From the NCBI RefSeq assembly GCF_003053845.1, contig NZ_QAYG01000001.1:688078-752077 (forward strand): DNA of 64,000 bases, read 5' to 3'. The notes under the pieces were generated by a model. It was not told the origin of the DNA and did not search any database. It saw only the letters and a list, made by a program, of their open reading frames with translations. Origin of the DNA: Breoghania corrubedonensis. Lineage in GTDB: Bacteria > Pseudomonadota > Alphaproteobacteria > Rhizobiales > Stappiaceae. Below, one piece after another: positions 1 through 64,000 of this stretch. The position numbers and the translations under genes were made by a program. Numbering within the stretch: the stretch's first letter is position 1; each line of letters opens with the position of its first letter.

Positions 1-2
1 TG

Positions 3-590
3 ACCGCCTGGCCGACCGAGCAGCGCGCCGCGATGATCGGCCGGGTGTTCCAGGAGCCCCGGGCGGGGACCTGCTCTTCGCTGACGGTGGAGGAAAACCT
101 GGCGCTGGCAGCGAGCCGGGGCGGGCGCCGGGGCCTTCGCACCGCGCTCGGCCGGGGCAGTGAGCGCCGCCGGCTGGCCGATCAGGTCGCCCGGCTTGGA
201 ATGGGGCTGGAAGACCGGCTCGGCGCGTTGGCGGGGACCCTTTCCGGCGGCCAGCGGCAGGCGCTCAGCCTGCTCATGGCGACCCTTCTGCCGATGAAGA
301 TCCTGATCCTGGACGAGCACACCGCGGCGCTCGATCCAGGTGCTGCGGCCACCGTTCTGGATCTGTCGGCGGAGATCACCGGCGAGCAGCGGCTGACGAC
401 GCTCATGGTGACCCACAGCATGCGCAACTCGCTCGATTTCGGCACCCGCACCATCATGATGAACGCGGGCCGCATCCTGCTCGACATCCACGGCGACAAG
501 CGCAAGGACTATGACGTTCCCGACCTGCTCGACCTGTTCAAGAAAACCACCGGCAGCGCGGTAGAGGACGATCAGCTCGTGCTGGCCTGA
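3..590 (+). CDS. ABC transporter ATP-binding protein (COG1101 type), 5' end outside window
   Basis: This is the ATPase of an ABC importer of the uncharacterised type that pairs with a TrpX-like binding protein and one permease. The reading frame is open from base 3, so the Walker A part lies before the window. Visible are the Q-loop (GRVFQEP), the signature LSGGQRQALSLLMA, Walker B with ILILDEHTAALDP, and the switch histidine in VTHSM. The HTAALDP form and the MMNAGRILLDIHG tail are typical of COG1101. The binding protein and permease genes should lie just upstream. The substrate cannot be told from this fragment. Confidence 0.85.
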   Translation, partial: TAWPTEQRAAMIGRVFQEPRAGTCSSLTVEENLALAASRGGRRGLRTALGRGSERRRLADQVARLGMGLEDRLGALAGTLSGGQRQALSLLMATLLPMKILILDEHTAALDPGAAATVLDLSAEITGEQRLTTLMVTHSMRNSLDFGTRTIMMNAGRILLDIHGDKRKDYDVPDLLDLFKKTTGSAVEDDQLVLA

Positions 591-749
591 TTGCCCTGAG
601 ATCCGGCGGGCAGGGCTGTTTCGGAGCGGGCCCGTTTCAGGCCGGGACAAGGGCGCGCTTCCACTTCAGCCGGAGCGATGCTCGCCGCTCACCTCGCAAG
701 AAGCGAGCGGGGAAGAACTCTCGCGGAGGCGGAGAAACCGAAAAGCCTA

Positions 750-776
750 CCCCCCTCTCCCGTGGGAGAAGGGGGA
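750..776. repeat. Palindromic CCCCCTCTCCC-GT-GGGAGAAGGGGG element
   Basis: This is a near-perfect dyad in the 240-base gap after the ABC ATPase. Its CTCTCCC/GGGAGA core also appears at 57588-57606, followed there by a second small hairpin. That points to a dispersed REP-like repeat rather than a gene-specific site. The family assignment is inference. Confidence 0.45.
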
Positions 777-806
777 AGGGTCGCGGTTCCCTTGAAGCAG
801 GAAAGA

Positions 807-840
807 CCTCGCCTGATCTCCCGGCCTTGCTCAGGCGAGG
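807..840 (-). terminator. Hairpin terminator of the YciI gene
   Basis: A perfect 10-bp stem (CCTCGCCTGA / TCAGGCGAGG) with a 14-base loop. On the minus strand it begins inside the last codons of the YciI gene, includes its TGA stop, and is followed by a TCTTTCCT tract. It probably ends that transcript. Confidence 0.55.
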
Positions 841-1166
841 GCGGCCTGCTCGCGCTCCAGCTCCCTCATCAGCAGGCCCGGCGGATTTTCCGGCACCATC
901 TGGCGCAGGCGACTGACGCTGAGTTCGGCGAACAGGCCGGCGCGCGCATAGGGTTCGGCTCCCAGGAACGCGTCGACCTCCGCCCGGGTGTCGAAGGACA
1001 GGACCATGAGACTTCCGATCACCTTGGTTCCGTCGTCATCCTGCAGCGGGCCGCCGAACGCGACACGGTCGCCGTTGGCGATCATGTATTCCAGATGTTC
1101 CGCCCGCGTGCGCTGGCGCAAATCGCCCGCATCCGGCCGGTCGATACAATGGACAACGAATGGCAT
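831..1166 (-). CDS. YciI family protein
   Basis: A small (about 111 aa) stand-alone YciI-fold protein of the ferredoxin-like alpha/beta barrel type. It begins MPFVVHCIDRPDAG and carries the family pattern of an R-x3-H-x-EY motif (RTRAEHLEYM), a GGPL turn and a late DPYAxAGL-like segment (EPYARAGLFAEL). I chose the ATG at 1166 because AGGGGAA sits six to ten bases before it; the longer open frame upstream has no family similarity. Members are often linked to catabolic genes, but the reaction is mostly unknown. It is divergent from the MarR gene, which may control both. Confidence 0.8.
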   Translation of the reverse strand: MPFVVHCIDRPDAGDLRQRTRAEHLEYMIANGDRVAFGGPLQDDDGTKVIGSLMVLSFDTRAEVDAFLGAEPYARAGLFAELSVSRLRQMVPENPPGLLMRELEREQAALA

Positions 1167-1289
1167 GGTCTGTTCCCCTGTTTGCGTGTCATTGCCGCTT
1201 GCGATGGGCGTTTCCTCCGCGTGCCATGGGGCCCTGTTGCGGGTCTTGCGTGGCACAAGCTGTTGCCATACGTGATTAAAGAGGATATG

Positions 1290-1304
1290 ATTGCAATATG
1301 CAAT
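1290..1304. promoter_or_regulatory. Candidate MarR operator overlapping the marR start codon
   Basis: ATTGCA-ATA-TGCAAT is a perfect inverted repeat in the AT-rich divergent region. It covers the ATG of the MarR gene at 1298, so a dimer bound there would block that gene and could affect the divergent YciI promoter. Autorepression is inferred from position only. Confidence 0.45.
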
Positions 1305-1891
1305 TATATAGCAATAAAAACCAGGGCCCGGATGGAAACGACCTGTCCGAAGATGCCCCTGAACCGGATGAGTCCTCCGCGTCGCAGCAGGCGGCGGCGT
1401 TGCAGCTCGAGGCCTGGCTGCCCTATCGGCTGTTCCGCGTCTCCGTTCGCATCGCCGACGTGCTCAATGCCTTCTATGGGCCCAAATTCGGATTTTCCCG
1501 CTCCGCCTGGCGCACCATGGCGATCGTTGCCAACCGGCCCGGCGTCAGCGTCAAGGAGATCTGCCAGGCCGGCGGGCTCGACCAGTTCACGATTTCGCGC
1601 GCCATCCGGCAACTGGTGGAACTCGGCTATGCCCGCCGCCAGACCGGCCGCACCGACCGGCGCTACGCGGCGATCGAACTGACGCAAAGCGGCTGGGAGG
1701 CCTTCACGGAGATCTCCGATCTGGCGCAGCGGCTCGAACGGGAACTGACCGACGCGGTCTCGAAGGACGAACTCGCCGTTCTCGACACCATTCTCACCAA
1801 GCTCGACAACGCCAGCGCGGGCATCATGGCGCGCGGCTGGAGGGGCGTGCGGGAGAGCACGGAAACGGACGGAGAGGCATCCGGCACGTAA
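1298..1891 (+). CDS. MarR family transcriptional regulator
   Basis: This is a winged helix-turn-helix regulator of 197 aa. Residues 1-35 are a polar tail. The helix-turn-helix spans about residues 75-115 (VSVKEICQAGGLDQFTISRA, then IRQLVELGYARR), followed by the wing with TDRRYAAIELTQSG. The C-terminal helices form the usual dimer region. It is divergent from the YciI gene, with a palindrome over its own start codon, which suggests autoregulation. The nearest gene on the same strand is the EamA exporter about 180 bases on, which is a possible target. The ligand is unknown. The GAGGA ribosome site lies about 12 bases before the ATG, which is a little far. Confidence 0.85.
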   Translation: MQLYSNKNQGPDGNDLSEDAPEPDESSASQQAAALQLEAWLPYRLFRVSVRIADVLNAFYGPKFGFSRSAWRTMAIVANRPGVSVKEICQAGGLDQFTISRAIRQLVELGYARRQTGRTDRRYAAIELTQSGWEAFTEISDLAQRLERELTDAVSKDELAVLDTILTKLDNASAGIMARGWRGVRESTETDGEASGT

Positions 1892-2071
1892 CACCGACGG
1901 GCGAGCGAAAACGGGCCAACCGGAGCATGTTCCGATCGGATTTCATCGATCGGAATATTCTCAAGATATCGATCTGGGGCGGTTTCTTGTCGTTCAGGCA
2001 ATTTCGCCTGCGAGACCCGGCGCTCCAGAGCCCGCGATCCGGCCTGCGATCACGAAAGGCAGACCCAACCC

Positions 2072-2971
2072 ATGCGCGCGCTTCTTTTTGTGGCCACCGC
2101 CGTCCTGTGGGGCAGCAGCGCCATCGTCACAGGCCAGCAGGCGATCTCGGGCGCGCCGGAGGTGTCGGTCGGATACCGGATGGCGCTCGTGAGCCTGGCG
2201 ATGTTCGGCTGGAGCCTGGCGCGCGGCCAGAGCCTCGGCGTGCGCCAGATCGACCGCCCCTGGGTGGTGTTGCAGGGGGTCTCGTTCTTCGGCCTGGCGT
2301 TCATCACCTTCTATCACGCCACGGCGCTGATCCCGTCGGGCATCGCGGCGCTGATCCTGTCGACCTCGTCGCTATTCGCCGCGCTGGTGGGCTGGCTTTT
2401 TCTGTCCGTCCCCATCACCTTGCGCATGCTGGCCGGCATCGTCGTCGGCATCATCGGGCTCGCCGTGATCGCGGCGCCGCAATTCACCGCGCTGTCCTCG
2501 GGTGCGGGAACCGTCGCAGGAGCCGGGCTGGCGCTGGCGGCGGCGGCATGCACCGGTTGCGGCACGGTGGTGGCGATGCGCAACCAGCGCGCCGGCATTC
2601 CCATCTCCGTGCTGATGAGCTGGGCGGCCCTGTGCGGGGCGCTGTTCTCCTTCGCCCTCGCCCTGATCGGCCAGGCGAGCTTCCATGTCGACGTCTCCCT
2701 CGCCTATCTGGCCGGCCTCGCCTATCTGGCGATTATCGCCTCCTGCGTCACGTTCTTCATGTATTTCAGCCTTGTACACCGGATCGGCGCGGCCAGCGCC
2801 TCCTATACGCTGGCGCTGGTGCCAGTGGTGGCGCTGCTGCTTTCCGCGCTCTTCGAAAACCTCAGGATCGACGCGAGCGTGCTGAGCGGCGGCTGCGCGG
2901 TGCTGCTCGGCAACATTCTCGTCCTCAGTTCCCAGGCCGGCGCACCCGCCCGCGCAAAACAGGCATCGTGA
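2072..2971 (+). CDS. EamA/DMT superfamily transporter
   Basis: An inner-membrane protein of 299 aa with ten predicted membrane helices in two EamA repeats, the length and layout of the RhaT/YdcZ-like drug/metabolite transporters. It opens with MRALLFVATAVLWGSSAIVT, whose WGSS turn is typical of helix 1. The second repeat begins near residue 150 and closes with LVPVVALLLSALFE, the usual EamA helix 9-10 motif. Such proteins export amino acids, metabolites or drugs. The RidA gene follows 45 bases downstream, so an amine or amino-acid substrate is plausible but not shown. Confidence 0.85.
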   Translation: MRALLFVATAVLWGSSAIVTGQQAISGAPEVSVGYRMALVSLAMFGWSLARGQSLGVRQIDRPWVVLQGVSFFGLAFITFYHATALIPSGIAALILSTSSLFAALVGWLFLSVPITLRMLAGIVVGIIGLAVIAAPQFTALSSGAGTVAGAGLALAAAACTGCGTVVAMRNQRAGIPISVLMSWAALCGALFSFALALIGQASFHVDVSLAYLAGLAYLAIIASCVTFFMYFSLVHRIGAASASYTLALVPVVALLLSALFENLRIDASVLSGGCAVLLGNILVLSSQAGAPARAKQAS

Positions 2972-3016
2972 TCGGGCAGACCTCATGACCAGACAGGTTT
3001 CGCGAAAGGATTGTCC

Positions 3017-3388
3017 ATGAAGAAGCAGACCTTCGGCGTTCACCCCGTGGTTCCGCTTTCCGCCGCGGTCAGGGCCGGCGACTACATCCACCTTTCCGGT
3101 CAGGTGCCCTTCACCGCCGACGGCATGCTGGTCGTCGGCGATATCGAGGTCCAGACCCGGCAGGTCCTCGACAACATCGCGGCCGTTCTGAAACAGGCCG
3201 GCGCCGCGCTTGACGACGTGGTCAAGACGACGATCTGGCTGAGCGACCCGACCGACTTCCAGCGCTTCAACGCGGTCTACGGCGAATATTTCGCGCAAAA
3301 TCCGCCTGCGCGCTCCTGCGTGGCCGGACGGCTGATGGTCAATGCGAAGGTGGAGGTCGAGGCGCTGGCCTACAAGCCGTTGGCGTGA
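3017..3388 (+). CDS. RidA family protein (reactive enamine/imine deaminase type)
   Basis: A trimeric cytosolic protein of the YjgF/YER057c/UK114 family, which hydrolyses reactive 2-aminoacrylate-type enamines. The ATG at 3017 is preceded at six bases by GAAAGGA; a TTG six bases further up is in frame but worse placed. The family arginine is present in PARSCVAGRLMV (R in position to bind the carboxylate). It is followed by VEVEALAY, where most RidA proteins have VEIEAIA. Length (123 aa) fits. It lies just behind an EamA exporter, probably cotranscribed. Subfamily (Rid1 to Rid7) cannot be fixed by eye. Confidence 0.85.
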   Translation: MKKQTFGVHPVVPLSAAVRAGDYIHLSGQVPFTADGMLVVGDIEVQTRQVLDNIAAVLKQAGAALDDVVKTTIWLSDPTDFQRFNAVYGEYFAQNPPARSCVAGRLMVNAKVEVEALAYKPLA

Positions 3389-3489
3389 GGCGGGAGCATC
3401 CCGCTGCCCGGCCTCCTTCCAGACCGGCGCTCGCCGCGCTCTCCTGCGTGGCGGCCGGCAACGGCCCGAGCATGACCGGGACCGCTTCG

Positions 3490-3769
3490 AACGTCGGTCG
3501 GCCAGCATGTCGGATGGGATGGCGTTCTTCTCGGGCAGGATCAGGTCGCCGAACTCGTAGAGGTGGTGTTCCCACTCGCCCGCCTCTTTCAGCCCGTTAT
3601 ATCTTTTGGAAAATTCCACATCGGAAAAGAGGGACTCGAATTCATCCCAGTTCTTCCAGAGGGGCGGATTGATGACGGTCGCCCCATCGAGGCTCCGGTA
3701 CAATCGGCTCCAGCAGAATGTCTCGTAGACCGTGAACCCATAAAACCGCTTGGTGCTTTTCTCCCTGCG
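3490..3769 (-). pseudogene. Unidentified gene fragment in an IS-scarred gap
   Basis: On the minus strand a frame opening after a TGA at 3772 reads as credible protein for about 90 residues (FYGFTVYETFCWSRLYRSLD and NPPLWKNWDEFESLFSD). It is rich in Trp, Tyr and Phe and unlike the Arg/Pro/Gly-rich noise of the other frames here. There is no start codon with a ribosome site, and beyond about 3490 the frame turns into low-complexity GC noise. I do not recognise the family. It looks like the remaining middle of a gene cut at both ends, next to transposase debris. Confidence 0.4.
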
Positions 3770-3802
3770 TCATCCAAAGTTTCCGAATGAGGGGGGCCTT
3801 GG

Positions 3803-3848
3803 ATGACGCGCCGCCGCTACGCACTCACCGACCACGAATGGTCGATCC
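3803..3848 (+). mobile_element. IS5-family transposase N-terminal remnant
   Basis: The ATG at 3803 begins MTRRRYALTDHEWSI, the usual first residues of the IS5/IS427-group transposase. After the isoleucine the similarity stops and the frame runs into another sequence. Only about 15 codons remain, so this is a dead fragment. The exact break cannot be placed without an alignment. Confidence 0.6.
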
Positions 3849-3867
3849 GCGGCAAGGCCGCCAAACC

Positions 3868-3954
3868 GGGCGGTGGTGCTGTGCGTCGATGAAATCCTCG
3901 CCGCCGTCAAACGCTTCTGTCAGAAGACAATGAACCGAAAGTCGGATTCAGGTG
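3868..3954 (+). mobile_element. IS630-family transposase remnant with internal deletion
   Basis: From 3873 the frame reads VVLCVDE, as in the catalytic-core motif of IS630 transposases. It then goes directly into DEILAAVKRFCQKTMNR and SDSGD, which resembles the extreme C-terminus of the same family. The two parts share the bases GATGAA at the joint, so most of the gene seems to have been lost by a deletion at short homology. It is fused in a different frame to the IS5 fragment just upstream. Confidence 0.5.
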
Positions 3955-3960
3955 ACAAGG

Positions 3961-4785
3961 TCATGATCCTACATCGGGTTCATCCATGCCCTCCCCCAAA
4001 AATTCCAGTAGAAGGGTTGAGAACCGATCCGCCGAATCCACGTTGGAGATGTGTGCGGCGCCATCAATCTCGGCGTAGCGGCCTTGTCGCGCGCTCTCGG
4101 CCATGCGGTGGCTGGTCTCGGGCGGAGACATCGCATCGAGGCTGCCAGCGATGAAAAGCGTCGGCATGGCGAGCGCGGCGATATGTTCCGTGACATCGAA
4201 TGCGCCGATGCCGCGTGCCACGTGGGCGAGCGAGGTGCCGTCGGTGGTCGCCGCTATGCCGTGCCAGACCTGATAGGTCACTAAACCCACCTGCGTCGCC
4301 TGGAACGCGGGAGAGACAAGCGACGGCCAGCTTTGTTCCAACCGTTGGACCGGACCACTGGGGCGCTCGAAGATCATCGCCCAGCCTTCCGCCAGTGCGT
4401 GGAAGGTTGGTGTGTTCGTCTTGTCGAAGCTGTTGGCGACGACCAGTCGGCCGATACGGTCGGAGTGGCGGAGTGCAAGCTCCAGCGCGATCATGCCGCC
4501 CAGGGAAAGGCCGACCAGATCGACATGTTCTATATCCAGATGAGCGAGCAGAGCTTCGACATCGTCCGCCAGCGCGGCGACGCCAAAGGGTGCGGTCAGC
4601 TTGCCTGACGCGCCATGGCCCGCATGATCGGGCACGATCACCCGATAGCCCGCTTCGACCAGCGGTGAGATCTGCGGTCCCCAGGCTCGGCCTGAGTTGC
4701 TGATGCCGTGCAAAAGGAGAATGGGGCGGCCGGTGCCGAATTCGATGAAGTAATTGGTGCGGCCAGCGGAGTCGTAAAGGGCCAT
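3961..4785 (-). CDS. Alpha/beta hydrolase (3-oxoadipate enol-lactonase-like fold)
   Basis: A soluble alpha/beta hydrolase of 274 aa. The oxyanion HG is in LLLHGISNSG (residues 24-33), the nucleophile elbow is GLSLGG with Ser94, the acid is probably the Asp of GSLDAMSPP, and the catalytic His is in GAAHISN. The overall pattern (PDHAGHGAS, then VDLVGLSLGG) is that of PcaD/BioH-type esterases and lactonases. I placed the start at the ATG at 4785, with AGGA seven to ten bases before it; the longer frame runs into the upstream transporter gene. It lies 16 bases behind the MFS gene and is probably in its operon under the MarR regulator. Substrate is unknown. Confidence 0.85.
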   Translation of the reverse strand: MALYDSAGRTNYFIEFGTGRPILLLHGISNSGRAWGPQISPLVEAGYRVIVPDHAGHGASGKLTAPFGVAALADDVEALLAHLDIEHVDLVGLSLGGMIALELALRHSDRIGRLVVANSFDKTNTPTFHALAEGWAMIFERPSGPVQRLEQSWPSLVSPAFQATQVGLVTYQVWHGIAATTDGTSLAHVARGIGAFDVTEHIAALAMPTLFIAGSLDAMSPPETSHRMAESARQGRYAEIDGAAHISNVDSADRFSTLLLEFLGEGMDEPDVGS

Positions 4786-4801
4786 TGCCAGGTTCCTGTT
4801 A

Positions 4802-5968
4802 TCAGAGGGGAAGGAAGAGACGGTCGCCGGGGCGAAAGCGCGCGGCGACGAGCGCGAGCGCAAGGCACAATCCTGCCATCAGCCACCATGCGGGGGTGAG
4901 GTCCGCCAGATTCTGACGCAACAGTCCGGCGACCAGCGGCAGCACAGCCGCGAGGATATAGCCCCCGCCCTGTACGAAGCCGGCGAGCGTGCTTGCCTGA
5001 TCGGCATCCTCGCCATGATCCATCGCAACGATCAGCGAGAGCGGAAAGAGTGCCCCGATGCCTAGCCCCGCCAGCAGCGCCGCCCCCCATGCGAGCGTCA
5101 GTGGCGCGAGGCAGAGGCAAAGCATTCCCATCAGCAGCGCAGCGATCGCGGCGAACAAGACCCCCCGGCGATCCGGCGATCGATCAACCCATAGGGACAC
5201 GGCAATGCCCGCGGCCACCTCCGCCAGTGTGACGGCTCCGAGCATCGCGCCGGCCGCCTCCCCGGACCAGCCGAGTTGCGTGTAGAAGGGCGGCAGCCAG
5301 GCGAGAACGAGCGTATAGGCGCCCGTGCCAAGGCCGAAGAACAGCATCAGCAACCAGGCGCGTGGTGCGCGATGGACCGGGCGGCGTTGCACGGATCCCA
5401 TGATCTCTTTCGGTCCCTGCGGCACCAGAAGCCAGGCGCCCAGCCCAAGAAGAGCAGGCAGTGCCCAGATGCCCAGCGCGGTCGGCCAGCCCCAGACCTG
5501 CCCGATCCAGGCGCAGGCCATACTGGATATCAACGCTCCACCCATGATCGCGGTGGAGTAGAAGCCCATCAGGCGTCCACTGCGTGCTCCGGCCCGGCGG
5601 CGAATGGCACCCGGCATCAGCGCCTGAACGATGGCGATACCGACGCCGCCGATGACGGCGGTCAACACTAGCGCGACCGCCTGCGGCCACACCCAGCGGG
5701 CCAGACAGGCGAGGAGAACAAGCAGGACACCCAAGGCGATGCCGGCCCGCTCTCCTATCCATCCGCGCAGCCATGCCGTTCCCAGCAGGCAGATGCCCAT
5801 CAACAACACCGGGACCGTGGTCAGCAGACTTGCGCCGATGTCACCAAGACCCGTGTCGCGCTGGATCGCGTCGAGCAATGGGCCGACAGAGGCCAGTGCC
5901 GGGCGCAGATTGATGCCGACGAGCAGGATTGCGGCCGGAAACAGCGTCCGGCCTGTTGTTTGGTTCAT
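4802..5968 (-). CDS. MFS transporter, CynX/NimT type
   Basis: A 388-aa inner-membrane transporter with 12 predicted helices. It opens with LVGINLRPALASVGPLLDAI, a hallmark of the CynX/NimT/YycB (COG2807) group, which includes cyanate and 2-nitroimidazole carriers. Members mostly act as exporters or small-anion carriers. It is divergent from a MarR gene, with two palindromes in the gap, and is followed by a hydrolase. That arrangement looks like a self-regulated resistance or detoxification cassette. The true substrate cannot be told. Confidence 0.85.
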   Translation of the reverse strand: MNQTTGRTLFPAAILLVGINLRPALASVGPLLDAIQRDTGLGDIGASLLTTVPVLLMGICLLGTAWLRGWIGERAGIALGVLLVLLACLARWVWPQAVALVLTAVIGGVGIAIVQALMPGAIRRRAGARSGRLMGFYSTAIMGGALISSMACAWIGQVWGWPTALGIWALPALLGLGAWLLVPQGPKEIMGSVQRRPVHRAPRAWLLMLFFGLGTGAYTLVLAWLPPFYTQLGWSGEAAGAMLGAVTLAEVAAGIAVSLWVDRSPDRRGVLFAAIAALLMGMLCLCLAPLTLAWGAALLAGLGIGALFPLSLIVAMDHGEDADQASTLAGFVQGGGYILAAVLPLVAGLLRQNLADLTPAWWLMAGLCLALALVAARFRPGDRLFLPL

Positions 5969-6015
5969 GATGGTCTCCGGGCGTTACGCCCTTGCCACGG
6001 GCCCCGCTTTTGATA

Positions 6016-6035
6016 ATATCTCTACATAGAGATAT
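6016..6035. promoter_or_regulatory. Palindrome 1 in the MFS-marR gap
   Basis: ATATCTCTA-CA-TAGAGATAT is a perfect 9-bp inverted repeat with a two-base spacer, in AT-rich DNA between the two divergent genes. Its size and position fit a winged-helix MarR dimer site. Confidence 0.6.
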
Positions 6036-6037
6036 AT

Positions 6038-6055
6038 TATCTTGACGTCAAGATA
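6038..6055. promoter_or_regulatory. Palindrome 2 in the MFS-marR gap
   Basis: TATCTTGACGTCAAGATA is a perfect 18-bp palindrome without spacer, starting three bases after palindrome 1 and ending 10 bases before the MarR ATG. Sites of this TATCTTGA/TCAAGATA form are common for MarR-family repressors. It overlaps the ribosome site region of marR, so binding should shut off its own gene. Confidence 0.65.
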
Positions 6056-6065
6056 GGTGTGCGAG

Positions 6066-6566
6066 ATGGACAGAGCGGCGATAGCGGCGGAACAATGGGC
6101 CTGCCAACGGCCGGATATCGACACCCGTGCAATGGTGCTGCTGGGACGGTTGGGAGAAGCGGCGCTGCTGATCACGCGGGATCGGCTCAATCCGCTATTT
6201 GCAGAATTCGGTCTTCAACCCGGTGAGTTCGACGTGCTGGCGACGCTCCGGCGCAGTGGCATGCCTTATGCCTTAACGCCCACCGCGCTTTACGAAGCGG
6301 CGATGATCTCATCGGGAAGCATGACCAATCGCATTGACCGTCTGGAGAAGAGCAGACTGGTCGAACGAATGCCCAATCCGGCAGATAAGCGAGGAACATT
6401 GGTGGGGCTTACCGCCGACGGTCTGGCCTTGATCGACCGCGCGGTAGAGGCACATATCGCAAACCAGAAGCACGTCGTCAGTGGTCTGGACGAGCAAGAG
6501 CAAAAACAACTCGCCGCACTTCTCGGCAAGCTGATTCAATCCCAGCAGGACGCGGGCGGCATTTAG
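6066..6566 (+). CDS. MarR family transcriptional regulator
   Basis: A winged-helix regulator of 166 aa. The DNA-binding domain covers about residues 50-115: LTPTALYEAAMISSGSMTNR is the helix-turn-helix with recognition helix, and ADKRGTLVGLTADG is the wing. I start at ATG 6066, which has GATAGG eight bases before it; a GTG at 6057 is also in frame. It is divergent from the MFS-hydrolase operon, and both promoters share the two palindromes at 6016-6055. It is therefore very likely the local repressor of that operon and of itself. The effector is unknown. Confidence 0.88.
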   Translation: MDRAAIAAEQWACQRPDIDTRAMVLLGRLGEAALLITRDRLNPLFAEFGLQPGEFDVLATLRRSGMPYALTPTALYEAAMISSGSMTNRIDRLEKSRLVERMPNPADKRGTLVGLTADGLALIDRAVEAHIANQKHVVSGLDEQEQKQLAALLGKLIQSQQDAGGI

Positions 6567-6813
6567 GGGGTACAGGGTAAGCGCGGGTCCCGGTTTCGCC
6601 GTTCCCGGCCCGTCATTCACCCCTACAGCGAATTGATTTTATCGCGTTTCATTGTTCTGGTCGCAGGCGGGTCCACCATGGGCTTTCTGCCTTGTCGGGA
6701 ATGATGACGAGCCAAGCTCCGATTTCTCGCCGGCCTTTTGCAAATTCCGCAGGCGCGAGCAATCGCGTTTCTTCGCGATCGCCCTGCGTCGCCTTCTAAC
6801 GGTTTATCGCCTC

Positions 6814-8283
6814 TCAGCCGGCGGAAATCGCGTCGACCTTTTCGCGAAGAAACGCCGTGAAGCGCGGGTCTGTGCCGTAGGCGACATTGACCCGTATGGC
6901 GGCCGCGCCCCGCGCCTTGCGATCCGGCGTGAAAACCTGGCCAGGTGCCAGGAAGATCCCGCGTTCCGACGCGCTTCGGCAGATCTCCAGTTCGTCGCTC
7001 TCGCCCGGAAACTCCGCCCAGAGATAGAAACCCGGCGTCACGGTCGGGCGTACCGTGAGGCCGGCGGTCTCCAGCGCGGCCTTCGACGCCTTGTGCGCCT
7101 CTTCCACGCGCGTCTTCAGCCGCCGCAAATGCCGCAGGTATTGCCCGCCCTGGATGAGATTGAAGACAAAACGCTCGACATAATCGGAACTCGCCACCGT
7201 CGTCAGCATCTTGAGGTTCGACAAGGACGAGATGAGCGACGGCAGGCCGGCGACATAGCCGCAGCGGAGGCTCGCCGACAATGTCTTGGAGAACGAGCCA
7301 ACATAGAGAACGCGGTTGAGCTGGTCGAGCGCGGCAAGTCGCGGCAAGGTCGGAGGGACAATGTCCGCGAGCGCATCGTTCTCCACGATCAGCACGCCCC
7401 ACCGCTCCGCCAGTTGCATCAGACCGAAGGCGACGGCGGGCGAGAGCGTGCTACCGGTCGGATTGTGGGCGAGCGACTGGGTGAAGAAGATCTTCGGCCT
7501 GTAGAGCGCCAGCTTGGCGGCGAGATCCTCAAGATCGGGACCGTCGGGAGCGCGCCGAATACCAATCATCCGAGCCTTGGCGAGGGTGAGCTTGCCAAAC
7601 AGCGGATAATAGCCGGGATCATCGACGAAAACGGTGTCGCCCGGCTCGATCAGATGGCGGATGATCAGGTCGAGCCCGTGGTTGACGCCGTTCGTGAGAA
7701 GGAGCCCGTCCGGCTCCACCGCAATGGAACGCTCCAGCAGCATCATGCGCAGCCTGTCGCGCAAGGGACCATATCCCCAGCCGCTGCCATAGCCGAACTC
7801 GACCGCCTCCGGATTACCGGTCTTGAAGCTGGAAAAGAACCTCTTGAGCTCGGACCCCTCGGTCCACAGCGACGGTGGCCTGCCATCCCCCGGGCGCACT
7901 TCGTAATGCGGATCGAGCTGCTCGCGCAGCAGCGAGACAACATCGATCGCGGAGACGATGTGGGGTGCGGGCTGCGTCGGACGGCGGAGCTCGAACGGAG
8001 CGACGTAGTAGCCCGATCCGGGCCGCGCCTCCAGAAGCCCCTGTGCGACCAGCCGGTCATAGGCCTCGGCCATGGTGTTTTTCGAAACACCCTGCTCCCG
8101 CGCGGCCTGGCGCACGGATGGCAACCTCTCTCCGGGCTTGTAGGCGCCGGCGGACAGCAGCCCGGACACATGTTCCACGATACGGCCGGCGCGCGTTACC
8201 CGCCCGGTTTCAGGCACCGCGAGCGAGCCCCGCACCACGCCCGGTTCGCCTTTCCATTCCCCCTCCCGCCTCGGCATGGTCAA
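6814..8283 (-). CDS. MocR-family regulator (GntR helix-turn-helix fused to aminotransferase fold)
   Basis: A 489-aa PLP-dependent regulator. Residues about 25-95 are a GntR winged helix with AGAYKPGERLPSVRQAAREQ and VSKNTMAEAYDRLVAQGLL. The rest is a type-I aminotransferase fold with the PLP lysine in SFSKTLS and the Asn/Asp pair of AHNPTGST and VENDALA. MocR proteins sense PLP or a PLP adduct and usually control a divergent gene. Here that is the cupin gene, and the gap holds GGACAG/CTGTCC repeats of the kind MocR proteins bind. It is not an aminotransferase by role, although the catalytic lysine is kept. Confidence 0.88.
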   Translation of the reverse strand: MTMPRREGEWKGEPGVVRGSLAVPETGRVTRAGRIVEHVSGLLSAGAYKPGERLPSVRQAAREQGVSKNTMAEAYDRLVAQGLLEARPGSGYYVAPFELRRPTQPAPHIVSAIDVVSLLREQLDPHYEVRPGDGRPPSLWTEGSELKRFFSSFKTGNPEAVEFGYGSGWGYGPLRDRLRMMLLERSIAVEPDGLLLTNGVNHGLDLIIRHLIEPGDTVFVDDPGYYPLFGKLTLAKARMIGIRRAPDGPDLEDLAAKLALYRPKIFFTQSLAHNPTGSTLSPAVAFGLMQLAERWGVLIVENDALADIVPPTLPRLAALDQLNRVLYVGSFSKTLSASLRCGYVAGLPSLISSLSNLKMLTTVASSDYVERFVFNLIQGGQYLRHLRRLKTRVEEAHKASKAALETAGLTVRPTVTPGFYLWAEFPGESDELEICRSASERGIFLAPGQVFTPDRKARGAAAIRVNVAYGTDPRFTAFLREKVDAISAG

Positions 8284-8303
8284 GACCGCCCCGCTTTTTC
8301 CTC

Positions 8304-8349
8304 TTGGACAGTCTTTGGAAATCCGCTCAAACTGTCCCTCGATTGTCCC
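8304..8349. promoter_or_regulatory. Candidate MocR operator repeats
   Basis: TTGGACAGT (8304-8312), ACTGTCCC (8331-8338) and ATTGTCCC (8342-8349). The last two are direct repeats 11 bases apart, and the first is in opposite orientation. MocR dimers typically bind such direct repeats near their own promoter. The site lies 20 bases before the regulator's start codon. Confidence 0.5.
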
Positions 8350-8557
8350 AATGCCTTTTATGACACATCAACCGCAACGACAAACACACTGTGCGCGCGA
8401 ACGCGGAATTGCCGGGTCGCGAAATCACCCGACACATGAACAATACGGATGACGATGTCTGTCCGGCCTTCATGCCCGACAATCGGCAGGCTTGCAAAAA
8501 GTGCCATCTGCCGCGAAGGCTGGGAAACGGATCACACGACAGGAACAGGAGAGAGCC

Positions 8558-8953
8558 ATGAAGATCACCCGCCCGGGCGAAACCGCCTCGATGGCCGGCC
8601 CCACCGACTGGTTCACCGGCACCGTGCGCCTTGACCCGATGTTCGCGGCCGAGGAACCGGGTCGGGTCGCAGGCGCACATGTGACCTTCGAGCCGGGTGC
8701 ACGCACCGCATGGCACACCCACCCCGCCGGCCAGACACTGATCGTCACCTTCGGGCGCGGCCGGGTGCAGCGTGAGGGCGGGCCGGTGGAGGAGATCCGG
8801 CAGGGCGACGTGGTCTGGTTTCCCGCAGGCGAGAAACACTGGCACGGGGCGAGCCCCGACGCCGCCATGAGCCACATCGCCATTCAGGAAGCCGTCGATG
8901 GCAGTGCCGTGACCTGGATGGAGAAGGTGGAAGACAAGGACTACAACGGCTGA
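8558..8953 (+). CDS. Cupin protein, homologue of manganese-dependent (R)-hydroxynitrile lyase
   Basis: A one-domain cupin of 131 aa. Against the characterised cupin hydroxynitrile lyase of Granulicella tundricola (GtHNL), the metal ligands His53, His55, Gln59 and His94 fall at the same residue numbers (WHTHPAGQT and EKHWHG). The active-site positions Ala40, Val42, His106 and Gln110 also match. This is from memory of that enzyme and should be aligned. Such enzymes split cyanohydrins into aldehyde plus cyanide, though the physiological role of the family is unsettled. The ATG at 8558 has a strong GGAGAG site; the longer open frame is not used. Control by the divergent MocR protein is likely. 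Confidence 0.82.
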
Positions 8954-8962
8954 GGTGCAATA

Positions 8963-8985
8963 GGGTCGGGCGCAAGGCCCGGCCC
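8963..8985. terminator. Hairpin between convergent cupin and ABC ATPase genes
   Basis: GGGTCGGGC / GCCCGGCCC with a five-base loop and one mismatch fills the 34-base gap between two convergent genes. It could end transcription from both sides. The T tract is poor. Confidence 0.5.
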
Positions 8986-8987
8986 CT

Positions 8988-9731
8988 TCAGTGACCTACC
9001 CTGGATATCCGGCCGACAAAGTCGCGGGTGCGGTCCGTTTGCGGGTTGTCGAAAATCTGCTCCGGGGATCCGATCTCCTGCACGCGACCGTCCGCCATGA
9101 AAGCGATGCGGTGGGAGACGTCTCGCACGAAACTCATCTCGTGCGAGACGATCAGCATGGCGATATTGTCCTTGGCGAGCAGGCGGATCGTGTCGAGCAC
9201 CTCGCTGACGCGCTCGGGATCAAGCGCGGAGGTCACTTCGTCGAGAAGCAGGATTTCCGGCTCCAGGCAAAGCGCGCGGGCGATGGCGACACGCTGCTGC
9301 TGGCCGCCAGAAAGCTGATCGGGATAGACGTGGAGCTTGTCGCCGAGGCCGACACGGTCGAGCAGTTCCCGTGCCTTTTCCTCCACTTGCCTGCGGTTGC
9401 GCTTCTTGATTGTGGTCGGCGCGACGGTGACGTTGCGCAGCACGGTCATGTTGCCGAAGAGATTGTATTGCTGGAACACGATGGCCAGACGATCACGGGC
9501 CGCTTTCAACGACTTGCGGTTGCTGTAGTCGACAGCTGCCCCCGCAAGGGTCACCCGTCCGCGATCAGGCTTCATCAGCCCGGTGATCACCTTCAGGAGC
9601 GTGCTCTTTCCGGATCCCGACGGACCGATCAGACTGACGACCTCTCCCTGTTCCACCGACAGATCGATGCCGTCGAGAACGCGAAGCGAGCCATAGCGGG
9701 CGCCCAGGTCATGAATGTCGAGAAAGGACAA
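8988..9731 (-). CDS. Polar amino acid ABC transporter, ATP-binding protein
   Basis: A GlnQ/HisP-type ATPase of 247 aa. Walker A is GPSGSGKST (residues 37-45), the Q-loop is in VFQQYNLF, the signature is LSGGQQQRVAIARAL, Walker B is ILLLDEVTSALDP, and the switch His is in VSHEMSFV. The phrase FVRDVSHRIAFMADGRV is typical of the polar amino acid (PAAT) group. Its start lies 23 bases inside the end of the permease gene before it, so translation is coupled. It drives uptake with the two permeases and the binding protein encoded upstream. Confidence 0.92.
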   Translation of the reverse strand: MSFLDIHDLGARYGSLRVLDGIDLSVEQGEVVSLIGPSGSGKSTLLKVITGLMKPDRGRVTLAGAAVDYSNRKSLKAARDRLAIVFQQYNLFGNMTVLRNVTVAPTTIKKRNRRQVEEKARELLDRVGLGDKLHVYPDQLSGGQQQRVAIARALCLEPEILLLDEVTSALDPERVSEVLDTIRLLAKDNIAMLIVSHEMSFVRDVSHRIAFMADGRVQEIGSPEQIFDNPQTDRTRDFVGRISRVGH

Positions 9732-10398
9732 GGCGGTTCTCCAGATAGCCCCCCAAACGGGCGAGCGGGTAGGAAACGATGAAGTACAGCGCGAGCACGA
9801 CCGCGTAGACGAGGAACGCGGAATGGCCCTTCGTCGTCATGATCTTGCCGGCCTGGGTGAGTTCCAGAACGCCGACCTGCGAGGCGAGCGCGGTGTCCTT
9901 TATGAACAGGACGAAATAGCCGAAGATCGGCGGAATGACGATCGGCAGCGCCTGCGGGATGGAGACGAGGCGAAGCGTCTGAAGCGGCGTGAAGTTCATC
10001 ACCGCCGCCGCTTCAAGCTGGGCGGGCTTGAGCGTTTCCAGCCCGCCGCGGATGATTTCCGAAACGAAGGCGGTGGAGATGACGGACGTGGCGATCAGCG
10101 CGATCGTCAGCGGGGCGAGATCGAACCCCAGCACCTGCGCGCCGAAGAAGAAGAGCATCAGCGTGATCAAGAAGGGCACGCGGCGCACGATCTCCACGAA
10201 GAGACCGGAAAGGATGCGCGCGGGTATAAGTGCCCGGCGCCGGCTTTGCCGCGCGATCGCCAGGACGAAACCGACGATCATGCCGATGATGCAGCCGACC
10301 GCGGAAAGCAGCAGCGTCGTCAGCGCCGCCTCCCCCCACAACAGTATATTGTAGAAGGTGAAGAGCTTCGGCAGGTCGGAAAGGAAATCCGGGCTCAT
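9709..10398 (-). CDS. Polar amino acid ABC transporter, permease
   Basis: A 229-aa HisM/GlnP-type inner-membrane permease with about five helices. It carries the EAA loop that docks the ATPase (QLEAAAVMNFTPLQTLRLVSI, then PQALPIVIPP). The segment VEIVRRVPFLITLMLFFFG is the usual helix-2 region of this family (RGTPLLVQ position). The ATG at 10398 overlaps the previous permease stop by four bases (ATGA). It forms a heterodimer with the product of 10395-11069. Confidence 0.92.
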   Translation of the reverse strand: MSPDFLSDLPKLFTFYNILLWGEAALTTLLLSAVGCIIGMIVGFVLAIARQSRRRALIPARILSGLFVEIVRRVPFLITLMLFFFGAQVLGFDLAPLTIALIATSVISTAFVSEIIRGGLETLKPAQLEAAAVMNFTPLQTLRLVSIPQALPIVIPPIFGYFVLFIKDTALASQVGVLELTQAGKIMTTKGHSAFLVYAVVLALYFIVSYPLARLGGYLENRLVLSRHS

Positions 10399-11069
10399 AG
10401 GATACGGACCCTCGCGCGAAAGGCATAGCGGCCGACAAGAGCAAGAAGCGACGTCGCCGCCAGGGTGACGAGGACGTAGATGCCGCCGGTAAGCAGGAAG
10501 ATTTCGATCGAGCGGAAGGTCGTGGAATTGATGTTGAAGGCCCGGCCGGTCAATTCCTCCACCCCGAAGATCGCCGCCATCGAGGTGCCGAGCGTCATCA
10601 GGATGTACTGGTTTGTCATGGCCGGCATGACGACCTTGAAAATGTGCGGCAGGATCACGTAGCGCAGCGTCTGAAGATGGCTCATGCCGAGCGTTTCGGC
10701 GGCATCGAGCTCCTGCTGATGGACGGAGGCGAGGCCGGCACGGAGAATTTCCGTCAGATAGCCGCCCGCGTTCAGCGTCATGCCCAGCAGCACCGCGGGG
10801 AAGGGATCCAGCAGGATGCCAACCTCCGGCAGCGCGAAGAAGATGAAATAGATCTGCACGAGCTGCGGCGTGTTCGTGAAAAAGGTCACATACCAGCGTG
10901 CAAGCCGTGACAACCAGCGACCGCCGCGCAGCCGCATGATCGCGCCGACCATGCCGATGACCATGCCGCCGGCAAATGCCATCACGCTGAGCTCGAGGCT
11001 GATCAGCGCTCCCCATAAAAGATAGGGGATCTCGGGCGTGACCTGTCCGAAATGCAAAGTGTAGTGCAT
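10395..11069 (-). CDS. Polar amino acid ABC transporter, permease
   Basis: A 224-aa HisQ-like permease partner. The characteristic FFTNTPQLVQIYFIFFALPE corresponds to the RGTPxLVQ motif of the family. The EAA loop is ELDAAETLGMSHLQTLRYVI, ending in LPHIFKVVMPAM. I set the start at ATG 11069, because the longer frame reads low-complexity Arg/Pro residues. It is the first permease after the binding-protein gene. The 170-base gap between them holds a strong hairpin (11189-11217). Confidence 0.92.
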   Translation of the reverse strand: MHYTLHFGQVTPEIPYLLWGALISLELSVMAFAGGMVIGMVGAIMRLRGGRWLSRLARWYVTFFTNTPQLVQIYFIFFALPEVGILLDPFPAVLLGMTLNAGGYLTEILRAGLASVHQQELDAAETLGMSHLQTLRYVILPHIFKVVMPAMTNQYILMTLGTSMAAIFGVEELTGRAFNINSTTFRSIEIFLLTGGIYVLVTLAATSLLALVGRYAFRARVRIL

Positions 11070-11188
11070 CGAAGCGGGTTCTCTCTGAGCTCTTGCGCCA
11101 AACGATCGGTTTCCGCTGACGCGCCTTGCGGCTTTTCGCGTGCGTCGGCGGTATGGGCGGGGGTGCAAAACCGGCACAGGCCGGCGAG

Positions 11189-11217
11189 CCGCCCCGCCTG
11201 GTGGACAGGCGGGGCGG
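11189..11217 (-). terminator. Strong intercistronic hairpin after the binding-protein gene
   Basis: CCGCCCCGCCTG-GTGGA-CAGGCGGGGCGG, a perfect 12-bp GC stem 23 bases after the binding-protein stop on the minus strand and before the permease gene. There is no T tract. Such hairpins usually protect the upstream message or partly stop transcription, which gives more binding protein than permease. Confidence 0.6.
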
Positions 11218-11239
11218 TCAGGATTGATGCGCCTTGCGC

Positions 11240-12049
11240 TCAGAAGTAGGGCTGGGCCGGGATCTTGTAGACCATGTCCATGCCGAACCACTTCTTGTAG
11301 CTCTCGTCCATGAAGCCGCTCGTCTGCAGGCTGTAGATGGCTGTGTTCAGCCAGGACTTCAGCGCCGTATTGCCCTGCGCGATGCCGATGCAGTCGTAGT
11401 CGACGCTGGCGCTGGGGTCGGACAGAACCTTGGTCTTCTTGTCGTAGTTGGCGGTGTACTTGCCGATATAGTCGACCACATCGACGATCGCGTCACCCCG
11501 ACCCTGGAACAGCGCCTTCACAGCATCGGGATAGTTGTCGAACAGCATCACCTTCGCGTCGGGCAGGTGCGTCTTGACGAATTCGACCGGAGTGGTGCCA
11601 CGCACCTCGATCAGCTTCACATCCGCCGAATTGAGATCCGCCAGCGACTTGAAGGGCTTGTCGGCAAGCGTCAGTGCGCTGAGTGCCTCGGTCTGGATCG
11701 GCAGCGTGAAGTCGATGACCTTGGCGCGCGCCGGAGTGCGCGTCAGGGCTCCCAGAACGATGTCCGCCTTGCCGGTCGCCAGAAACGGCACACGGTCGGC
11801 CGAGGTGACCTCCACGAACTTCACGTCGACGCCGAGAAGCTCGCCCAGCTTGTGCGCCACGTCGACGTCGAATCCCTCGATTTCATTCTTGTCGTTGTAT
11901 TGGCCGAGCGGCGGCAGATTCGGGTTGATGCCGACCGTGATCGTGCCGCCGGAGAGGATATCGTCCAGCGACTTCGCAGTTGCCGATTGAGCGGAAAACG
12001 CCATCAGCGCCACGCCCGCGACCGTACACAGAGACTTGAGAAGGTTCAT
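11240..12049 (-). CDS. Amino acid ABC transporter substrate-binding protein
   Basis: A periplasmic binding protein of SBP family 3 (269 aa). A signal peptide of about 25 residues ends near SAQSATA. The mature part shows the family signature GFDVDVAHKLGELLGVDVKF and the later PFLATGKADIVLGALTRTPA. The ligand-carboxylate arginine is expected in that last stretch (TRTPAR). The ATG at 12049 follows a GGACGC-type weak ribosome site; the longer frame crosses the operator region. It is divergent from the dehydrogenase operon, so the two halves probably share one regulator. The ligand is probably an amino acid or an imino acid such as an opine or hydroxyproline. Confidence 0.9.
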   Translation of the reverse strand: MNLLKSLCTVAGVALMAFSAQSATAKSLDDILSGGTITVGINPNLPPLGQYNDKNEIEGFDVDVAHKLGELLGVDVKFVEVTSADRVPFLATGKADIVLGALTRTPARAKVIDFTLPIQTEALSALTLADKPFKSLADLNSADVKLIEVRGTTPVEFVKTHLPDAKVMLFDNYPDAVKALFQGRGDAIVDVVDYIGKYTANYDKKTKVLSDPSASVDYDCIGIAQGNTALKSWLNTAIYSLQTSGFMDESYKKWFGMDMVYKIPAQPYF

Positions 12050-12120
12050 TTTCGCGTCCTTGATTTCTGTTCCCTCGCGCCTTGGAAAGCGCGTGACCGA
12101 GCTTGCCTGTCGGCTTTCAA

Positions 12121-12141
12121 CGGTGTACGTTTCGTATACCG
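12121..12141. promoter_or_regulatory. Candidate GntR (FCD) operator in the divergent promoter
   Basis: CGGTGTACG (12121-12129) and CGTATACCG (12133-12141) form an inverted pair with one mismatch. GTATAC-type half sites are common for FCD-subfamily GntR repressors. The location between the importer and dehydrogenase operons fits control of both by the GntR protein encoded at 16058. Confidence 0.5.
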
Positions 12142-12243
12142 TTCGTAGACAAAAGAACCATCCAAGTGAGCAATTGTCAATCGTCAGACCGAGACGAAAT
12201 TTCATCTGAACCCTCGAATTCGCGCGGTTCCAGCGACCTCCGC

Positions 12244-12510
12244 ATGCCCGGCGTGCAACGGGGAGGGCGCGTCCGATTCACCTTCGACGGGGAACTGGTG
12301 GAAGCGTTTTGCGGGGAAAGCATTGCGGCCGCAGCCTTGGCTAGCGGCATCCGCATCCTGCGCAGCGCGCCGGGTTCGAATGACCCGCGAGGCACGTTCT
12401 GCTGGATGGGAAGCTGTCAGGAATGCGTCGTGGTCGTCGATGGCGTCCGACGGCCAGCCTGCCGCACTCCCGTCCATGAAGGGCTCGTCGTGACATCGGG
12501 GACGATCTGA
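12244..12510 (+). CDS. Small [2Fe-2S] subunit of an HcnA-like amine/amino acid dehydrogenase
   Basis: A small ferredoxin-like subunit (about 88 aa). It has the early RVRFTFDGE strand and cysteines in CGES, FCWMGSCQECVV and RRPACRTPV, the arrangement of HcnA, opine oxidase and D-hydroxyproline oxidase gamma subunits. It passes electrons in a membrane-facing heterotrimer with the next two gene products. Start choice is open: ATG 12244 gives the usual length, and a GTG at 12166 adds a Ser-rich tail; neither has a good ribosome site. The next gene overlaps by one base (TGATG). Confidence 0.8.
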   Translation: MPGVQRGGRVRFTFDGELVEAFCGESIAAAALASGIRILRSAPGSNDPRGTFCWMGSCQECVVVVDGVRRPACRTPVHEGLVVTSGTI

Positions 12511-13940
12511 TGGCAGCCACCTGTGACGTGATCGTCGTGGGCGCGGGGCCCGCCGGTGCGGAAGCCGCCATGGAATGCGCCCGCCATGGGCTCGACGTGG
12601 TGCTGATCGACGAGGCGCCGGATGCCGGCGGCCAGGTCTATCGCGCCACGCCGAAGGGGTTTCGCACCCAAGGCCCACGCGAACCCGAGGCGGAAATAGG
12701 CGACGATCTGCGCAAGCGTCTGGCGGACAGCTCCGTGCGGTGCCGCTTCGACACGCTGTTGTGGTCGATTGCGCCCGGTTATCGCGCCGATCTGCTCGGC
12801 CCCGACGGGCCATCGAGCGAAGAGGCTCCCATCGTCGTCATCGCGAACGGCGCGCGCGAGCGGGTCGTTCCCTTCCCCGGCTGGACCTTGCCGGGCGTCA
12901 TCGGTCTCGCCGGTGCGACCGTGATGCTGAAATCGCAGAAAGTGCTGCCCGGCCGGCAAACGCTGGTCGCGGGTGCCGGGCCTCTCCTTCTCGCCGTTGC
13001 CACAACCCTTCGAAAAGCTGGAGGCGAGGTCGCCGGCGTCATCGACCTCGCCTCGCGGCGTGAATGGCTGGCGACCGTTCCCGCGACCATTTCGCGGCCC
13101 GACCTTCTGGCGCGCGGCATCGGCTGGACCTCGCGCCTCACCCTTGCCGGCGTCCCGATGCGCTATCGCCAGGCGATCCGCCGGATCGAGCAGGCCGAAG
13201 CGGGCAAGCTGCGCGCTTTCGTCGGTCCCGTGTATGCCACCGGCGCACCGGTTGCGGGCACTGTTCGCGAATTCGTGGTCGATGCGGTCGCCGTCGGCAA
13301 TGGCCTGGCGCCCGCGAGCGAGGTCACGCGCCTGCTGCGTGCCGAACATGTCTACGACACGGTCCAGAAGGCCTGGGTGCCTCAGCTCGACGAGGATTTC
13401 CGGACGTCCCTGCCCGGCCTCTTCGTCGTGGGCGACGGAGCGGGCATCAGTGGCGCGGCCGCCGCCGCGATCGACGGACGGCGTGTCGGCCTCAGCATCG
13501 CCTTCGATGCCGATCGGCTTTCCGCAGATAATTACCGCGCGCAAAAGCGGACGCTATCGACCGGCGCGAAAAAGGCCCGGCGTTTCGGACAGGCGATGGC
13601 GCGGCTGATGGCACCGCGTTCAGGCCAGATCGCGGCCATTGCCGCCGATGCGGTGGTCTGCCGGTGCGAAGACGTTACCCGGGCGGAGCTCGATGCGGCC
13701 GTGGCAGACGGGGCAACCTCGCCCAATCAGGTCAAGGCCTGGACGCGTTGCGGCATGGGCCCCTGCCAGGGGCGCACCTGCGGCGACATCGCCTCTGCGC
13801 TGGCTGCCGCAGCACTTGGCCAGGAGGCACCGCCCGCCCCCATGACCGGCCGCTCCCCGCTGCGTCCATTACCGCTCGGCGTTCTTGCCGGCGACATCGA
13901 CTACGACGATCTCGAACTCCCGCCCCCGGCCCCGCTATGA
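12510..13940 (+). CDS. FAD/NAD-binding subunit with BFD-like [2Fe-2S] domain (HcnB / OoxA type)
   Basis: A 476-aa flavoprotein. The N-terminal FAD fold is IVVGAGPAGAEAAMECARHG (residues 8-27), and a second Rossmann motif, VAGAGPLLLAVATTLRKAGG, lies near residue 150. After about residue 375 comes a BFD-like iron-sulfur domain with VCRCEDV and RCGMGPCQGRTC, giving four cysteines. This layout is that of HcnB, opine oxidase subunit A and D-hydroxyproline dehydrogenase alpha subunits. It should work with the small iron-sulfur protein before it and the DAO-type subunit after it. The last 40 residues are Pro-rich and variable. Confidence 0.88.
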   Translation: MAATCDVIVVGAGPAGAEAAMECARHGLDVVLIDEAPDAGGQVYRATPKGFRTQGPREPEAEIGDDLRKRLADSSVRCRFDTLLWSIAPGYRADLLGPDGPSSEEAPIVVIANGARERVVPFPGWTLPGVIGLAGATVMLKSQKVLPGRQTLVAGAGPLLLAVATTLRKAGGEVAGVIDLASRREWLATVPATISRPDLLARGIGWTSRLTLAGVPMRYRQAIRRIEQAEAGKLRAFVGPVYATGAPVAGTVREFVVDAVAVGNGLAPASEVTRLLRAEHVYDTVQKAWVPQLDEDFRTSLPGLFVVGDGAGISGAAAAAIDGRRVGLSIAFDADRLSADNYRAQKRTLSTGAKKARRFGQAMARLMAPRSGQIAAIAADAVVCRCEDVTRAELDAAVADGATSPNQVKAWTRCGMGPCQGRTCGDIASALAAAALGQEAPPAPMTGRSPLRPLPLGVLAGDIDYDDLELPPPAPL

Positions 13941-13986
13941 CCCCTCCGGTGACCGCCCAAGCCTCGAACCAGACCTTGTGAACCGC

Positions 13987-15123
13987 ATGTCGAAGTCTCT
14001 TCCCCTTGATGCTGCAATCATCGGCGCGGGCGCCATGGGCGCCACGGTCGCCCTGCATCTGGCGCGCAGCGGCATGCGAGTGGCGCTCATCGATCGTGGC
14101 GAGATCTGCCGCGAGGCCTCCGGCGTCAATGCCGGCACGCTGACGCTGCACATGACGCGGGCGGCGCTCGTTCCCTACGCCATGAAAGGACGCGAGCTCT
14201 GGCTCAATGCCCCCAACTGGCTGGGTATGGACGTCGGCGCGCGCTCCGCCCCCGGCTTTTCGCTCGCCTTCACGCGTGAAGAGCTGGAGATGGTCGAAAA
14301 GCGCGCCGAAGCTCGTGCAGCCATGGGCGCACCCATCGAACTCGTAACGCCGAAGCGCGCCTGCGAAATCGATCCGGGACTGAACCCGTCGATGATCGCC
14401 GCGGCCTTCTGCGAACTCGACGGCCATGTCACCGCCTACATGACCGGCCGAGCCTACCGGCGCGCCCTTCTGGCGACCGGGGCGATGATCATGGAAAACA
14501 GCCCCGTGACAGCGCTCGACCGAGAGGATGGCCTCCACGTCATCCGTATCGACGGCGGCGCCCCCGTCAGAGCGAAACGGCTGGTTCTCGCGGGCGGTGT
14601 CTGGCTTGAACCCATGCTTGCCTGGCTCGGCCTGAAGGTTCCGGTCAAGACGCTGATCAACCAGCTGGTTGTGACCGAGCGCATGCGACCGGTCATGCGC
14701 TCGGTGGTCGGCATCGCCAACGGGCTCCTCTCGCTCAAGCAGTTCGAAAACGGAACGGTGCTGATCGGCGGCGGCTGGCAGGGCAACGGCGACCGGGTGC
14801 GCGGCGGGGTGGAGACGATCCCGAAGAACCTGATCGGCAACATCCAGCTTGCCCGTCACGCCATTCCCGCGCTCGGCGAGACCCGGGTCAATCGCGTCTG
14901 GCTGGGGCTGGAATCGGAAACGGCGGATGCGCTGCCGATGATCGGCGAGATCCCGGGCCACGAGGAAGCCTATGTGATCGGCTGCGTCCATTCCGGCTAC
15001 ACCAGCGCGCCCTACATGGGCCGGCTCCTCGCCGACCGGATACTCGGCCGCGAACCGGAGATGCCGCTGTTCGGCCCGGCCCGCCTTATTCAAAAAGACA
15101 AGAACATGGAGTTGAGCGCGTGA
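13987..15123 (+). CDS. FAD-dependent DAO-family dehydrogenase subunit (HcnC / OoxB type)
   Basis: This is the catalytic subunit of the heterotrimer: 378 aa with N-terminal FAD motif AAIIGAGAMGATVALHLARS (residues 8-27) and ending in the DAO-type VIGCVHSGYTSAPYMGRLLA. Such subunits oxidise the C-N bond of a D-amino acid, imino acid or opine. The flavin electrons then pass through the other two subunits to the respiratory chain. I chose ATG 13987; the longer frame overlaps the Pro-rich end of the previous gene. The GTG of the next gene overlaps its stop (GTGA). Confidence 0.88.
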   Translation: MSKSLPLDAAIIGAGAMGATVALHLARSGMRVALIDRGEICREASGVNAGTLTLHMTRAALVPYAMKGRELWLNAPNWLGMDVGARSAPGFSLAFTREELEMVEKRAEARAAMGAPIELVTPKRACEIDPGLNPSMIAAAFCELDGHVTAYMTGRAYRRALLATGAMIMENSPVTALDREDGLHVIRIDGGAPVRAKRLVLAGGVWLEPMLAWLGLKVPVKTLINQLVVTERMRPVMRSVVGIANGLLSLKQFENGTVLIGGGWQGNGDRVRGGVETIPKNLIGNIQLARHAIPALGETRVNRVWLGLESETADALPMIGEIPGHEEAYVIGCVHSGYTSAPYMGRLLADRILGREPEMPLFGPARLIQKDKNMELSA

Positions 15124-16061
15124 CCCCCGCAGGAGAACATCCCTATCGCGGCATCTACGCCGCCACGCTGACGCCGTTTCTTTCCGACGGACAGATCGAT
15201 GAAGACGCGTTGCGCGCGCATTTTCTGAGCGTGACGGCCGAACCGGGCATCGTCGGTGTCCTGTGCAACGGTCACGCTGGCGAATGCTTCCTGCTGAGCC
15301 GCGAGGAACGGCGCAGGGTTACGGAAATCGCGGCTGAAACCATAGGCGCGACGCATATCATCGTTTGCGGCATCCTCGCCGAAGCGACACAGGAGGCGGC
15401 CGCACAGGCGGGCGATGCGGCACAGGCGGGCGCGGATGTCGCGCTGGTCTTTCCGCCTTTCTCCTGGGCACTGTCGCAGGACGACAGCATGGCCGTGACC
15501 CACCACGACACGATCGCGAAGGCCTCGGGCCTGCCGCTGATGATCTATCAGGCCGGCGTTTCCTCCAAACTCGCCTACACGCCCGAGGTTCTGGCAAGTC
15601 TTGCCGTGCTGCCCGGCGTGGTCGGCATCAAGGAGGGAAGCTGGGAGAGCAACACGTATGAGCGCAACCGCCGCCTCGTGGCGGAACTGGCTCCGCATGT
15701 GGAGGTCATGGCATCGGGAGACGAGCATTTGCTGTCCTGCTTCGTACAGGGTAGCACTGGCAGTATTGTCAGTCTCGCCGCCATCATGCCGGCCGACATC
15801 GTCGCGCTCGACAGGGCCGTGCAGACATCAGATCTGAAGACGGCCATCGAGATCCACCGCCGTATCCAGCCACTCGCCAACGCTATCTACGGCCTGGCAC
15901 CCTCGGGACACGCGACGGCGCGTTTGAAGATGGCGATGGAATTGCTCGGCCGGTGGAAGAACGGGGCCGCCCGTCCGCCGATCACGGCCTTGAAAGAGGA
16001 GGAAATGAACATGTTGCGCAATGCTCTGGACGGAGCCGGCCTGTTACCGGCGGTATCGTGA
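15120..16061 (+). CDS. DapA-family aldolase/dehydratase
   Basis: A class-I lyase with a TIM barrel fold, 313 aa. The Schiff-base lysine is in GIKEGS, and the proton-relay tyrosine is in MIYQAG (most homologues have YN). The loop that is GTTGE in dihydrodipicolinate synthase reads GHAGEC. That difference argues against lysine biosynthesis and for a catabolic member, such as the L-4-hydroxyproline pathway deaminase or a sugar-acid or 2-oxo-acid aldolase. It begins at a GTG overlapping the previous stop and ends overlapping the GntR start, so all are one operon. Confidence 0.86.
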   Translation: MTPAGEHPYRGIYAATLTPFLSDGQIDEDALRAHFLSVTAEPGIVGVLCNGHAGECFLLSREERRRVTEIAAETIGATHIIVCGILAEATQEAAAQAGDAAQAGADVALVFPPFSWALSQDDSMAVTHHDTIAKASGLPLMIYQAGVSSKLAYTPEVLASLAVLPGVVGIKEGSWESNTYERNRRLVAELAPHVEVMASGDEHLLSCFVQGSTGSIVSLAAIMPADIVALDRAVQTSDLKTAIEIHRRIQPLANAIYGLAPSGHATARLKMAMELLGRWKNGAARPPITALKEEEMNMLRNALDGAGLLPAVS

Positions 16062-16780
16062 CCGTGGAGACGGGAACGCCAGAGGGGGCGGGAGGCCTTC
16101 AAGCTTTCGACCTGCAGCCGGAGAGTTCTCTGGCGGAACGTGCCTACGAGCAGCTCGCACAGCTGATCCTGACCAAGGCGCTGCCCGGCGGCAGCTCCGT
16201 GGTGGAAGGACGACTCGCCAAGCAGCTGGACATTTCGCGCACCCCGATGCGCGAGGCGATCCTGCGGCTTGCGGCGGAAGGACTGCTGGTCAAGCAGGGC
16301 TCTCGATCCTTCGCGGTCAGGAAGGTCCAGCCGGTGGAGTTCTTCCAAGCCCTGAAGCTGCGCGAACTGATCGAGGCGGAAGCGGTCGAGCTGGCGATCG
16401 GCAAGGTCGCGGCCGAGGACATCGAGGACCTGCGCGCGGAAATCATCCGTCTGGGGCAGCGCGATGCGCAGGAAACAGCTCACTGGGAGCTTGACGACCG
16501 CCTCCATATGCTTTTCCCCGCGGCCCTCGGCAATGCGGTCATGATCCGGGTGCTCACCAACCTGCGCATCTCGACGCGGCTGTTCGAACTGTCGAGCGCC
16601 GCCGGCCGCGTTTCGGCCGACGCGACAGAACACCTCGCCATTCTGGAGGCATTCGAAAAGGGCGACGCCCGCCGCGCCCGGGCGGCGATGGTCACCCACC
16701 TTCGCAACGTGGCGGCGGAAACCCTCGATATCGTCAGCGGCCGCGATCCGGGCGGCCCGAAACGGAGAAGCGTGAAATGA
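16058..16780 (+). CDS. GntR family regulator, FCD subfamily
   Basis: A 240-aa regulator. The N-terminal winged helix covers about residues 25-95 with SVVEGRLAKQLDISRTPMRE and AILRLAAEGLL. The C-terminal FCD domain keeps the metal-binding set: Asp and His in ELDDRLHMLF, His in TEHLAILEAF, and His in VTHLRN. FCD proteins sense small organic acids. I start at GTG 16058, which overlaps the aldolase stop (GTGA). The stop overlaps the next ATG. It is the only regulator in this operon and the likely reader of the 12121-12141 site. Confidence 0.87.
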   Translation: MTVETGTPEGAGGLQAFDLQPESSLAERAYEQLAQLILTKALPGGSSVVEGRLAKQLDISRTPMREAILRLAAEGLLVKQGSRSFAVRKVQPVEFFQALKLRELIEAEAVELAIGKVAAEDIEDLRAEIIRLGQRDAQETAHWELDDRLHMLFPAALGNAVMIRVLTNLRISTRLFELSSAAGRVSADATEHLAILEAFEKGDARRARAAMVTHLRNVAAETLDIVSGRDPGGPKRRSVK

Positions 16781-18174
16781 GTGAATACGATCTGCTCATC
16801 AAGGGCGGCACCGTTGTCACCGGCGTCGACGTCATTGCCTGCGACGTGGGGATCAACGGCGAGCAAATCGCGGCGATCGGTACGAATCTCACAGGCGCGC
16901 GAACCATTGATGCATCGGGTCTTCTCGTCATGCCCGGCGGTGTCGACAGCCATTGCCACATCGAACAGCTCGAGCCGGACGGTTCCATCCACGAGGAAAG
17001 CTTCGGCACGGCGGCACGCTCCGCGTTTGCCGGCGGCACCACGACCGTCATTCCGTTCGCCCCGCAGTTCAAGGGCGAGCCGATCGGCGCGCATCTGCCG
17101 GACTATCGCGCGCGCGCTCAAAAGTCGCCGATCGACTATTCGCTGCACCAGATGGTCACTGATCCGAGTGAAGCCGTTGTCTTTAACGAACTGCCCGCGA
17201 TCGCGGCCGGTGGCGTCGGCAGCTTCAAGGTGTTTCTCACCTACGATCCGCTGCATGTCGATGACGGACAATACATATCGGTGCTGGAGGCGGCGAAGCG
17301 CGCGGGCGCCGTCGTCTGTGTGCACTGTGAGAATTACGAGGCGATCCGCTGGCGTTCCGAGCAGCTTCTGAAGGATGGCAAGACCCAGCCCGCCGCCCAT
17401 GCCTGGTCGCGCCCGAAGGTGGTGGAACGCGAAGCGACCTACCGCGCCATCGCCCTCGCGGAGCTGGTCGACACACCGATCCATATCTTCCATGTCTCCT
17501 GTGCCGAGGTGGCCGAAGAGATCGCCCGCGCCCAGGCCCGTGGCGTCAAGGTGACGGCGGAGACCTGTCCGCAATATCTCGTTCTTTCCGGCTCCGACAT
17601 GGATCGTCCGGGCAAGGAAGGCGCGAAGTACATGTGCAGCCCGAGCCCGCGCGAGGCGGCCGATCATGCCGGCCTGTGGGCGATGATCCGACGGGGCGTT
17701 CTCGACGTTCTGTCGTCGGATCATTGCGGCTACAGCTTTGCCGGCGACAAGGGCAAATGGCTGAACGGCCCGGATGTCGACTTCACCAGGATACCGAACG
17801 GCATCCCCGGCCTTGCCGCCCGGCTGCCGCTGATCTTCAGTGAGGGTGTCGTGAAAGGCGAGATCGATCTTCCGACCTTTGTCCGCCTGACGGCCACCAA
17901 CCCGGCCAAGCGCTTCGGTCTTCATCCGCGCAAGGGCACGATCGCACCGGGTGCCGACGCCGACCTCGTGCTGTGGGATCGGGAACGCAAGGTATCGATC
18001 ACCAATGCGCGGATGCAGCACACGATCGACTACACGCCCTATGAGGGAATCGAGGTGACCGGCTGGCCGGTGAAGACGATCGCCCGCGGCCGCGTGGTGA
18101 TGGAAGACGACGAGGTCACAACCGAGGACGGCCGGGGGCTCTTCCTGAAGAGCGCCCGCACCAGCGCGAACTGA
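16777..18174 (+). CDS. Dihydropyrimidinase/D-hydantoinase-type amidohydrolase
   Basis: A cyclic amidase of 465 aa with the binuclear-zinc set of the family: His59 and His61 in DSHCHIEQ, the lysine to be carboxylated (Lys151) in GSFKVFLTY, and histidines in VCVHCENYE and FHVSCAE. The last metal-binding Asp is in SSDHCGY. It hydrolyses a cyclic ureide, dihydropyrimidine or related cyclic amide. There is no N-carbamoyl amidase nearby, so simple hydantoin use is not obvious. ATG overlaps the GntR stop by four bases. It is the last gene of the operon, with a hairpin at 18198-18227. Confidence 0.88.
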   Translation: MSEYDLLIKGGTVVTGVDVIACDVGINGEQIAAIGTNLTGARTIDASGLLVMPGGVDSHCHIEQLEPDGSIHEESFGTAARSAFAGGTTTVIPFAPQFKGEPIGAHLPDYRARAQKSPIDYSLHQMVTDPSEAVVFNELPAIAAGGVGSFKVFLTYDPLHVDDGQYISVLEAAKRAGAVVCVHCENYEAIRWRSEQLLKDGKTQPAAHAWSRPKVVEREATYRAIALAELVDTPIHIFHVSCAEVAEEIARAQARGVKVTAETCPQYLVLSGSDMDRPGKEGAKYMCSPSPREAADHAGLWAMIRRGVLDVLSSDHCGYSFAGDKGKWLNGPDVDFTRIPNGIPGLAARLPLIFSEGVVKGEIDLPTFVRLTATNPAKRFGLHPRKGTIAPGADADLVLWDRERKVSITNARMQHTIDYTPYEGIEVTGWPVKTIARGRVVMEDDEVTTEDGRGLFLKSARTSAN

Positions 18175-18197
18175 AAGCCCGATTTCCAGTTTACGCC

Positions 18198-18227
18198 TGC
18201 GCGGCGATATGGCCGTGTCGCCGCGCA
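18198..18227 (+). terminator. Hairpin after the hydantoinase gene
   Basis: TGCGCGGCGA / TCGCCGCGCA, a perfect 10-bp stem with a 10-base loop, 24 bases after the stop codon. It is followed by GTTACC with no long T tract. It is the probable end of the catabolic operon. Confidence 0.5.
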
Positions 18228-18691
18228 GTTACCGCCATGAGCCAAGAGGCGCACATCGCTTGCGGATGAGGCCCGCGCATTCAGCTTGCGCCCCACCATC
18301 AAAAGAAATGTCTTTACTTTCTATATAGGCACATCCATGCCCGAATATGCAATATCTACGGAATTTCCGTCAGTTTTATTAAAAATAATAATGTATATAA
18401 ATTTTTATACTCGAATTTAACTAGAATAAACACGCTCCAGAGGCCAAGATCCGCGATAACATATCCTTCATACACTATGACCCTATAGCCCTCGCCACAC
18501 GCTCCGACATGAACTATCCTGCACGTGACTATTTTCATTTACGAATGTCGTGATAATTCCCTTTCGTTATGGTGCCCTAAGGAGCAAAGCGAAATGCTCT
18601 CAGGGCCAAAACCGCATTGCATCGTTTTCGGAACCTCCGCACTCATTGGCGAACCTGTATTGCGAGAAACGTTGATCACTCAGCACCCGTA
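18228..18691. promoter_or_regulatory. AT-rich intergenic region before the acyl-metabolite cluster
   Basis: No gene is visible here. About 18300-18560 is strikingly AT-rich for this genome, with TTTATTAAAAATAATAATG at 18376-18394 and further TATATAAAT-type runs. In this group of bacteria such DNA often carries horizontally acquired promoters and sites for MucR/Ros-type silencers. The promoter of the TPR gene must lie here, but I could not fix a -35/-10 pair. Confidence 0.45.
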
Positions 18692-21600
18692 ATGAACTCA
18701 GAAAACCAGACTTTACCTGACAGTCCTGCTTCAGAACCAGCGTCCGGCGGCACTTGCCTAGAGGAGGTTCTGTCCGAAGGTGTGGCCCATCGAGAAGAGG
18801 GCAGAATCGCGGAGAGCGTTCATCTTCTGTCCATGGCACGCGACAAGTTTCCAGATGCGATAGCCGCGATGTACGAGCTGTCGATTTCCCTGCGCCTTGC
18901 CGGTCAGTGTGACGAGAGCCTGGCGCTGAACCGGGCCGCTTTGAAAATCGATCCCGACCACCGGCCTTCGTTGCTTGCCTGTATCGAAACCAATCTTCAG
19001 CACGGAAGAACGGAAGCGGCGCTGCAGGCGGCACAAGACGCGCTGGAAAAGCGGCCGGAAGACACGCAGTTCCTTATCAAGAAAGGTGCGGCGCTTCGAA
19101 GAACGGGACGCAGCGAGCAAAGCGTCCGGCATCTCGACGCGTTGCGCGCCCGCGCGCCTGAAAACCTCGCGTTGCTGGTCGAACTTGCCATTTCACTGAG
19201 GGACGCGGGCGATGAGGACGCAAGTCTCGCGGTCTGCGAACAGGCGCTGGCACTCCACCCGACGCACAGGAATGCGCTGCGCGCTCGAATTGACACCCTC
19301 CTGCATTTTCACAGGCTCAAGGGGGCCCTTGCCGCGATCGACAATGCCGGTGACACTTTTGCGAGGGATATCGGGCTTCAGCTGAGACGGGGAAGATTGC
19401 TGCAGCAAATCGGCCGATTCGATGAAAGCTCCCGGAGCCTTGCGGCATTGCTTGAGCGGCTGGAGCCGGACGATCCGCAGCGTGACAGGGTCGAACTGGA
19501 GCGGGCCCGCGCCCTGCTCGGCGAAGGGGACTGCGCGGCGAGCCTCGCTCTGACAACGCGCATACTGAACAAGCAGCCCCGCAATCTGGCGGCCTGGCTT
19601 CACCGCATCGATACGCAGGCCCACGTTCTCCAACTGGACGATGCGTTGACATCCGCAGATGACGCCTTGGCGGCGCTTCCCGCAAACGACGCCTTGTTGC
19701 TCAAGAAGGCAACGCTTCTGCGGCAGGCCGGTTGGCTTGTCGAAAGTGACCGGCTGCTCAGGTCCATCGCCAGCGACACGCCGCAGTTGCAGCTCGCCCG
19801 GATCGAGAGCGCGCTCGCGCTCGGCCGGATCGATACGGCAAGGTCGGCCCTTCAGGCGCTATGGGATCGCGGAGACCAGACAGCCAGGATCGCACTTGAC
19901 CTGATCAGGACCCTGAGAATGGAGGGAGACCTCACGCAGGCGCGGATATTCGCCGAGACAGCGGTTGGTGTCCTTCCCGATGCCCCAACGCCTCTCACGA
20001 CATTGCTCGACCTGTGCCTGGAAATGAATGACCGCGAAACCGCGGACCGGCTCTTGGAAGAGATGCCGCCAGGCATGCGCGACAAACCGGCGTTGCGTCA
20101 GCTTCTGGCCAAGATCGCGCTTAGGGACGAAGACTTCGAAGGTGCGGCGACGTCGCATATCGAAGCGGCCGGGGATGCGAGCGTTCCCACAATCGAATTC
20201 AACGCGGCGCTTGCCGTCGCGCGAAGCGCGATCACCGAGCGCGATACGGTGCAATCGATCTTTGGCCGGCTCGAGGGGCTGCTCGATCGCAAGGCGGCGT
20301 CCCTCCCGCCCTTCACGATCTCGATGCTGAGAGCGAGGATGCTCGCCGCCGCCGGCGACTGGAAAAAGCTTCATCCGCTGGTTACCAGCCTTGAAAAGGA
20401 ACAGCCGAGGTTGCTCGAACTCACATTGCTCAGGGCCCGAGCGGCCTTCGAGCTTGCAAGGTTCGACGAAGCGGGTGCGGCGGTCGCGCGGGTTCTGGAA
20501 AACAACCCTCTGGATGCACCCGCCGCACGGCTGCGGAACGCACTTCTCCTGCTGCAAGGCAAGATCGAGCAGTATTTCGAAATCAATATCGCACGCGCGG
20601 CAAACCCCGCCGCAATGACCGAAACCGACTATGTCGAGCTCGTCAAGAACCTGCTCATGGCAGGCAGAAACGATCGCGCGGCCGACCTTCTGAAATACCC
20701 GCCACGCCACTTTAGAAATAGCGAAAGGATCGGATTTCAGAGGCAGCTCATGACCGGAGATTCGACTTTCGCGGAACCGGATCGCGAACGCGTCACGCAG
20801 GAACCGGATATCGCGACAATACCCGGCAAGACGCTCGCGAGATTGCTCGATTTCAACGACGAAACGGCATTGGCCGGCGATGTCCTCATTCCGTCCTTGT
20901 GGATCGCCTGGATGATGCGCAGCGACGCGAAAGAGAGCTTTGACGACTGGCGCCGTGTCGCGCTTGCCGCCGACCACGTCTACGAAGCGATCAGACAGAA
21001 GCCACGCTTCGGGGCCCCGCCCCGCGAGGTGCTGCACGACACGGACTACGCAGAACTCGGGGAGCGGATGCGAAACAGGCTGCCGACGCTCATCGTGACG
21101 AGCCATTCCGGCCCGGCGATGCTCTCGTTGATGCTGGAGCGGTTTGAAACCATCCGCTATTTCGTCCAGCCGTTCCAGAAGGACTGGATCCACTCCATCA
21201 AGGCCAATACGATCCGCTTTGCGGGCCACAAGAACGACACCGCGGTCGAGATCGTCCGGAACCTCAGGCAAGGCAACAGCATCTATTCGCTGCCGGACCT
21301 GCCCGTCAGCATTGTCAAGATGCACGATCCCAGCACGATGGCGGTTGGGACGCTTTTCGGCCAGCCCTACCCCATCCTGGACACGTTTCCCAAGATCAGC
21401 CGTGCGATGCGGATACCCAGCTTCTGGGTGCAACCGGTCTGGCGCGAAGGAAAAATCCACATCGACATCGAGCGCTTGCCGATGGCGGAGCCGGGCGAAG
21501 CGGAAGATGTATGGTGCGCGCGCTGGGCGCAAAGCTATCTCGACCGCGTGGAGGCGTTGTTGGCATCAGGTCCGGAGAACCAATCGCTCCGCCTTCCTGT

Positions 21601-21757
21601 GTGGCGCTATTTCCTGCTGAAAGGCCTTGGCCCGGCCGCCATCCGGCATGCGGAAGAATCCATGAAAAGACTTGACCCTGCGGACAGGAACCCTGCACGC
21701 TGGATAGACCACATAAAAAACTGGGCAAGCGGTGTGGGCATACTCAACAGACGTTGA
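18692..21757 (+). CDS. TPR-repeat protein with C-terminal LpxL-like acyltransferase-type domain
   Basis: A large protein of about 1021 aa. Residues 25 to about 650 are repeated 34-residue helical pairs of TPR type (for example ALALHPTHRNALRARIDTLL). The region about 780-980 resembles the lauroyl/myristoyl acyltransferase (LpxL/HtrB, LPLAT) fold. It has SHSG with His805 at the motif-I position, then IVRNLRQGNSIYSLPDLP and TLFGQPYPILDTFPKISRAM. The acidic residue of the usual H-x4-D/E motif is not seen, so catalysis is uncertain. No signal peptide is evident. I use ATG 18692; a TTG 75 bases up is in frame, and neither has a clear ribosome site. It is followed by the radical SAM gene and probably cotranscribed. 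Confidence 0.65.
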   Translation: MNSENQTLPDSPASEPASGGTCLEEVLSEGVAHREEGRIAESVHLLSMARDKFPDAIAAMYELSISLRLAGQCDESLALNRAALKIDPDHRPSLLACIETNLQHGRTEAALQAAQDALEKRPEDTQFLIKKGAALRRTGRSEQSVRHLDALRARAPENLALLVELAISLRDAGDEDASLAVCEQALALHPTHRNALRARIDTLLHFHRLKGALAAIDNAGDTFARDIGLQLRRGRLLQQIGRFDESSRSLAALLERLEPDDPQRDRVELERARALLGEGDCAASLALTTRILNKQPRNLAAWLHRIDTQAHVLQLDDALTSADDALAALPANDALLLKKATLLRQAGWLVESDRLLRSIASDTPQLQLARIESALALGRIDTARSALQALWDRGDQTARIALDLIRTLRMEGDLTQARIFAETAVGVLPDAPTPLTTLLDLCLEMNDRETADRLLEEMPPGMRDKPALRQLLAKIALRDEDFEGAATSHIEAAGDASVPTIEFNAALAVARSAITERDTVQSIFGRLEGLLDRKAASLPPFTISMLRARMLAAAGDWKKLHPLVTSLEKEQPRLLELTLLRARAAFELARFDEAGAAVARVLENNPLDAPAARLRNALLLLQGKIEQYFEINIARAANPAAMTETDYVELVKNLLMAGRNDRAADLLKYPPRHFRNSERIGFQRQLMTGDSTFAEPDRERVTQEPDIATIPGKTLARLLDFNDETALAGDVLIPSLWIAWMMRSDAKESFDDWRRVALAADHVYEAIRQKPRFGAPPREVLHDTDYAELGERMRNRLPTLIVTSHSGPAMLSLMLERFETIRYFVQPFQKDWIHSIKANTIRFAGHKNDTAVEIVRNLRQGNSIYSLPDLPVSIVKMHDPSTMAVGTLFGQPYPILDTFPKISRAMRIPSFWVQPVWREGKIHIDIERLPMAEPGEAEDVWCARWAQSYLDRVEALLASGPENQSLRLPVWRYFLLKGLGPAAIRHAEESMKRLDPADRNPARWIDHIKNWASGVGILNRR

Positions 21758-21833
21758 GTGCCCCACATTCCCCAAAGAAGAACGTGAAGATGGTCTGCCG
21801 CGTCGTTCCTCAGTCACCAGACGGAGATGCCAA

Positions 21834-23438
21834 GTGAAGTTCCTTCTCGTTGCACCCCGCTATGAAACCGACAACGAGCAGGTCAGTCCACTGAATGCGT
21901 TCGACGCCTCGATCGGCGGCTACGAGATGAACCCTTCCACCGCCATCGCGACGATCGCGGCCATGGCTCCGGCAGGCATCGACGTGGAGCTGTGCAACGA
22001 GGTTACGCAGCCGCTCGACTTCGATAGCGACGCCGATTTCATCGGCGTCACCGCGAATGTCGGCCAGGCGAAACGCGCGCTTTGGATCGCTGACGAATTC
22101 CGTTCGCGCGGCAAGCCTGTCGTGATGGGCGGGCCGCATGTCACGCTCGCGCCGGAGGTCTTCCGCGATCATTGCGACTGTATGTTCACCGGCGAGCTGG
22201 AGGCCGTCGCGGATCGTTTCTTCGCGGACATGGCCACAGGCACCTTGAAGCCGCACTACAACGGGCCGGGCATCGATTTGACGGCCTCGCCCGCGCCGCG
22301 CTGGGACCTCTATCCCACCGACAGGCTCGCCACCGGCATCGTCCAGACGAGCCGCGGCTGCCCCTTCACCTGTAATTTCTGCGATGTGATCCAGTATCTG
22401 GGCAATCGTCAGCGCTACAAGTCGGTCGGCCAGGTCATGGACGAGATTCGCCAGCTCTATGACCTGGGCTTCGCCTCCATCATGATCACCGACGACAACT
22501 TCTCGGCCAACCGCAAGAAATCAACCGAGATCCTCGCGGCGATCGAGGAGTGGAACGGGGCCGAGGGACGCGACTTCGTGACCTTCCAGACCCAGCTTTC
22601 CGTCAACATGACGAAGCACGAGAGCATGCTGTCAGCCTGCTATCGTGCGGGCCTTCTGACGGCCTACATGGGTATCGAATCGGACGATCCCGCAGCGCTC
22701 GACGAGTGCGACAAGCGGCCGAACAAGGGATTCGATCTCATCCGCCAGTGCGAGACCTCCATCAAGGCCGGCGTACGCGTCGAAGCGGCCTTCATCGTCG
22801 GCTTCGACAGCGACAACCTCTCCGCCTTCGAACGTCAGTTCAGGTTCGCCATGGCCCTGCCGATCGGAACGCCGCGCATCAGCCCGCTCGTCGCCCCGAT
22901 CAGCACGCCGCTGTTCGACGACATGCGCGCCGCCGGCCGCCTCATCAACGACGATTCCTTCGGTCCCTGCCATTTCACTTCGAACTTCCAGCCGGCACAG
23001 ATGTCGCGTGCGGAGCTTTATATCGGCTTGCGGTGGCTGATAAGCAGCCTCTACCATCCGGACAACTTCTTCTTCCGCGTGGAGCGGTTGGCCGACATGC
23101 TGGCCCCACCGCCCTGGATCGCGCGCGGACTGAAGCAGAAGCGCGCGCCGCGCCCCGCGGTCGCGCGCATGACATCGGCGCTGCTGAAGGAAGCGATGAT
23201 GATGGACTGGGATGTGCGGGCGCTGATCGACCGCACTCTCGAACTCGCCCGCACACGACCGGAAAACGGCTGGGCTATCAGCGAGATCCTGTTCCGTTAC
23301 CTCGCCATTCTGTCCAACCTGACGAAGACCGGAATGTTTGACATGACATGGGGCGAGATGGCCGCGCCGCCGTTCGAGCGTGGTTACAGCGACCATCGGC
23401 TGGAAAGCATCAGGCGCGAGGAAGCGCTCGCCGCGTAA
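21834..23438 (+). CDS. B12-binding radical SAM protein (DUF4070-type C-terminus)
   Basis: A 534-aa enzyme. Residues about 1-145 are a cobalamin-binding-like domain, with VKFLLVAPRYETDN and PVVMGGPHVTLAPE typical of the BchE/HpnP/HpnJ class. The radical SAM site CPFTCNFCD places Cys176, Cys180 and Cys183 on the 4Fe-4S cluster. The C-terminal part is of the DUF4070 kind. This class methylates or rearranges unreactive carbons. The GTG at 21834 has GGAG seven bases before it, which settles the start. It lies 76 bases behind the TPR gene and ends 9 bases from the convergent carbamoyltransferase gene. It probably acts on the lipid or acyl product of the cluster. Confidence 0.85.
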   Translation: MKFLLVAPRYETDNEQVSPLNAFDASIGGYEMNPSTAIATIAAMAPAGIDVELCNEVTQPLDFDSDADFIGVTANVGQAKRALWIADEFRSRGKPVVMGGPHVTLAPEVFRDHCDCMFTGELEAVADRFFADMATGTLKPHYNGPGIDLTASPAPRWDLYPTDRLATGIVQTSRGCPFTCNFCDVIQYLGNRQRYKSVGQVMDEIRQLYDLGFASIMITDDNFSANRKKSTEILAAIEEWNGAEGRDFVTFQTQLSVNMTKHESMLSACYRAGLLTAYMGIESDDPAALDECDKRPNKGFDLIRQCETSIKAGVRVEAAFIVGFDSDNLSAFERQFRFAMALPIGTPRISPLVAPISTPLFDDMRAAGRLINDDSFGPCHFTSNFQPAQMSRAELYIGLRWLISSLYHPDNFFFRVERLADMLAPPPWIARGLKQKRAPRPAVARMTSALLKEAMMMDWDVRALIDRTLELARTRPENGWAISEILFRYLAILSNLTKTGMFDMTWGEMAAPPFERGYSDHRLESIRREEALAA

Positions 23439-23447
23439 TACCAGCGC

Positions 23448-25130
23448 TCACGGTTTCTCGACCAGGTAGTCTTCGCAAAGCACGCCATCGAGGCCGGTGG
23501 TCGCGAGGATGGCCAGCGCATCTTCCACCGAATGCGCGATCGGCTTGCCCATGACATTCAGGCTCGTATTGAGAGCGACGGGCACGCCGGTCGTCTGGCG
23601 CAAGGAATCGAGAAGCGCGCTCATCCACGGCTGACTGTCCGGCGAGACCGTCTGCAACCGTCCCGTGCCGTCTGCATGAACGACAGAGGGCACCCGCACC
23701 TGCACGGTGGAGCGCCAGGGCAGCGTGATCGACATGTAGGGCGAGGGTTGCGGACGTTCGAACCAGTCGCCGACCTCCGCTTCCAGCACGACGGGGGCGA
23801 GCGGGCGATAGGGCTCGCGCCCCTTGATCTCGGCGTTGATGCGATCCTTGATCTCGGGCCGCGTCGGATCGGCGAGGATGGAGCGATGGCCGAGCGCGCG
23901 GGGCCCGAATTCCGCCGGCCCGCGCATGACGCCGATCACCCGCCCCTCGGCGAGCCGGCCGGCGACCGCGGCCGCAGAGCGGCCCGAAACATCCGTGACC
24001 GACAGGCCGTTTGCGGCATGCGCCATCTTGCGTTCGATCGCCCTGTCGGGAACTGTCCCCAGAAAGGGCGAGGCGTCGGGACTTGCGGGTACGCCCGCCA
24101 CACCACGATCCTGCATGAAGGCGAGCAGCGCGGCACCGATGGCGTTGCCGTCGTCGGCCGGACACGGCGCGATATGCACGCGCTCGAAGCCGAGCCGGCC
24201 CGCGATCGTGCCGTTATAGGAGGAATTGAGTGCGCAGCCGCCCGTCAGCAAAAGGTCGGGCACGCCATCTTCGCGCACATCCGCGATCACGCGGTCGGCG
24301 AGCGCGGCGTATACCGCCTGCCCCGTCGCGGCAAGATCGGCAGCCTTCATGATCGGCTCTGCAGGCATGCGTGCGTGGGCCCGCGTCAGCGCATCGATCG
24401 CGGCAATCGTTTCGTTGTCCGCAAACTTCAGGCGCCCGTGATCGACCAAGAGAAGCCGGGTCATCTCGCCTTGCAGCTCGGGCAGAATCGAACCATAGGC
24501 GGCAAGCCCCATGACCTTCCATTCCTCGCCAAGCCGCCAGTCGAAGCCGCAATGAAAGGTCAGCCAGGCATAGAAGGTTCCCAGACTGCCGGGGCCCCAG
24601 CCACGCCATTTGCGCTTCAGTTCGCGCGATGACATGGAGAACAGCGAGGCCGCGCCCACCTCCCCCTCGCCATCGAGCACGAGGCAGACCGCATCATCAA
24701 CAGGCGCGAAATAGGCCGTTGCGGCGGCATGGCAGTGATGATGGTCGAAGTGGAGCGTTTCCCGTCGCCCATCCTCCACGCCGAGACGCAGCAGATTGGC
24801 GCCTGCGCTCGCCTGAAGGCCGGCCTGAAGGCCCCGCATCCAGATCGTGTCGGAGGCTGGCAGCATGGCGTCGTGGACGACGATATCGAGCGACGCCTTG
24901 ACCGCTTTCCAGCTCGTCGCGACCACGAAACGATCGCGTTCGGGATCCGCACCGCAAGCTTTCAGCGCATGTTCCAGGTGCGTGACGTGATCGGGCGCTA
25001 TCCCCCAGGCGCGTTTGTCCTGAACGAAGCGTTCCGTCGCCTCGGCAAACCGGATCTGCCCGGCTTCATCGGCGATCGCCAGGGCAGGATCATGACCTGA
25101 AGTGGACAGTCCGAGATACCACGTGGTCAC
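23448..25130 (-). CDS. NodU/CmcH family carbamoyltransferase
   Basis: A 560-aa O-carbamoyltransferase using carbamoyl phosphate and ATP. The N-terminal Kae1-like domain begins WYLGLSTSGHDPALAI and holds the metal-binding HFDHHHCHAAATAYF, then LVLDGEGE. The ATP-binding GGCALNSSYNG follows. The C-terminal domain opens with EFGPRALGHRSILADPT and closes with VPVALNTSLNVMGKP, both hallmarks of the family. It makes a carbamate ester on a hydroxyl, here most simply one placed by the P450 protein. Its ATG overlaps the ACP stop by four bases. Confidence 0.92.
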   Translation of the reverse strand: MTTWYLGLSTSGHDPALAIADEAGQIRFAEATERFVQDKRAWGIAPDHVTHLEHALKACGADPERDRFVVATSWKAVKASLDIVVHDAMLPASDTIWMRGLQAGLQASAGANLLRLGVEDGRRETLHFDHHHCHAAATAYFAPVDDAVCLVLDGEGEVGAASLFSMSSRELKRKWRGWGPGSLGTFYAWLTFHCGFDWRLGEEWKVMGLAAYGSILPELQGEMTRLLLVDHGRLKFADNETIAAIDALTRAHARMPAEPIMKAADLAATGQAVYAALADRVIADVREDGVPDLLLTGGCALNSSYNGTIAGRLGFERVHIAPCPADDGNAIGAALLAFMQDRGVAGVPASPDASPFLGTVPDRAIERKMAHAANGLSVTDVSGRSAAAVAGRLAEGRVIGVMRGPAEFGPRALGHRSILADPTRPEIKDRINAEIKGREPYRPLAPVVLEAEVGDWFERPQPSPYMSITLPWRSTVQVRVPSVVHADGTGRLQTVSPDSQPWMSALLDSLRQTTGVPVALNTSLNVMGKPIAHSVEDALAILATTGLDGVLCEDYLVEKP

Positions 25131-25384
25131 TGAGCCGCGATCCGTTCGTCGATAAGCCCCAGGAAACTGTCGAGCGTGTCATGTTCGAAGATGGAAGCAG
25201 GGTCGAGCTCGATGTCGAACTTGTCCTCCACCTCGCCGCACAAAAGAACCGCATCGATCGATTGCAGACCCATATCGACGAAAACGGACGAACCGGTGAT
25301 CATCGACGGATCCCGCTTGGTGATCTCGGCGAGCCGCTGGGTCAGGAATGCGGCGACCTCGCCGCGTTTTGTGTTTTCTGTCAT
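25127..25384 (-). CDS. Acyl carrier protein
   Basis: A free-standing carrier protein of 85 aa. The phosphopantetheine site is Ser42 in DMGLQSIDAV, and helix III is recognisable in FDIELDPASIFEHDTLDSFL. It differs clearly from a housekeeping AcpP (which reads DSLD). It lies between the P450 gene (20 bases before) and the carbamoyltransferase gene (4-base overlap). It is therefore the natural carrier on which the ligase-activated acyl chain would be modified. A phosphopantetheinyl transferase is not in the window. Confidence 0.92.
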   Translation of the reverse strand: MTENTKRGEVAAFLTQRLAEITKRDPSMITGSSVFVDMGLQSIDAVLLCGEVEDKFDIELDPASIFEHDTLDSFLGLIDERIAAQ

Positions 25385-25403
25385 TCGCTTTTTCTGTGCC
25401 AGT

Positions 25404-27590
25404 TCAGGAAAGAAGACAGGGAAGGCGATCGAGCGCGACCGTCTGGGACATCTCTAGATAACGATGTCGCTGCGGGTCCAGTCGAATATCGGGATGACGG
25501 GAAAAAAGCGCCGGAACGGCGGTGCGCAGGATCTGCCGCGACATGGCAGCGCCCAGGCAGCGGTGAAGGCCGTGGCCGAAGGCAAGATGACCGACTGGTT
25601 CATGCCGGTTGATGGAAAGAAGCTGCAAACGCGCGGTCGTTCCCGCCTCAACCATTTCTTCGCCCAGTCTTACCGGCTTGCGGGCCACCCGGTAGATGTA
25701 TTTTGGCGCCGCGCACAGGGCGATCAACCCGTCCAGGCGTTTCTCGAACGTGCCCTTGTCGCGTGCGAAGACCCGCTCTTCGGGCGGCAGCAGCAAGATG
25801 TGATAGAGCACGTTGGCAAGCGTGTGGCGCACATTGAAGCTCGCCCCGTAGAGAACGAGTGCCAACGCCTTGATCTCATCCGCGCCAAAGCCCTCCGGTC
25901 TGTCCGCCACAAGAGCATGGAGCAGCGGCACCGGTCCCTCTCCGCTCTGTTGCGAACCCGCATCCGGCAACACCATGAGATCGAGAAGCGCGGCCATCAC
26001 GTCCTGGATCCGCAGCAATTCGCGCATTGGCAGCCAGGGATGCAGCACATCCTGTATCTTCGGTGCAAGCGCATCGAAACGCGCCTCATCGCGAACCTTG
26101 ATGCCCAGCACCGGCTTGACCGACGCCGTGAACAACGGTTCGGTGAAATCGGCGACGAGATCGACCTTCGCCTGCCCGTCGAGGCGCCCGCTCACCTCAC
26201 CGGCAACGGCTTCCCAGTGCGGGTGCCATGCGGAAATCCGGTTACCGCCGAGATTGTCCATGACCATCCGGCGCAATGTCTCGTGCCGGGCGCCAGCAAG
26301 AAAAAACGGAGCATTGCGCGCCACCTCGATGGCGGTCGCCAGATCGCGGCCGGACTTTTCCTGCAAGACTTCCAGATGCTCCGCCATTGGCGGCGGCATC
26401 CAGTTCACGTCGTCATTGACGATCGCGCGGGCATCCGCCTTGCAGCGGATTTCCACCATCCGGGCATTGATGCGTTCATTGACCGGCGCCAGCACGCAGG
26501 GAAGCGTCGTCGGGCATTGCAGGATCGATGTCAGGTGCGGGCGGATGCGATCACGGTGGAGGGCAAGACCGGGAAAGGCGTTGGCAAGGCGCGGAAGAAC
26601 CTCGCCGATGAAGGCACGGCCCAGCGGTTCGCCGACGCATTTGTGAACGCCCGCGCCAAACGACATGTGGGCGGTCCTCTCGCCCGTCCGTTCGCGCAGC
26701 GCCGCATTGGCGCCGACCATGTCGAGAATGATCGTCTGGCCGGCCGCGAACGGACAGCCGCGCACTTGCGTATCCTCCTCCGCCACACGACCGAGCGTCA
26801 GTGTCGGCAGATAAAGGGAGACGACGAGTTCTGTCGTGTGATCGGCCCTCGACAGATCGCCGATCTCGTCCCATGCCTCGCGCGGGCGCAGCAACAGCCC
26901 GTGCAGGGCGAACGACATCGTCTGAACGATCGTGTAGGCGGCGATCGCGGCGGAGATGGCGATGTTGACATCCGCTCCCAGCGGATCGAGCGGGGCGTCG
27001 CCGGGCGCCAGGAAAGCCAGCAACGACCCTTCGGGACGGGGAGAACGCACGAGGCGGGCCGCAAGCTCTCCCATTGCCGTATCGATGCGCTTCAGCTCCG
27101 ACAAGGGCAACAGCGGCTCGGTGGCGTTGTTGGCGCAACCGATCAACCGGACCAGTTCGCTCCTGTCGACATGACTGTCATCTTGACTGTCGCTGGCGTC
27201 GAACCCCACAAATTCGGAGATCACCTCGCCGAAGACGGGCTCGACGAAATCACGCACGAGATCCGGATCATCCGCCGCCGCAAGCACCGGAAAGCCGCGC
27301 TCGGCCGCGGCGCGGATCCGCGGCCGCCAGCGATCGACAGCGGCAAGCGAGAAGAACGAGGCGACACGGCGGCGCAGGGCCCTGTGTTCCTTGCCCGACA
27401 AAAAGATGAAGCTGTGCTCGATCATCGCCCGGAATTGCGGCAACGTCGTTCCGCGCGCCTCCAACTGGTCGAGATAGGGCGCGTAATCGCCCGGCGTCAT
27501 GACGGCGGAACGCAATATCTCGCGGATCAGATCCGGATCAGCGACCCTCTGTTCGCGGTTCTTCCATTTGCTTTTTTCGATTGCGACCAC
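25404..27590 (-). CDS. Tandem cytochrome P450-like fusion protein
   Basis: One 728-aa chain holds two short P450-like domains. The first (1 to about 375) has helix C as EHRALRRRV and a haem loop FGAGVHKCVG with Cys318. The second (about 376-728) has HETLRRMV and FGHGLHRCLG with Cys678. The cysteines are 360 residues apart. I cannot find the K-helix ExxR motif in either half (the places read ELVVSLYLP and LDGLIALCAAP). The oxygen-activating AGxxT of helix I also seems absent (AAIAAYTIVQT and YGASFNVRHT). Both haem loops look intact, so haem binding is likely but ordinary monooxygenase chemistry is doubtful. The start is a GTG at 27590, six bases after the ligase TGA. Redox partners are not encoded nearby. 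Confidence 0.8.
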   Translation of the reverse strand: MVAIEKSKWKNREQRVADPDLIREILRSAVMTPGDYAPYLDQLEARGTTLPQFRAMIEHSFIFLSGKEHRALRRRVASFFSLAAVDRWRPRIRAAAERGFPVLAAADDPDLVRDFVEPVFGEVISEFVGFDASDSQDDSHVDRSELVRLIGCANNATEPLLPLSELKRIDTAMGELAARLVRSPRPEGSLLAFLAPGDAPLDPLGADVNIAISAAIAAYTIVQTMSFALHGLLLRPREAWDEIGDLSRADHTTELVVSLYLPTLTLGRVAEEDTQVRGCPFAAGQTIILDMVGANAALRERTGERTAHMSFGAGVHKCVGEPLGRAFIGEVLPRLANAFPGLALHRDRIRPHLTSILQCPTTLPCVLAPVNERINARMVEIRCKADARAIVNDDVNWMPPPMAEHLEVLQEKSGRDLATAIEVARNAPFFLAGARHETLRRMVMDNLGGNRISAWHPHWEAVAGEVSGRLDGQAKVDLVADFTEPLFTASVKPVLGIKVRDEARFDALAPKIQDVLHPWLPMRELLRIQDVMAALLDLMVLPDAGSQQSGEGPVPLLHALVADRPEGFGADEIKALALVLYGASFNVRHTLANVLYHILLLPPEERVFARDKGTFEKRLDGLIALCAAPKYIYRVARKPVRLGEEMVEAGTTARLQLLSINRHEPVGHLAFGHGLHRCLGAAMSRQILRTAVPALFSRHPDIRLDPQRHRYLEMSQTVALDRLPCLLS

Positions 27591-27593
27591 TGT

Positions 27594-29228
27594 TCAATGC
27601 CTCTGCCGGGGCTCGCCTTGGAGTCCCCCGTTGCGATAGTCAATTGCCACCTGCCGGCGCTGTATCTTGCCGCTGGTGGTTCGCGGCAGACGGCCGCGGG
27701 GGAGAATGCGGATCTCGTCGAAGGCCAGGCCCCATTCGCCGAGCGCGAGCGCGCGGATCGCCGCCTTGATCTCCTCGACATCCTCCGGCATCGCCCCGCC
27801 TTCGGCGGTTTCCACGATGAGGACGGCACTGGCGGAAACCAGATCGTCGACCATGAAGGCGGCAGCCGCCAGCGGGTTGAGCGCGAAATGGGGACGACAG
27901 GTCACCCATTCGACCTCGGCAGCCGACATCTTCCGGCCGTGACTGATCAGGATGTCCTTCGTCCGCCCGACGATGAAAAGCCGGTCTGCCTCGATTCGTC
28001 CCAGATCGCCGGTGCGCAGGAATTCTCCCTCTTCCGCATCGAGCCTCGCATGAAACGCGTGCGCGGTCTCCTGCGGCAGATCGAGATAGCCGCGCCCCTT
28101 TGACGCCCCTTTCAGCCAGATCTCGCCCATGAGGCCAGGGGTGGCTTCTTGCCCCGTCTCCGGATCGACGATCCGCACTCCGTCGCGAAGTTCCTCGTTC
28201 AGGCGGCAGGCATGGGAGGCCGCCGTATTTTCGTCCACCGTCGCGGCATCATCCGGAAGTCCTGCCGCAAACAAGGTCATTTCCGCCATGCCATAACACG
28301 CGAAAAGGGCCTCGCGACGCAATCCTGCCGGCGCAAGATGCCCCGCCACTGCCTCCAGCAACCCGTTTGGGACGGGCTCGGCGCCGCAAAATCCCCGTTC
28401 CCAAGCAGACAGATCGAGGCCAGCGAGATCTTCCCGTTTGACGCGCTTGACGAGGTCGGAGAAGGCGAAAGCGGGCCCGCCACTGAACGTCGCCCGCCAG
28501 TCGGATATGGCTTGCAACCATGAGCGGGGGCTGCGCACGAAATCGTAGGGGCTCATCTGGATGGACAGGCCGCCGCACAACAGCGGGTAGAGGATGCCGC
28601 CCATGAGTCCCATGTCGTGGAAATGCGGCATCCAGTTCACGAAGCGGCACCGCTCGTCCATCTGCCACGATCTCATCACCAGAGCGCAATTGGCCAGGAT
28701 GTTGTCGGCGCCGATCAGCACGCCCTTGGGGTCTTTCGTCGATCCCGAGGTGTACTGGATGATCGCGGCAGGCGGGCGGGATCGCACGGACTGTCCGGGC
28801 GCGACCAGTTTTTGCGACGGATCCTCACCGAGCACGACGATCGGCACGTCGATATCGGCGAGCGCCGCCCGGATCGCGGGCTCCTGTGTCGGCGTGCACA
28901 GAACGGCGTCGGCGCCGCAATCGCGCACGATATGTGTCAGCCTGTCGGAGGCGCTGCCGCGCCGGGGCGGGGAAACGGGGACTGCCGTGATGCCCGCAAG
29001 CAGACAACCGAACAGGGTCGTGAGAAAAACCGGCCCCGGCGGCAATGCCAGCACCAGAACGCGCGCGCCCGCGGCGCCAAGCTGCCCGGCGCGCTCCTGC
29101 GCGGCCCGCGCCAATGCGCCACCCGTGAACCGATGCTCCAATCGCCCCCGGCTGAGCGTACACAGGATCTCGCTGTCGCTGCGCTCCCGACAGGCCTGTA
29201 GAAATCGATGCGCGAGGTCGTCAGACAC
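27594..29228 (-). CDS. Fatty-acyl-AMP ligase-type acyl-activating enzyme
   Basis: A 544-aa member of the ANL superfamily with features of fatty-acyl-AMP ligases. The P-loop is QYTSGSTKDPKGV, then WMPHFHDMGLMGGILYPLL (the FAAL HDMGL motif), FCGAEPV, and CYGMAEMTLFAAG. The hinge is TGDLGRIEADRLFIVGRTKD, and the C-terminal lysine loop is TTSGKIQRRQV. FAALs form acyl-adenylates and hand the acyl group to a carrier protein rather than to CoA; the ACP two genes on fits that. It is first in the leftward operon. Whether the FAAL-specific insertion is present needs an alignment. Confidence 0.85.
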   Translation of the reverse strand: MSDDLAHRFLQACRERSDSEILCTLSRGRLEHRFTGGALARAAQERAGQLGAAGARVLVLALPPGPVFLTTLFGCLLAGITAVPVSPPRRGSASDRLTHIVRDCGADAVLCTPTQEPAIRAALADIDVPIVVLGEDPSQKLVAPGQSVRSRPPAAIIQYTSGSTKDPKGVLIGADNILANCALVMRSWQMDERCRFVNWMPHFHDMGLMGGILYPLLCGGLSIQMSPYDFVRSPRSWLQAISDWRATFSGGPAFAFSDLVKRVKREDLAGLDLSAWERGFCGAEPVPNGLLEAVAGHLAPAGLRREALFACYGMAEMTLFAAGLPDDAATVDENTAASHACRLNEELRDGVRIVDPETGQEATPGLMGEIWLKGASKGRGYLDLPQETAHAFHARLDAEEGEFLRTGDLGRIEADRLFIVGRTKDILISHGRKMSAAEVEWVTCRPHFALNPLAAAAFMVDDLVSASAVLIVETAEGGAMPEDVEEIKAAIRALALGEWGLAFDEIRILPRGRLPRTTSGKIQRRQVAIDYRNGGLQGEPRQRH

Positions 29229-29742
29229 GAGAACGAAGCCTCCCTCTCGCGGCGGTTATCCGGGCGATGGCAAAAATCTGACCTGTTGCGGTTTTCCTGG
29301 TCATTTCGCGGTTTCCTGCCCTTCCGGTCGGCTCCGGTGCACGCGAGGCATATCGGGAAACGTCATGCCGAGGCTTGCCATCGCGGACGATGCCGGAGCC
29401 ATCTCGATAATTGGCCGGTACCGACAAGGCAATGCCCGAAGTCGCCTCAGCTCAATTGGGACCATTCCGCGGCCGCGCGGCTTCGATGCGCATATCGGCG
29501 AGGGACCGCCTTGATCTTTGATGTGACGCTGGTGCGGGCGGGTGGCGTCGACCGGGTTCAGTCGATATACTTGATCGACTTTCAACCAAGTGCATTACAT
29601 TGCAATTTCACGTTATCGTCGGAACAAGCGCTCAATTTGTCGCTGACAAATGCCGTTGTGACCCTGATCGGAAAAAAACGATACTGCGTCGTGCCCGCCA
29701 TGGGCCCGCGGACAGGGACCTTAAAAACTGAGGAACGTCCTT
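29229..29742. promoter_or_regulatory. Divergent intergenic region between the FAAL operon and sugar ABC operon
   Basis: A 514-base gap without a convincing gene; short open frames on either strand have no family features. It must hold the promoters of the leftward FAAL-P450-ACP-carbamoyltransferase operon and of the rightward sugar-uptake operon. The part 29570-29660 is AT-richer than its surroundings (AAGTGCATTACATTGCAATT at 29587-29606). A GAGGAA ribosome site precedes the ATG at 29743. Confidence 0.4.
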
Positions 29743-30999
29743 ATGATGACATTCAAGAATATCCTTGCTGCGACTGTCGTCGCGGCATTCGCCTTGCCGG
29801 GTATCGCGAAAGCGGACGGAACCGTGGAAGTTCTGCACTGGTGGACCTCCGGTGGCGAGGCGAAGGCCGTCGGCGAACTGAAGAAGGCGTTCGAGGCGGA
29901 CGGCGGCAAGTGGGTCGATTCTCCGATCGCCGGCGGTGGCGGCGATGCGGCGATGACCGCGCTTCGCGCCCGCGTGGTTTCCGGCAACCCGCCCACCGCC
30001 GTTCAGCTCAAGGGCCCCGGCATCCAGGAATGGGCGGCCCAGGGTGCGCTCAACGACGTGCAGGGCGTGGCGGACAAGGAGCACTGGGACGACGTGCTGC
30101 CGCCGGTGCTCGCCAACATCATGAAATATGACGGCAAATATGTCGCCGCCCCCGTCAACATCCATCGCGTCGACTGGTTCTGGGCCAACCCGCAGGTGCT
30201 CGCCAAGGTCGGCGTCACCGAGATGCCGACGACATGGGATGAATTCAACACCATTGCCGACAAGCTGAAGGCGGCCGGCATCACGCCGCTCGCGCATGGC
30301 GGCCAGCCGTGGCAGGACGCGACGCTGTTCGAGGATGTCGTGCTCGGCGTCGGCGGCGCCGATTTTTTCCGGAAGGCGCTGGTGGAACTGGATCAGGACG
30401 CACTGACCAGCGACACGATGATCAAGTCGTTCGATCAGCTGCGCAAGCTGCGCGGCTATGTCGACGACAACTTCTCCGGTCGCGACTGGAACCTCGCCAC
30501 CGCCATGGTGATGCGCGGCGACGCCGGCTTCCAGATCATGGGCGACTGGGCCAAGGGCGAATTCCTGGCCGCCGGCAAGGTGCCGGGCAAGGACTTCGTC
30601 TGCGCGGCGACGCCGGGCAAGGGCTTCGTGCTCAATTCCGACAGCTTCACCTTCTTCAAGGTGTCGGGCGCCGACAAGATCGAGGGCCAGAAGGTGCTGG
30701 CGAGCCTGATCATGTCGCCGAGCTTCCAGGAAACCTTCAACCTCGCGAAGGGCTCGATTCCGGCACGCACCGACGTGTCGCTCGACAAGTTCGACGATTG
30801 CGCGAAGAAATCCCGCGAAGACCTGCTGACGGCGATCAAGAACGATACGCTCGTGCCGTCCATGGCGCACGAGATGGCCGTCTCGCGCTCCGTGCGCGGC
30901 GAATTCCTCGATCTCGTGACGACGTTCTTCAACTCGGACATGAGTTCGCAGGATGCGGTGAAGGATCTCGCCGCCGCGATCCAGCGCGCGCAGCAGTAA
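29743..30999 (+). CDS. Sugar ABC transporter substrate-binding protein
   Basis: A periplasmic binding protein of SBP family 1 (418 aa). A signal peptide ends near PGIAKA, followed by VEVLHWWTSGGEAKAVGELK, typical of the glucose/mannose-binding group (GtsA/GlcE-like). Later PTTWDEFNTIADKLKAAG and the PWQDATLFE segment are also shared by that group. It opens a four-gene operon of complete CUT1 type. A 16-bp hairpin follows the gene (31008-31047). The sugar is inferred from family similarity to be glucose or a related aldose. Confidence 0.9.
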   Translation: MMTFKNILAATVVAAFALPGIAKADGTVEVLHWWTSGGEAKAVGELKKAFEADGGKWVDSPIAGGGGDAAMTALRARVVSGNPPTAVQLKGPGIQEWAAQGALNDVQGVADKEHWDDVLPPVLANIMKYDGKYVAAPVNIHRVDWFWANPQVLAKVGVTEMPTTWDEFNTIADKLKAAGITPLAHGGQPWQDATLFEDVVLGVGGADFFRKALVELDQDALTSDTMIKSFDQLRKLRGYVDDNFSGRDWNLATAMVMRGDAGFQIMGDWAKGEFLAAGKVPGKDFVCAATPGKGFVLNSDSFTFFKVSGADKIEGQKVLASLIMSPSFQETFNLAKGSIPARTDVSLDKFDDCAKKSREDLLTAIKNDTLVPSMAHEMAVSRSVRGEFLDLVTTFFNSDMSSQDAVKDLAAAIQRAQQ

Positions 31000-31007
31000 C
31001 GCGGACG

Positions 31008-31047
31008 CAGGTGACAGGCCGGGCACATTGTCCCGGCCCGTCACCTG
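31008..31047 (+). terminator. Intercistronic hairpin after the sugar-binding protein gene
   Basis: CAGGTGACAGGCCGGG pairs with CCCGGCCCGTCACCTG across an eight-base loop, with one A-C mismatch. It starts nine bases after the stop, lacks a T tract and is followed by the permease genes. It probably protects the binding-protein message and lowers downstream read-through. Confidence 0.6.
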
Positions 31048-31084
31048 TGGTGGCACGTTTTCCCTCTGAATCAAGAAGGTCGCA

Positions 31085-31957
31085 ATGGGACGCCTGCTGG
31101 AGCGCTGGCTGCCGAAACTGGTGGTCTCGCCGCTATTCGCGGTCAGTCTGTTCTTCGTCTACGGTTTCATCGCCTGGACGGTCTATATCTCGTTCACACG
31201 TTCCGGCATTCTTCCCAATTACGACTTTGCCGGTCTGATCCAGTACGTGCGGCTGTGGCATACGCCGCGCTGGTACGTCGCGCTCACCAACCTGTTCGTC
31301 TTCTCGATCCTGTTCATCGGCGTCTGCACCGCGCTGGGAATGTTCCTGGCCATCCTGCTGGACCAGCGCGTCCGCGCGGAAGGCGCGATCCGCACGATCT
31401 TCCTCTACCCGATGGCGCTGTCCTTCATCGTCACGGGCACGGCCTGGAAATGGATCCTCAATCCGGGCCTCGGACTGGAAAAGGTGGTACACGATCTCGG
31501 CTTCACCGACTTCCGCTTCGACTGGCTGGTCAATCCGCATATGGCCATCTACACGGTCGTGATCGCAGGCGTGTGGCAATCGTCCGGTTATGCGATGGCG
31601 TTGTTTCTCGCCGGGTTGCGGTCCGTGGACGACGACATCCTGAAGGCGGCGGCGATCGACGGGGCGGGGCCGTGGCGCACCTATACCCGCATCATCCTGC
31701 CGAACCTCCGGCCTGTGTTCCTCTCGGTCTTCATCATCCTCGCCCATCTGTCGATCAAGAGCTTCGACCTGGTCATCGCGCTCACCAACGGCGGCCCGGG
31801 CTATGCGACCGACATGCCCGCGACCTTCATGTATTCCTTCGCCTTCCAGCGTTCCGAACTCGGCACGGCGGCGGCAAGCGCGGTGATGATGCTCGCGACC
31901 ATCCTCGCGATCATCGTGCCCTACCTCTATTCAGAACTGAGGGAGACGAACCGATGA
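31085..31957 (+). CDS. Sugar ABC transporter permease (MalF-like)
   Basis: An inner-membrane permease of 290 aa with six predicted helices. The cytoplasmic EAA loop is ILKAAAIDGAGPWRTYTRII, followed by LPNLRPVF, which contacts the ATPase. The middle segment TGTAWKWILNPGLGLEKVVH is typical of the GtsB/GlcF group of glucose and mannose permeases. ATG at 31085 is the first codon after an AGAAGG ribosome site. Its stop overlaps the ATG of the partner permease (ATGA). Confidence 0.92.
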   Translation: MGRLLERWLPKLVVSPLFAVSLFFVYGFIAWTVYISFTRSGILPNYDFAGLIQYVRLWHTPRWYVALTNLFVFSILFIGVCTALGMFLAILLDQRVRAEGAIRTIFLYPMALSFIVTGTAWKWILNPGLGLEKVVHDLGFTDFRFDWLVNPHMAIYTVVIAGVWQSSGYAMALFLAGLRSVDDDILKAAAIDGAGPWRTYTRIILPNLRPVFLSVFIILAHLSIKSFDLVIALTNGGPGYATDMPATFMYSFAFQRSELGTAAASAVMMLATILAIIVPYLYSELRETNR

Positions 31958-32847
31958 GCGCCGCGAACTCCTCCGGCATCGTGCGCGCGTCCGGTGCGGG
32001 TCAGCGTTTCCTGCGCTACCTGCTCTATGCGCTGCTGGTGCTGTTCTGCCTCTACTATCTCGTTCCGCTCTACGTCATGCTGACGACATCGTTGAAGACG
32101 GTGGGCGAGATCCGCACCGGATCGCTGATGGCGCTGCCGGACGCGCCCACCCTGGGGGCGTGGTCCAAGGCCTGGGATACGGCCTGCGTCGGCGTGCGCT
32201 GCGACGGACTGAAACCCTATTTCTGGAATTCAGTGGTCATGGTGGTGCCGGCCGTCCTGCTGTCGACCCTCCTCGGCGCCCTCAACGGCTATGCGCTGAC
32301 CAAGTGGCGCTTTCGCGGCGCCAACATCATCTTCGCGCTGATGCTGTTCGGCGCCTTCATCCCGTTCCAGGTGGTGTTGCTGCCGATGGCCCGCACCCTC
32401 GGCCTGCTCGGCCTTGCCGGCTCAGTCTTCGGGCTGATCCTGGTGCACACGGTCTACGGGCTCGCCTTCTCCACCCTCTTTTTCCGCAACTTCTTCGTCG
32501 GCGTGTCAGACAGCATCGTCAACGCGGCGAAGATCGACGGGGCGGGTTTCTTCCGGATCTTCTTCGCGATCATGATGCCGATGGCGCTGCCGGCCATCGT
32601 CGTCACCATCATCTGGCAGTTCACCCAGATCTGGAACGACTTCCTGTTCGGCGTCGCCTTCACCATCGGCGACAGCAACCCGCTCACCGTGGCGCTCAAC
32701 AACCTCGTCAACACCTCCACCGGCGTGAAGGAGTACAACGTCGACATGGCCGCCGCGATCATCGCCGCGCTGCCGACGCTGCTCGTCTACATCATTGCCG
32801 GCAAGTATTTCGTCCGCGGTCTGGCCGCCGGCGCTGTGAAAGAATAG
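31954..32847 (+). CDS. Sugar ABC transporter permease (MalG-like)
   Basis: This is the second permease of the CUT1 importer, 297 aa, six helices. It has the usual helix-1 end [20 protein letters not shown], the EAA loop [20 protein letters not shown], and a C-terminal [20 protein letters not shown]. It starts at an ATG overlapping the previous stop by four bases; a much longer frame upstream is only an alternative reading of the first permease gene. It forms a heterodimer with the product of 31085-31957. Confidence 0.92.
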
Positions 32848-32854
32848 GCACATC

Positions 32855-33961
32855 ATGGCCAGCATCAGCCTTAACAACGTCTTCAAGCGCTTCGGCAGCA
32901 CGGAAGTCCTCAAGGGCATCGATCTGGAGATCGAGGACGGCGAGTTCATCGTGCTCGTCGGCCCGTCGGGCTGCGGAAAGTCCACGCTTTTGAACCTGAT
33001 TTCGGGGCTCGAGACGATCTCCGAGGGAGAGGTGCTGATCGGCGACAAGCGCGTCAACAACGTGCCGCCCAAGGACCGCGACATCGCTCTCGTCTTCCAG
33101 TCCTACGCGCTCTATCCCACCAAGAACGTGCGCGACAACATCACCTTCGGCATGCAAACCCGCAAGGTGCCGGAGAGTGAGCAGCAGGCCGCCCTTTCCG
33201 AAGTTTCGGAAATGCTGCACATCGACCATTTGCTGGAGCGCAAGCCCGGCCAGCTTTCCGGCGGCCAGCGCCAACGCGTGGCCATGGGACGGGCACTGGT
33301 GCGCAAGCCGGAGGTTTTTCTCTTCGATGAGCCGCTGTCCAATCTCGACGCCAAGCTCAGGATCGAGATGCGCACCGAGATCAAGAAACTGCACCAGCGG
33401 CTCGGCAAGACCATCGTCTACGTCACCCACGACCAGATCGAGGCGATGACGCTTGCCTCGCGCATCGCGGTGATGGACAATGGCCATATCCGCCAGTTTG
33501 CCGATCCGACAACGGTCTACGAGGATCCCGTCGATCTGTTCGTCGCCAGCTTCATGGGGTCTCCGCCGATGAACATGCTGCCAGGCAAAATTTTGCGCGA
33601 TGGCGGGCTTTTCATCGAACCGGCCGGTGATACGAGCGGACTGCGCTTTCCCGTTCCAGGCGAGATCGCCAGCCGGTTCACCGCCAATGAAGGGCACGAG
33701 GTGGTCCTTGGCCTGCGTCCGGAAACGATCTTCGCCGCCGGCGCCGAACTTGCCGGCCCGGACCGTTTCGTCTTCGAGCGACCGATCGACGTGATCGAGC
33801 CGACCGGGCCGGACACGATGCTGGTTTTCACGATCGGCGAGACGGAAATGATCGCCCGCGTCCGACCACAGGACGAGGCCCCCGTGGGAACATCTTTCCG
33901 TTTCGAGGTCGAGATGGCCAAGGCGAAACTGTTCGACCGCGCAACCGGCGTTCGGCTATAG
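32855..33961 (+). CDS. Sugar ABC transporter ATP-binding protein (MalK/UgpC type)
   Basis: This is the ATPase of the sugar importer, 368 aa. Walker A is GPSGCGKST (37-45), the Q-loop VFQSYALYP, the signature [15 protein letters not shown], Walker [14 protein letters not shown], and the switch His VTHDQIEAM. Residues from about 240 on form the MalK-type OB-fold regulatory domain (GLRPETIF). It starts eight bases after the second permease. The ATPase could also serve other CUT1 permeases in the cell, as UgpC/MsmX types do. Confidence 0.92.
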
Positions 33962-34050
33962 AGCACTTGTCCTTCAAGCGGACTCGTTTGGTCGACAAGA
34001 AACCGCTTCCTCAACGCGCCCCGTGACGCGATCTCTGCTTCAAAACAGAA

Positions 34051-34076
34051 AAGCGGCGCCGTCTCCGGCGCCGCTT
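34051..34076. terminator. Bidirectional terminator
   Basis: AAGCGGCGCCG-TCTC-CGGCGCCGCTT is a perfect 11-bp stem flanked by A/T-rich ends (AACAGA before, CACAAG after). It sits between the convergent sugar ABC and DUF1150 genes. Confidence 0.75.
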
Positions 34077-34118
34077 CACAAGATACCGTCTCTTCACCGG
34101 CCCGGCGTTTTCGCGGGA

Positions 34119-34370
34119 TCAGTGAACGCTGACAGGCGTCAACTCGTTCTCGACCGCGTTGGCGAGGATCGCGTCGCGGCTGTCGGAGAGCATGATCGGC
34201 GAGCCGTCGGCCGCCAGAAGCGCCCACAGCTTGAGTCCTTCCGCCATTTGCGGCGCGCTGGGGAAGAGGTCGTTGATGTCTTCCGAACGCAGCTGGCGGA
34301 TATAGGCGATGTGACCGTCACCCAGATGGGCGAAGGCCTCTTCGTGCATGTTCTTCAGGTTCTCGGTCAT
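34119..34370 (-). CDS. DUF1150 family protein
   Basis: A small cytosolic protein (83 aa) of a family found almost only in alphaproteobacteria. It begins MTENLKNMHEEAFAHLGDGH and carries the conserved HIAYIRQL and KLWALLAADGSPIMLSDSR. The ATG at 34370 has AGGAG nine bases before it. It follows the hsp20 gene by about 110 bases on the same strand. That gene pair recurs in this class of bacteria and suggests a shared stress role. The function is unknown. Confidence 0.88.
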   Translation of the reverse strand: MTENLKNMHEEAFAHLGDGHIAYIRQLRSEDINDLFPSAPQMAEGLKLWALLAADGSPIMLSDSRDAILANAVENELTPVSVH

Positions 34371-34479
34371 AGACGATCGCTCCTGGGTTACACGGGCCGG
34401 TTCGGGTTTACGCCCCTGACCTTGCGTGCGGCTCGCTTTCGCCTTGCCGGGCACGCGCGATCAGGATGGCCGGGTCTGC

Positions 34480-34908
34480 TCAATCGTGCGCCGAAATCGA
34501 GATCCGACGCACGGTCCGTTCAGGTTCCGGACGGACCAGATCAATCGAAAGCAGACCGTCCTTCAGGTCGGCACCCAAAATGACGATGCCTTCCGCCAGC
34601 ACGAAGGTTCGCTGGAACTGTCTGGCCGCGATGCCGCGGTGCAGGTACTGGCGGTTGTTGTCCTCGGTCTGTCGACCGCGGATGACGAGCTGGTTTTCCT
34701 CGACCGTCACATCGAGCTGATCGCTGGTGAAGCCGGCCACGGCAAGCGTGATCCGCAGGATCTCGCCCTGCTCGTCGCCGCGCGGTACACGCTCGATATT
34801 GTACGGAGGGTATCCATCGTTGGCGGCCTTCGAGACCCGATCCAACACCCGTTCGATATCGTCGAAACCGAGCAGCAAAGGGCTCGAAAACGCCGAAAGA
34901 CGCGACAT
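34480..34908 (-). CDS. Small heat-shock protein, Hsp20/IbpA class A
   Basis: An ATP-independent holdase chaperone of 142 aa. The alpha-crystallin domain spans about residues 35-130 with YNIERVPRGDEQGEILRITL, VTVEENQLVIRGR and the RQFQRTFVLAEGI strand. The C-terminal I-x-I-type anchor is in RRISISAHD. The early phrase GFDDIERVLDRV matches rhizobial HspA/IbpA proteins. The ATG at 34908 has AAGGA nine bases before it, and this AAGGA is buried in a ROSE-like hairpin (34913-34936). A heat-shock sigma promoter lies upstream. It is therefore likely to be controlled twice by temperature. Confidence 0.92.
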   Translation of the reverse strand: MSRLSAFSSPLLLGFDDIERVLDRVSKAANDGYPPYNIERVPRGDEQGEILRITLAVAGFTSDQLDVTVEENQLVIRGRQTEDNNRQYLHRGIAARQFQRTFVLAEGIVILGADLKDGLLSIDLVRPEPERTVRRISISAHD

Positions 34909-34912
34909 CGTC

Positions 34913-34936
34913 AAAGTCCTTTTCCCAAGCGACCTT
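34913..34936 (-). ncRNA. ROSE-type RNA thermometer hairpin (3' stem) before hsp20
   Basis: In the minus-strand message, AAGGUCGCUU-GGGAA-AAGGACUUU folds into a hairpin that traps the AAGGA ribosome site, nine bases before the AUG. The 5' arm carries UCGCU, which fits the UYGCU motif of ROSE elements. It gives the expected G-G mismatch and one unpaired C opposite AGGA. ROSE thermometers are known before small heat-shock genes in rhizobia. The full element probably extends to about 35005, where further weak stems are possible. Confidence 0.7.
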
Positions 34937-35011
34937 GGCCTTAGCGATCTTGCTAAACCCGGACCCGAATTCGGCATCCGGTCGGACCATCGCGGTCCGC
35001 TTCGGGAATGA

Positions 35012-35040
35012 ATATGGGCAGGATGCGGGCACGGTTCAAG
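35012..35040 (-). promoter_or_regulatory. RpoH (sigma-32) promoter of hsp20
   Basis: On the minus strand CTTGAA (from 35040) and CCCATAT (from 35018) match the heat-shock sigma consensus, with 18 bases between CTTG and CCCATAT. Transcription would begin near 35005 and give a leader of about 97 bases, the usual size for a ROSE leader. Confidence 0.6.
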
Positions 35041-35122
35041 AATGGACGTTGCCTTGTCGGCACATCATGGTGGAGAAATCGTGTGAAAGCGGCCACGCCA
35101 TGCGCGCCGCACCACTGACAAA

Positions 35123-35884
35123 TCAGTCCTTGCCCGCGGTTCCTCCCCCATTGCCACCATTGCCGTTGCCAAGACCGCCCCCGCCGCCATCGCTGCGTCC
35201 GCGCGCGCGGTCAACCGGCTGCGCGGCCGGGCTTACACCGCAGGTCGACGCCGCACGATAATCGGGCCACAACCGCGCCTGCCCGGCCAACAACGGAAAG
35301 TCCGCTGCCAGAGCCGCCGCGTCGCGTTGCATGATGTCGGAGACGTCCCCCTCGACCAAGACACTCGTGCAGGGTTCTGTAACGAGTTGACAGGCCCCGC
35401 CACGACGGCAAACCTCGGCACTGCCGTGCAACAGCAGGAAGGCGGTACGGCCGGCGGCATGCGTGACATCGACCACGGTTCCCCGAATGCCGACGATCGC
35501 CACGGGCGTCGTGATCGAGACATCATCGCGACCGGGCCGTGTCCCGGCACCGAGAAAGCGCAGGGCGCCCTTTGTCATGTTGAGCCGAACCCGGGCCGCA
35601 CCGCCGCGGAAAACGAACTCGTCGAGCACCACTTCGCTCCCCTCGCCCACGACGAGACGGGAGCCATCGATAAAGTGAAACTGCCCGCTGGAGGCGGCAC
35701 GCGCGCGGATGCTTTCCTTGAAATGAACATCGCTGCCGCGCGACAACACCCGGGTGGGGCCGGAACTGGTCGTTCCCGTCACGGATCCGGAGATCGCGAA
35801 GGCATCGCCAATCGTCTCGGCGGCCCAAGCCAGACCGGCCGAGAACGTCAGAAGATAGCAACCGAGGACAATAGCGCGGATCAC
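35123..35884 (-). CDS. Exported FecR-domain protein with Gly/Asn-rich tail
   Basis: A 253-aa protein with a signal peptide (IRAIVLGCYLLTFSAGLAWA, then AET). A FecR-type beta domain follows at about residues 35-160: LSRGSDVHFKESI, SRLVVGEGSEVVLDEFVF and TPVAIVGIRGTVVDV. This is the pattern of periplasmic FecR/LysM-associated proteins, not of the membrane anti-sigma FecR. The last 30 residues are low-complexity Gly/Asn (GGGGGLGNGNGGNGGG). I choose the GTG at 35884 with AAGGGA nine bases before it. No sigma factor or TonB receptor gene lies next to it. Its role is unknown. Confidence 0.78.
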   Translation of the reverse strand: MIRAIVLGCYLLTFSAGLAWAAETIGDAFAISGSVTGTTSSGPTRVLSRGSDVHFKESIRARAASSGQFHFIDGSRLVVGEGSEVVLDEFVFRGGAARVRLNMTKGALRFLGAGTRPGRDDVSITTPVAIVGIRGTVVDVTHAAGRTAFLLLHGSAEVCRRGGACQLVTEPCTSVLVEGDVSDIMQRDAAALAADFPLLAGQARLWPDYRAASTCGVSPAAQPVDRARGRSDGGGGGLGNGNGGNGGGTAGKD

Positions 35885-36184
35885 GATGCGTCTTCCCTTC
35901 AAGCAGCAGGATTTCAGGAAGCGGACCTTCAAGAAGCAGACAAAGCCGCTGAGCCTGGCTCTTGCGCCGCGTGCCGATCCCGCTTTGCGTCCGCAAAGGC
36001 GGATGCGAGTGGCATTCATCGTTTCAGAATGACCGGTGCTGTGACGTGCCTTATATCACGCAACGTCAATTTTTCCGAACCTTTGCCACCGGCCTCCTCC
36101 CCCAAAATGATGCGCGCCCGAACGCAAGAAAGCCGCGGCCAGAGCCGCGGCTTTCAACATTGATGAGGAATTCGGCGGACCTAG
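35885..36184. other. Intergenic region without gene
   Basis: About 300 bases between the fecR-domain gene (reading left) and the end of pcaF. It holds the presumed promoter of the former and the pcaF terminator at 36129-36154. I see no coding sequence. Confidence 0.5.
36129..36154 (-). terminator. Terminator of the pcaIJF operon
   Basis: AAAGCCGCGGC-CAGA-GCCGCGGCTTT, a perfect 11-bp stem 30 bases after the pcaF stop. On the minus strand it ends in TTTCTT. Confidence 0.75.
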
Positions 36185-37390
<1,206 letters not shown>

Positions 37391-37452
37391 GATTCTGACT
37401 TTCCTCTCACGACCGATCCTCTTCGGCCAAACTCTCTCGAACAGCCCGCGCC

Positions 37453-38226
37453 TCAGGCCTGCTCGCCGTGCGCGGCGGCAGTGCGGGCGTTGAGGGCGCG
37501 CAGCGCCTCAAGCTCGTGTGCGCTTGGCGGCAAGGTCTCTTCCACCTTGTCGGCGAACTGCACATCCCAGCCTGTCGCCTCGATTATCTCCTCGCGGGTG
37601 GCGCCGGGATGAATGGAGACGACCTGGAATTCCTTCGTTTCCGGCTCCGGCCGCATGATGCACAGATCCGTGACGATCATGTTCGGCCCCTTGGTGGTGA
37701 CGCCGAGCTTTTCGCGCGAATTGTGCCCCTCGCCGTGGCCGAGCGAGGTGCGGAAGGAGAGCTTGTCCACAAAGCTGCGCTTGCCCTGCTTCATGACGAC
37801 GAAGATCTGGCCGCAGGAAGTGGCGATCTCCGGTGCGCCGCCGCCACCGGGCAGGCGGACCTTGGGGTTGTCGTAGTCTCCGATGACGGTGGAATTGATG
37901 TTGCCGTACCTGTCGATCTCCGCACCGCCAAGAAACCCGACGGTGATACGCCCGCCCTGCAGCCAGTAGCGGAACATCTCCGGCACGGCAACGGTCGTCA
38001 GCGCGGTCTCGCACAGCTCGCCATCGCCGATGGAGAGCGGCAGCACTTCGGGCCGGGTGCCGATGGTGCCGGATTCATAAATCAGCGTGATGTCGGGCGC
38101 ATGGGTGAGGCGGGCGAGGTTGCAGGCGGCCGACGGCATGCCGATGCCGACGAAGCAGACGTCATCATTCGCAAGCGCGCGTGCGGCGGCGATCGTCATC
38201 ATCTCGGTGGAAGTGTAATCCATCAT
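37453..38226 (-). CDS. pcaJ: 3-oxoadipate CoA-transferase, beta subunit
   Basis: This is the beta subunit (257 aa) of the enzyme that moves CoA from succinyl-CoA to 3-oxoadipate. The family I CoA-transferase pattern is present: CFVGIGMPSAACNLARL, then LIYESGTIG with the catalytic Glu, and GGAEIDRYGNINSTVIG. It starts at ATG 38226, eight bases after the alpha-subunit stop, inside a GAGGGA-ATGATG context. Similarity to GctB-like subunits means a related 3-oxo-acid is possible, but the pcaF and pcaR neighbours settle the role. Confidence 0.87.
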   Translation of the reverse strand: MMDYTSTEMMTIAAARALANDDVCFVGIGMPSAACNLARLTHAPDITLIYESGTIGTRPEVLPLSIGDGELCETALTTVAVPEMFRYWLQGGRITVGFLGGAEIDRYGNINSTVIGDYDNPKVRLPGGGGAPEIATSCGQIFVVMKQGKRSFVDKLSFRTSLGHGEGHNSREKLGVTTKGPNMIVTDLCIMRPEPETKEFQVVSIHPGATREEIIEATGWDVQFADKVEETLPPSAHELEALRALNARTAAAHGEQA

Positions 38227-38234
38227 CGCGTCCC

Positions 38235-39086
38235 TCACGCCCTCTCGCCAGCGTAAGCCGCGAAAGCCTCCGGGCCCTTTTCCATGACATTCTCCTGCAT
38301 CCAGGCCTTGAAGGCGTCGCGGTCGCGCGCGATCGGGTCCCATGCCTTGTAGAAGGCGTTGTCGCGCGGATAACGGCCCTGAACATAGGAGGGATGGGCG
38401 CCGCCGGGGACCTCGACGACGGCGGAAACCGTCCAGGAGGGCAGGACGCAGGAATTGGGCGAGGGAGGCGCCAGATCGTCGACGATCTCCTCCACCGTGA
38501 CGATCGAACGCTCGGCCGCCAGCACCGCCTCCTTCTGCACACCCACGATGCCTTCGATCAGCACGTTGCCCTGCCGGTCGGCCCGATTGGCGTGGATGAT
38601 CGCGACATCCGGGCGGATGGACGGAACGGCCGCCAGTTTCTCGCCCGTGAAGGGACAGGTGACCGACTTGATGTTCTCATTGACCTTGGCGAGATCCGCG
38701 CCACGGTAGCCCCTGAAGATCGCGCAGGGCAGCCCGGCCGCGCCCGCCTCGTAGGCGTTCGCCATGGCCGCGTGACTGTGCTCCTCCAGCGCGAGCGGCT
38801 TCGGCCACTGCTTTTCAACCGCATCGCGCAGCCGGTGCAGCGAGCCGACGCCGGGATTGCCGCCCCAGGAGAAGACCAGCTTGTCGACACAGCCCATGCC
38901 GATGAGCTGGTCGTAGAGAATGTCCGGCGTCATGCGGATGATGGTCAGGCCCTTGCGCTGCTGACGGATCACCTCGTGACCGGCGGCATAGGGAATGAGG
39001 TGGGTGAAGCCTTCCATCGCCACCTTGTCGCCATCGCGCACCAACTCCGCGACAGCCTCCTTCAATGTCATGATACGAGCCATCAT
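38235..39086 (-). CDS. pcaI: 3-oxoadipate CoA-transferase, alpha subunit
   Basis: The alpha subunit (283 aa) begins MARIMTLKEAVAELVRDGDK after a doubled ATG (39086 or 39083). It has the CoA-transferase glycine region (SWGGNPGVGSLHRLRD) and the later VAIIHANRADRQGNVLIEG. It is the first gene of pcaI-pcaJ-pcaF and is divergent from the IclR regulator gene. The 346-base region between them holds inverted repeats fitting PcaR-type control by 3-oxoadipate, as known in rhizobia. Confidence 0.87.
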   Translation of the reverse strand: MMARIMTLKEAVAELVRDGDKVAMEGFTHLIPYAAGHEVIRQQRKGLTIIRMTPDILYDQLIGMGCVDKLVFSWGGNPGVGSLHRLRDAVEKQWPKPLALEEHSHAAMANAYEAGAAGLPCAIFRGYRGADLAKVNENIKSVTCPFTGEKLAAVPSIRPDVAIIHANRADRQGNVLIEGIVGVQKEAVLAAERSIVTVEEIVDDLAPPSPNSCVLPSWTVSAVVEVPGGAHPSYVQGRYPRDNAFYKAWDPIARDRDAFKAWMQENVMEKGPEAFAAYAGERA

Positions 39087-39323
39087 ACCCGTCCGTCTCT
39101 CCCTGGGTCACGCCTTCGCAACGCGGGCCGGGGCGGCAACACACATCCTCTTGTCGCCACCCGCGCCTCCCGACACGAAACCCGGCTTGCCGCCTGACGC
39201 ATCGGCAAACCCGGTTTACAAAACATCGCAACCAAATCAAGGGGCTTCATCCCGCTCCCCCGCTTGAGACGCCAGACCTCCGCTTCGAGGCTCGGCGCAG
39301 GCGGATCGAGAGAGTTGCAAATG

Positions 39324-39349
39324 TTCGAAATGCGAACTAATATTCGCAT
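39324..39349. promoter_or_regulatory. Candidate PcaR (IclR) operator
   Basis: Two overlapping dyads: TTCG-AAATG-CGAA (39324-39336) and ATGCGAA-CTAATA-TTCGCAT (39330-39349, perfect 7-bp arms). IclR-type pobR/pcaR sites use TTCGC/GCGAA half sites. The site lies in the pcaI-pcaR gap, 84 bases before the regulator start. Confidence 0.55.
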
Positions 39350-39432
39350 AGCGATACGTTTTGCGTCCGAACGCCGCCCCTGTCAAGACCGACAGCGGTG
39401 ACAGAGCGAAAGCGACAAGAACGGGTGAAGAG

Positions 39433-40290
39433 ATGACGCAGTTGATTGCCACCCCACAAACGCAGCCCGAAGGCGACGGCGCAGACCAGCCTGGCGGAGA
39501 GGAAGAAACCCCTCGCGGTCGCGAGTTCGTCAGTTCGCTGGAACGCGGCCTGAAAGTGATGCAGGCCCTGGGCGATGCCCCGGAAGGGCTGACGCTGACC
39601 GATGTCGCCGGGCGTATCGGCCTCACCCGCGCGACAGCCCGGCGTTTCCTGCTGACGCTGGTCGAACTCGGGTACGTGCGCCAGGAGCGACGGCTCTTCC
39701 TCCTCACACCGAAAGTGCTGTCGCTGGGCGTGACCTATCTGTCCAACCGACCGATCTGGCAGACGGCGGAACCGGTCATGCGGGAGTTGTCGCGGCGCGT
39801 GAACGAATCCTGTTCCGCCGCCGTGCTGGACGGCACCGAGGTCGTCTACGTGGCGCGCGTTGCCGGCAAGCGCATCATGTCCGTCAACATCACGATCGGT
39901 ACGAGATTGCCGGCATTGGTTACCTCGATGGGCCGCGTTCTGCTGTCCAACCTGTCGCCAACCGCACTGCATGCGTTTCTCGCCAAGGCTGAAATCGAAC
40001 GCTTCACGCAATACACAGTCACCGACCGCGACGCTCTGGCCGCCGAGATCAACAAGGTCCGCACGCGCGGCTATGCGATTGTCGATCAGGAACTGGAAGT
40101 TGGTCTGAGATCAATAGCGGTTCCGCTACGTGATCGCGCAGGCCGTGCCTTTGCCGGCCTCAACATTTCCACGCAGACGGCCCGTGTCTCCAGCGAGACC
40201 CTTGTGACCGATTTCCTGCCGCTGATGCGCGAAGCCGCCCGGCGCATCGGGGACTTCTACGGAACCCAGCCGCAAGCTTCATTGTCATAA
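39433..40290 (+). CDS. pcaR: IclR family regulator of the pca genes
   Basis: A 285-aa IclR-type regulator. The winged helix covers about residues 30-95 (SLERGLKVMQALGDAPEGLT, LTDVAGRIGLTRATARRFLL). The C-terminal effector domain has AAVLDGTEVVYVARV and GYAIVDQELEVGLRSIAVPL. In the PcaR/PobR/CatR subgroup this domain binds beta-ketoadipate or related ring-cleavage acids. I use ATG 39433; an in-frame TTG at 39361 only adds a polar tail. It is divergent from pcaIJF, which it probably activates. Confidence 0.87.
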   Translation: MTQLIATPQTQPEGDGADQPGGEEETPRGREFVSSLERGLKVMQALGDAPEGLTLTDVAGRIGLTRATARRFLLTLVELGYVRQERRLFLLTPKVLSLGVTYLSNRPIWQTAEPVMRELSRRVNESCSAAVLDGTEVVYVARVAGKRIMSVNITIGTRLPALVTSMGRVLLSNLSPTALHAFLAKAEIERFTQYTVTDRDALAAEINKVRTRGYAIVDQELEVGLRSIAVPLRDRAGRAFAGLNISTQTARVSSETLVTDFLPLMREAARRIGDFYGTQPQASLS

Positions 40291-40524
40291 ATTTCAATGC
40301 CGGCAAACTACCGTTGCGAATACCCTTCCGTTTCGTAGGAAGAAAGTCGGCATTGACCCCAAGCTGTGCGGTATGACATTGCGAAAACATATGGTATAAA
40401 TGTCGGATTAGTCTGAAGGACCCGTGGTTCAAGAGGTCTAGCGCGAAGACTAGTTTCTTTCGCAGTGCACGTGAGAAGAAGCACGAAGGACGCGCATCTC
40501 CGCGCACCCAACGGAAGGGCCCAG

Positions 40525-41223
40525 ATGGTCACGTCACAACGTCAAGCCGCATCGACGCGGGACAGATTGGTGTTTTCGGCTTGCAAGATTTTTGCTTCGA
40601 AAGGCTATCGCGATACGACAGTCGCCGATATCTGTGAAGCAGCCCAGGCCAACATCGCTTCGGTCAACTATCATTTCGGAAACAAGGAAAGCCTTTATCG
40701 GCAGGTTTTCCAGCGCCAGATCGATCTTTACGAGCCGCCGCATTTGCCGCCCGTCGCCAATTGCGAGGACGGTGTGAAGGTTCTCAAATCCTTCATCGTG
40801 GATCGTCTGGAATGGCTGGTGCAGGATGACCCGCTGGAACGGCTGATCCGCGCGGAACTGGTTCAGCCCACCGGGCTGGTGGACGATCTGCGTGTCGCCG
40901 GACTGGAAAAGTCACAAACCCATTTCATCGAAGCCGTACGCATGGCCAGCGGCGACGCGCTGCCCGAGGCGACGGTTCGCCTCTGCGTGACCAGTATCCT
41001 CAGTCAGTGCAGGGCGCTCATGGCACTCAGCCAGCTCGGGTTTTACGCGACATCCGCGCCGCGCCCGACCGACGCCGAAATCGAGACCTTCGCAAATCAC
41101 GTCACGGTGTTCTCGGTCGCCGGTATCAAAGCGCTGACAGAGCGTCAGCAGAACCCCGGTGCGGGTTTCACGCAGACGCAATCCACGTCTCAATCCAGCG
41201 AACCGCTTGCGCAACACTCGTAA
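40525..41223 (+). CDS. TetR family regulator (CecR/DUF1956-like)
   Basis: A 232-aa regulator with N-terminal TetR helix-turn-helix at about residues 10-60 (TRDRLVFSACKIFASKGYRD, TTVADICEAAQANIASVNYHF). The C-terminal part resembles the YbiH/CecR group. ATG 40525 has GGAAGGG seven bases before it. There is no partner gene on the same strand; the gene stands alone between pcaR and the cobalamin genes. Its 3' end overlaps the end of the convergent cobK gene by 56 bases. Confidence 0.86.
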   Translation: MVTSQRQAASTRDRLVFSACKIFASKGYRDTTVADICEAAQANIASVNYHFGNKESLYRQVFQRQIDLYEPPHLPPVANCEDGVKVLKSFIVDRLEWLVQDDPLERLIRAELVQPTGLVDDLRVAGLEKSQTHFIEAVRMASGDALPEATVRLCVTSILSQCRALMALSQLGFYATSAPRPTDAEIETFANHVTVFSVAGIKALTERQQNPGAGFTQTQSTSQSSEPLAQHS

Positions 41224-41950
41224 CGCGGTGCCCGCCGCAAGACGGCGGGCGATCCACCATGAAAACGGGCAATGCGAGCGTGCGCGCCGCGTCGATCTTG
41301 GCGCGGCCGGACAAGCCTCCGCTGTTCTTCGCCACCACATGAGTGATGGCATGGTGGCGCAGGAGCGCGATCTCCCCACCCTCGTGCGCACACGGGCGAC
41401 CCAGCACGATCTCGCCGCCGGGCACCCTGGCACCGGCCGCCGGAGGATCGATCATCCGCATCACGAAGCGCACATCGCCCCTTTCGGCAAAGGTGGCGAT
41501 CTCCTTGCGGCCAATACCGAGAAAGACACGCGCGCCTGACGGCAGCAAAGCCGCGGCCTGCGCCAACGTCGCTACCGATCGCCAGTCGTCGCCGGGCCGC
41601 GCCTGCCATGCCGGCCTTTCCAGCCGCAGGTAATCGATCTTCGCCGCCATGCAGGCATCAACGGCGTTCGCCGTGATGCGCGCCGCGAAGGGATGGGTCG
41701 CATCGACCACGACGTCGATGTCCGCCTCACGAAGGAAACCGACAAGCCCCTCCTTGCCGCCAAAGCCGCCGATGCGGGTTTCCACGCCAAGCGCAGAGGG
41801 CTTCGCCGTGGCGCCCGCGAGCGAGGCGATCACGCGCATCCGCCGTTCCGCCATCGCCTGAACCGCGGCCAGCCGATCGGCCAGTTCGCGGGCTTCCGCC
41901 GTCCCGGCAAGAAGCAGAATGGAGACGGGTCCGTTGTGCGCGCTACTCAT
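41168..41950 (-). CDS. cobK: Precorrin-6A reductase
   Basis: CobK/CbiJ reduces precorrin-6A with NADPH in adenosylcobalamin synthesis. The 260-aa chain begins SILLLAGTAEARELADRLAA, the usual nucleotide-binding start. It continues with VDATHPFAARITANAVDAC and YLRLERPAW, both conserved in the family, then GRKEIATFAERGDVRFVMRM. The ATG at 41950 lies inside the cbiD end (8-base overlap), so the two are cotranslated. Its last 56 bases overlap the convergent TetR gene. Confidence 0.9.
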   Translation of the reverse strand: MSSAHNGPVSILLLAGTAEARELADRLAAVQAMAERRMRVIASLAGATAKPSALGVETRIGGFGGKEGLVGFLREADIDVVVDATHPFAARITANAVDACMAAKIDYLRLERPAWQARPGDDWRSVATLAQAAALLPSGARVFLGIGRKEIATFAERGDVRFVMRMIDPPAAGARVPGGEIVLGRPCAHEGGEIALLRHHAITHVVAKNSGGLSGRAKIDAARTLALPVFMVDRPPSCGGHRVTSVAQAVRWIETWIASA

Positions 41951-43043
41951 CGGCCCGACCAATGATCACGCCGTCGCGATCGACCACGACGACATCCACC
42001 AGAACCGGGGCTTCGCGAAGCGTCGCCCGCACCGTCTGCAACGCCCGGGCCGCGACCTCGCATCCGAGCGGGACGCCCTCGCGCGCGGCCGTGTCGAAAA
42101 CCTGCTTGGCGGTATTGGCCGCGCGCGTGGACGCGACGAGCCCGCCAGGAGCGCCTGCTTCCTCCAGCACACGGGCAAGCCAGTCAAAATCGACGCTGCC
42201 GCGTCTTGAATGAAGATCCAGCAGGCCTTGCGCCAGCTTCACCATCTTACCGGGCCCGCCGCCGATGGTCAGCCGGTCGACCGGATGCTGGCGCAGGTAC
42301 TTGATAACGCCGCCCGCGAAGTCGCCCATGTCGAGCATGGCGATCTCGGGCAGACCGTACAGCGCGCGCACCGCGTCTTGCGATGTGGAACCGGTACACC
42401 CCGCGAGATGGCGGGCGCTGGCGGCACGCGCAACATCGACACCGCGATGGATGGATGCGATCCAGGCGGCACAGGAGAACGGCCGCACGATACCCGTCGT
42501 TCCCAGAACAGAAAGCCCGCCCATGATGCCAAGCCGGGGATTTGCCGTCTTCAACGCAAGCGCGGCGCCGTCGGCGATTGAAATCTCGATCTCCACGTCC
42601 CCGCCCGCGCCAGCCTCTGTGGCAATCTCCGCAACAACCTGGCGCATCATGCGTCGCGGAACGGGATTGATCGCCGGTTCGCCCACACCGATCGGAAGGC
42701 CGGGAAGCGTCACCTCGCCAACGCCCTTGCCTGCCTTAAAGCGGATGCCGGAACCGGCCGGCAGGGCTGTCACGCGCACGGATACCAGCGCTCCGTGGGT
42801 TACATCGGGATCATCCCCCGCATCCTTGACGATGGCGGCCTCGCACCAGTCCTCGCCGCGATCCTCGCGCGCGAGCGCAAAGCGCGGCCGCTCGCCCTTC
42901 GGGAGGACGATTTCCACCGGATCGGGAAAGGCGCCGGCGACAAGCGCCTGATAGGCGGCCTTGGTCGCGGCGGTGGCGCACGCTCCCGTCGTCCATCCCC
43001 GCCGAAGCGGGCGGCCATCGTTTTTGATCGGCAGTTCGGTCAT
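41943..43043 (-). CDS. cbiD: Cobalt-precorrin-5B C1-methyltransferase
   Basis: CbiD (366 aa) carries out the C1 methylation that goes with ring contraction. The family start is present as LRRGWTTGACATAATKAAYQ. Further signatures are NPVPRRMMRQVV, LGIMGGLSVLGTTGIVRPFS and FAGGVIKYLRQHPVDRLTIG. I use ATG 43043; the longer frame reads basic residues only. Having CbiD beside CobK is common in alphaproteobacteria that mix cob and cbi gene names. It is divergent from cobA across about 107 bases; no B12 riboswitch is recognisable there. Confidence 0.92.
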   Translation of the reverse strand: MTELPIKNDGRPLRRGWTTGACATAATKAAYQALVAGAFPDPVEIVLPKGERPRFALAREDRGEDWCEAAIVKDAGDDPDVTHGALVSVRVTALPAGSGIRFKAGKGVGEVTLPGLPIGVGEPAINPVPRRMMRQVVAEIATEAGAGGDVEIEISIADGAALALKTANPRLGIMGGLSVLGTTGIVRPFSCAAWIASIHRGVDVARAASARHLAGCTGSTSQDAVRALYGLPEIAMLDMGDFAGGVIKYLRQHPVDRLTIGGGPGKMVKLAQGLLDLHSRRGSVDFDWLARVLEEAGAPGGLVASTRAANTAKQVFDTAAREGVPLGCEVAARALQTVRATLREAPVLVDVVVVDRDGVIIGRADE

Positions 43044-43150
43044 GTCGGCGGAGTATAGAAGCGGCGCGCGCGCAAGACGAGCGCGTGTTTGACGCTTCAA
43101 CGACCGGTCCGCCATCTTGCGCCGCAGCACCAAACCGCTAAAACCGGATC

Positions 43151-44029
43151 ATGGTTCATTCTTTCAATCCGAACAGCGAACCGGAGGGCGCGGACTTCCT
43201 TCCGCGCTTCGAACCCGGCTGGGTCTGGCTGGCGGGAGCCGGCCCGGGAGACCCCGGTCTCGTCACGCTGCACACGCTCAGCGGCCTCAAGCAGGCCGAT
43301 GTGGTCGTCTACGACGCGCTCGTCGACAAGCGCATCCTCGCCTGGATGCGGCCTGGCGCGGAGGCCGACTATGCGGGCAAGCGCGGCGGCAAGCCATCCC
43401 CCAAGCAACGCGACATTTCCCTCAAGCTGATCGAGATGGCGCGCGCGGGCAAGCGCGTCCTGCGGCTCAAGGGCGGCGATCCCTTCGTGTTCGGGCGCGG
43501 CGGGGAGGAAGCGCTGGCGCTTGTCGAGGCAGGCATACCGTTCCGGGTGATCCCGGGCATCACGGCGGGCATCGGCGGACTGGCCTATGCGGGCATTCCG
43601 CTCACCCATCGCGACGTCAATCAGGCGGTCACCCTGCTGACCGGGCACGACCAGAGCGGACTGACGCCAGACGCCTTCGACTGGCACGCCATCGCCAGGG
43701 GCGCCCCGGTCATCGTCATGTACATGGCAATGAAGCATCTGGCGGCGATCTGCGGCAAGCTGATCGAAGGCGGCCGTTCTGCGAAAGAACCTGTCGGGAT
43801 CGTCACCAGCGCCTCGCTCGAGGGACAACGGGTGCTGGAAACCACGCTCGAACGTGCAGCGGCCGATGCGGAACGGGCCGGGATGGAACCGCCGGCCGTC
43901 GTGTGTGTCGGCGAAGTCGTGCGCTTACGCGCCGGGCTCGACTGGCTCGGCGCGCTGGCAGGCCGCGAACTCGTCTGCGATCCGCTCGGAAAGCGCCATT
44001 GCGACGATGGAAAGTCTGAAACGGGATGA
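43151..44029 (+). CDS. cobA: Uroporphyrinogen-III C-methyltransferase
   Basis: CobA (SUMT) methylates uroporphyrinogen III twice with SAM to precorrin-2, the entry to cobalamin and sirohaem. It is 292 aa with the family start VWLAGAGPGDPGLVTLHTLS, the YDALVD stretch, LRLKGGDPFVFGRGGEEA and IPGITAGIGGLAYAGIPLTH. It is the single-domain form, without the CysG oxidase/ferrochelatase part. Its stop overlaps the cobB start (ATGA). Confidence 0.93.
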   Translation: MVHSFNPNSEPEGADFLPRFEPGWVWLAGAGPGDPGLVTLHTLSGLKQADVVVYDALVDKRILAWMRPGAEADYAGKRGGKPSPKQRDISLKLIEMARAGKRVLRLKGGDPFVFGRGGEEALALVEAGIPFRVIPGITAGIGGLAYAGIPLTHRDVNQAVTLLTGHDQSGLTPDAFDWHAIARGAPVIVMYMAMKHLAAICGKLIEGGRSAKEPVGIVTSASLEGQRVLETTLERAAADAERAGMEPPAVVCVGEVVRLRAGLDWLGALAGRELVCDPLGKRHCDDGKSETG

Positions 44030-45327
44030 GGCGCGCGCCGGGTCTTGTGCTTGCCGCGCCGCATTCGGGGTCTGGCAAGACACTCGTCACGCTCGCCCTG
44101 CTCAGAGCGTATGCGCGAAGCGGCCAGCGCATGACTTCCGCCAAGGTCGGCCCCGATTATATCGATCCGAAATTCCACGAGGCGGCGGCAGGCGGTACCT
44201 GCCCCAATCTCGATCCCTGGGCCATGCGTGAGCCGCTTCTGCGCGCGCTCGCACAAGAGCAGTGCGCGGATGCGGACCTGCTGCTGATCGAAGGCGTGAT
44301 GGGGCTCTATGACGGCGCGGCCGATGGAACCGGTTCGACCGCTGATCTCGCCGCGTTGCTGGGCCTGCCGGTGGTGCTGATCATCGATGCTGCGAAACAG
44401 GCGCAATCGGTCGCGGCCCTGGTGCGCGGCTTTCGCGACCACGGACCGGCGCGCGTGGCGGGTGTGATCCTCAACCGCGTGGGCAGCGGTCGTCATGCTG
44501 CAATGCTGCGTGAAAGCCTCGACGCGATCGCGATGCCCGTGCTCGGTGCCGTGCCACGCGCGCCCGATCTCACCCTTCCCGCTCGCCATCTCGGCCTCGT
44601 CCAGGCCGGCGAACATGCCGATCTCGATGCGTTTCTGGAGCGCGCGGCCGACCTCGTCTCGCGCTCGGTCGATCTCGACGCCGTTGCCGGGCTTGCCGAA
44701 CCGCTGGCCGTTTCACCGGACGACGCCCGGACCTTGCGGCTTGCACCGCTCGGCCAGCGCATCGCTATCGCGCGCGACGAGGCCTTTGCCTTCGCCTACC
44801 CGCATCTTCTGGAAGGGTGGCGGGAGCAGGGCGCGGAGCTTTCCTTCTTCTCGCCCCTTGCCAATGAAGCGCCGCAGCCCGGGGCGGATGCGATCTACCT
44901 GCCGGGCGGCTATCCCGAGCTTCACGCAGGGCAGCTGTCGCAGAACGCCGGTTTTCTAGCCGGGCTGGACATGGCAGCCAAACGGCGGGCACTCGTCTAC
45001 GGCGAGTGCGGTGGCTACATGGTCCTCGGCGAGGCTCTCACCAACGCAGACGGAACTGTCCACCGCATGGCGGGACTGCTGCCGTTGGAGACAAGCTTTC
45101 AGGCGCCGCGATTGCATCTGGGCTATCGCAGGCTGACGCCGTGTGCCGACCGACCCTGGACGGGCGAACTCACCGCGCACGAGTTCCACTATGCCGGCAC
45201 AGTGCGCTCGGGCGACGCCCCCGCGCTCTTCGAGGCCAGTGATGCTCAGGGAACGAAACGCGACCCCATGGGTTTGGTGAGGGACACGGTCATGGGATCC
45301 TTCGCCCACGTGATCGACCGCCTCTGA
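44026..45327 (+). CDS. cobB: Cobyrinate a,c-diamide synthase
   Basis: CobB (433 aa) amidates the a and c side chains of (hydrogeno)byrinic acid using glutamine and ATP. The N-terminal ATPase domain has the P-loop in APHSGSGKTLVTLALLRAY and the following KVGPDYIDPKFHEAA and LLLIEGVMGLYDG. The C-terminal glutamine amidotransferase domain has its nucleophile cysteine in VYGECGGYMVLGEAL and the YLPGGYPELH segment. It is coupled to cobA by a four-base overlap. Confidence 0.93.
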   Translation: MRRAPGLVLAAPHSGSGKTLVTLALLRAYARSGQRMTSAKVGPDYIDPKFHEAAAGGTCPNLDPWAMREPLLRALAQEQCADADLLLIEGVMGLYDGAADGTGSTADLAALLGLPVVLIIDAAKQAQSVAALVRGFRDHGPARVAGVILNRVGSGRHAAMLRESLDAIAMPVLGAVPRAPDLTLPARHLGLVQAGEHADLDAFLERAADLVSRSVDLDAVAGLAEPLAVSPDDARTLRLAPLGQRIAIARDEAFAFAYPHLLEGWREQGAELSFFSPLANEAPQPGADAIYLPGGYPELHAGQLSQNAGFLAGLDMAAKRRALVYGECGGYMVLGEALTNADGTVHRMAGLLPLETSFQAPRLHLGYRRLTPCADRPWTGELTAHEFHYAGTVRSGDAPALFEASDAQGTKRDPMGLVRDTVMGSFAHVIDRL

Positions 45328-45469
45328 TCCGCGCACGCCTGCCCGTTCCCCTCACACCCCACCACCATCCTCGCACAACCGACGAGCCGCAGAATGATGA
45401 ATCAAACGTTCATTTGCCATTAATGCAGGCCGCGCCATGTTGCGCGACATAAACGCTGGAGCTAAAAAA

Positions 45470-45850
45470 ATGAAAAACTACAGAGCCATATTGACCGCCG
45501 TCGTTATCGGATTGAGTACGACCATCGCAGCCGGCCCGGTACTGGCGGCGGGTCCTCGGCCGATCGAGATCCAGAAGCACCACTACAAGGGTGAGGGGCC
45601 GGCGATCCGGCAGAAGTCAGTCAAGCATCCATCGTCCAAACACAAAACATACACCAAGCATCGTCGCAGCGACTGGATGCGCCGCGGCGGCCACATGCCA
45701 AGCGCCTATCGCGGCCACCCGGTCGACTACCGCAAGCATCACCTGAGGAAGCCGCCGCGCGGCTATCATTGGGTGCGCCACGATGACAACTACGTGCTCG
45801 TCGCGATCACGTCGGGGATCATCTCCTCGATCATCAACGCCACGCGATAA
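45470..45850 (+). CDS. RcnB-family periplasmic protein
   Basis: A small exported protein of 126 aa. The signal peptide ends at about VLAAG. The middle is very rich in His, Lys and Arg (HPSSKHKTYTKHRR). The RcnB fold follows: VDYRKHHLRKPPRGYHWVRH, then DDNYVLVAITSGIISSII. RcnB in E. coli helps to keep nickel and cobalt levels. Here the gene follows the cobalamin genes, which may reflect cobalt handling, but the family is widespread and often of unknown role. The ATG at 45470 has GGAG nine bases before it. Confidence 0.82.
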   Translation: MKNYRAILTAVVIGLSTTIAAGPVLAAGPRPIEIQKHHYKGEGPAIRQKSVKHPSSKHKTYTKHRRSDWMRRGGHMPSAYRGHPVDYRKHHLRKPPRGYHWVRHDDNYVLVAITSGIISSIINATR

Positions 45851-45877
45851 GTCGCCGGCTCCGTATCAGGAATGTTC

Positions 45878-45906
45878 GCGCCCGCCGTCCCCCGTGACGG
45901 CGGGCG
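45878..45906 (+). terminator. Terminator after the RcnB-like gene
   Basis: GCGCCCGCCGTC-CCCCGT-GACGGCGGGCGC, a perfect 12-bp stem followed by TTCTC, 28 bases after the stop codon. Confidence 0.75.
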
Positions 45907-46022
45907 CTTCTCGCTGCAGACATGTCTTCCCCAGCGTAATTGCCGCTTTCGTTGATGCCGCAACTCCTTTACCCTCTCGACATGTACCATCGGCCGGCCA
46001 CCTGCGAAGGAGAGAAAGGGCG

Positions 46023-47624
46023 TTGACGAGCAAACCCTGCAACGTGCTGCTGATCCAGCCCCGCTTCACCGCTGGGTCCTTCTGGAACTATCAGGAGACC
46101 TGCAAGATCGTCGGGGCGAAGTACCCGGCTCCCCCACTGGGGCTGATCACGGTGGCGGCCATGCTGCCGCAAAGCTGGACCTTGCGGCTCGTTGACTGGA
46201 ACACGCAGGAACTCGATGACGCCGATATCGACTGGGCGGACATCGTCATGAGCGGGGGCATGCTCCCCCAGCAGCCTTCCACGCTCGCCATCATCGATCG
46301 GTGCAAGGCCCGCGGCGTTCCCGTCGCCATCGGTGGGCCGGATGTCACCACAAGCCCGGAACGCTACGAGCACGCCGACTTCCGTGTCATCGGCGAGGCC
46401 GAAAGCGTGATTGCCGACTTTGTCGACGCCTGGCAGCGGGGCGAGCGCTCCGGCCTGTTCACGGCGGAGAAATTCAAGGCCGACGTCACCACGACACCGA
46501 TCCCGCGTTTCGACCTTCTGAATTTCGCGGACTACACCCAGATCTGCGTGCAGTTCTCGCGCGGTTGCCCGTTCACCTGCGAATTCTGCGACATCATCGA
46601 GATCTATGGTCGGGTGCCGCGCGCCAAGACGAATGACCAGATGCTGGCGGAACTTCAGGCGCTCTATGATCTCGGCTACCGCGGCAACGTCGATTTCGTC
46701 GACGACAACCTGATCGGCAACAAGAAGGCGGTGAAAGCCTTCCTGCCCGAAATGATCCGCTGGCAGAAGGAGCGGCATTACCCCTTCCTGTTCTCCACCG
46801 AAGCCTCATTGAACCTCGCCGACGATCCGGTGTTGCTGAACATGCTGCGGGATGCCGGTTTCTTCACCGTATTCATCGGCATCGAGAGCCCGGATCCCGA
46901 CGTTCTCGTCGCGACGCGCAAGAAGCAGAACACCCGGCGCGACATCGCCGACAGCGTGAACAAGATCTACGAGGCGGGCATCTTCGTGCTGGCCGGGTTC
47001 ATCGTCGGGTTCGATGAGGAAAAGGAGAGCGTTGCCGATCCGATCTGCAAACTGATCGAGGATGCGGCGATCCCGGTCGCGATGGCGGGTTTGCTGTTCG
47101 CGCTGCCCGAAACGCAACTGACCCGCCGCCTGGAGCGCGAGGGCCGGCTGCATCCCGGGCACGATCAATCCGACGGCGACCTGGGCGACCAGTGTACCTC
47201 GGGGCTGAATTTCGACACGCAACGGCCGCGCGCGGAGATCCTGACCGACTACCGACGTATCGTCGATCACATCTACACGCCGCAGAACTATCTCGCGCGT
47301 GTGCGACAGGTGATCGACCGGCTCGACATGTCCGGGCCGAACGGCGATCTCTCACGCGCCCGGCTGAAGAAGGATGCCAGCGAGTTCATCAGGATCTTCT
47401 GGAACCTGACGGTGCGCAAGCCCGAGCACCGGCGCGCCTTCCTGTCGCTTTTCTTCTATTGCCTGAAGCGCAATCCGCGCGCGCTCAACGCCGCGTTGAT
47501 CATGTATGCGCTGTTCGTGCATCTCGGCCCGTTCTCGCGCTATGTCGTCGGCGAGATCAGCAAACAGATCGAAGACGTCGAAAACGGCCACTGGCAACGT
47601 CCGGTTCTGGAAGCCGCGCAGTAG
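46023..47624 (+). CDS. B12-binding radical SAM protein (DUF4070-type C-terminus)
   Basis: A 533-aa enzyme with a cobalamin-binding-like N-terminus (NVLLIQPRFTAGSFWNYQET, VAIGGPDVTTSPERYEHADF). The radical SAM site is SRGCPFTCEFCD with Cys182, Cys186 and Cys189, followed by IIEIYGRVPRAKTNDQMLAE, and a DUF4070 end. It is a paralogue of the 21834 gene product but clearly another ortholog group, widespread near hopanoid and lipid genes. The probable start is the TTG at 46023, with GGAG and AAAGGG before it; upstream residues are Arg/Ser noise. It stands alone and ends convergent with the CoA-transferase genes. The substrate is unknown, perhaps a membrane lipid. Confidence 0.85.
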   Translation: MTSKPCNVLLIQPRFTAGSFWNYQETCKIVGAKYPAPPLGLITVAAMLPQSWTLRLVDWNTQELDDADIDWADIVMSGGMLPQQPSTLAIIDRCKARGVPVAIGGPDVTTSPERYEHADFRVIGEAESVIADFVDAWQRGERSGLFTAEKFKADVTTTPIPRFDLLNFADYTQICVQFSRGCPFTCEFCDIIEIYGRVPRAKTNDQMLAELQALYDLGYRGNVDFVDDNLIGNKKAVKAFLPEMIRWQKERHYPFLFSTEASLNLADDPVLLNMLRDAGFFTVFIGIESPDPDVLVATRKKQNTRRDIADSVNKIYEAGIFVLAGFIVGFDEEKESVADPICKLIEDAAIPVAMAGLLFALPETQLTRRLEREGRLHPGHDQSDGDLGDQCTSGLNFDTQRPRAEILTDYRRIVDHIYTPQNYLARVRQVIDRLDMSGPNGDLSRARLKKDASEFIRIFWNLTVRKPEHRRAFLSLFFYCLKRNPRALNAALIMYALFVHLGPFSRYVVGEISKQIEDVENGHWQRPVLEAAQ

Positions 47625-47646
47625 CCGCAAGAGCCGCTTTTCGGCC

Positions 47647-47680
47647 CTCGTTCGGTCCCGAAAAGTCGGCCCCGAACGAG
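47647..47680. terminator. Hairpin between convergent radical SAM and CoA-transferase genes
   Basis: CTCGTTCGG and CCGAACGAG form a perfect 9-bp stem with a 16-base loop in the 66-base gap, placed to end both transcripts. Confidence 0.5.
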
Positions 47681-47690
47681 AGTCGCCTTC

Positions 47691-48326
47691 TCAACTCAGA
47701 ATGCGCGCCTCGGTGACCGCCTGAACGTCTTCGAGCGTATTGCCGGGGGCGAGATCCACGAGCCGGAAACCGTTATCCGTCACATCCAGCACCGCGAGAT
47801 CGGTATAGACGCGGCTGACGACCCCCGGTCCGGTAAGCGGATAGGTGCAGCGGCGCAGCACTTTCGGGCTGCCGTCGCGGTTCACGTGGCGCATGATGAC
47901 GTAGATCCGCGGCACGCCGACCACCAGGTCCATCGCCCCGCCGACAGCCGGCGGATGGCTCTCGTCGAGTGTCGCCCAGTTGGCGAGATCGCCGTTCTCC
48001 GCCACCTGATAGGCGCCCAGCACCGCGATATCGAGATGCCCACCGCGCATCATCGAGAAACTCGTCGTATGGTCGAAGAACGAGGAGCCGGGGATGGTCG
48101 TCACCAGTTTCTTCGACGCATCGATCAGTTCCGGATCCGCTTCGCCTTCGGCCGGCGCAGGGCCGACGCCGAGCAGGCCGTTCTCTGTCTGGTACATCAC
48201 CTCGCGGCCTTCCGGCACGAAGCGGGCGACCTTGTTGGGCATGCCGATGCCGAGATTAACATAGGCACGGTCGGGAATGTCCTGCGCCAGGCGGCGGGCC
48301 ACATCGTCATCGCTCAAACGGTTCAC
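47691..48326 (-). CDS. 3-oxoacid CoA-transferase, subunit B
   Basis: The beta subunit (211 aa) of a family I CoA-transferase of the ScoB/PcaJ/AtoA size. It opens with RAYVNLGIGMPNKVARFVPE and has the catalytic glutamate in YQTENGLLGVGPAP. The later HLDIAVLGAYQVAENGDLAN and VMRHVN-like stretch are standard. It overlaps the alpha-subunit stop by four bases. It follows a TRAP transporter, so it should activate the imported carboxylate using succinyl-CoA or acetyl-CoA. This is separate from pcaIJ, whose subunits are longer. Confidence 0.88.
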   Translation of the reverse strand: MNRLSDDDVARRLAQDIPDRAYVNLGIGMPNKVARFVPEGREVMYQTENGLLGVGPAPAEGEADPELIDASKKLVTTIPGSSFFDHTTSFSMMRGGHLDIAVLGAYQVAENGDLANWATLDESHPPAVGGAMDLVVGVPRIYVIMRHVNRDGSPKVLRRCTYPLTGPGVVSRVYTDLAVLDVTDNGFRLVDLAPGNTLEDVQAVTEARILS

Positions 48327-48991
48327 GGGCGCACCTCGTACTGGGTCACGGCATCGACAAAGATGCCCGGGGTAACGACACCCTCCGGTTCCATCGGTTC
48401 ATCGAGGACCATCCGCGCCTCGACGATCGTGTGACGGGCCGCGGTCGCCATCACCGGATTGAAATTGCGCGCGGTGGCGTGATAGCGCAGGTTTCCCCAG
48501 CGGTCCGCCGCCTCGGCGCGGATCAGCGCGATATCGGCGTGAAGCGGCTTTTCGAAGACGTAGCCATGACCGTCGATGATGCGGGTTTCCTTACCTTCGG
48601 CGAGTTTCGTGCCGTACCCGGTGCGGGTGAAGAAGCCGCCGATACCCGAGCCGGCCGCGCGGATGCGCTCCGCCAGCGTTCCCTGAGGCACGACTTCCAG
48701 TTCCACCTCCCCCGCCTCGTAGCGGCGCTCGAACCAGATCGACCCCGGGGTTCGCGGATAGGAGCAGATGACGCGAGCCACCTGACCGCAACGCAGCAAG
48801 GCGGAGATACCCTCCTCACCCGCGCCGGCATTGTTGGAGATGACGGTGAGACCGCCGACGCCCGTTTGCGCCAGGGCATCGATCAGACCGTAGGGGATGC
48901 CGGCGGAACCGAAGCCGCCGATCATCACCACGTCACCGGGCCGGATTGAGGCCACCGCCTTGGTCAAACTCGCCACACGCTTGTCGATCAT
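48323..48991 (-). CDS. 3-oxoacid CoA-transferase, subunit A
   Basis: The alpha subunit, 222 aa, begins MIDKRVASLTKAVASIRPGD, then VMIGGFGSAGIPYGLIDALA with the CoA-binding glycine loop, and VISNNAGAGEEGISALLRCG. The mid-part SGIGGFFTRTGYGTKLAEGK is typical of ScoA and PcaI2-type subunits. The ATG at 48991 overlaps the TRAP permease stop by four bases (ATGA), so this is one operon with the transporter. Confidence 0.88.
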   Translation of the reverse strand: MIDKRVASLTKAVASIRPGDVVMIGGFGSAGIPYGLIDALAQTGVGGLTVISNNAGAGEEGISALLRCGQVARVICSYPRTPGSIWFERRYEAGEVELEVVPQGTLAERIRAAGSGIGGFFTRTGYGTKLAEGKETRIIDGHGYVFEKPLHADIALIRAEAADRWGNLRYHATARNFNPVMATAARHTIVEARMVLDEPMEPEGVVTPGIFVDAVTQYEVRP

Positions 48992-50991
48992 GAAGCGGCT
49001 CCTGCACGCTGTTTGCCTGTACTTGTCAGAATTATCGCAGCGACGACCACAACCGCCATGAGCCCGAAGCCGCCTATGTCGGTGTAGAGATCGGGCAGCA
49101 AGACGAGAACGCCGGCGATACCGATGCCGAGGCGCAGCGGTATCGACAGCCGGCCGACACCGTAAAGCCAGCCTTCCATGGCGCTCGTCATCGCCCAGAT
49201 CGCCACCACGCTCAGCGCGACCCGGCCAAGGATCTCGCCCCATCCGCCTTCCATGATCAGCGCCGGATCGTAGACGAAGATGAAGGGCAGGATGAAAAGA
49301 ATGCCGCCGAGGCGCATCGCATAGACACCGGTCTTCATCGGCGGAGAATGCGCCAGGCTGGCGGCCGTGATGGCGGCAAGCGCCACCGGCGGGGTGATGT
49401 AGGAGAGCATACCCCAATAGAGAATGAAGAGGTGGCTCGCCAGGGGATTGAGACCCGCGTCGATCAGCGCCGGCGCCAGCAGAATGGAGAGGAAGATGTA
49501 GCAGGCGCTCACCGTCATCCCCATGCCGAGAACGAAGCTCGTCACGGCACCCGCGATCAGCATCAAGGCGACGTTGCCATCCGCATAGAGCAGCAATTCG
49601 CGCGAGAAGGCGCCGGCGACGCCGGAATAGGACAGACCGCCCACGATGAGGCCGATCCCGGCCAGGATCGCGACGAGGCCGGCGATGTTCTTGACGATGT
49701 CGAACAGCAGAGCCAGGGCGCGGCCCGGCGACATCCGGGTGCGCTTGCGAAACGCGGTCGCGATCAGCAGAACGGCCGAGGCCGCGTAGGGTGAATAGGT
49801 TTCCTGACGAAGCACCATCAGGACATAGACCAGCACCACGAGCGCCAGCAGATACGGCCAGCCGCGCATCAGGGTCGGCAAGAGCGGCGGAATTTCCTCC
49901 GCCGGTGCGCCCTTCAGTCCCCGGCGGGCGGCGAACATGTCGACCTGAAAGATCAGCGCCAGATAGAACAGCACTGCCGGAATGAAGGCGGCTGCTGCGA
50001 CATCGGCGTAGGGCACGCCCAGGAATGAGGCCATGATGAAGGCGACGGTTCCCATGACCGGCGGCATCAGCGTCGCGCCGGTGGAGGCACAGCTTTCGAT
50101 GGCGGCCGCATAGACGGCCGGGTAGCCTATCCGCTTCATGGTGGGGATGGAGAAGGGACCGATCGTCAGGATGTTGGAGATCACGCTGCCCGACAGCGAG
50201 CCGAGGATGCCGCTGCCGACGACCGCGACCTTGGCCGGTCCGCCGCGCGTGCGTCCGAGAAGGGCGGCGGCGAGATCCATGAAGAACTCCGAGCCGCGCG
50301 TGATGGTCAGCACCGAGCCGAAGATGACAAACCCGATCACCAGTTCCGCGACCACCTGCATGGGGATGCCGATGATGCTCTCGACGCCCATGACGTGCGC
50401 CTGCAACGCCTCAAGCGGACCATACGACGTTCCCCAGAGAAAGCCCGGCATGTAGTCGGCGAAGAGCGGATAGGATCCGAAGAAGAGCGCAGTCGCGAGA
50501 AGCACCAGGCCGCCCGCGCGGCGGACCCCTTCCAGCGCCGCAACGATCACCACCGCGGAGGCGACGTCGGCCTGCCAGGGGGCCTCGTATTCCCAGCCGA
50601 GCTGGATGATGTCGAGCCCGTGCAGGCCGAGATAGCCGCAGGCGGGCAGCAACAGTGCGACCAGCACCCAGTCGTACCAGCGTGTGTGGCCGGTATCGGC
50701 GGCACACGCCGGCACCACGAGGAACGCCACCGAAAGGAAGATGCCGATCAGGTAATAGAGATAGCTGTTGCCCAGCGGCTGGAAGCCGAACAGGTTCAGC
50801 AGGAAGACTTGGTTCAGCGCCAGCACGATACCAAGCCCGCCCAGCACGAGTACCGCGAGCCGTGCGAAGCCCGCCGGGCGCGCACGCGGGGACGGCATGT
50901 CGCTTCCCATTCCGGCATGGCTGGACAGCGCCGCGCCGGCATCTTGTTCTTTAACCGGCTCGCCGGCCGGCACGGTCTGGGAGTGAGTCAT
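48988..50991 (-). CDS. TRAP transporter fused 4TM/12TM permease (TAXI type)
   Basis: An inner-membrane protein of 667 aa with about 17 helices. It is the fused small (DctQ-like) and large (DctM-like) subunits typical of TAXI-TRAP systems. Family marks are ITRGSEFFMDLAAALLGRTR, GGPAKVAVVGSGILGSLSGS and AAAIESCASTGATLMPPVMG, the last around the substrate site. Transport is driven by sodium or protons with the TAXI binding protein encoded upstream. ATG 50991 was chosen over a GTG five codons up; the family start is variable. Confidence 0.9.
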   Translation of the reverse strand: MTHSQTVPAGEPVKEQDAGAALSSHAGMGSDMPSPRARPAGFARLAVLVLGGLGIVLALNQVFLLNLFGFQPLGNSYLYYLIGIFLSVAFLVVPACAADTGHTRWYDWVLVALLLPACGYLGLHGLDIIQLGWEYEAPWQADVASAVVIVAALEGVRRAGGLVLLATALFFGSYPLFADYMPGFLWGTSYGPLEALQAHVMGVESIIGIPMQVVAELVIGFVIFGSVLTITRGSEFFMDLAAALLGRTRGGPAKVAVVGSGILGSLSGSVISNILTIGPFSIPTMKRIGYPAVYAAAIESCASTGATLMPPVMGTVAFIMASFLGVPYADVAAAAFIPAVLFYLALIFQVDMFAARRGLKGAPAEEIPPLLPTLMRGWPYLLALVVLVYVLMVLRQETYSPYAASAVLLIATAFRKRTRMSPGRALALLFDIVKNIAGLVAILAGIGLIVGGLSYSGVAGAFSRELLLYADGNVALMLIAGAVTSFVLGMGMTVSACYIFLSILLAPALIDAGLNPLASHLFILYWGMLSYITPPVALAAITAASLAHSPPMKTGVYAMRLGGILFILPFIFVYDPALIMEGGWGEILGRVALSVVAIWAMTSAMEGWLYGVGRLSIPLRLGIGIAGVLVLLPDLYTDIGGFGLMAVVVVAAIILTSTGKQRAGAAS

Positions 50992-51095
50992 GGCAGGGCT
51001 TTCCACTGCGCTTGCATTTGTTGAAGCAGGCGTCGATGAGATGAAGCGCGCGGGCGGACACGGCCGCCCGCGCGCTCACGAAGGGGTGGCCGTAT

Positions 51096-52250
51096 CTACT
51101 TCAGTCCGGCGACAACCTTTTCGCGGGTCTCATGCCAGGCGGCGGAGAAGTCGTCCTTGGACAAGCTCTTGTGCTCGGGCAGGAAAGTTTTCCAGGCGGC
51201 CATCAACGCGTCGAGCCGCTCGATCCGCTTGTTGTTCCAGGCGTCGTCCTTGGCCGTCCAGATACCCTTTTCCTTCAGGTACTTGATCGCGCCGGGGTGG
51301 AAGGGAACGTCGATCGGCGGCTGACCGGCCTGGTCGATCGCCCAGCGCTTCATCGTGGCGGTGCCGTTCTTGTAGAGGTTGTAGGTCTCGTCCATCGCCT
51401 TGATGAAGGCGTAGACCTCATCTTCGGACTTGTCGGCCGTGGTGGCGATCACCGGGTAGCGGTAGGCGGCCATCGGCACGCTCTTGCCCTTTTCCAGGCC
51501 GGCCGCGATCGTCTCCTCGAAAGGCTTCATGATCGGCAGCACCTTGTCGAGGGCCGCCCAGCCTTCCTTGTTGTCGGCGGGGAGCGGAACCCAGTAGATG
51601 CCGCGCGGCGATTCCGCCAGTTCGTAGAGCTGGCTGGTCGTCGGCGTGGTGCAGGTGGCGTCCGTCTGGTTCTTGGTCATCGACGACATCGCCGCCGCAT
51701 AGGTCGGGAAGGTGATGACCTGAACGTCGTCCAGCGTCAGGCCGCCGAAGGCGAGGATCGCCTCGCACTTGACGTTGATCGAGGGGTTGCCGGCGACAAA
51801 GGCGAGGCGCTTGCCCTTGGCGTCGGAAATGGTGCGGATATTGGCGTCCTTGGCCGTCACCATCGAGATGGAGGCCGGGCGGCCGAGCACCGCGCGCAGA
51901 TTCTGCGGGCCCCAGTCAGGCGTCGCGAAATCATAGGCACTTTCGGAAACGAAGAAGGTTTCGGTCGCCAGGAAGCCATAGTCCGCCTTGCCCTTGAGGA
52001 GCGGCTGCAACCGGCCGACGCCGCTGCCCGACGGCAGGATGCGGACCTTGGTGGCGAATTTCTGGCCAAAAGCGTCGGCGATCGCGGAGGCTTCCGCGTA
52101 ACCGGCCGAGCCGACATCGTAGCTCGTCCAGATCATCGTTTTCGGCAGTTCCTGGGCGCCGGCGGTGCTTGCGGCGGCGGCGATGACCAGACCCGCCACG
52201 GCAGAACCGAGCAACAGCGGGCGCAGGGCCCGGGCGTATTTCCGTTTCAT
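51096..52250 (-). CDS. TRAP transporter solute receptor, TAXI family
   Basis: A periplasmic binding protein of 384 aa. The signal peptide ends near TAGAQ. The TAXI start follows as TMIWTSYDVGSAGYAEASAI, then LPSGSGVGRLQPLLKGKADY. The later CEAILAFGGLTLDDVQVITF is also family-specific. TAXI receptors bind organic acids such as glutamate or C4 to aromatic acids. It is first in the operon TAXI - permease - CoA-transferase A - B, and divergent from a LysR gene. The CoA-transferase suggests a 3-oxo or other short carboxylate. Confidence 0.9.
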   Translation of the reverse strand: MKRKYARALRPLLLGSAVAGLVIAAAASTAGAQELPKTMIWTSYDVGSAGYAEASAIADAFGQKFATKVRILPSGSGVGRLQPLLKGKADYGFLATETFFVSESAYDFATPDWGPQNLRAVLGRPASISMVTAKDANIRTISDAKGKRLAFVAGNPSINVKCEAILAFGGLTLDDVQVITFPTYAAAMSSMTKNQTDATCTTPTTSQLYELAESPRGIYWVPLPADNKEGWAALDKVLPIMKPFEETIAAGLEKGKSVPMAAYRYPVIATTADKSEDEVYAFIKAMDETYNLYKNGTATMKRWAIDQAGQPPIDVPFHPGAIKYLKEKGIWTAKDDAWNNKRIERLDALMAAWKTFLPEHKSLSKDDFSAAWHETREKVVAGLK

Positions 52251-52454
52251 GTATTCCTCCCGTTTATCCCGCGGCTTGTCGCGTTCGGTTTGGCCGAAAC
52301 GTGCGCGGGCGGCGCTTCGACGCTCTCGACTTGTCCTCCCCCCTTCACCCCTCTCCCTGGGGCCTCTCGGGGGCTTTTCCTTGACTTACGCTGTCGTTCG
52401 CCAATTCATATATCAAATGCACTGACGACATATCAGCCATAAGGAACCCGCATA

Positions 52455-53369
52455 TTGGATTTCCGGCAATTGCGGAGCTTCGTACAGACGGTGGATCTCG
52501 GCAGCATCACGGCCGCGGCGGAGCGGTTGAAGATCGCCCAGCCGGCGCTGAGCCGCCAGATCCAGGCGCTCGAACAGGAGCTTGGCGTCACGCTGCTGCG
52601 CCGCCACGGGCGCGGGGTGGTGCCGACCGCGGAGGGCCGCACCATGGCCGAGCGCGCCCGGCAGATTCTCAACGACATCGACGCCATGGCGCGCGACGTG
52701 GTGGCGAGCGACCATCGCCTGCGCGGCACGATCACCTTGGGCCTGCCGCCGACGGTGGCGGAGGTGCTTGCCGAACCGCTCGTCTCCGAAACCCTGCGGC
52801 TGCACCCGGAGGTCCGCATGCGAATCGTTTCCGGCTTTTCCGGACACGTTCAGGACTGGCTCCAGCGCGGCACGATCGACATCGGCGTGACCTACCAGAG
52901 CCGCAGGGTTCCGCTGGTCCGCAGCCAGCCGCTGCTGATGGAACGGCTTTTTCTGATCGAGCCGGCGGGTGCGCCGGAGGAGCCGCTGCTGTTGGCGGAA
53001 GCGCTCAACCGCAACCTGATCCTGCCGAGCCCCGACCACGGCCTGCGCCGGCTCATCGACGATGCCGCGCGCGAGGTCGGCGTGGAACCGCGCGTCGGCG
53101 TCGAGATCGACATCCTGCCGACCTTGATTTCCTTTGTCGAACGCGGCGCGGGAAGCACCATCCTGCCGCTCGTCAGCGTCTTCCGAAAGGTCAACGAAGG
53201 CCACCTCGTCGCCCGCCCGATTCGCGCGCCGTCGGTCGACCGCCTGCTGGTGCTGTGGACGCCACTCAACCGGGAGACGAGCCGGCTTACCGGCCCGTTC
53301 CTGGACATGCTGAACGCCACCGTGCGCCGGCTCGTCACCAACGGGGAATGGCCCGGAACAGAATTGTAA
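52455..53369 (+). CDS. LysR family transcriptional regulator
   Basis: A 304-aa LysR regulator. The N-terminal helix-turn-helix is MDFRQLRSFVQTVDLGSITA, then AAERLKIAQPALSRQIQALE. The effector domain starts near residue 92 (GTITLGLPPTVAEVLAEPLV). The start is a TTG at 52455 with AAGGA nine bases before it, which fixes it. It is divergent from the TAXI-TRAP/CoA-transferase operon and probably activates it when the imported acid is present. Upstream sequence 52385-52440 is AT-rich (ATATATCAAATGC-like), as expected for a LysR site. Confidence 0.9.
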   Translation: MDFRQLRSFVQTVDLGSITAAAERLKIAQPALSRQIQALEQELGVTLLRRHGRGVVPTAEGRTMAERARQILNDIDAMARDVVASDHRLRGTITLGLPPTVAEVLAEPLVSETLRLHPEVRMRIVSGFSGHVQDWLQRGTIDIGVTYQSRRVPLVRSQPLLMERLFLIEPAGAPEEPLLLAEALNRNLILPSPDHGLRRLIDDAAREVGVEPRVGVEIDILPTLISFVERGAGSTILPLVSVFRKVNEGHLVARPIRAPSVDRLLVLWTPLNRETSRLTGPFLDMLNATVRRLVTNGEWPGTEL

Positions 53370-53465
53370 TTTCAGCATATCTCTTCTATCCGTTATGCCG
53401 TAACGGCATTTTTGCATGTTTTCGTCGATTCGAAAAAACCCAGGAAAATCAGTGCGACCGATTTT

Positions 53466-53482
53466 GAATTTCATTGAAATTC
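53466..53482. repeat. AT-rich palindrome between lysR and the SDR gene
   Basis: GAATTTCA-T-TGAAATTC is a perfect 8-bp dyad in the 163-base convergent gap. It may be a weak terminator or simply a chance palindrome in an AT-rich stretch. Confidence 0.3.
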
Positions 53483-53532
53483 GACAAATCGACAAAAGCG
53501 ACCAGCACTGCTTTCCTTTCGGCATTTCCGTG

Positions 53533-54456
53533 TCAGACCGGATCCCAGCAGAAGATGTCCCCGGAGCGATCCGGCGCCGTGAAACTCGGCTTCAATGCCG
53601 GCATGGCCCGCTCGGCGATCGTCGCCGGGGTCCAGCCCTCACCGGAATGGACGGAGCGCACCGGCCGGGTCTGGCCGAACAGAAACAGCTCGTTCAGACG
53701 GGCGGCGAAGATCTGGCCGGTGACGTCAGAGGCGGCGGCCGAGGCGAGGTAGACGACCAGCGGCGCGTTGGTTTCCGGCGTCATCCGCTTCATGCGTTCG
53801 ACACGGGCCTGTTCCTCCGGCGTGGTGGCGGGAATGGAATCCGTCATCCGGCTCCAGGCGAAGGGCGCGACGCAGTTGGAGCGCACACCGAAGCGGGCCA
53901 TGTCGAGGGCGATTGACTTCGACAGACCGACAATGCCCATCTTGGCGGCCGAATAGTTGGCCTGCCCGAAATTGCCGATAAGACCGGAGGTCGAGGTCAT
54001 GTGGACGAAGGCGCCCGCCCCTTGCGCGCGGAACACCTCGGCCACAGCCCGGCTCATGTAGAAGCTGCCGTTCAGATGGACGCCGATGACGGCCTCCCAG
54101 TCGGACGGGTCCATCTTGTGGAAGATCACGTCGCGCAGGATGCCGGCATTGTTGACGAGCGCATCGACGCGGCCGAAGGCGTCCATGGCGATTTCCACCG
54201 TGCGCCTGGCCGCCGCCCATTCCGACACGCTTTCGGAACTGATGACCGCCTCGCCGCCCAGCGCCTCGATCATGGACTTCGTCTCTTCCGCCGGGGCCGA
54301 GGACCGCTCGCCGGTGCCGCCGAGCGAGACGCCGATATCGTTGATGACGACCTTCGCGCCCGCTTTCGCGAGTTCCAGCGCGATGCCGCGGCCGATGCCG
54401 CCGCCGGCACCGGTGACGATGGCGACCTTGCCTTCAAGTCCGAGATCGATGGGCAT
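53533..54456 (-). CDS. SDR family (3R)-hydroxyacyl-CoA dehydrogenase-like protein
   Basis: A 307-aa short-chain dehydrogenase of the peroxisomal multifunctional type 2 (17-beta-HSD4) kind. NAD binding is by VTGAGGGIGRGIALELAKAG, followed by the insertion with VVINDIGVSLGGTG. The NNAG motif is LVNNAGILRD, the catalytic Ser/Tyr/Lys are in STSGLIGNFGQANYSAAKMG, and the C-terminal extension is Trp-ended. In this operon it would oxidise the 3-hydroxyacyl-CoA formed by a MaoC or enoyl-CoA hydratase. It is the last gene of the leftward operon. Confidence 0.88.
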   Translation of the reverse strand: MPIDLGLEGKVAIVTGAGGGIGRGIALELAKAGAKVVINDIGVSLGGTGERSSAPAEETKSMIEALGGEAVISSESVSEWAAARRTVEIAMDAFGRVDALVNNAGILRDVIFHKMDPSDWEAVIGVHLNGSFYMSRAVAEVFRAQGAGAFVHMTSTSGLIGNFGQANYSAAKMGIVGLSKSIALDMARFGVRSNCVAPFAWSRMTDSIPATTPEEQARVERMKRMTPETNAPLVVYLASAAASDVTGQIFAARLNELFLFGQTRPVRSVHSGEGWTPATIAERAMPALKPSFTAPDRSGDIFCWDPV

Positions 54457-54498
54457 GCATATCTCCTCTTATGCGTTCTTGTTGTGCGTTGTTCTTGT

Positions 54499-55668
54499 CT
54501 AGCGGCCGAGGCCAAGCACCTGCTTGGCGACGATGTTGCGCTGGATTTCCGACGAGCCGCCGTAGATCGAGCTGGGCCGCGCCTGCAGGAACACCGAGCC
54601 CGGATAGAGCGTCGCCTCATTCGGCAGAGCGCCGGCATAGGCGCCAAGCTCGCCCGCCAGATCGAGAATGCGGTCGGTGATCTTCTGGTAGAGCGTCGAC
54701 TGGTTGATCTTCAGCATCGACACATCGGGCCCGAGCTTTTCTCCGCGCCGCACCTGATCGGCGAAGGTGGTGTAGAAGGCCTTGTGGTCCTCCAGCTCCA
54801 TCTTCAGGCCCGACAGCGCTTCGGCCATCTCAGTGCTGCGCCCCAAATGCGCGGCAAGCCGCTCCAGATGATCGAGCGCGCCTTCCGCCTGCTTGGGCGA
54901 GCCCAGAAACAGCCGCTCGAAGCCGAGCAGGTTCTTGGCGATGGTCCAGCCGGCATTGACCTCACCGACGATTGCATCGGCGGGAACGCGCACGCCGTCG
55001 AAGAAGACTTCCGCGAATTCGTCGTGCCGGTCGATGTTGACGATGGGGCGCACGGTAACGCCGGGCGTGTTCATCGGCACCAGGAAGAAAGAGATGCCGC
55101 GCTGCTTCGGGCCTTCCGGATCGGTGCGGGCCAGCACGAAGATCCATTGCGCGTCCATGCCGAGCGTCGTCCAGATCTTCTGGCCGTCGATCACCCATTC
55201 CTCGCCCTCGCGCACCGCACGGGTGCGCAGCGCCGCCAGATCGGATCCGGCATTGGGCTCCGAATAGCCCTGACACCACAGGCATTCGCCCGACAGGATC
55301 TTCGGCAGGTGGTAGGCGCGCTGGGCGTCCGTGCCGTGGGCGATCAGCAGCGGGCCGACCATGGTGAGCCCGGTATCGGGCAGCCGGGCGCAGCCGTAGC
55401 GCTCCATTTCCTCCATCATGATGAGAAGCTTTGCCGGCGAAAGACCCATGCCGCCATGTTCGCGCGGCCAGCCCGGAGCGAGCCAGCCCTGAGCTGCCAG
55501 AATGCGATACCAGGGCATGGCTTCGTCGGCATGAAGACGCTTCACCGGGCTGCGCAGCTCCGGCGGATAATTGGCCGAAATCCAGTCGCGCACGGTCTTG
55601 CGGAAGACGTCGTCCGAAAGCGGGTTCAGATCCTCGAAGGGGGCTGGCGAGTGCGTTGCTTGCGTCAT
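54499..55668 (-). CDS. Acyl-CoA dehydrogenase
   Basis: A 389-aa FAD-dependent acyl-CoA dehydrogenase of the FadE17/26/28 type. Marks are CQGYSEPNAGSDLAALRTRA, WVIDGQKIWTTLGMDAQWIF and a C-terminal YGGSSEIQRNIVAKQVLGLG. It lies in the same operon as a second, shorter homologue (56428-57480). Such alpha/beta pairs form heterotetramers in steroid and pimeloyl-CoA degradation. ATG 55668 with AGGGGAA eight bases before it. One base separates it from the enoyl-CoA hydratase stop. Confidence 0.88.
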   Translation of the reverse strand: MTQATHSPAPFEDLNPLSDDVFRKTVRDWISANYPPELRSPVKRLHADEAMPWYRILAAQGWLAPGWPREHGGMGLSPAKLLIMMEEMERYGCARLPDTGLTMVGPLLIAHGTDAQRAYHLPKILSGECLWCQGYSEPNAGSDLAALRTRAVREGEEWVIDGQKIWTTLGMDAQWIFVLARTDPEGPKQRGISFFLVPMNTPGVTVRPIVNIDRHDEFAEVFFDGVRVPADAIVGEVNAGWTIAKNLLGFERLFLGSPKQAEGALDHLERLAAHLGRSTEMAEALSGLKMELEDHKAFYTTFADQVRRGEKLGPDVSMLKINQSTLYQKITDRILDLAGELGAYAGALPNEATLYPGSVFLQARPSSIYGGSSEIQRNIVAKQVLGLGR

Positions 55669-55669
55669 G

Positions 55670-56431
55670 TCATTTCCCCTGGAAAACGGGCGCGCGCTTT
55701 TCGAAGAAGGCTTCGCGGCCTTCTTTGGCATCGGCGCTCAGCATCAGGAAGGGCTGCACCTGGCGTTCGAAATCGAGTGCGCGGTCGACCTCGGCGGCGA
55801 AATAGTCCTTGATGAGCGCGCGCGGCAGCGGGGCTGCCCGCATCGCCTCGCGCGCGATTTCCATCGCCCGGTCAAGAGCTTCGCCTTCGCCCGTCAGGTG
55901 ATCGACGATACCGAGCCGGTGGGCCTCGGCCGCATCGAGACGGGCGGCATCGAGCAGGATGCGCTGCGCCCGCCCCTGCCCGACGCGGGCGGAAAGCGTC
56001 GCCAGAATGCCGAGATCGGGAACGAGACCGATGGCGCCGAAGCTGGCGGCGAAACGCGCCGTATCGGCCGCGACCACGGTTTCGCAGGCGATCGCCAGCG
56101 ACAGTCCGCCGCCGGCCGCCCAACCTTCCACCGCGCTGACGAGCGGCTTCGGGAAGCGCACCATGCGGCCGATCAGCTCCTTGATGACGAGGAAGCGGTC
56201 GCGCGCGCCGATGACGGTTTCAACGCTCTTCTGGTCGCGGATATCGCCGCCGGCGGAAAAGTGCCCGCCGGCCCCGGTCAGCACGACGGCGCCGACGGCG
56301 CCGTCCGCCTCCGCCGTTGACAGCATCGACACCAGCGCCTTGCGCACCGGATGGCCGAGCGGATTGCGCCGCTCCGGCTCGTCCAGGGTGATGATCAGGA
56401 CACCGTCCCGGTTTGTGGAACTGAGGCTCAC
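55670..56431 (-). CDS. Enoyl-CoA hydratase/isomerase family protein
   Basis: A crotonase-fold protein of 253 aa. The oxyanion-hole segments are VVLTGAGGHFSAGGDIRDQK and SAVEGWAAGGGLSLAIACET. The first catalytic glutamate position of true hydratases (in the AAFGGGCEL-like loop) reads GGGLSLA, and the second, FGAIGLVPDLG, has no acidic residue where Glu is usual. It may therefore be an isomerase or another crotonase rather than a hydratase. Its ATG overlaps the stop of the dehydrogenase gene upstream by four bases. Confidence 0.84.
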   Translation of the reverse strand: MSLSSTNRDGVLIITLDEPERRNPLGHPVRKALVSMLSTAEADGAVGAVVLTGAGGHFSAGGDIRDQKSVETVIGARDRFLVIKELIGRMVRFPKPLVSAVEGWAAGGGLSLAIACETVVAADTARFAASFGAIGLVPDLGILATLSARVGQGRAQRILLDAARLDAAEAHRLGIVDHLTGEGEALDRAMEIAREAMRAAPLPRALIKDYFAAEVDRALDFERQVQPFLMLSADAKEGREAFFEKRAPVFQGK

Positions 56432-57480
56432 GGGCGGCCCTCCGAAAGGGAATGGTAGCGGCGACGGTGGACGTGGGCGGTGCCGAAGCGGGGGGCGAGC
56501 ACCATGGCGCGGCGCAGGAAGAGCCCGATATCGGCCTCCTCCGTGTAGCCGATGGCGCCGTGCATCTGCACCGCCTGACGGGTGATCAGCATCGCGGCGT
56601 CCGAGGCACGCGCCTTGGCGCGCGAGACGATGCGGCGGCAGTCCTCGCCCGCGTCAAAGGCGGCGGCGGCATCGCGCAGAACGGCCCGGGTGATGCCGGT
56701 CTCGATTTCCAGATCGACGGCGCGGTGCTGAAGCACCTGGAAATTGCCGATCGGCTGGCCGAACTGGACGCGCGTCTTGAGATAATCGAGCGTGATGGCG
56801 AAGGCGCGTTCCATCACCCCGAGCAGGGCTGCCGCGGTGGCAAGCGTCGCCGCCTCGAAGGCGCGGGGGTCCGGCGCGGGCAGACGGGTGGCGGCGACAT
56901 TCTTCAGGGTGAGCCGCGCCGTGTGGCCACCGTCGAGCGTGTCTTCGGCATCGAACGAGAGGCCTTCCGCGTCGGCGGCGACCAGCCACGCGCCCTCGGT
57001 GGCGACGATCACGAACGCATCGGCGGCGGAGGCAAGGGCCACGAAGCGACGCTCACCGGAAATGCGGCCTCCGGTTTCGGTAACGCCGGGAGCGGGCTCC
57101 AGCGCGTCGGGCGCGTCCATCCAGGCCGGCAGGATGACGGCGTCGGCCGGCAGTCCCGTCGGCGTGCCGGCCAGAAGGTCGAGCGCGAGCTGCATCTCGG
57201 TCAGCGGTTCGGGACGCAGCGAAGCGCCCAGTTCCGTAGCCAGAGCCGCGGCTTCCGTCATGCCGAGACCCGCGCCGCCTTCCATCTCCGGCCGGCGCAG
57301 GCCGAACCAGCCCATATCCGCCATCTCGCGCCAGCGGGCGCGGTCGATGCCGGGACGCGCGAAACGCAAGGCGCGCACCGCCTTAAGATCGCCTGTGCGC
57401 GGGGCGATGCCCGCCGCACTCTCGACGATGAGACGCAGCGCCTCGAACCGCTCCTCCTCGATCATCGCCACCTGGTTCAT
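56428..57480 (-). CDS. Acyl-CoA dehydrogenase, small-subunit type
   Basis: A 350-aa acyl-CoA dehydrogenase homologue, shorter than usual. It retains the FAD-binding TRVQFGQPIGNFQVLQHRAV and the QMHGAIGYTEEADIGLFLRR segment. Its middle lacks the usual tight YTEPxAGSD loop and reads loosely. It is probably the partner subunit of the enzyme at 54499. I start at ATG 57480; the longer frame comes from a tandem repeat (57492-57536) translated as repeated NLVR units. Confidence 0.84.
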   Translation of the reverse strand: MNQVAMIEEERFEALRLIVESAAGIAPRTGDLKAVRALRFARPGIDRARWREMADMGWFGLRRPEMEGGAGLGMTEAAALATELGASLRPEPLTEMQLALDLLAGTPTGLPADAVILPAWMDAPDALEPAPGVTETGGRISGERRFVALASAADAFVIVATEGAWLVAADAEGLSFDAEDTLDGGHTARLTLKNVAATRLPAPDPRAFEAATLATAAALLGVMERAFAITLDYLKTRVQFGQPIGNFQVLQHRAVDLEIETGITRAVLRDAAAAFDAGEDCRRIVSRAKARASDAAMLITRQAVQMHGAIGYTEEADIGLFLRRAMVLAPRFGTAHVHRRRYHSLSEGRP

Positions 57481-57491
57481 GTCGTGCTCCC

Positions 57492-57536
57492 TAACGAGAT
57501 TTGGCCTGACGAGATTTGACCTGACGAGATTTTCCG
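57492..57536. repeat. Three tandem 15-bp repeats before an acyl-CoA dehydrogenase gene
   Basis: Units TAACGAGATTTGGCC, TGACGAGATTTGACC and TGACGAGATTTTCCG follow each other head to tail, 12 bases upstream of the start codon at 57480. The GACGAGATTT core is exact in the last two. They could be regulator half sites or leader elements, or a slippage product. Confidence 0.7.
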
Positions 57537-57587
57537 GTTCTCCCGGAAACGTTCCTTCATGCGACCCGACAAAACGCCGGCAAATCA

Positions 57588-57622
57588 CCTCTCCCATGAG
57601 GAGAGGTCGGGCCGCAGGCCCG
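57588..57622. repeat. Dispersed palindromic repeat (CCTCTCC/GGAGAGG plus CGGGCC/GGCCCG)
   Basis: Two adjacent hairpins, CCTCTCC-CATGA-GGAGAGG and CGGGCC-GCA-GGCCCG, followed by GGTGAGGGGG. Elements like this are scattered in many Hyphomicrobiales genomes between genes. It resembles the dyad at 750-776. Confidence 0.55.
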
Positions 57623-57663
57623 GGTGAGGGGGTTCGCCCTTGCCGTATCCATGAGCCCTCCCC

Positions 57664-58509
57664 TCATTCGACCCGTGCCAGACCGTTGCCGATCACGACG
57701 ACGTCGCGCTCCACCGCCAGCGTGCGGAAGGAGCCGTCGCGCCAGATCTCGGTGCGGAGCCGCTCGCCGGGGGAAACCGTTGCGGTAAAGCGGGCCTGAA
57801 GGCCCTTGAGGCGCGCCGGATCGCCGTCACACAGGCGCGCCACCAGGCCGTGCGCGGCGATGCCGAGCGTGCAGAGCCCATGCAGGATCGGTCGTTCGAA
57901 ACCCGCTTTGGCGGCCACCGCCGGATCGAGATGAAGCGGGTTGTCGTCGCCGTTCCAGCGATACCAGAGCGCCTGTTCGGGGCGTGTCGCGGTCTCGTGG
58001 GCCATGTCGGGCGCGGTTTTGGGCAGCGTGTGCGCCGGCTTTACCGGACCTTCGGGGCCGCCGAAGCCGCCATCGCCGCGCAGGAAGGTGGTGCTGCCGG
58101 TGGTGGCGTAGAGGAGCCCGGTTTCGGCATTGATAAGCTGCTTTTCCGAATAGAGCAGCGCGCCGCGCCCCTCGCCCTTGTCGACAAGCCCCGTCACCCG
58201 CGTGCGGCCGATGACGGTGCCTTGCGCCGGCAGCGGATGGTGGAGCGAAATCCACTGTTCGCCGTGAACGAGACGGACGGCATCCACCCCCGTATCGGGC
58301 CGGGCCAGCCAGAAGCCCGGATGGCCGAGCACCAGCGGCATGGTGGGAAAGGGGATGATCTGACCGGCGCCGACGAAGGCGAGATCGGCCTCGTCCATCG
58401 GGTCATGGCCGACGCCGATGGAGAGCGCGTAGAAGGCGGCCTCGCGGGGGCCGTAGCTCTGGCGCACGTCCGGGATCGGATAGGCCATCAGGTGATCGTA
58501 ATCGATCAT
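57664..58509 (-). CDS. MaoC-type double hot-dog dehydratase/hydratase
   Basis: A 281-aa protein with two hot-dog folds, like the 2-enoyl-CoA hydratase 2 end of eukaryotic MFE-2. The start MIDYDHLMAYPIPDVRQSYG and the later YRWNGDDNPLHLDPAVAAKA carry the hydratase-2 motif with the catalytic Asp and His (NDDNPLHxDP). It is followed by GFERPILHGLCTLGIAAHGL. It would hydrate trans-2-enoyl-CoA to the (3R)-hydroxy form, the right partner for the SDR at the operon end. Overlaps the previous gene's stop by four bases. Confidence 0.88.
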   Translation of the reverse strand: MIDYDHLMAYPIPDVRQSYGPREAAFYALSIGVGHDPMDEADLAFVGAGQIIPFPTMPLVLGHPGFWLARPDTGVDAVRLVHGEQWISLHHPLPAQGTVIGRTRVTGLVDKGEGRGALLYSEKQLINAETGLLYATTGSTTFLRGDGGFGGPEGPVKPAHTLPKTAPDMAHETATRPEQALWYRWNGDDNPLHLDPAVAAKAGFERPILHGLCTLGIAAHGLVARLCDGDPARLKGLQARFTATVSPGERLRTEIWRDGSFRTLAVERDVVVIGNGLARVE

Positions 58510-60626
58510 GCGCGCGCCTCCTCGTCGAGTTCGATGACGGCATCGAGCGCAAAGGCGCCATCGGGCAATGCCAGGACGGGGTTGAGATCGATGGAGACGA
58601 GCCGCGGACCGGCGGCGGCGGCAAACGCCGAGAGCCGGGAAAGCATGTCGGCCAGCGCATCGATATCGGCGGCGGGCCGGCCGCGCGCGCCCTTCAGGAT
58701 CGAAGCTCCCTTGATCGAGCCGATCGTTTCCTTAGCCGCCTCATGATCGAACGGGCAGGTGCGGATGGCGACGTCGTTGAGGATCTCCACGAAGATGCCG
58801 CCGAGGCCGAAGACGGCGACCGGACCGAAGACCGGATCGCGGCTGATGCCCATCAGGCATTCCACGCCGCCGGACAGCTGGCGGGCGACGAGGACGCCGG
58901 AAATGTGAGCGCCGGGCGCGGACGCGGCGACGCTGGCGAGGATATCGCCGTAGGCGGCGCGGGCCTCGATCTCGTCCGCGATGGCGAGCTTCACGCCGCC
59001 GATATCGGACTTGTGGACGATATCGGGCGAGACGATCTTCATCACCACCGGAAAGCCGAGGTCCGCGGCGGCCCGGGCGGCCTCATCCGCGCTGCGGACG
59101 ATGCGTTCGGGCGCGGCCTGAATGCCGGCCCCGCCAAGCAGCGCCTTGGCCTGATGTTCATCGGGCGCGGTTTGCGGCAGCGCCACGGACGGAAGCGCGG
59201 GCCGCGATGCTTCCGGCGCCGTAAACGCCGCGCCGACCCGGCCCATGGCGGCGATGGCGCGCACCGCGCGCGAGGGATCGGTAAAGACCAGGCAGCCGGC
59301 CCTCTCGTAGGCCGCGACCTTCTCGTCGTCGGCGATGATGCACAGCGCCAGCAGACGGTCGGGGAATTCCGCGCGAAGCCGTTCCAGCGTCTTGATGAGG
59401 CGCGGGGCGAGGCTCGCGCCGCCGGCGACATAGGTGAGGAAACACAGGATCGAGCGATAGCCGCCATCGGCCAGCGCGGAACGGGTGAAGGCTTCAAACA
59501 GGCTCAGGTCGTTGAGCGCCTGGGCGGTGCAGTCGAGCGGGTTCGCCGGTGCGCCGTAGGGCAGCAGGTCGAGGAGCTTGGCTTGCGCCGCTTCAGGCAT
59601 GAGCGGCATCGGCAGGCCCTGTTCGGCCGCCTCGTCGGTCGCCACGATGCCGGCGCCGCCGGAAACGGTGATGATGCCGAGCGAATTGCTGGCGGGATAG
59701 ATGCGCGGGCGCGCGGCATAGGCGAAATCGAGCATCTGCTCGGTGTCGCGCACCCGGATGACGCCGTGTTCGGCGAGCACGGCTTCGGCGACCGCATCGT
59801 CGCCGGTGAGCGAAGCGGTGTGAGAGGCGGCGGCCGAGGCGCCGAGGCTGGAGCGGCCGGATTTCAGCATGAAGACCGGTTTTTTCGCCGCGCGCGCCGC
59901 ATCAAGGGCTGCGAGCAGCTTCGGCCCGTCGCGGAAGCCCTCCTGATAGGCGAGGATCACCTCCACCTCGTCCGCGCCGGCCATCCAGCCGATGGCATCG
60001 GCGACCGTCACGTCGGCCTCGTTGCCGGTGGTGATCAGCACCGAGGCGCCGAGCCCGCGAAGGCGCGCCATCGCGGCCAGATGCGCACCATAGGCTCCCG
60101 ACTGGCTGGCGATGCCGATGGGGCCGGACAGCGGAAAGGCCAGTTCCAGCGAGGAGGAGAAGGTGCCGTAATAGCCGATCTCGACATTGTAGACGCCAAG
60201 CGTGTTGGGACCCAGCACCCGCATGCCGTGGCGCCTGGCGATGGCGAGCAGATCTTCTTGCGCGCGCTCGCCGTCCGCGCCCGTCTCGGCAAAGCCGGCG
60301 GAGAACAGCGTCACCGAGCGGCAGCCCTTGCGGCCCAACGCATCGACCACCTCGGGCGCATGTTTCGCCGCAACCGCGACGATGCCGGCCTCGGGCGCTT
60401 CGGGTAGATCGTCGACGGTTGCGTAGCAGGCGAGCCCCTGCACCTCGTCGCGCGTCGGGTTGACCGGCAGGATCGTGCCCTTGAAGCCGGCCTTGAGCAT
60501 GGCCGCGATGGGGCGGCCGCCGATGCGGGTGGGATCGCCGGACGCGCCGACGATGGCGACCGAACGGGGGGTCAGCATGGCGCCGAGGCCCGAAAAGTCA
60601 TAAGGGGTTCGAAGCTCGGCGTTCAA
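58506..60626 (-). CDS. Acetate-CoA ligase family protein (ADP-forming type)
   Basis: A fused NDP-forming acyl-CoA synthetase of 706 aa. The N-terminal CoA-binding Rossmann part begins SVAIVGASGDPTRIGGRPIA. The ligase middle holds the phospho-histidine in AAASHTASLTGDD. The ATP-grasp domain begins after about residue 490 (LGFPVVMKIVSPDIVHKSDI, then GGVKLAI). Such enzymes make acyl-CoA or recover ATP from it. In this operon it may activate a short acid or recycle CoA. Close to the PimA/feruloyl-CoA synthetase type by layout. Confidence 0.88.
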   Translation of the reverse strand: MNAELRTPYDFSGLGAMLTPRSVAIVGASGDPTRIGGRPIAAMLKAGFKGTILPVNPTRDEVQGLACYATVDDLPEAPEAGIVAVAAKHAPEVVDALGRKGCRSVTLFSAGFAETGADGERAQEDLLAIARRHGMRVLGPNTLGVYNVEIGYYGTFSSSLELAFPLSGPIGIASQSGAYGAHLAAMARLRGLGASVLITTGNEADVTVADAIGWMAGADEVEVILAYQEGFRDGPKLLAALDAARAAKKPVFMLKSGRSSLGASAAASHTASLTGDDAVAEAVLAEHGVIRVRDTEQMLDFAYAARPRIYPASNSLGIITVSGGAGIVATDEAAEQGLPMPLMPEAAQAKLLDLLPYGAPANPLDCTAQALNDLSLFEAFTRSALADGGYRSILCFLTYVAGGASLAPRLIKTLERLRAEFPDRLLALCIIADDEKVAAYERAGCLVFTDPSRAVRAIAAMGRVGAAFTAPEASRPALPSVALPQTAPDEHQAKALLGGAGIQAAPERIVRSADEAARAAADLGFPVVMKIVSPDIVHKSDIGGVKLAIADEIEARAAYGDILASVAASAPGAHISGVLVARQLSGGVECLMGISRDPVFGPVAVFGLGGIFVEILNDVAIRTCPFDHEAAKETIGSIKGASILKGARGRPAADIDALADMLSRLSAFAAAAGPRLVSIDLNPVLALPDGAFALDAVIELDEEARA

Positions 60627-61774
60627 AGGGCGGCCTCCGATCCGAGGAAGGCCGTGACCTGGCTCGACAGCGTGCCGCCGTTGCCGTGCAGCAGCGCGAT
60701 GTCGGCCCGATCCAGCTGGCGTTCGCCGGCCTCGCGGCGGATCTGGGCGACGCCCTCGGCGATCAGGAACATGCCGTACATGCCGGGATGGACGCAGGAG
60801 AGGCCGCCGCCGTTGGTGTTGACGGCAAGCGCGCCGCCCGGCGCGATGCGCCCGTCCCGCACGAAGCGCCCGCCCTCGCCCTTCGGGCAGAAGCCGAGGT
60901 CTTCCAGAAACAGGATCGTGTTGATGGTGAAGGCGTCGTAGAGCATCACCAGATCGACATCGCCGTGGCTGACTTCCGCCATTTCGAAGGCGCGCGGGCC
61001 GCTTTCGCTGGCCGCCGTGACGGTGAGGTCCGGCATGGCCTGGATGGAGCGGTGCCAGTTGGCGCCCGCGGCGCCCAGGAAATAGACCGGGGCTTTGGGG
61101 AAATCCTTCGCGCGATCGGCGCGCACGAGAATGCAGGCCGCCGCGCCATCGGTGACGAGGCAGCAGTCGCCGGCGGTGAGCGGGTCGCTCACCATGCGCC
61201 GGGAAAGCACGTCCTCGCGCGTCAGCGGACCGCGGGCGAAGGCGCCCGGATTGAGGTTCGCCCAGCCGCGCGCGGCGACCGCCACGTCGGCCAGATCCTC
61301 GCGCCGCGTGCCGTATTCGTGCATGTGCCGGCTGGTGGCGAGCGCATAGGCGGTGATGGGGTGGCGGGGGTTATAGGGCGTCTCGTGCCATTGCGGCTCC
61401 GACATGGAGACGAGCCGGCCGCCGGCGGTGCGCTGGTTGGAGCCGTAGCAGATGAGCGCCGCATCGCAGAGGCCGGCTTCGAGCGCGAGCGACGCCTGCA
61501 GCAGGTGCATCTCGAAGCTGGAGCCGCCGATATTGGTGCTGTCGAAGTATTTCGGCTTCAGGCCCAGATACTCGACCACGCTCATGGAGGCGAAGGCATG
61601 GCTGGAGGTTGCGGCGAAGACCGCGTCGATGTCGGAAAGCTCCATGCCGGCATCGTCGAGTGCCGCGCGCACGGAAAGGCCGAGAAGCTCCATGGCGGAA
61701 AAACCCGGCGCCTCGCCAACGCCCGCCGTGCCCATGCCGACGATGGCCGTTTTGCCGCGAAGGGAACTGGTCAT
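60623..61774 (-). CDS. Thiolase-fold protein of the SCP-x/Ltp2 group, no nucleophile cysteine
   Basis: A 383-aa thiolase-like protein. Where thiolases have their nucleophile (N-x-x-C-S/A-S-G), it reads STNIGGSSFEMH, with no cysteine. The C-terminal NGGGLSCVHPGMYGMFLIAE keeps the SCP-x-type His loop. A DUF35 gene lies directly before it with a four-base overlap, as with Ltp2-DUF35 pairs, which catalyse retro-aldol loss of propionyl- or acetyl-CoA in steroid side-chain degradation. I infer a lyase rather than a true thiolase. Confidence 0.83.
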   Translation of the reverse strand: MTSSLRGKTAIVGMGTAGVGEAPGFSAMELLGLSVRAALDDAGMELSDIDAVFAATSSHAFASMSVVEYLGLKPKYFDSTNIGGSSFEMHLLQASLALEAGLCDAALICYGSNQRTAGGRLVSMSEPQWHETPYNPRHPITAYALATSRHMHEYGTRREDLADVAVAARGWANLNPGAFARGPLTREDVLSRRMVSDPLTAGDCCLVTDGAAACILVRADRAKDFPKAPVYFLGAAGANWHRSIQAMPDLTVTAASESGPRAFEMAEVSHGDVDLVMLYDAFTINTILFLEDLGFCPKGEGGRFVRDGRIAPGGALAVNTNGGGLSCVHPGMYGMFLIAEGVAQIRREAGERQLDRADIALLHGNGGTLSSQVTAFLGSEAAL

Positions 61775-62181
61775 GCGTGGGCCTCTTCGTTTGCGACACG
61801 GGGTGCGGTCTCATTCATGGGTTCGAAGACGACGCGCGGGGCCTCCCCCGTCTCGATGCGGGCCTTCACGCGGGTGCCGATTGCAACGCTTTCCACGCCG
61901 GAGATGGTCGTCATCATCCGCACGCCTTCGTCGAGATCAACGAGCGCGACGTTGTAGGAGCCCTCGCGCTTGCGGTTGACGGTGATGGCGTAGACGGTGC
62001 CGGTGCCCTTGGCCTCCACCCATTCCAGATCGACCGCGCCCGACGGCGCCATGACCTTGGGATAGAAGACATGTTCGCCGGTCGCGCGGGAGCGCTGGAT
62101 CATGAAGCGGCCTTCGGCCAGATAGGCCTCGAAGGTCTGCTGCGGGCCTGCCTCTTGGGCGGATGGACGTCGGTCTGTCAT
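61771..62181 (-). CDS. DUF35 OB-fold protein (ChsH2/Ltp2-partner type)
   Basis: A 136-aa protein with the DUF35 OB fold (LEWVEAKGTGTVYAITVNRK, VALVDLDEGVRMMTTISG). The N-terminal zinc ribbon normally has four cysteines; here the segment FMIQRSRATGEHVFYPKVMA has none. The helix before it (TFEAYLAEGRFM) is usual. DUF35 proteins bind acyl-CoA and pair with the thiolase-like protein encoded next. ATG 62181 has GGAG six bases before it and is better than the ATG at 62205, which overlaps the previous stop. Confidence 0.84.
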   Translation of the reverse strand: MTDRRPSAQEAGPQQTFEAYLAEGRFMIQRSRATGEHVFYPKVMAPSGAVDLEWVEAKGTGTVYAITVNRKREGSYNVALVDLDEGVRMMTTISGVESVAIGTRVKARIETGEAPRVVFEPMNETAPRVANEEAHA

Positions 62182-62204
62182 GGGGTCTCCGGGTAAGGCG
62201 GACA

Positions 62205-62738
62205 TCAGGCGGAAAGCCCGGCGCGGGTGGTGACAAGGACATCGCTGCGGCCGCTCTGCACGCAGGCGCCGTCGCTGTCGATGAGATCGAAACGCCGGCC
62301 GATGCGGCCCGTGCGGCTTGGTCCGGTGCGGCCGGTGCCGCGCAGCTCCTTGTCGAGGATGGTGAGGCGCAGGCGCAGCGTCGTGCCGATCAGGATCGGC
62401 TTTTCGAAACGCCAGTCGGAAATGCCGAGCATGGCAACGGCCGAGCCTTCGAAGATGCCGAGCCCGTGCATCAGCCCGATCGCCAGGCCAATGCCGAAGC
62501 TGCCGTGCACGAGCCGTTCGCCGTAGCGGGTGGTGCGGGCGAAATCGGCATCGGAATGGATGGCGTTCCAGTCGCCGGTCAGCATCGAGAACATGGTGAG
62601 GTCGGTCTCGGTGATCGTGCGACCGCCCGTCTCGAAGACCTGACCTTCCACGAAGTCCTCGAAATGCATGGCGCGGTGGCCCGGTCCAATGGTCGTGGGG
62701 CCGGAAGTCTCGGAGCCGGAGGACGTATTTGTGGTCAT
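62205..62738 (-). CDS. MaoC family dehydratase
   Basis: A single hot-dog protein of 177 aa. The MaoC pattern is FEDFVEGQVFETGGRTITET, DLTMFSMLTGDWNAIHSDAD with catalytic Asp and His, and GERLVHGSFGIGLAIGLMHG. It probably hydrates an enoyl-CoA in the pathway, alone or with the DUF35 protein, as in ChsH1-ChsH2. Its start overlaps the stop of the AMP-dependent ligase by four bases. Confidence 0.88.
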   Translation of the reverse strand: MTTNTSSGSETSGPTTIGPGHRAMHFEDFVEGQVFETGGRTITETDLTMFSMLTGDWNAIHSDADFARTTRYGERLVHGSFGIGLAIGLMHGLGIFEGSAVAMLGISDWRFEKPILIGTTLRLRLTILDKELRGTGRTGPSRTGRIGRRFDLIDSDGACVQSGRSDVLVTTRAGLSA

Positions 62739-64000
62739 CGGTTTTCCTCCTTCAGGCGCTCTTCGGCCATGGCGCGCAGCGTGGCGCGCTTGATCTTCAG
62801 CCCGTTGGCGCTGTCGGTGGTGGGGTAGGTCTCAAGCGGCCAGACGCGGATCGGCACCTTGTAGGCGGCGAGCTTGCCGCGCGCGTCGGCGATGACCGCG
62901 TCGGCGTCGAAATTGGCCGGATCGGGCGTGATGGCGAAGGCGACGGGCCGGCTCTGCCCGCCCTCCACGACCGCGACCACCTGCGCATCGCTGACGCCGG
63001 GGGCGGCGCGCAGCACCTCCTCTATTTCGGCGGGATCGGTGAGAAAGCCGGACAGGCGGATGGCGTCGCCCATGCGCGCCAGATAGACGAAGCTGCCGTC
63101 GTCGCGCAGGTAGCCCATGTCGCCAGTGCGGAAGAACCCCTCCGCATCGATGGCCTTTTCCGTCGCCTTCGGGTTGCGGAAATAGCCGAGGAAATTGGTG
63201 GGCGCGCGAACCTCCAGCTCGCCCACCTCGCCCGGCGGCAGAAGCTTGCCGCTTTCCACCTCGCGCACGCGCACCTGCGCATCGTGCGAGGCGGGCCGGC
63301 CGCCGCCCTTCACCCGTTCCTCGGGCACCGCATCGCCATCCTGAACGGCGAAGATCGCGCAAACCTCCGAGGATCCGTAGAGCCCGCGCAACGGCACGCC
63401 GCGGCGCGCCGCCTCCAGCAGGATCTCGCCGACGCCCGGCGTGAAGGCGGCAAAGCCGCAGCAGCGCGCGCGATCGAGACAGCCGGGATCGACCTCCAGC
63501 AGCCGGCGGTACATCTCGTCGGAGCCGACCATGTGGGTAAGACCATGCGCCCGGATGCGCGGGGCATCGGCCGCGGCATCGAACATGGTGACAAGATGCA
63601 GCGGCGCGGCACCGGCCATCGCCGCCAGCGTGGCGTTAAGGCCGAAGACGCCGCAAAAGGGCATGGCCGCGAGATAGGCAGCACCCGGCGCATCGAATCC
63701 GTAGCTTTTCGCCGAGCGCAGCGCATGAAGCGCCAGAGTATGCTCGGAATGCGTGACCAGCTTGGGCGCGCTGGTGGTGCCCGACGTGGTGAAGAAGATC
63801 AGCGGCCGGTCCGGTTCGGTGGCCGCATCGCTGACGGCGTCCGGCTCGCCGACCTTTTCATTAGCCGGCAAAATACCATCCAGTTCGACGGCGACCACGG
63901 GACGGCCGATCAGGATGTCCGGCAGCGCATCGGAGGCGTCGAAGAGCGCGATGGTGGCGAGATCCGGCAGGTCCGCGTCCTCAAGCCCCGACAGGATCGA
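62735..64000 (-). CDS. AMP-dependent acyl-CoA synthetase, 5' end beyond the window
   Basis: An ANL-superfamily ligase that continues past base 64000; about 421 residues are visible. Motifs are FFTTSGTTSAPKLVTHSEHT (P-loop), GLYGSSEVCAIFAVQDGD, then FFRTGDMGYLRDDGSFVYLA with the hinge, and the late NGLKIKRATLRAM in the lysine-loop position. It activates a carboxylic acid as the first step of the operon's pathway. The shape of the YGSSE motif suggests an aryl or branched acid rather than acetate. A GTG at 63898 is internal, not the start. Confidence 0.88.
   Translation of the reverse strand, partial: SILSGLEDADLPDLATIALFDASDALPDILIGRPVVAVELDGILPANEKVGEPDAVSDAATEPDRPLIFFTTSGTTSAPKLVTHSEHTLALHALRSAKSYGFDAPGAAYLAAMPFCGVFGLNATLAAMAGAAPLHLVTMFDAAADAPRIRAHGLTHMVGSDEMYRRLLEVDPGCLDRARCCGFAAFTPGVGEILLEAARRGVPLRGLYGSSEVCAIFAVQDGDAVPEERVKGGGRPASHDAQVRVREVESGKLLPPGEVGELEVRAPTNFLGYFRNPKATEKAIDAEGFFRTGDMGYLRDDGSFVYLARMGDAIRLSGFLTDPAEIEEVLRAAPGVSDAQVVAVVEGGQSRPVAFAITPDPANFDADAVIADARGKLAAYKVPIRVWPLETYPTTDSANGLKIKRATLRAMAEERLKEENR

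Follow-up and report, generated by a model that had tools for sequence, protein, structure and literature searches.

Systems in which a ligase loads a carrier and an acyltransferase unloads it include Dlt (DltA, DltC, DltB and DltD) and Alm of Vibrio cholerae. As set out in the available text of PMC3783018, Alm transfers glycine to LPS, and a parallel between Alm and Dlt is drawn there. A further point of reference is VexE, which the available portion of PMC9597891 describes as an ACP-dependent acyltransferase with TPR and LPLAT domains that moves a β-hydroxyacyl group from the ordinary ACP to UDP-GlcNAc. According to the same portion, its His–Asp pair (H466/D532) lies 66 residues apart, and the acid of the HX4D/E motif is missing yet the enzyme is active. 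With regard to fatty acyl-AMP ligases (FAALs), the available portion of a 2025 review (PMC11837247) contains none of the terms P450, carbamoyl, MBOAT and radical SAM.

We analysed a locus of six genes in Breoghania corrubedonensis, in which all six open reading frames are open as originally predicted (Table 1); the window denotes the whole 64,000-nucleotide stretch of DNA that was analysed. The genes form two convergent operons whose stop codons are separated by 9 bases (23439–23447), and the carbamoyltransferase and ACP genes overlap by 4 bases. Comparison with relatives suggests, with a probability of roughly 0.6, that an unusual acyl-ACP is produced by a core of four genes and passed on to an interchangeable exit enzyme. 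The interchangeable exits, absent from the original prediction, are the most informative part of the system. The gene set is apparently undescribed in print; literature searches on it returned no description, in agreement with the initial claim that no described pathway has it.

Table 1. Genes at 18692–29228 of the window.
Feature	Position	Strand	Basis
TPR-LPLAT protein (VexE-like acyltransferase, exit type 1)	18692..21757	+	TPR Pfam, VexE model, Foldseek
Putative B12-binding radical SAM protein with DUF4070 region	21834..23438	+	Pfam, CPFTCNFC motif, PDB
NodU/TobZ-type O-carbamoyltransferase (core)	23448..25130	-	Pfam (both domains), PDB, invariant residues
Free-standing acyl carrier protein, ACP (core)	25127..25384	-	PP-binding, invariant serine
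Fused double cytochrome-P450-like protein (core)	25404..27590	-	two p450 stretches, AlphaFold, motif counts
Fatty acyl-AMP ligase, FAAL (core)	27594..29228	-	NCBIfam, PDB

Gene content and inheritance of the core

Locus collection kept 80 of 231 relatives, and the weaker loci L045–L100 (n = 56) were left out of the neighbour survey; the comparison set consists of 31 non-redundant alphaproteobacterial loci. The core runs FAAL–double P450–ACP–carbamoyltransferase; 29 of these loci have all four genes and 28 have them in that plain order, the 29th (L015) consisting of two tandem partial units with the order unchanged. The FAAL was not found in the other two loci: L013, which looks like a broken copy, and L030, whose genome has a second cassette with a FAAL. 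Because the core recurs at 30 loci besides the window, with all four genes at 28 of them, chance neighbours are ruled out, as they are by same-genome occurrence and by Mantel correlations. Of 87 genomes in the window's family, 9 carry the P450 (E <= 1e-60), and the cassette-type carbamoyltransferase (E < 1e-200) and the radical SAM protein (E <= 1e-60) occur in those 9 and in no others. The distances of five genes (L013 left out) correlate with a Mantel r of 0.78–0.93 over 21–30 loci, a range inflated by near-relatives, and for each of the 10 gene pairs none of 2,000 permutations reached as high a value. Several loci are near-copies (L011/L029, L012/L044 and L022/L025), so the 31 loci do not amount to 31 independent cases. 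The distribution of the cassette is patchy, and two clusters lie on plasmids.

The complete cores at 29 of 31 loci uphold the prediction of a conserved, co-inherited acyl-ACP gene set. The companion claim, that all six genes stay together in relatives, is true of the core but not of the remainder: the radical SAM gene adjoins 23 of the 31 cores (22 within the locus and one across a contig break) and was not found beside the other eight, and the TPR-LPLAT exit accompanies 13. All six genes are also gathered in several relatives.

As predicted, PKS and NRPS modules are absent from the six genes (Pfam) and from the 10 neighbouring window genes tested, which are of amino-acid, pyrimidine and sugar-transport type, with a thiolase; none was seen among the relatives' flank genes that were scanned or seen annotated. 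This absence rules out an ordinary fatty-acid, lipopeptide or polyketide locus. A Pfam scan of further relatives' flanks gave nothing informative.

Enzymes of the core and the radical SAM protein

The FAAL-type ligase of the original prediction matches Pfam AMP-binding (E 4.1e-49), and the fatty-acid–AMP ligase model ranks first among its NCBIfam matches (E 9.6e-85, below cut-off). The PDB ranking agrees, with matches to 7r7f (E 2.4e-86; labelled a polyketide synthase, presumably a FAAL domain), 3kxw, FadD23 and FadD32. Seven of the best 15 PDB matches are labelled FAAL or FadD23/28/32, and the other eight we take to be FAALs. As judged from sequence, the ligase stands nearer to fatty acyl-AMP ligases than to CoA ligases. 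The NCBIfam matches for VexE, DltB, NodU and FAAL all fall below the curated cut-offs and so indicate kinship, not membership. The ACP (PP-binding, E 1.1e-12) carries its phosphopantetheine serine, S42, in the predicted DMGLQSID site, and this residue is invariant in 12/12 aligned proteins.

The carbamoyltransferase has both Pfam domains (Carbam_trans_C, E 1.1e-59; Carbam_trans_N, E 7.8e-28), and among NCBIfam models NodU scores best for it (E 1.1e-47, below cut-off), which fits the NodU type originally assigned. Its relatives in the PDB are NovN (9s2t, E 5.4e-84), GdmN and TobZ. Residues H13, H130, H134, D153 and D326, which we take to be equivalent to H14, H114, H118, D137 and D338 of TobZ, are invariant in 10/10 aligned proteins. 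With both domains and with conserved metal and catalytic residues, the protein has the sequence hallmarks of a TobZ/NodU O-carbamoyltransferase. NovN, GdmN and TobZ carbamoylate antibiotics on sugars or macrocycles; these close solved relatives, together with the NodU match, would suit an enzyme that acts on the acceptor, such as a sugar (compare NodU and its Nod factors), with the ACP carrying a plain fatty acid. We consider that reading improbable, because the carbamoyltransferase adjoins the ACP whichever exit is present, even beside MBOAT and thioesterase types with presumably different acceptors. On the favoured reading, in which the chain is carbamoylated on the ACP, the acyl group is probably carbamate-bearing. 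A literature search on carbamoylated acyl groups on lipids or glycans gave only an unrelated lipoprotein paper.

The prediction of a B12 radical SAM enzyme was borne out in its radical SAM part (Radical_SAM, E 1.6e-14; CxxxCxxC present as CPFTCNFC), but the B12-binding match (E 1.6e-5; 25.1 bits versus 32.1) lies under Pfam's own cut-off. The protein also matches DUF4070 (E 3.3e-7), on which a literature search gave nothing useful. Its nearest PDB match is AprD4 (6fd2, E 1.6e-11), and TokK is matched at E 3.5e-5.

The double P450 matches Pfam p450 (E 3.2e-10) in two stretches, and its AlphaFold model has a pLDDT of 90.6. P450BioI is both the top fold match and the top sequence match of the P450 profile, and 12 of the first 24 Foldseek matches are chains of three P450BioI–acyl-ACP entries. 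Other bacterial P450s score nearly as well in the fold search, and the likeness to P450BioI may be one of general P450 similarity; with the second half alone, BioI is absent among the 60 PDB matches listed. The predicted two-domain architecture is evident in the two Pfam stretches, but the standard catalytic motifs are missing from both halves. Among 24 aligned proteins, the haem-ligand cysteine motif FGxGxHxCxG is present in 23 first halves and in all 24 second halves. The I-helix acid or alcohol occurs in 0/24 in either half: the acid and Thr positions hold T/S/A/V and A/V/M/I/L in the first half, and F and N in all 24 second halves, every one of which carries the I-helix motif GA(S/G)FNxxHTLxN. 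Of the K-helix ExxR, the Arg is kept in four first halves, with the complete motif in one (L037), and is absent from all 24 second halves, where position 624 holds S, A, P or G. By its motifs, the protein has the haem cysteine of a P450 monooxygenase and lacks its acid–alcohol pair and ExxR.

These I-helix and ExxR counts would fit a non-catalytic acyl-ACP scaffold, with the carbamoyltransferase and the radical SAM protein performing the chemistry. We regard such a scaffold as possible, although somewhat unlikely, since the near-invariant haem cysteine motif and the invariant second-half I-helix motif point to a retained haem and a particular reaction. A double P450 that keeps its haem cysteines without the O2-activation motifs may hold new haem chemistry. 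The original prediction was instead a linear six-gene pathway, taken here as ordinary hydroxylation by the P450, then carbamoylation, methylation by the radical SAM enzyme and transfer by the TPR protein. The adjacency of the six genes in the window, and their gathering in several relatives, is in keeping with that scheme. It is nevertheless very unlikely: the absence of the acid–alcohol pair for O2 activation from both halves contradicts an ordinary P450 oxidation of the chain, and the radical SAM and TPR-LPLAT genes accompany only some of the cores.

Exit enzymes and their exchange

An exit was found for all 31 cores: TPR-LPLAT proteins for 13 (11 within the locus and two farther along the same contig), a DltB-like MBOAT with a small partner for nine, and a thioesterase-like hydrolase for nine (eight within the locus and one across a contig break). 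Two exit types were found together at none of the 31 loci (loci of 13.5–30 kb, and whole genomes for three). In the whole-genome searches of these three, of which the MBOAT search was run without a positive control, Xinfangfangia yielded four thioesterase-like matches. In Rhodobacter sp. NTK016B there are two cassettes, whose exits differ: thioesterase-like in one and LPLAT in the other. For three apparently exit-less loci a known exit was located farther off. Such distant exits ruled out a fourth type for Rhodovulum and Xinfangfangia; the tested genes adjoining those cores comprised an FkbM-type methyltransferase, parts of ABC transporters, an aromatic-ring hydroxylase, an iron alcohol dehydrogenase and others without a match.

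On the core tree, which was built quickly and has two long branches (L027 and L036), the exit changes at least seven times among the 26 rows whose exit lies in the locus, the three loci without one being left out of the count. L013 and L030 are off the tree because the FAAL was not found there. Taken singly, the exit types account on the starred branches for at least four LPLAT, at least four MBOAT and at least three thioesterase changes. This repeated exchange points to the likely logic of the system, namely that the common product is an acyl-ACP.

In the window's exit protein, the TPRs are detected by Pfam and the LPLAT end is invisible to it. The C-terminus matches the VexE model NF011721 (E 9e-13, below cut-off); the best-matched stretches to this model are only 74–86 residues long. 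The C-terminal part was modelled by AlphaFold with moderate confidence (pLDDT 65.5), and in a Foldseek search with this model LpxM, PatA and PlsC fill the top 16 places among PDB matches, in line with the LPLAT-like end originally proposed. A PDB profile search with the LPLAT part gave one weak match, a phage portal protein, which was taken as chance. An invariant His and Asp lie 62–64 residues apart in 9/9 aligned LPLATs (64 in the window's protein), and HX4D/E is absent, position +5 being N, M, F, L or G in all nine; L036, whose gene is split by an insertion sequence, was left out of the alignment. The layout, TPR and LPLAT with a widely spaced His and Asp, is that of VexE (about 66 apart), and this sequence likeness supports the prediction that the TPR protein performs the last step, an acyl transfer.

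Among the MBOATs, that of L024 was the one tested, and it is DltB-like (TIGR04091, E 1.2e-35, below cut-off). The small partner of the MBOAT is called SGNH-like on motif alone and had no Pfam, NCBIfam or PDB match, PDB profile search included. In the thioesterase-like exit, cysteine replaces serine; kinship to the NocB thioesterase (E 2.7e-6) is weak, with single matched stretches at E 0.03 and 1.1, and Pfam gave no useful match. One of the seven aligned proteins (L041) has Tyr in place of His; the near-copy L029 was left out of this alignment.

A thioesterase-like exit at nine of 31 loci, the patchy distribution and the plasmid-borne clusters would accord with a diffusible secondary metabolite in all species, the exits merely releasing the chain or condensing it with small amines or alcohols. 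We think this unlikely, given that two of the three exits are kin to acylators of envelope glycans or lipids (VexE, LpxM, PatA and DltB).

Proposed pathway and known systems

From the observed gene content, order, co-inheritance, motifs and exit exchange we propose a pathway whose every chemical step is inferred. The FAAL would, with good reason, be expected to adenylate a carboxylic acid and load the dedicated ACP. The fused P450-like protein would then bind the acyl-ACP and alter the chain by a haem–thiolate reaction other than the usual O2 activation or, alternatively, hold the chain for the next enzyme. The carbamoyltransferase would carbamoylate a hydroxyl on the ACP-bound chain, and the radical SAM protein, where present, might conceivably methylate or rearrange the chain or its precursor. 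Finally, the acyl group probably leaves the ACP via one of the three exits. The VexE-like TPR-LPLAT exit of the window would work in the cytoplasm, acylating a sugar or lipid; the DltB-like MBOAT and its small SGNH-like partner would carry the acyl group across the membrane; and the thioesterase-like hydrolase, with its cysteine nucleophile, would release or transfer it.

Swappable exits suggest a new way to decorate cell surfaces or make metabolites. Tentatively, and at rather less than even odds, the cassette could define a novel kind of acylation system for envelopes or metabolites. In it, a fused double haem–thiolate protein would carry out a reaction other than monooxygenation on the carrier-bound chain before carbamoylation, and three unrelated delivery enzymes, swapped on a fixed core, would attach the same unusual acyl group to a sugar, pass it through the membrane or set it free. 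The repeated swap of these exits on one core constitutes a natural experiment, and the cassette joins carrier-protein natural-product tailoring with Dlt/Alm-type acyl delivery, which are usually kept apart.

P450BioI, the top match of the double P450 in fold and profile searches, was solved in complex with acyl-ACP, but it is a single domain with AGHETT and ExxR, whereas here two domains are fused and have neither. The FAAL–ACP starter pairs of lipopeptide and polyketide clusters share the stand-alone FAAL and stand-alone ACP; unlike them, the cassette was seen without PKS or NRPS. With the acyl group leaving the ACP by an exit enzyme, the system would work like the ligase–carrier–acyltransferase systems Dlt and Alm, with tailoring added on the carrier. 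Dlt likewise has an adenylating ligase, a small carrier, an MBOAT and a second small protein; its ligase is a D-alanine ligase, however, whereas a FAAL is found here, with a double P450 and a carbamoyltransferase in the core, and in Gram-negative Alphaproteobacteria. The Dlt set of ligase, carrier, DltB and DltD is incomplete in the cassette: DltD is unmatched, and a DltB-like MBOAT is present at nine of 31 loci and not at the window locus. Alm resembles the window in combining a ligase and a carrier with an LPLAT acyltransferase (AlmG); we know of no P450, carbamoyltransferase or TPR part in Alm. VexE, so far as the available portion of its description extends, shares with the window's protein the TPR and LPLAT domains and a non-canonical motif with a His and a distant Asp, but it draws on an ordinary ACP, whereas the cassette provides a dedicated FAAL–ACP pair and tailoring enzymes.

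A co-inherited cassette

The original prediction described six genes of acyl metabolism, arranged in two convergent operons nine bases apart, and proposed them as a new pathway that lacks a PKS or NRPS. All six genes were located at their predicted positions, the operon arrangement was confirmed, and the gene identities were upheld by Pfam and NCBIfam, with every NCBIfam match falling under its curated cut-off. No PKS or NRPS was detected among the ten neighbouring window genes tested (0/10). The assembly that contains the window spans 5.3 Mb. In the window, the FAAL and double P450 genes are separated by 3 bases and the double P450 and ACP genes by 19, whereas the ACP and carbamoyltransferase genes overlap by 4.

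Relatives were sought using the double P450 as the marker. It was found in 9 of the 87 genomes of the window's family, Stappiaceae (E ≤ 1e-60), and in 4 of 397 genomes sampled from the order, all four belonging to this family. Samples of the class (1/385) and of the phylum (1/398, at E ≤ 1e-40) returned the window's own genome only. Because of these low counts we regard the double P450 as rare, yet it is spread over several orders. A plasmid search yielded two relatives of near full length, in Phaeobacter sp. G2 and Rhodobacteraceae SC52. A named-genome scan with alignment yielded, among the best 80 of 231 matches, 24 relatives over almost the entire length, from genera that include Rhodovulum, Roseovarius, Rhizobium, Stappia, Roseibium, Sphingopyxis, Brevundimonas, Methylorubrum and Aurantimonas; the other 56 of these 80 are weaker matches, span approximately one P450 and are actinobacterial by title. 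After removal of four duplicates, the set comprised 31 loci, window included.

The complete core (FAAL, double P450, ACP and carbamoyltransferase) is present in 29 of the 31 loci. The genes follow this sequence in 28 of them, and L015, the remaining one, keeps it in two tandem partial units. Only L013 and L030 lack FAAL. The latter is one of two Rhodobacter sp. NTK016B cassettes, and FAAL is present in the other, L034. In Breoghania sp. MO_035.B22, from the window's genus, neither L013 nor L021 has a FAAL match, and in L013 the carbamoyltransferase is interrupted by stops and the radical SAM and P450 genes are fragmented. This cassette looks broken, which would make it a natural loss relative unless the assembly is poor.

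The cassette-type carbamoyltransferase (58–72% identity in the family, window itself excluded; E below 1e-214) and the radical SAM (E ≤ 1e-60) each occur in exactly the nine of 87 family genomes that hold the double P450. Other carbamoyltransferases of the family are clearly separate, the best at 4.6e-73; a carbamoyltransferase of any kind at E ≤ 1e-20 is found in 23 of the 87 genomes. Sequence distances are concordant from gene to gene (Mantel r 0.78–0.93). The radical SAM gene is present in 22 of the 31 loci, with one more over a contig break, and its presence changed at least five times on the core tree. The architecture of the cassette is a direct observation, its chemistry an inference. 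As for novelty, no description of the gene set was found in the open-licence literature searched, and a term search of the main text of a 2025 FAAL review (PMC11837247) returned no P450, carbamoyl, MBOAT or radical SAM. The cluster is judged to be a real, co-inherited cassette, apparently without description in the literature searched.

Coordinates of the cluster and of individual features in related loci
Feature	Location	Coordinates	Observation
Six-gene cluster	Window	18692-29228	
Low-GC stretch	Window	18000-20999	GC 0.592, covering most of the TPR-LPLAT gene; 0.618-0.669 in 3-kb windows of 9-39 kb with little overlap of that gene
Tandem partial units	L015 (genome G071)	8405-17008	First: FAAL tail, full P450, ACP; then thioesterase-like gene; second: full FAAL, P450 tail, ACP, carbamoyltransferase
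Second carbamoyltransferase-like stretch	Contig C24 of G002 (sister species)	264029-265289	45-54% identical to the window's; internal stop
Double P450	L041 (Methylorubrum)	9485-11206	
DDE transposase gene	L036 (Rhodobacteraceae MAG)	3982-5331	Lies between TPR and LPLAT parts of the exit gene
Two tandem MBOAT pairs	L012 (plasmid)	18182-23582	Cassette-linked MBOAT pair adjoins second MBOAT with SGNH-annotated neighbour; same families in L044

Three types of proposed exit

Clustering of genes outside the core identified three families recurrent next to it, candidates for the exit, the enzyme that would take the acyl group off the ACP. One is the window's TPR-LPLAT, the low GC of which would fit an exit gene acquired separately. 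The second is an MBOAT protein of approximately 500 residues (L024 member: Pfam E 9.4e-14, DltB model E 1.2e-35), followed in 9/9 loci by a protein of approximately 300–340 residues that carries SGNH-type G-S and D-x-x-H motifs and has no match in the Pfam, NCBIfam and PDB libraries searched. Members of the third family are thioesterase-type alpha/beta hydrolases in which cysteine occupies the usual serine place (7/7 aligned members) and histidine is present in 6/7; the NocB thioesterase is matched at E 2.7e-6.

Inside the 31 loci, the exit is TPR-LPLAT in 11, MBOAT in 9 and thioesterase-like in 8; two types never occur together (0/31), and three loci, from two Rhodovulum species and Xinfangfangia, contain none. 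For these three, whole genomes were searched. Both Rhodovulum species encode a TPR-LPLAT downstream of the core on the same contig (344,935 and 317,045 long), approximately 15 kb from the carbamoyltransferase in L101, the one mapped; neither genome gave an MBOAT or thioesterase-like match, the MBOAT search of all three genomes having no positive control. In Xinfangfangia, a short contig carrying a thioesterase-like gene, radical SAM and the FAAL start, in this order, fits the cassette contig, which opens inside FAAL, and the whole-genome search found no LPLAT. An exit was therefore found for all 31 loci: TPR-LPLAT in 13, MBOAT in 9 and thioesterase-like in 9. Exit type changed at least seven times on the core tree (26 rows, quick method), in which the long branches of L027 and L036 are not placed with certainty.

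Double P450 and carbamoyltransferase

A fold search with the predicted double P450 model (pLDDT 90.6) returned P450BioI chains bound to acyl-ACP as 12 of the first 24 matches. P450BioI is also the best sequence match of the whole profile, and OxyB and P450sky, other P450s that act on carrier-bound substrates, lie near the top. Against this resemblance, P450BioI was absent among the 60 best matches when the second half was searched alone. In 24 aligned proteins, the haem cysteine loop is present in 23 first and 24 second halves, the I-helix acid and alcohol in none of either (0/24 each), the complete ExxR in one first half and its Arg in no second half. Because the motifs for it are missing, ordinary hydroxylation is doubtful. 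The protein may instead carry out haem chemistry that is independent of O2 or driven by peroxide, or it may serve to hold the chain. In L041, the haem loop is gone from the first half and the second is whole, so the second may be the working half.

The nearest solved relatives of the carbamoyltransferase are NovN, GdmN and TobZ. Residues corresponding to the metal site and base of TobZ are conserved without exception (10/10), and the protein is likely to be an active O-carbamoyltransferase.

Comparison with VexE, Dlt and Alm

VexE, a TPR-LPLAT protein of the Vi-antigen locus, moves a beta-hydroxyacyl group from ACP onto UDP-GlcNAc. It does so without the acid of the usual HX4D/E motif and requires His466 and Asp532 (PMC9597891). 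The window's TPR-LPLAT resembles it in both respects: across this protein and eight relatives, the His is invariant, no acid stands at +5, and an invariant Asp follows 62–64 residues later. In Dlt, a ligase charges a carrier, and delivery of the residue outside the cell is believed to be the task of an MBOAT protein together with DltD; Alm of Vibrio cholerae acts on LPS in a similar way through a ligase, a carrier and an LPLAT protein (PMC3783018). The delivery types of both systems occur here on one cassette core, and we therefore read its common product as acyl-ACP. The cassette would operate in the manner of Dlt and Alm without belonging to either system.
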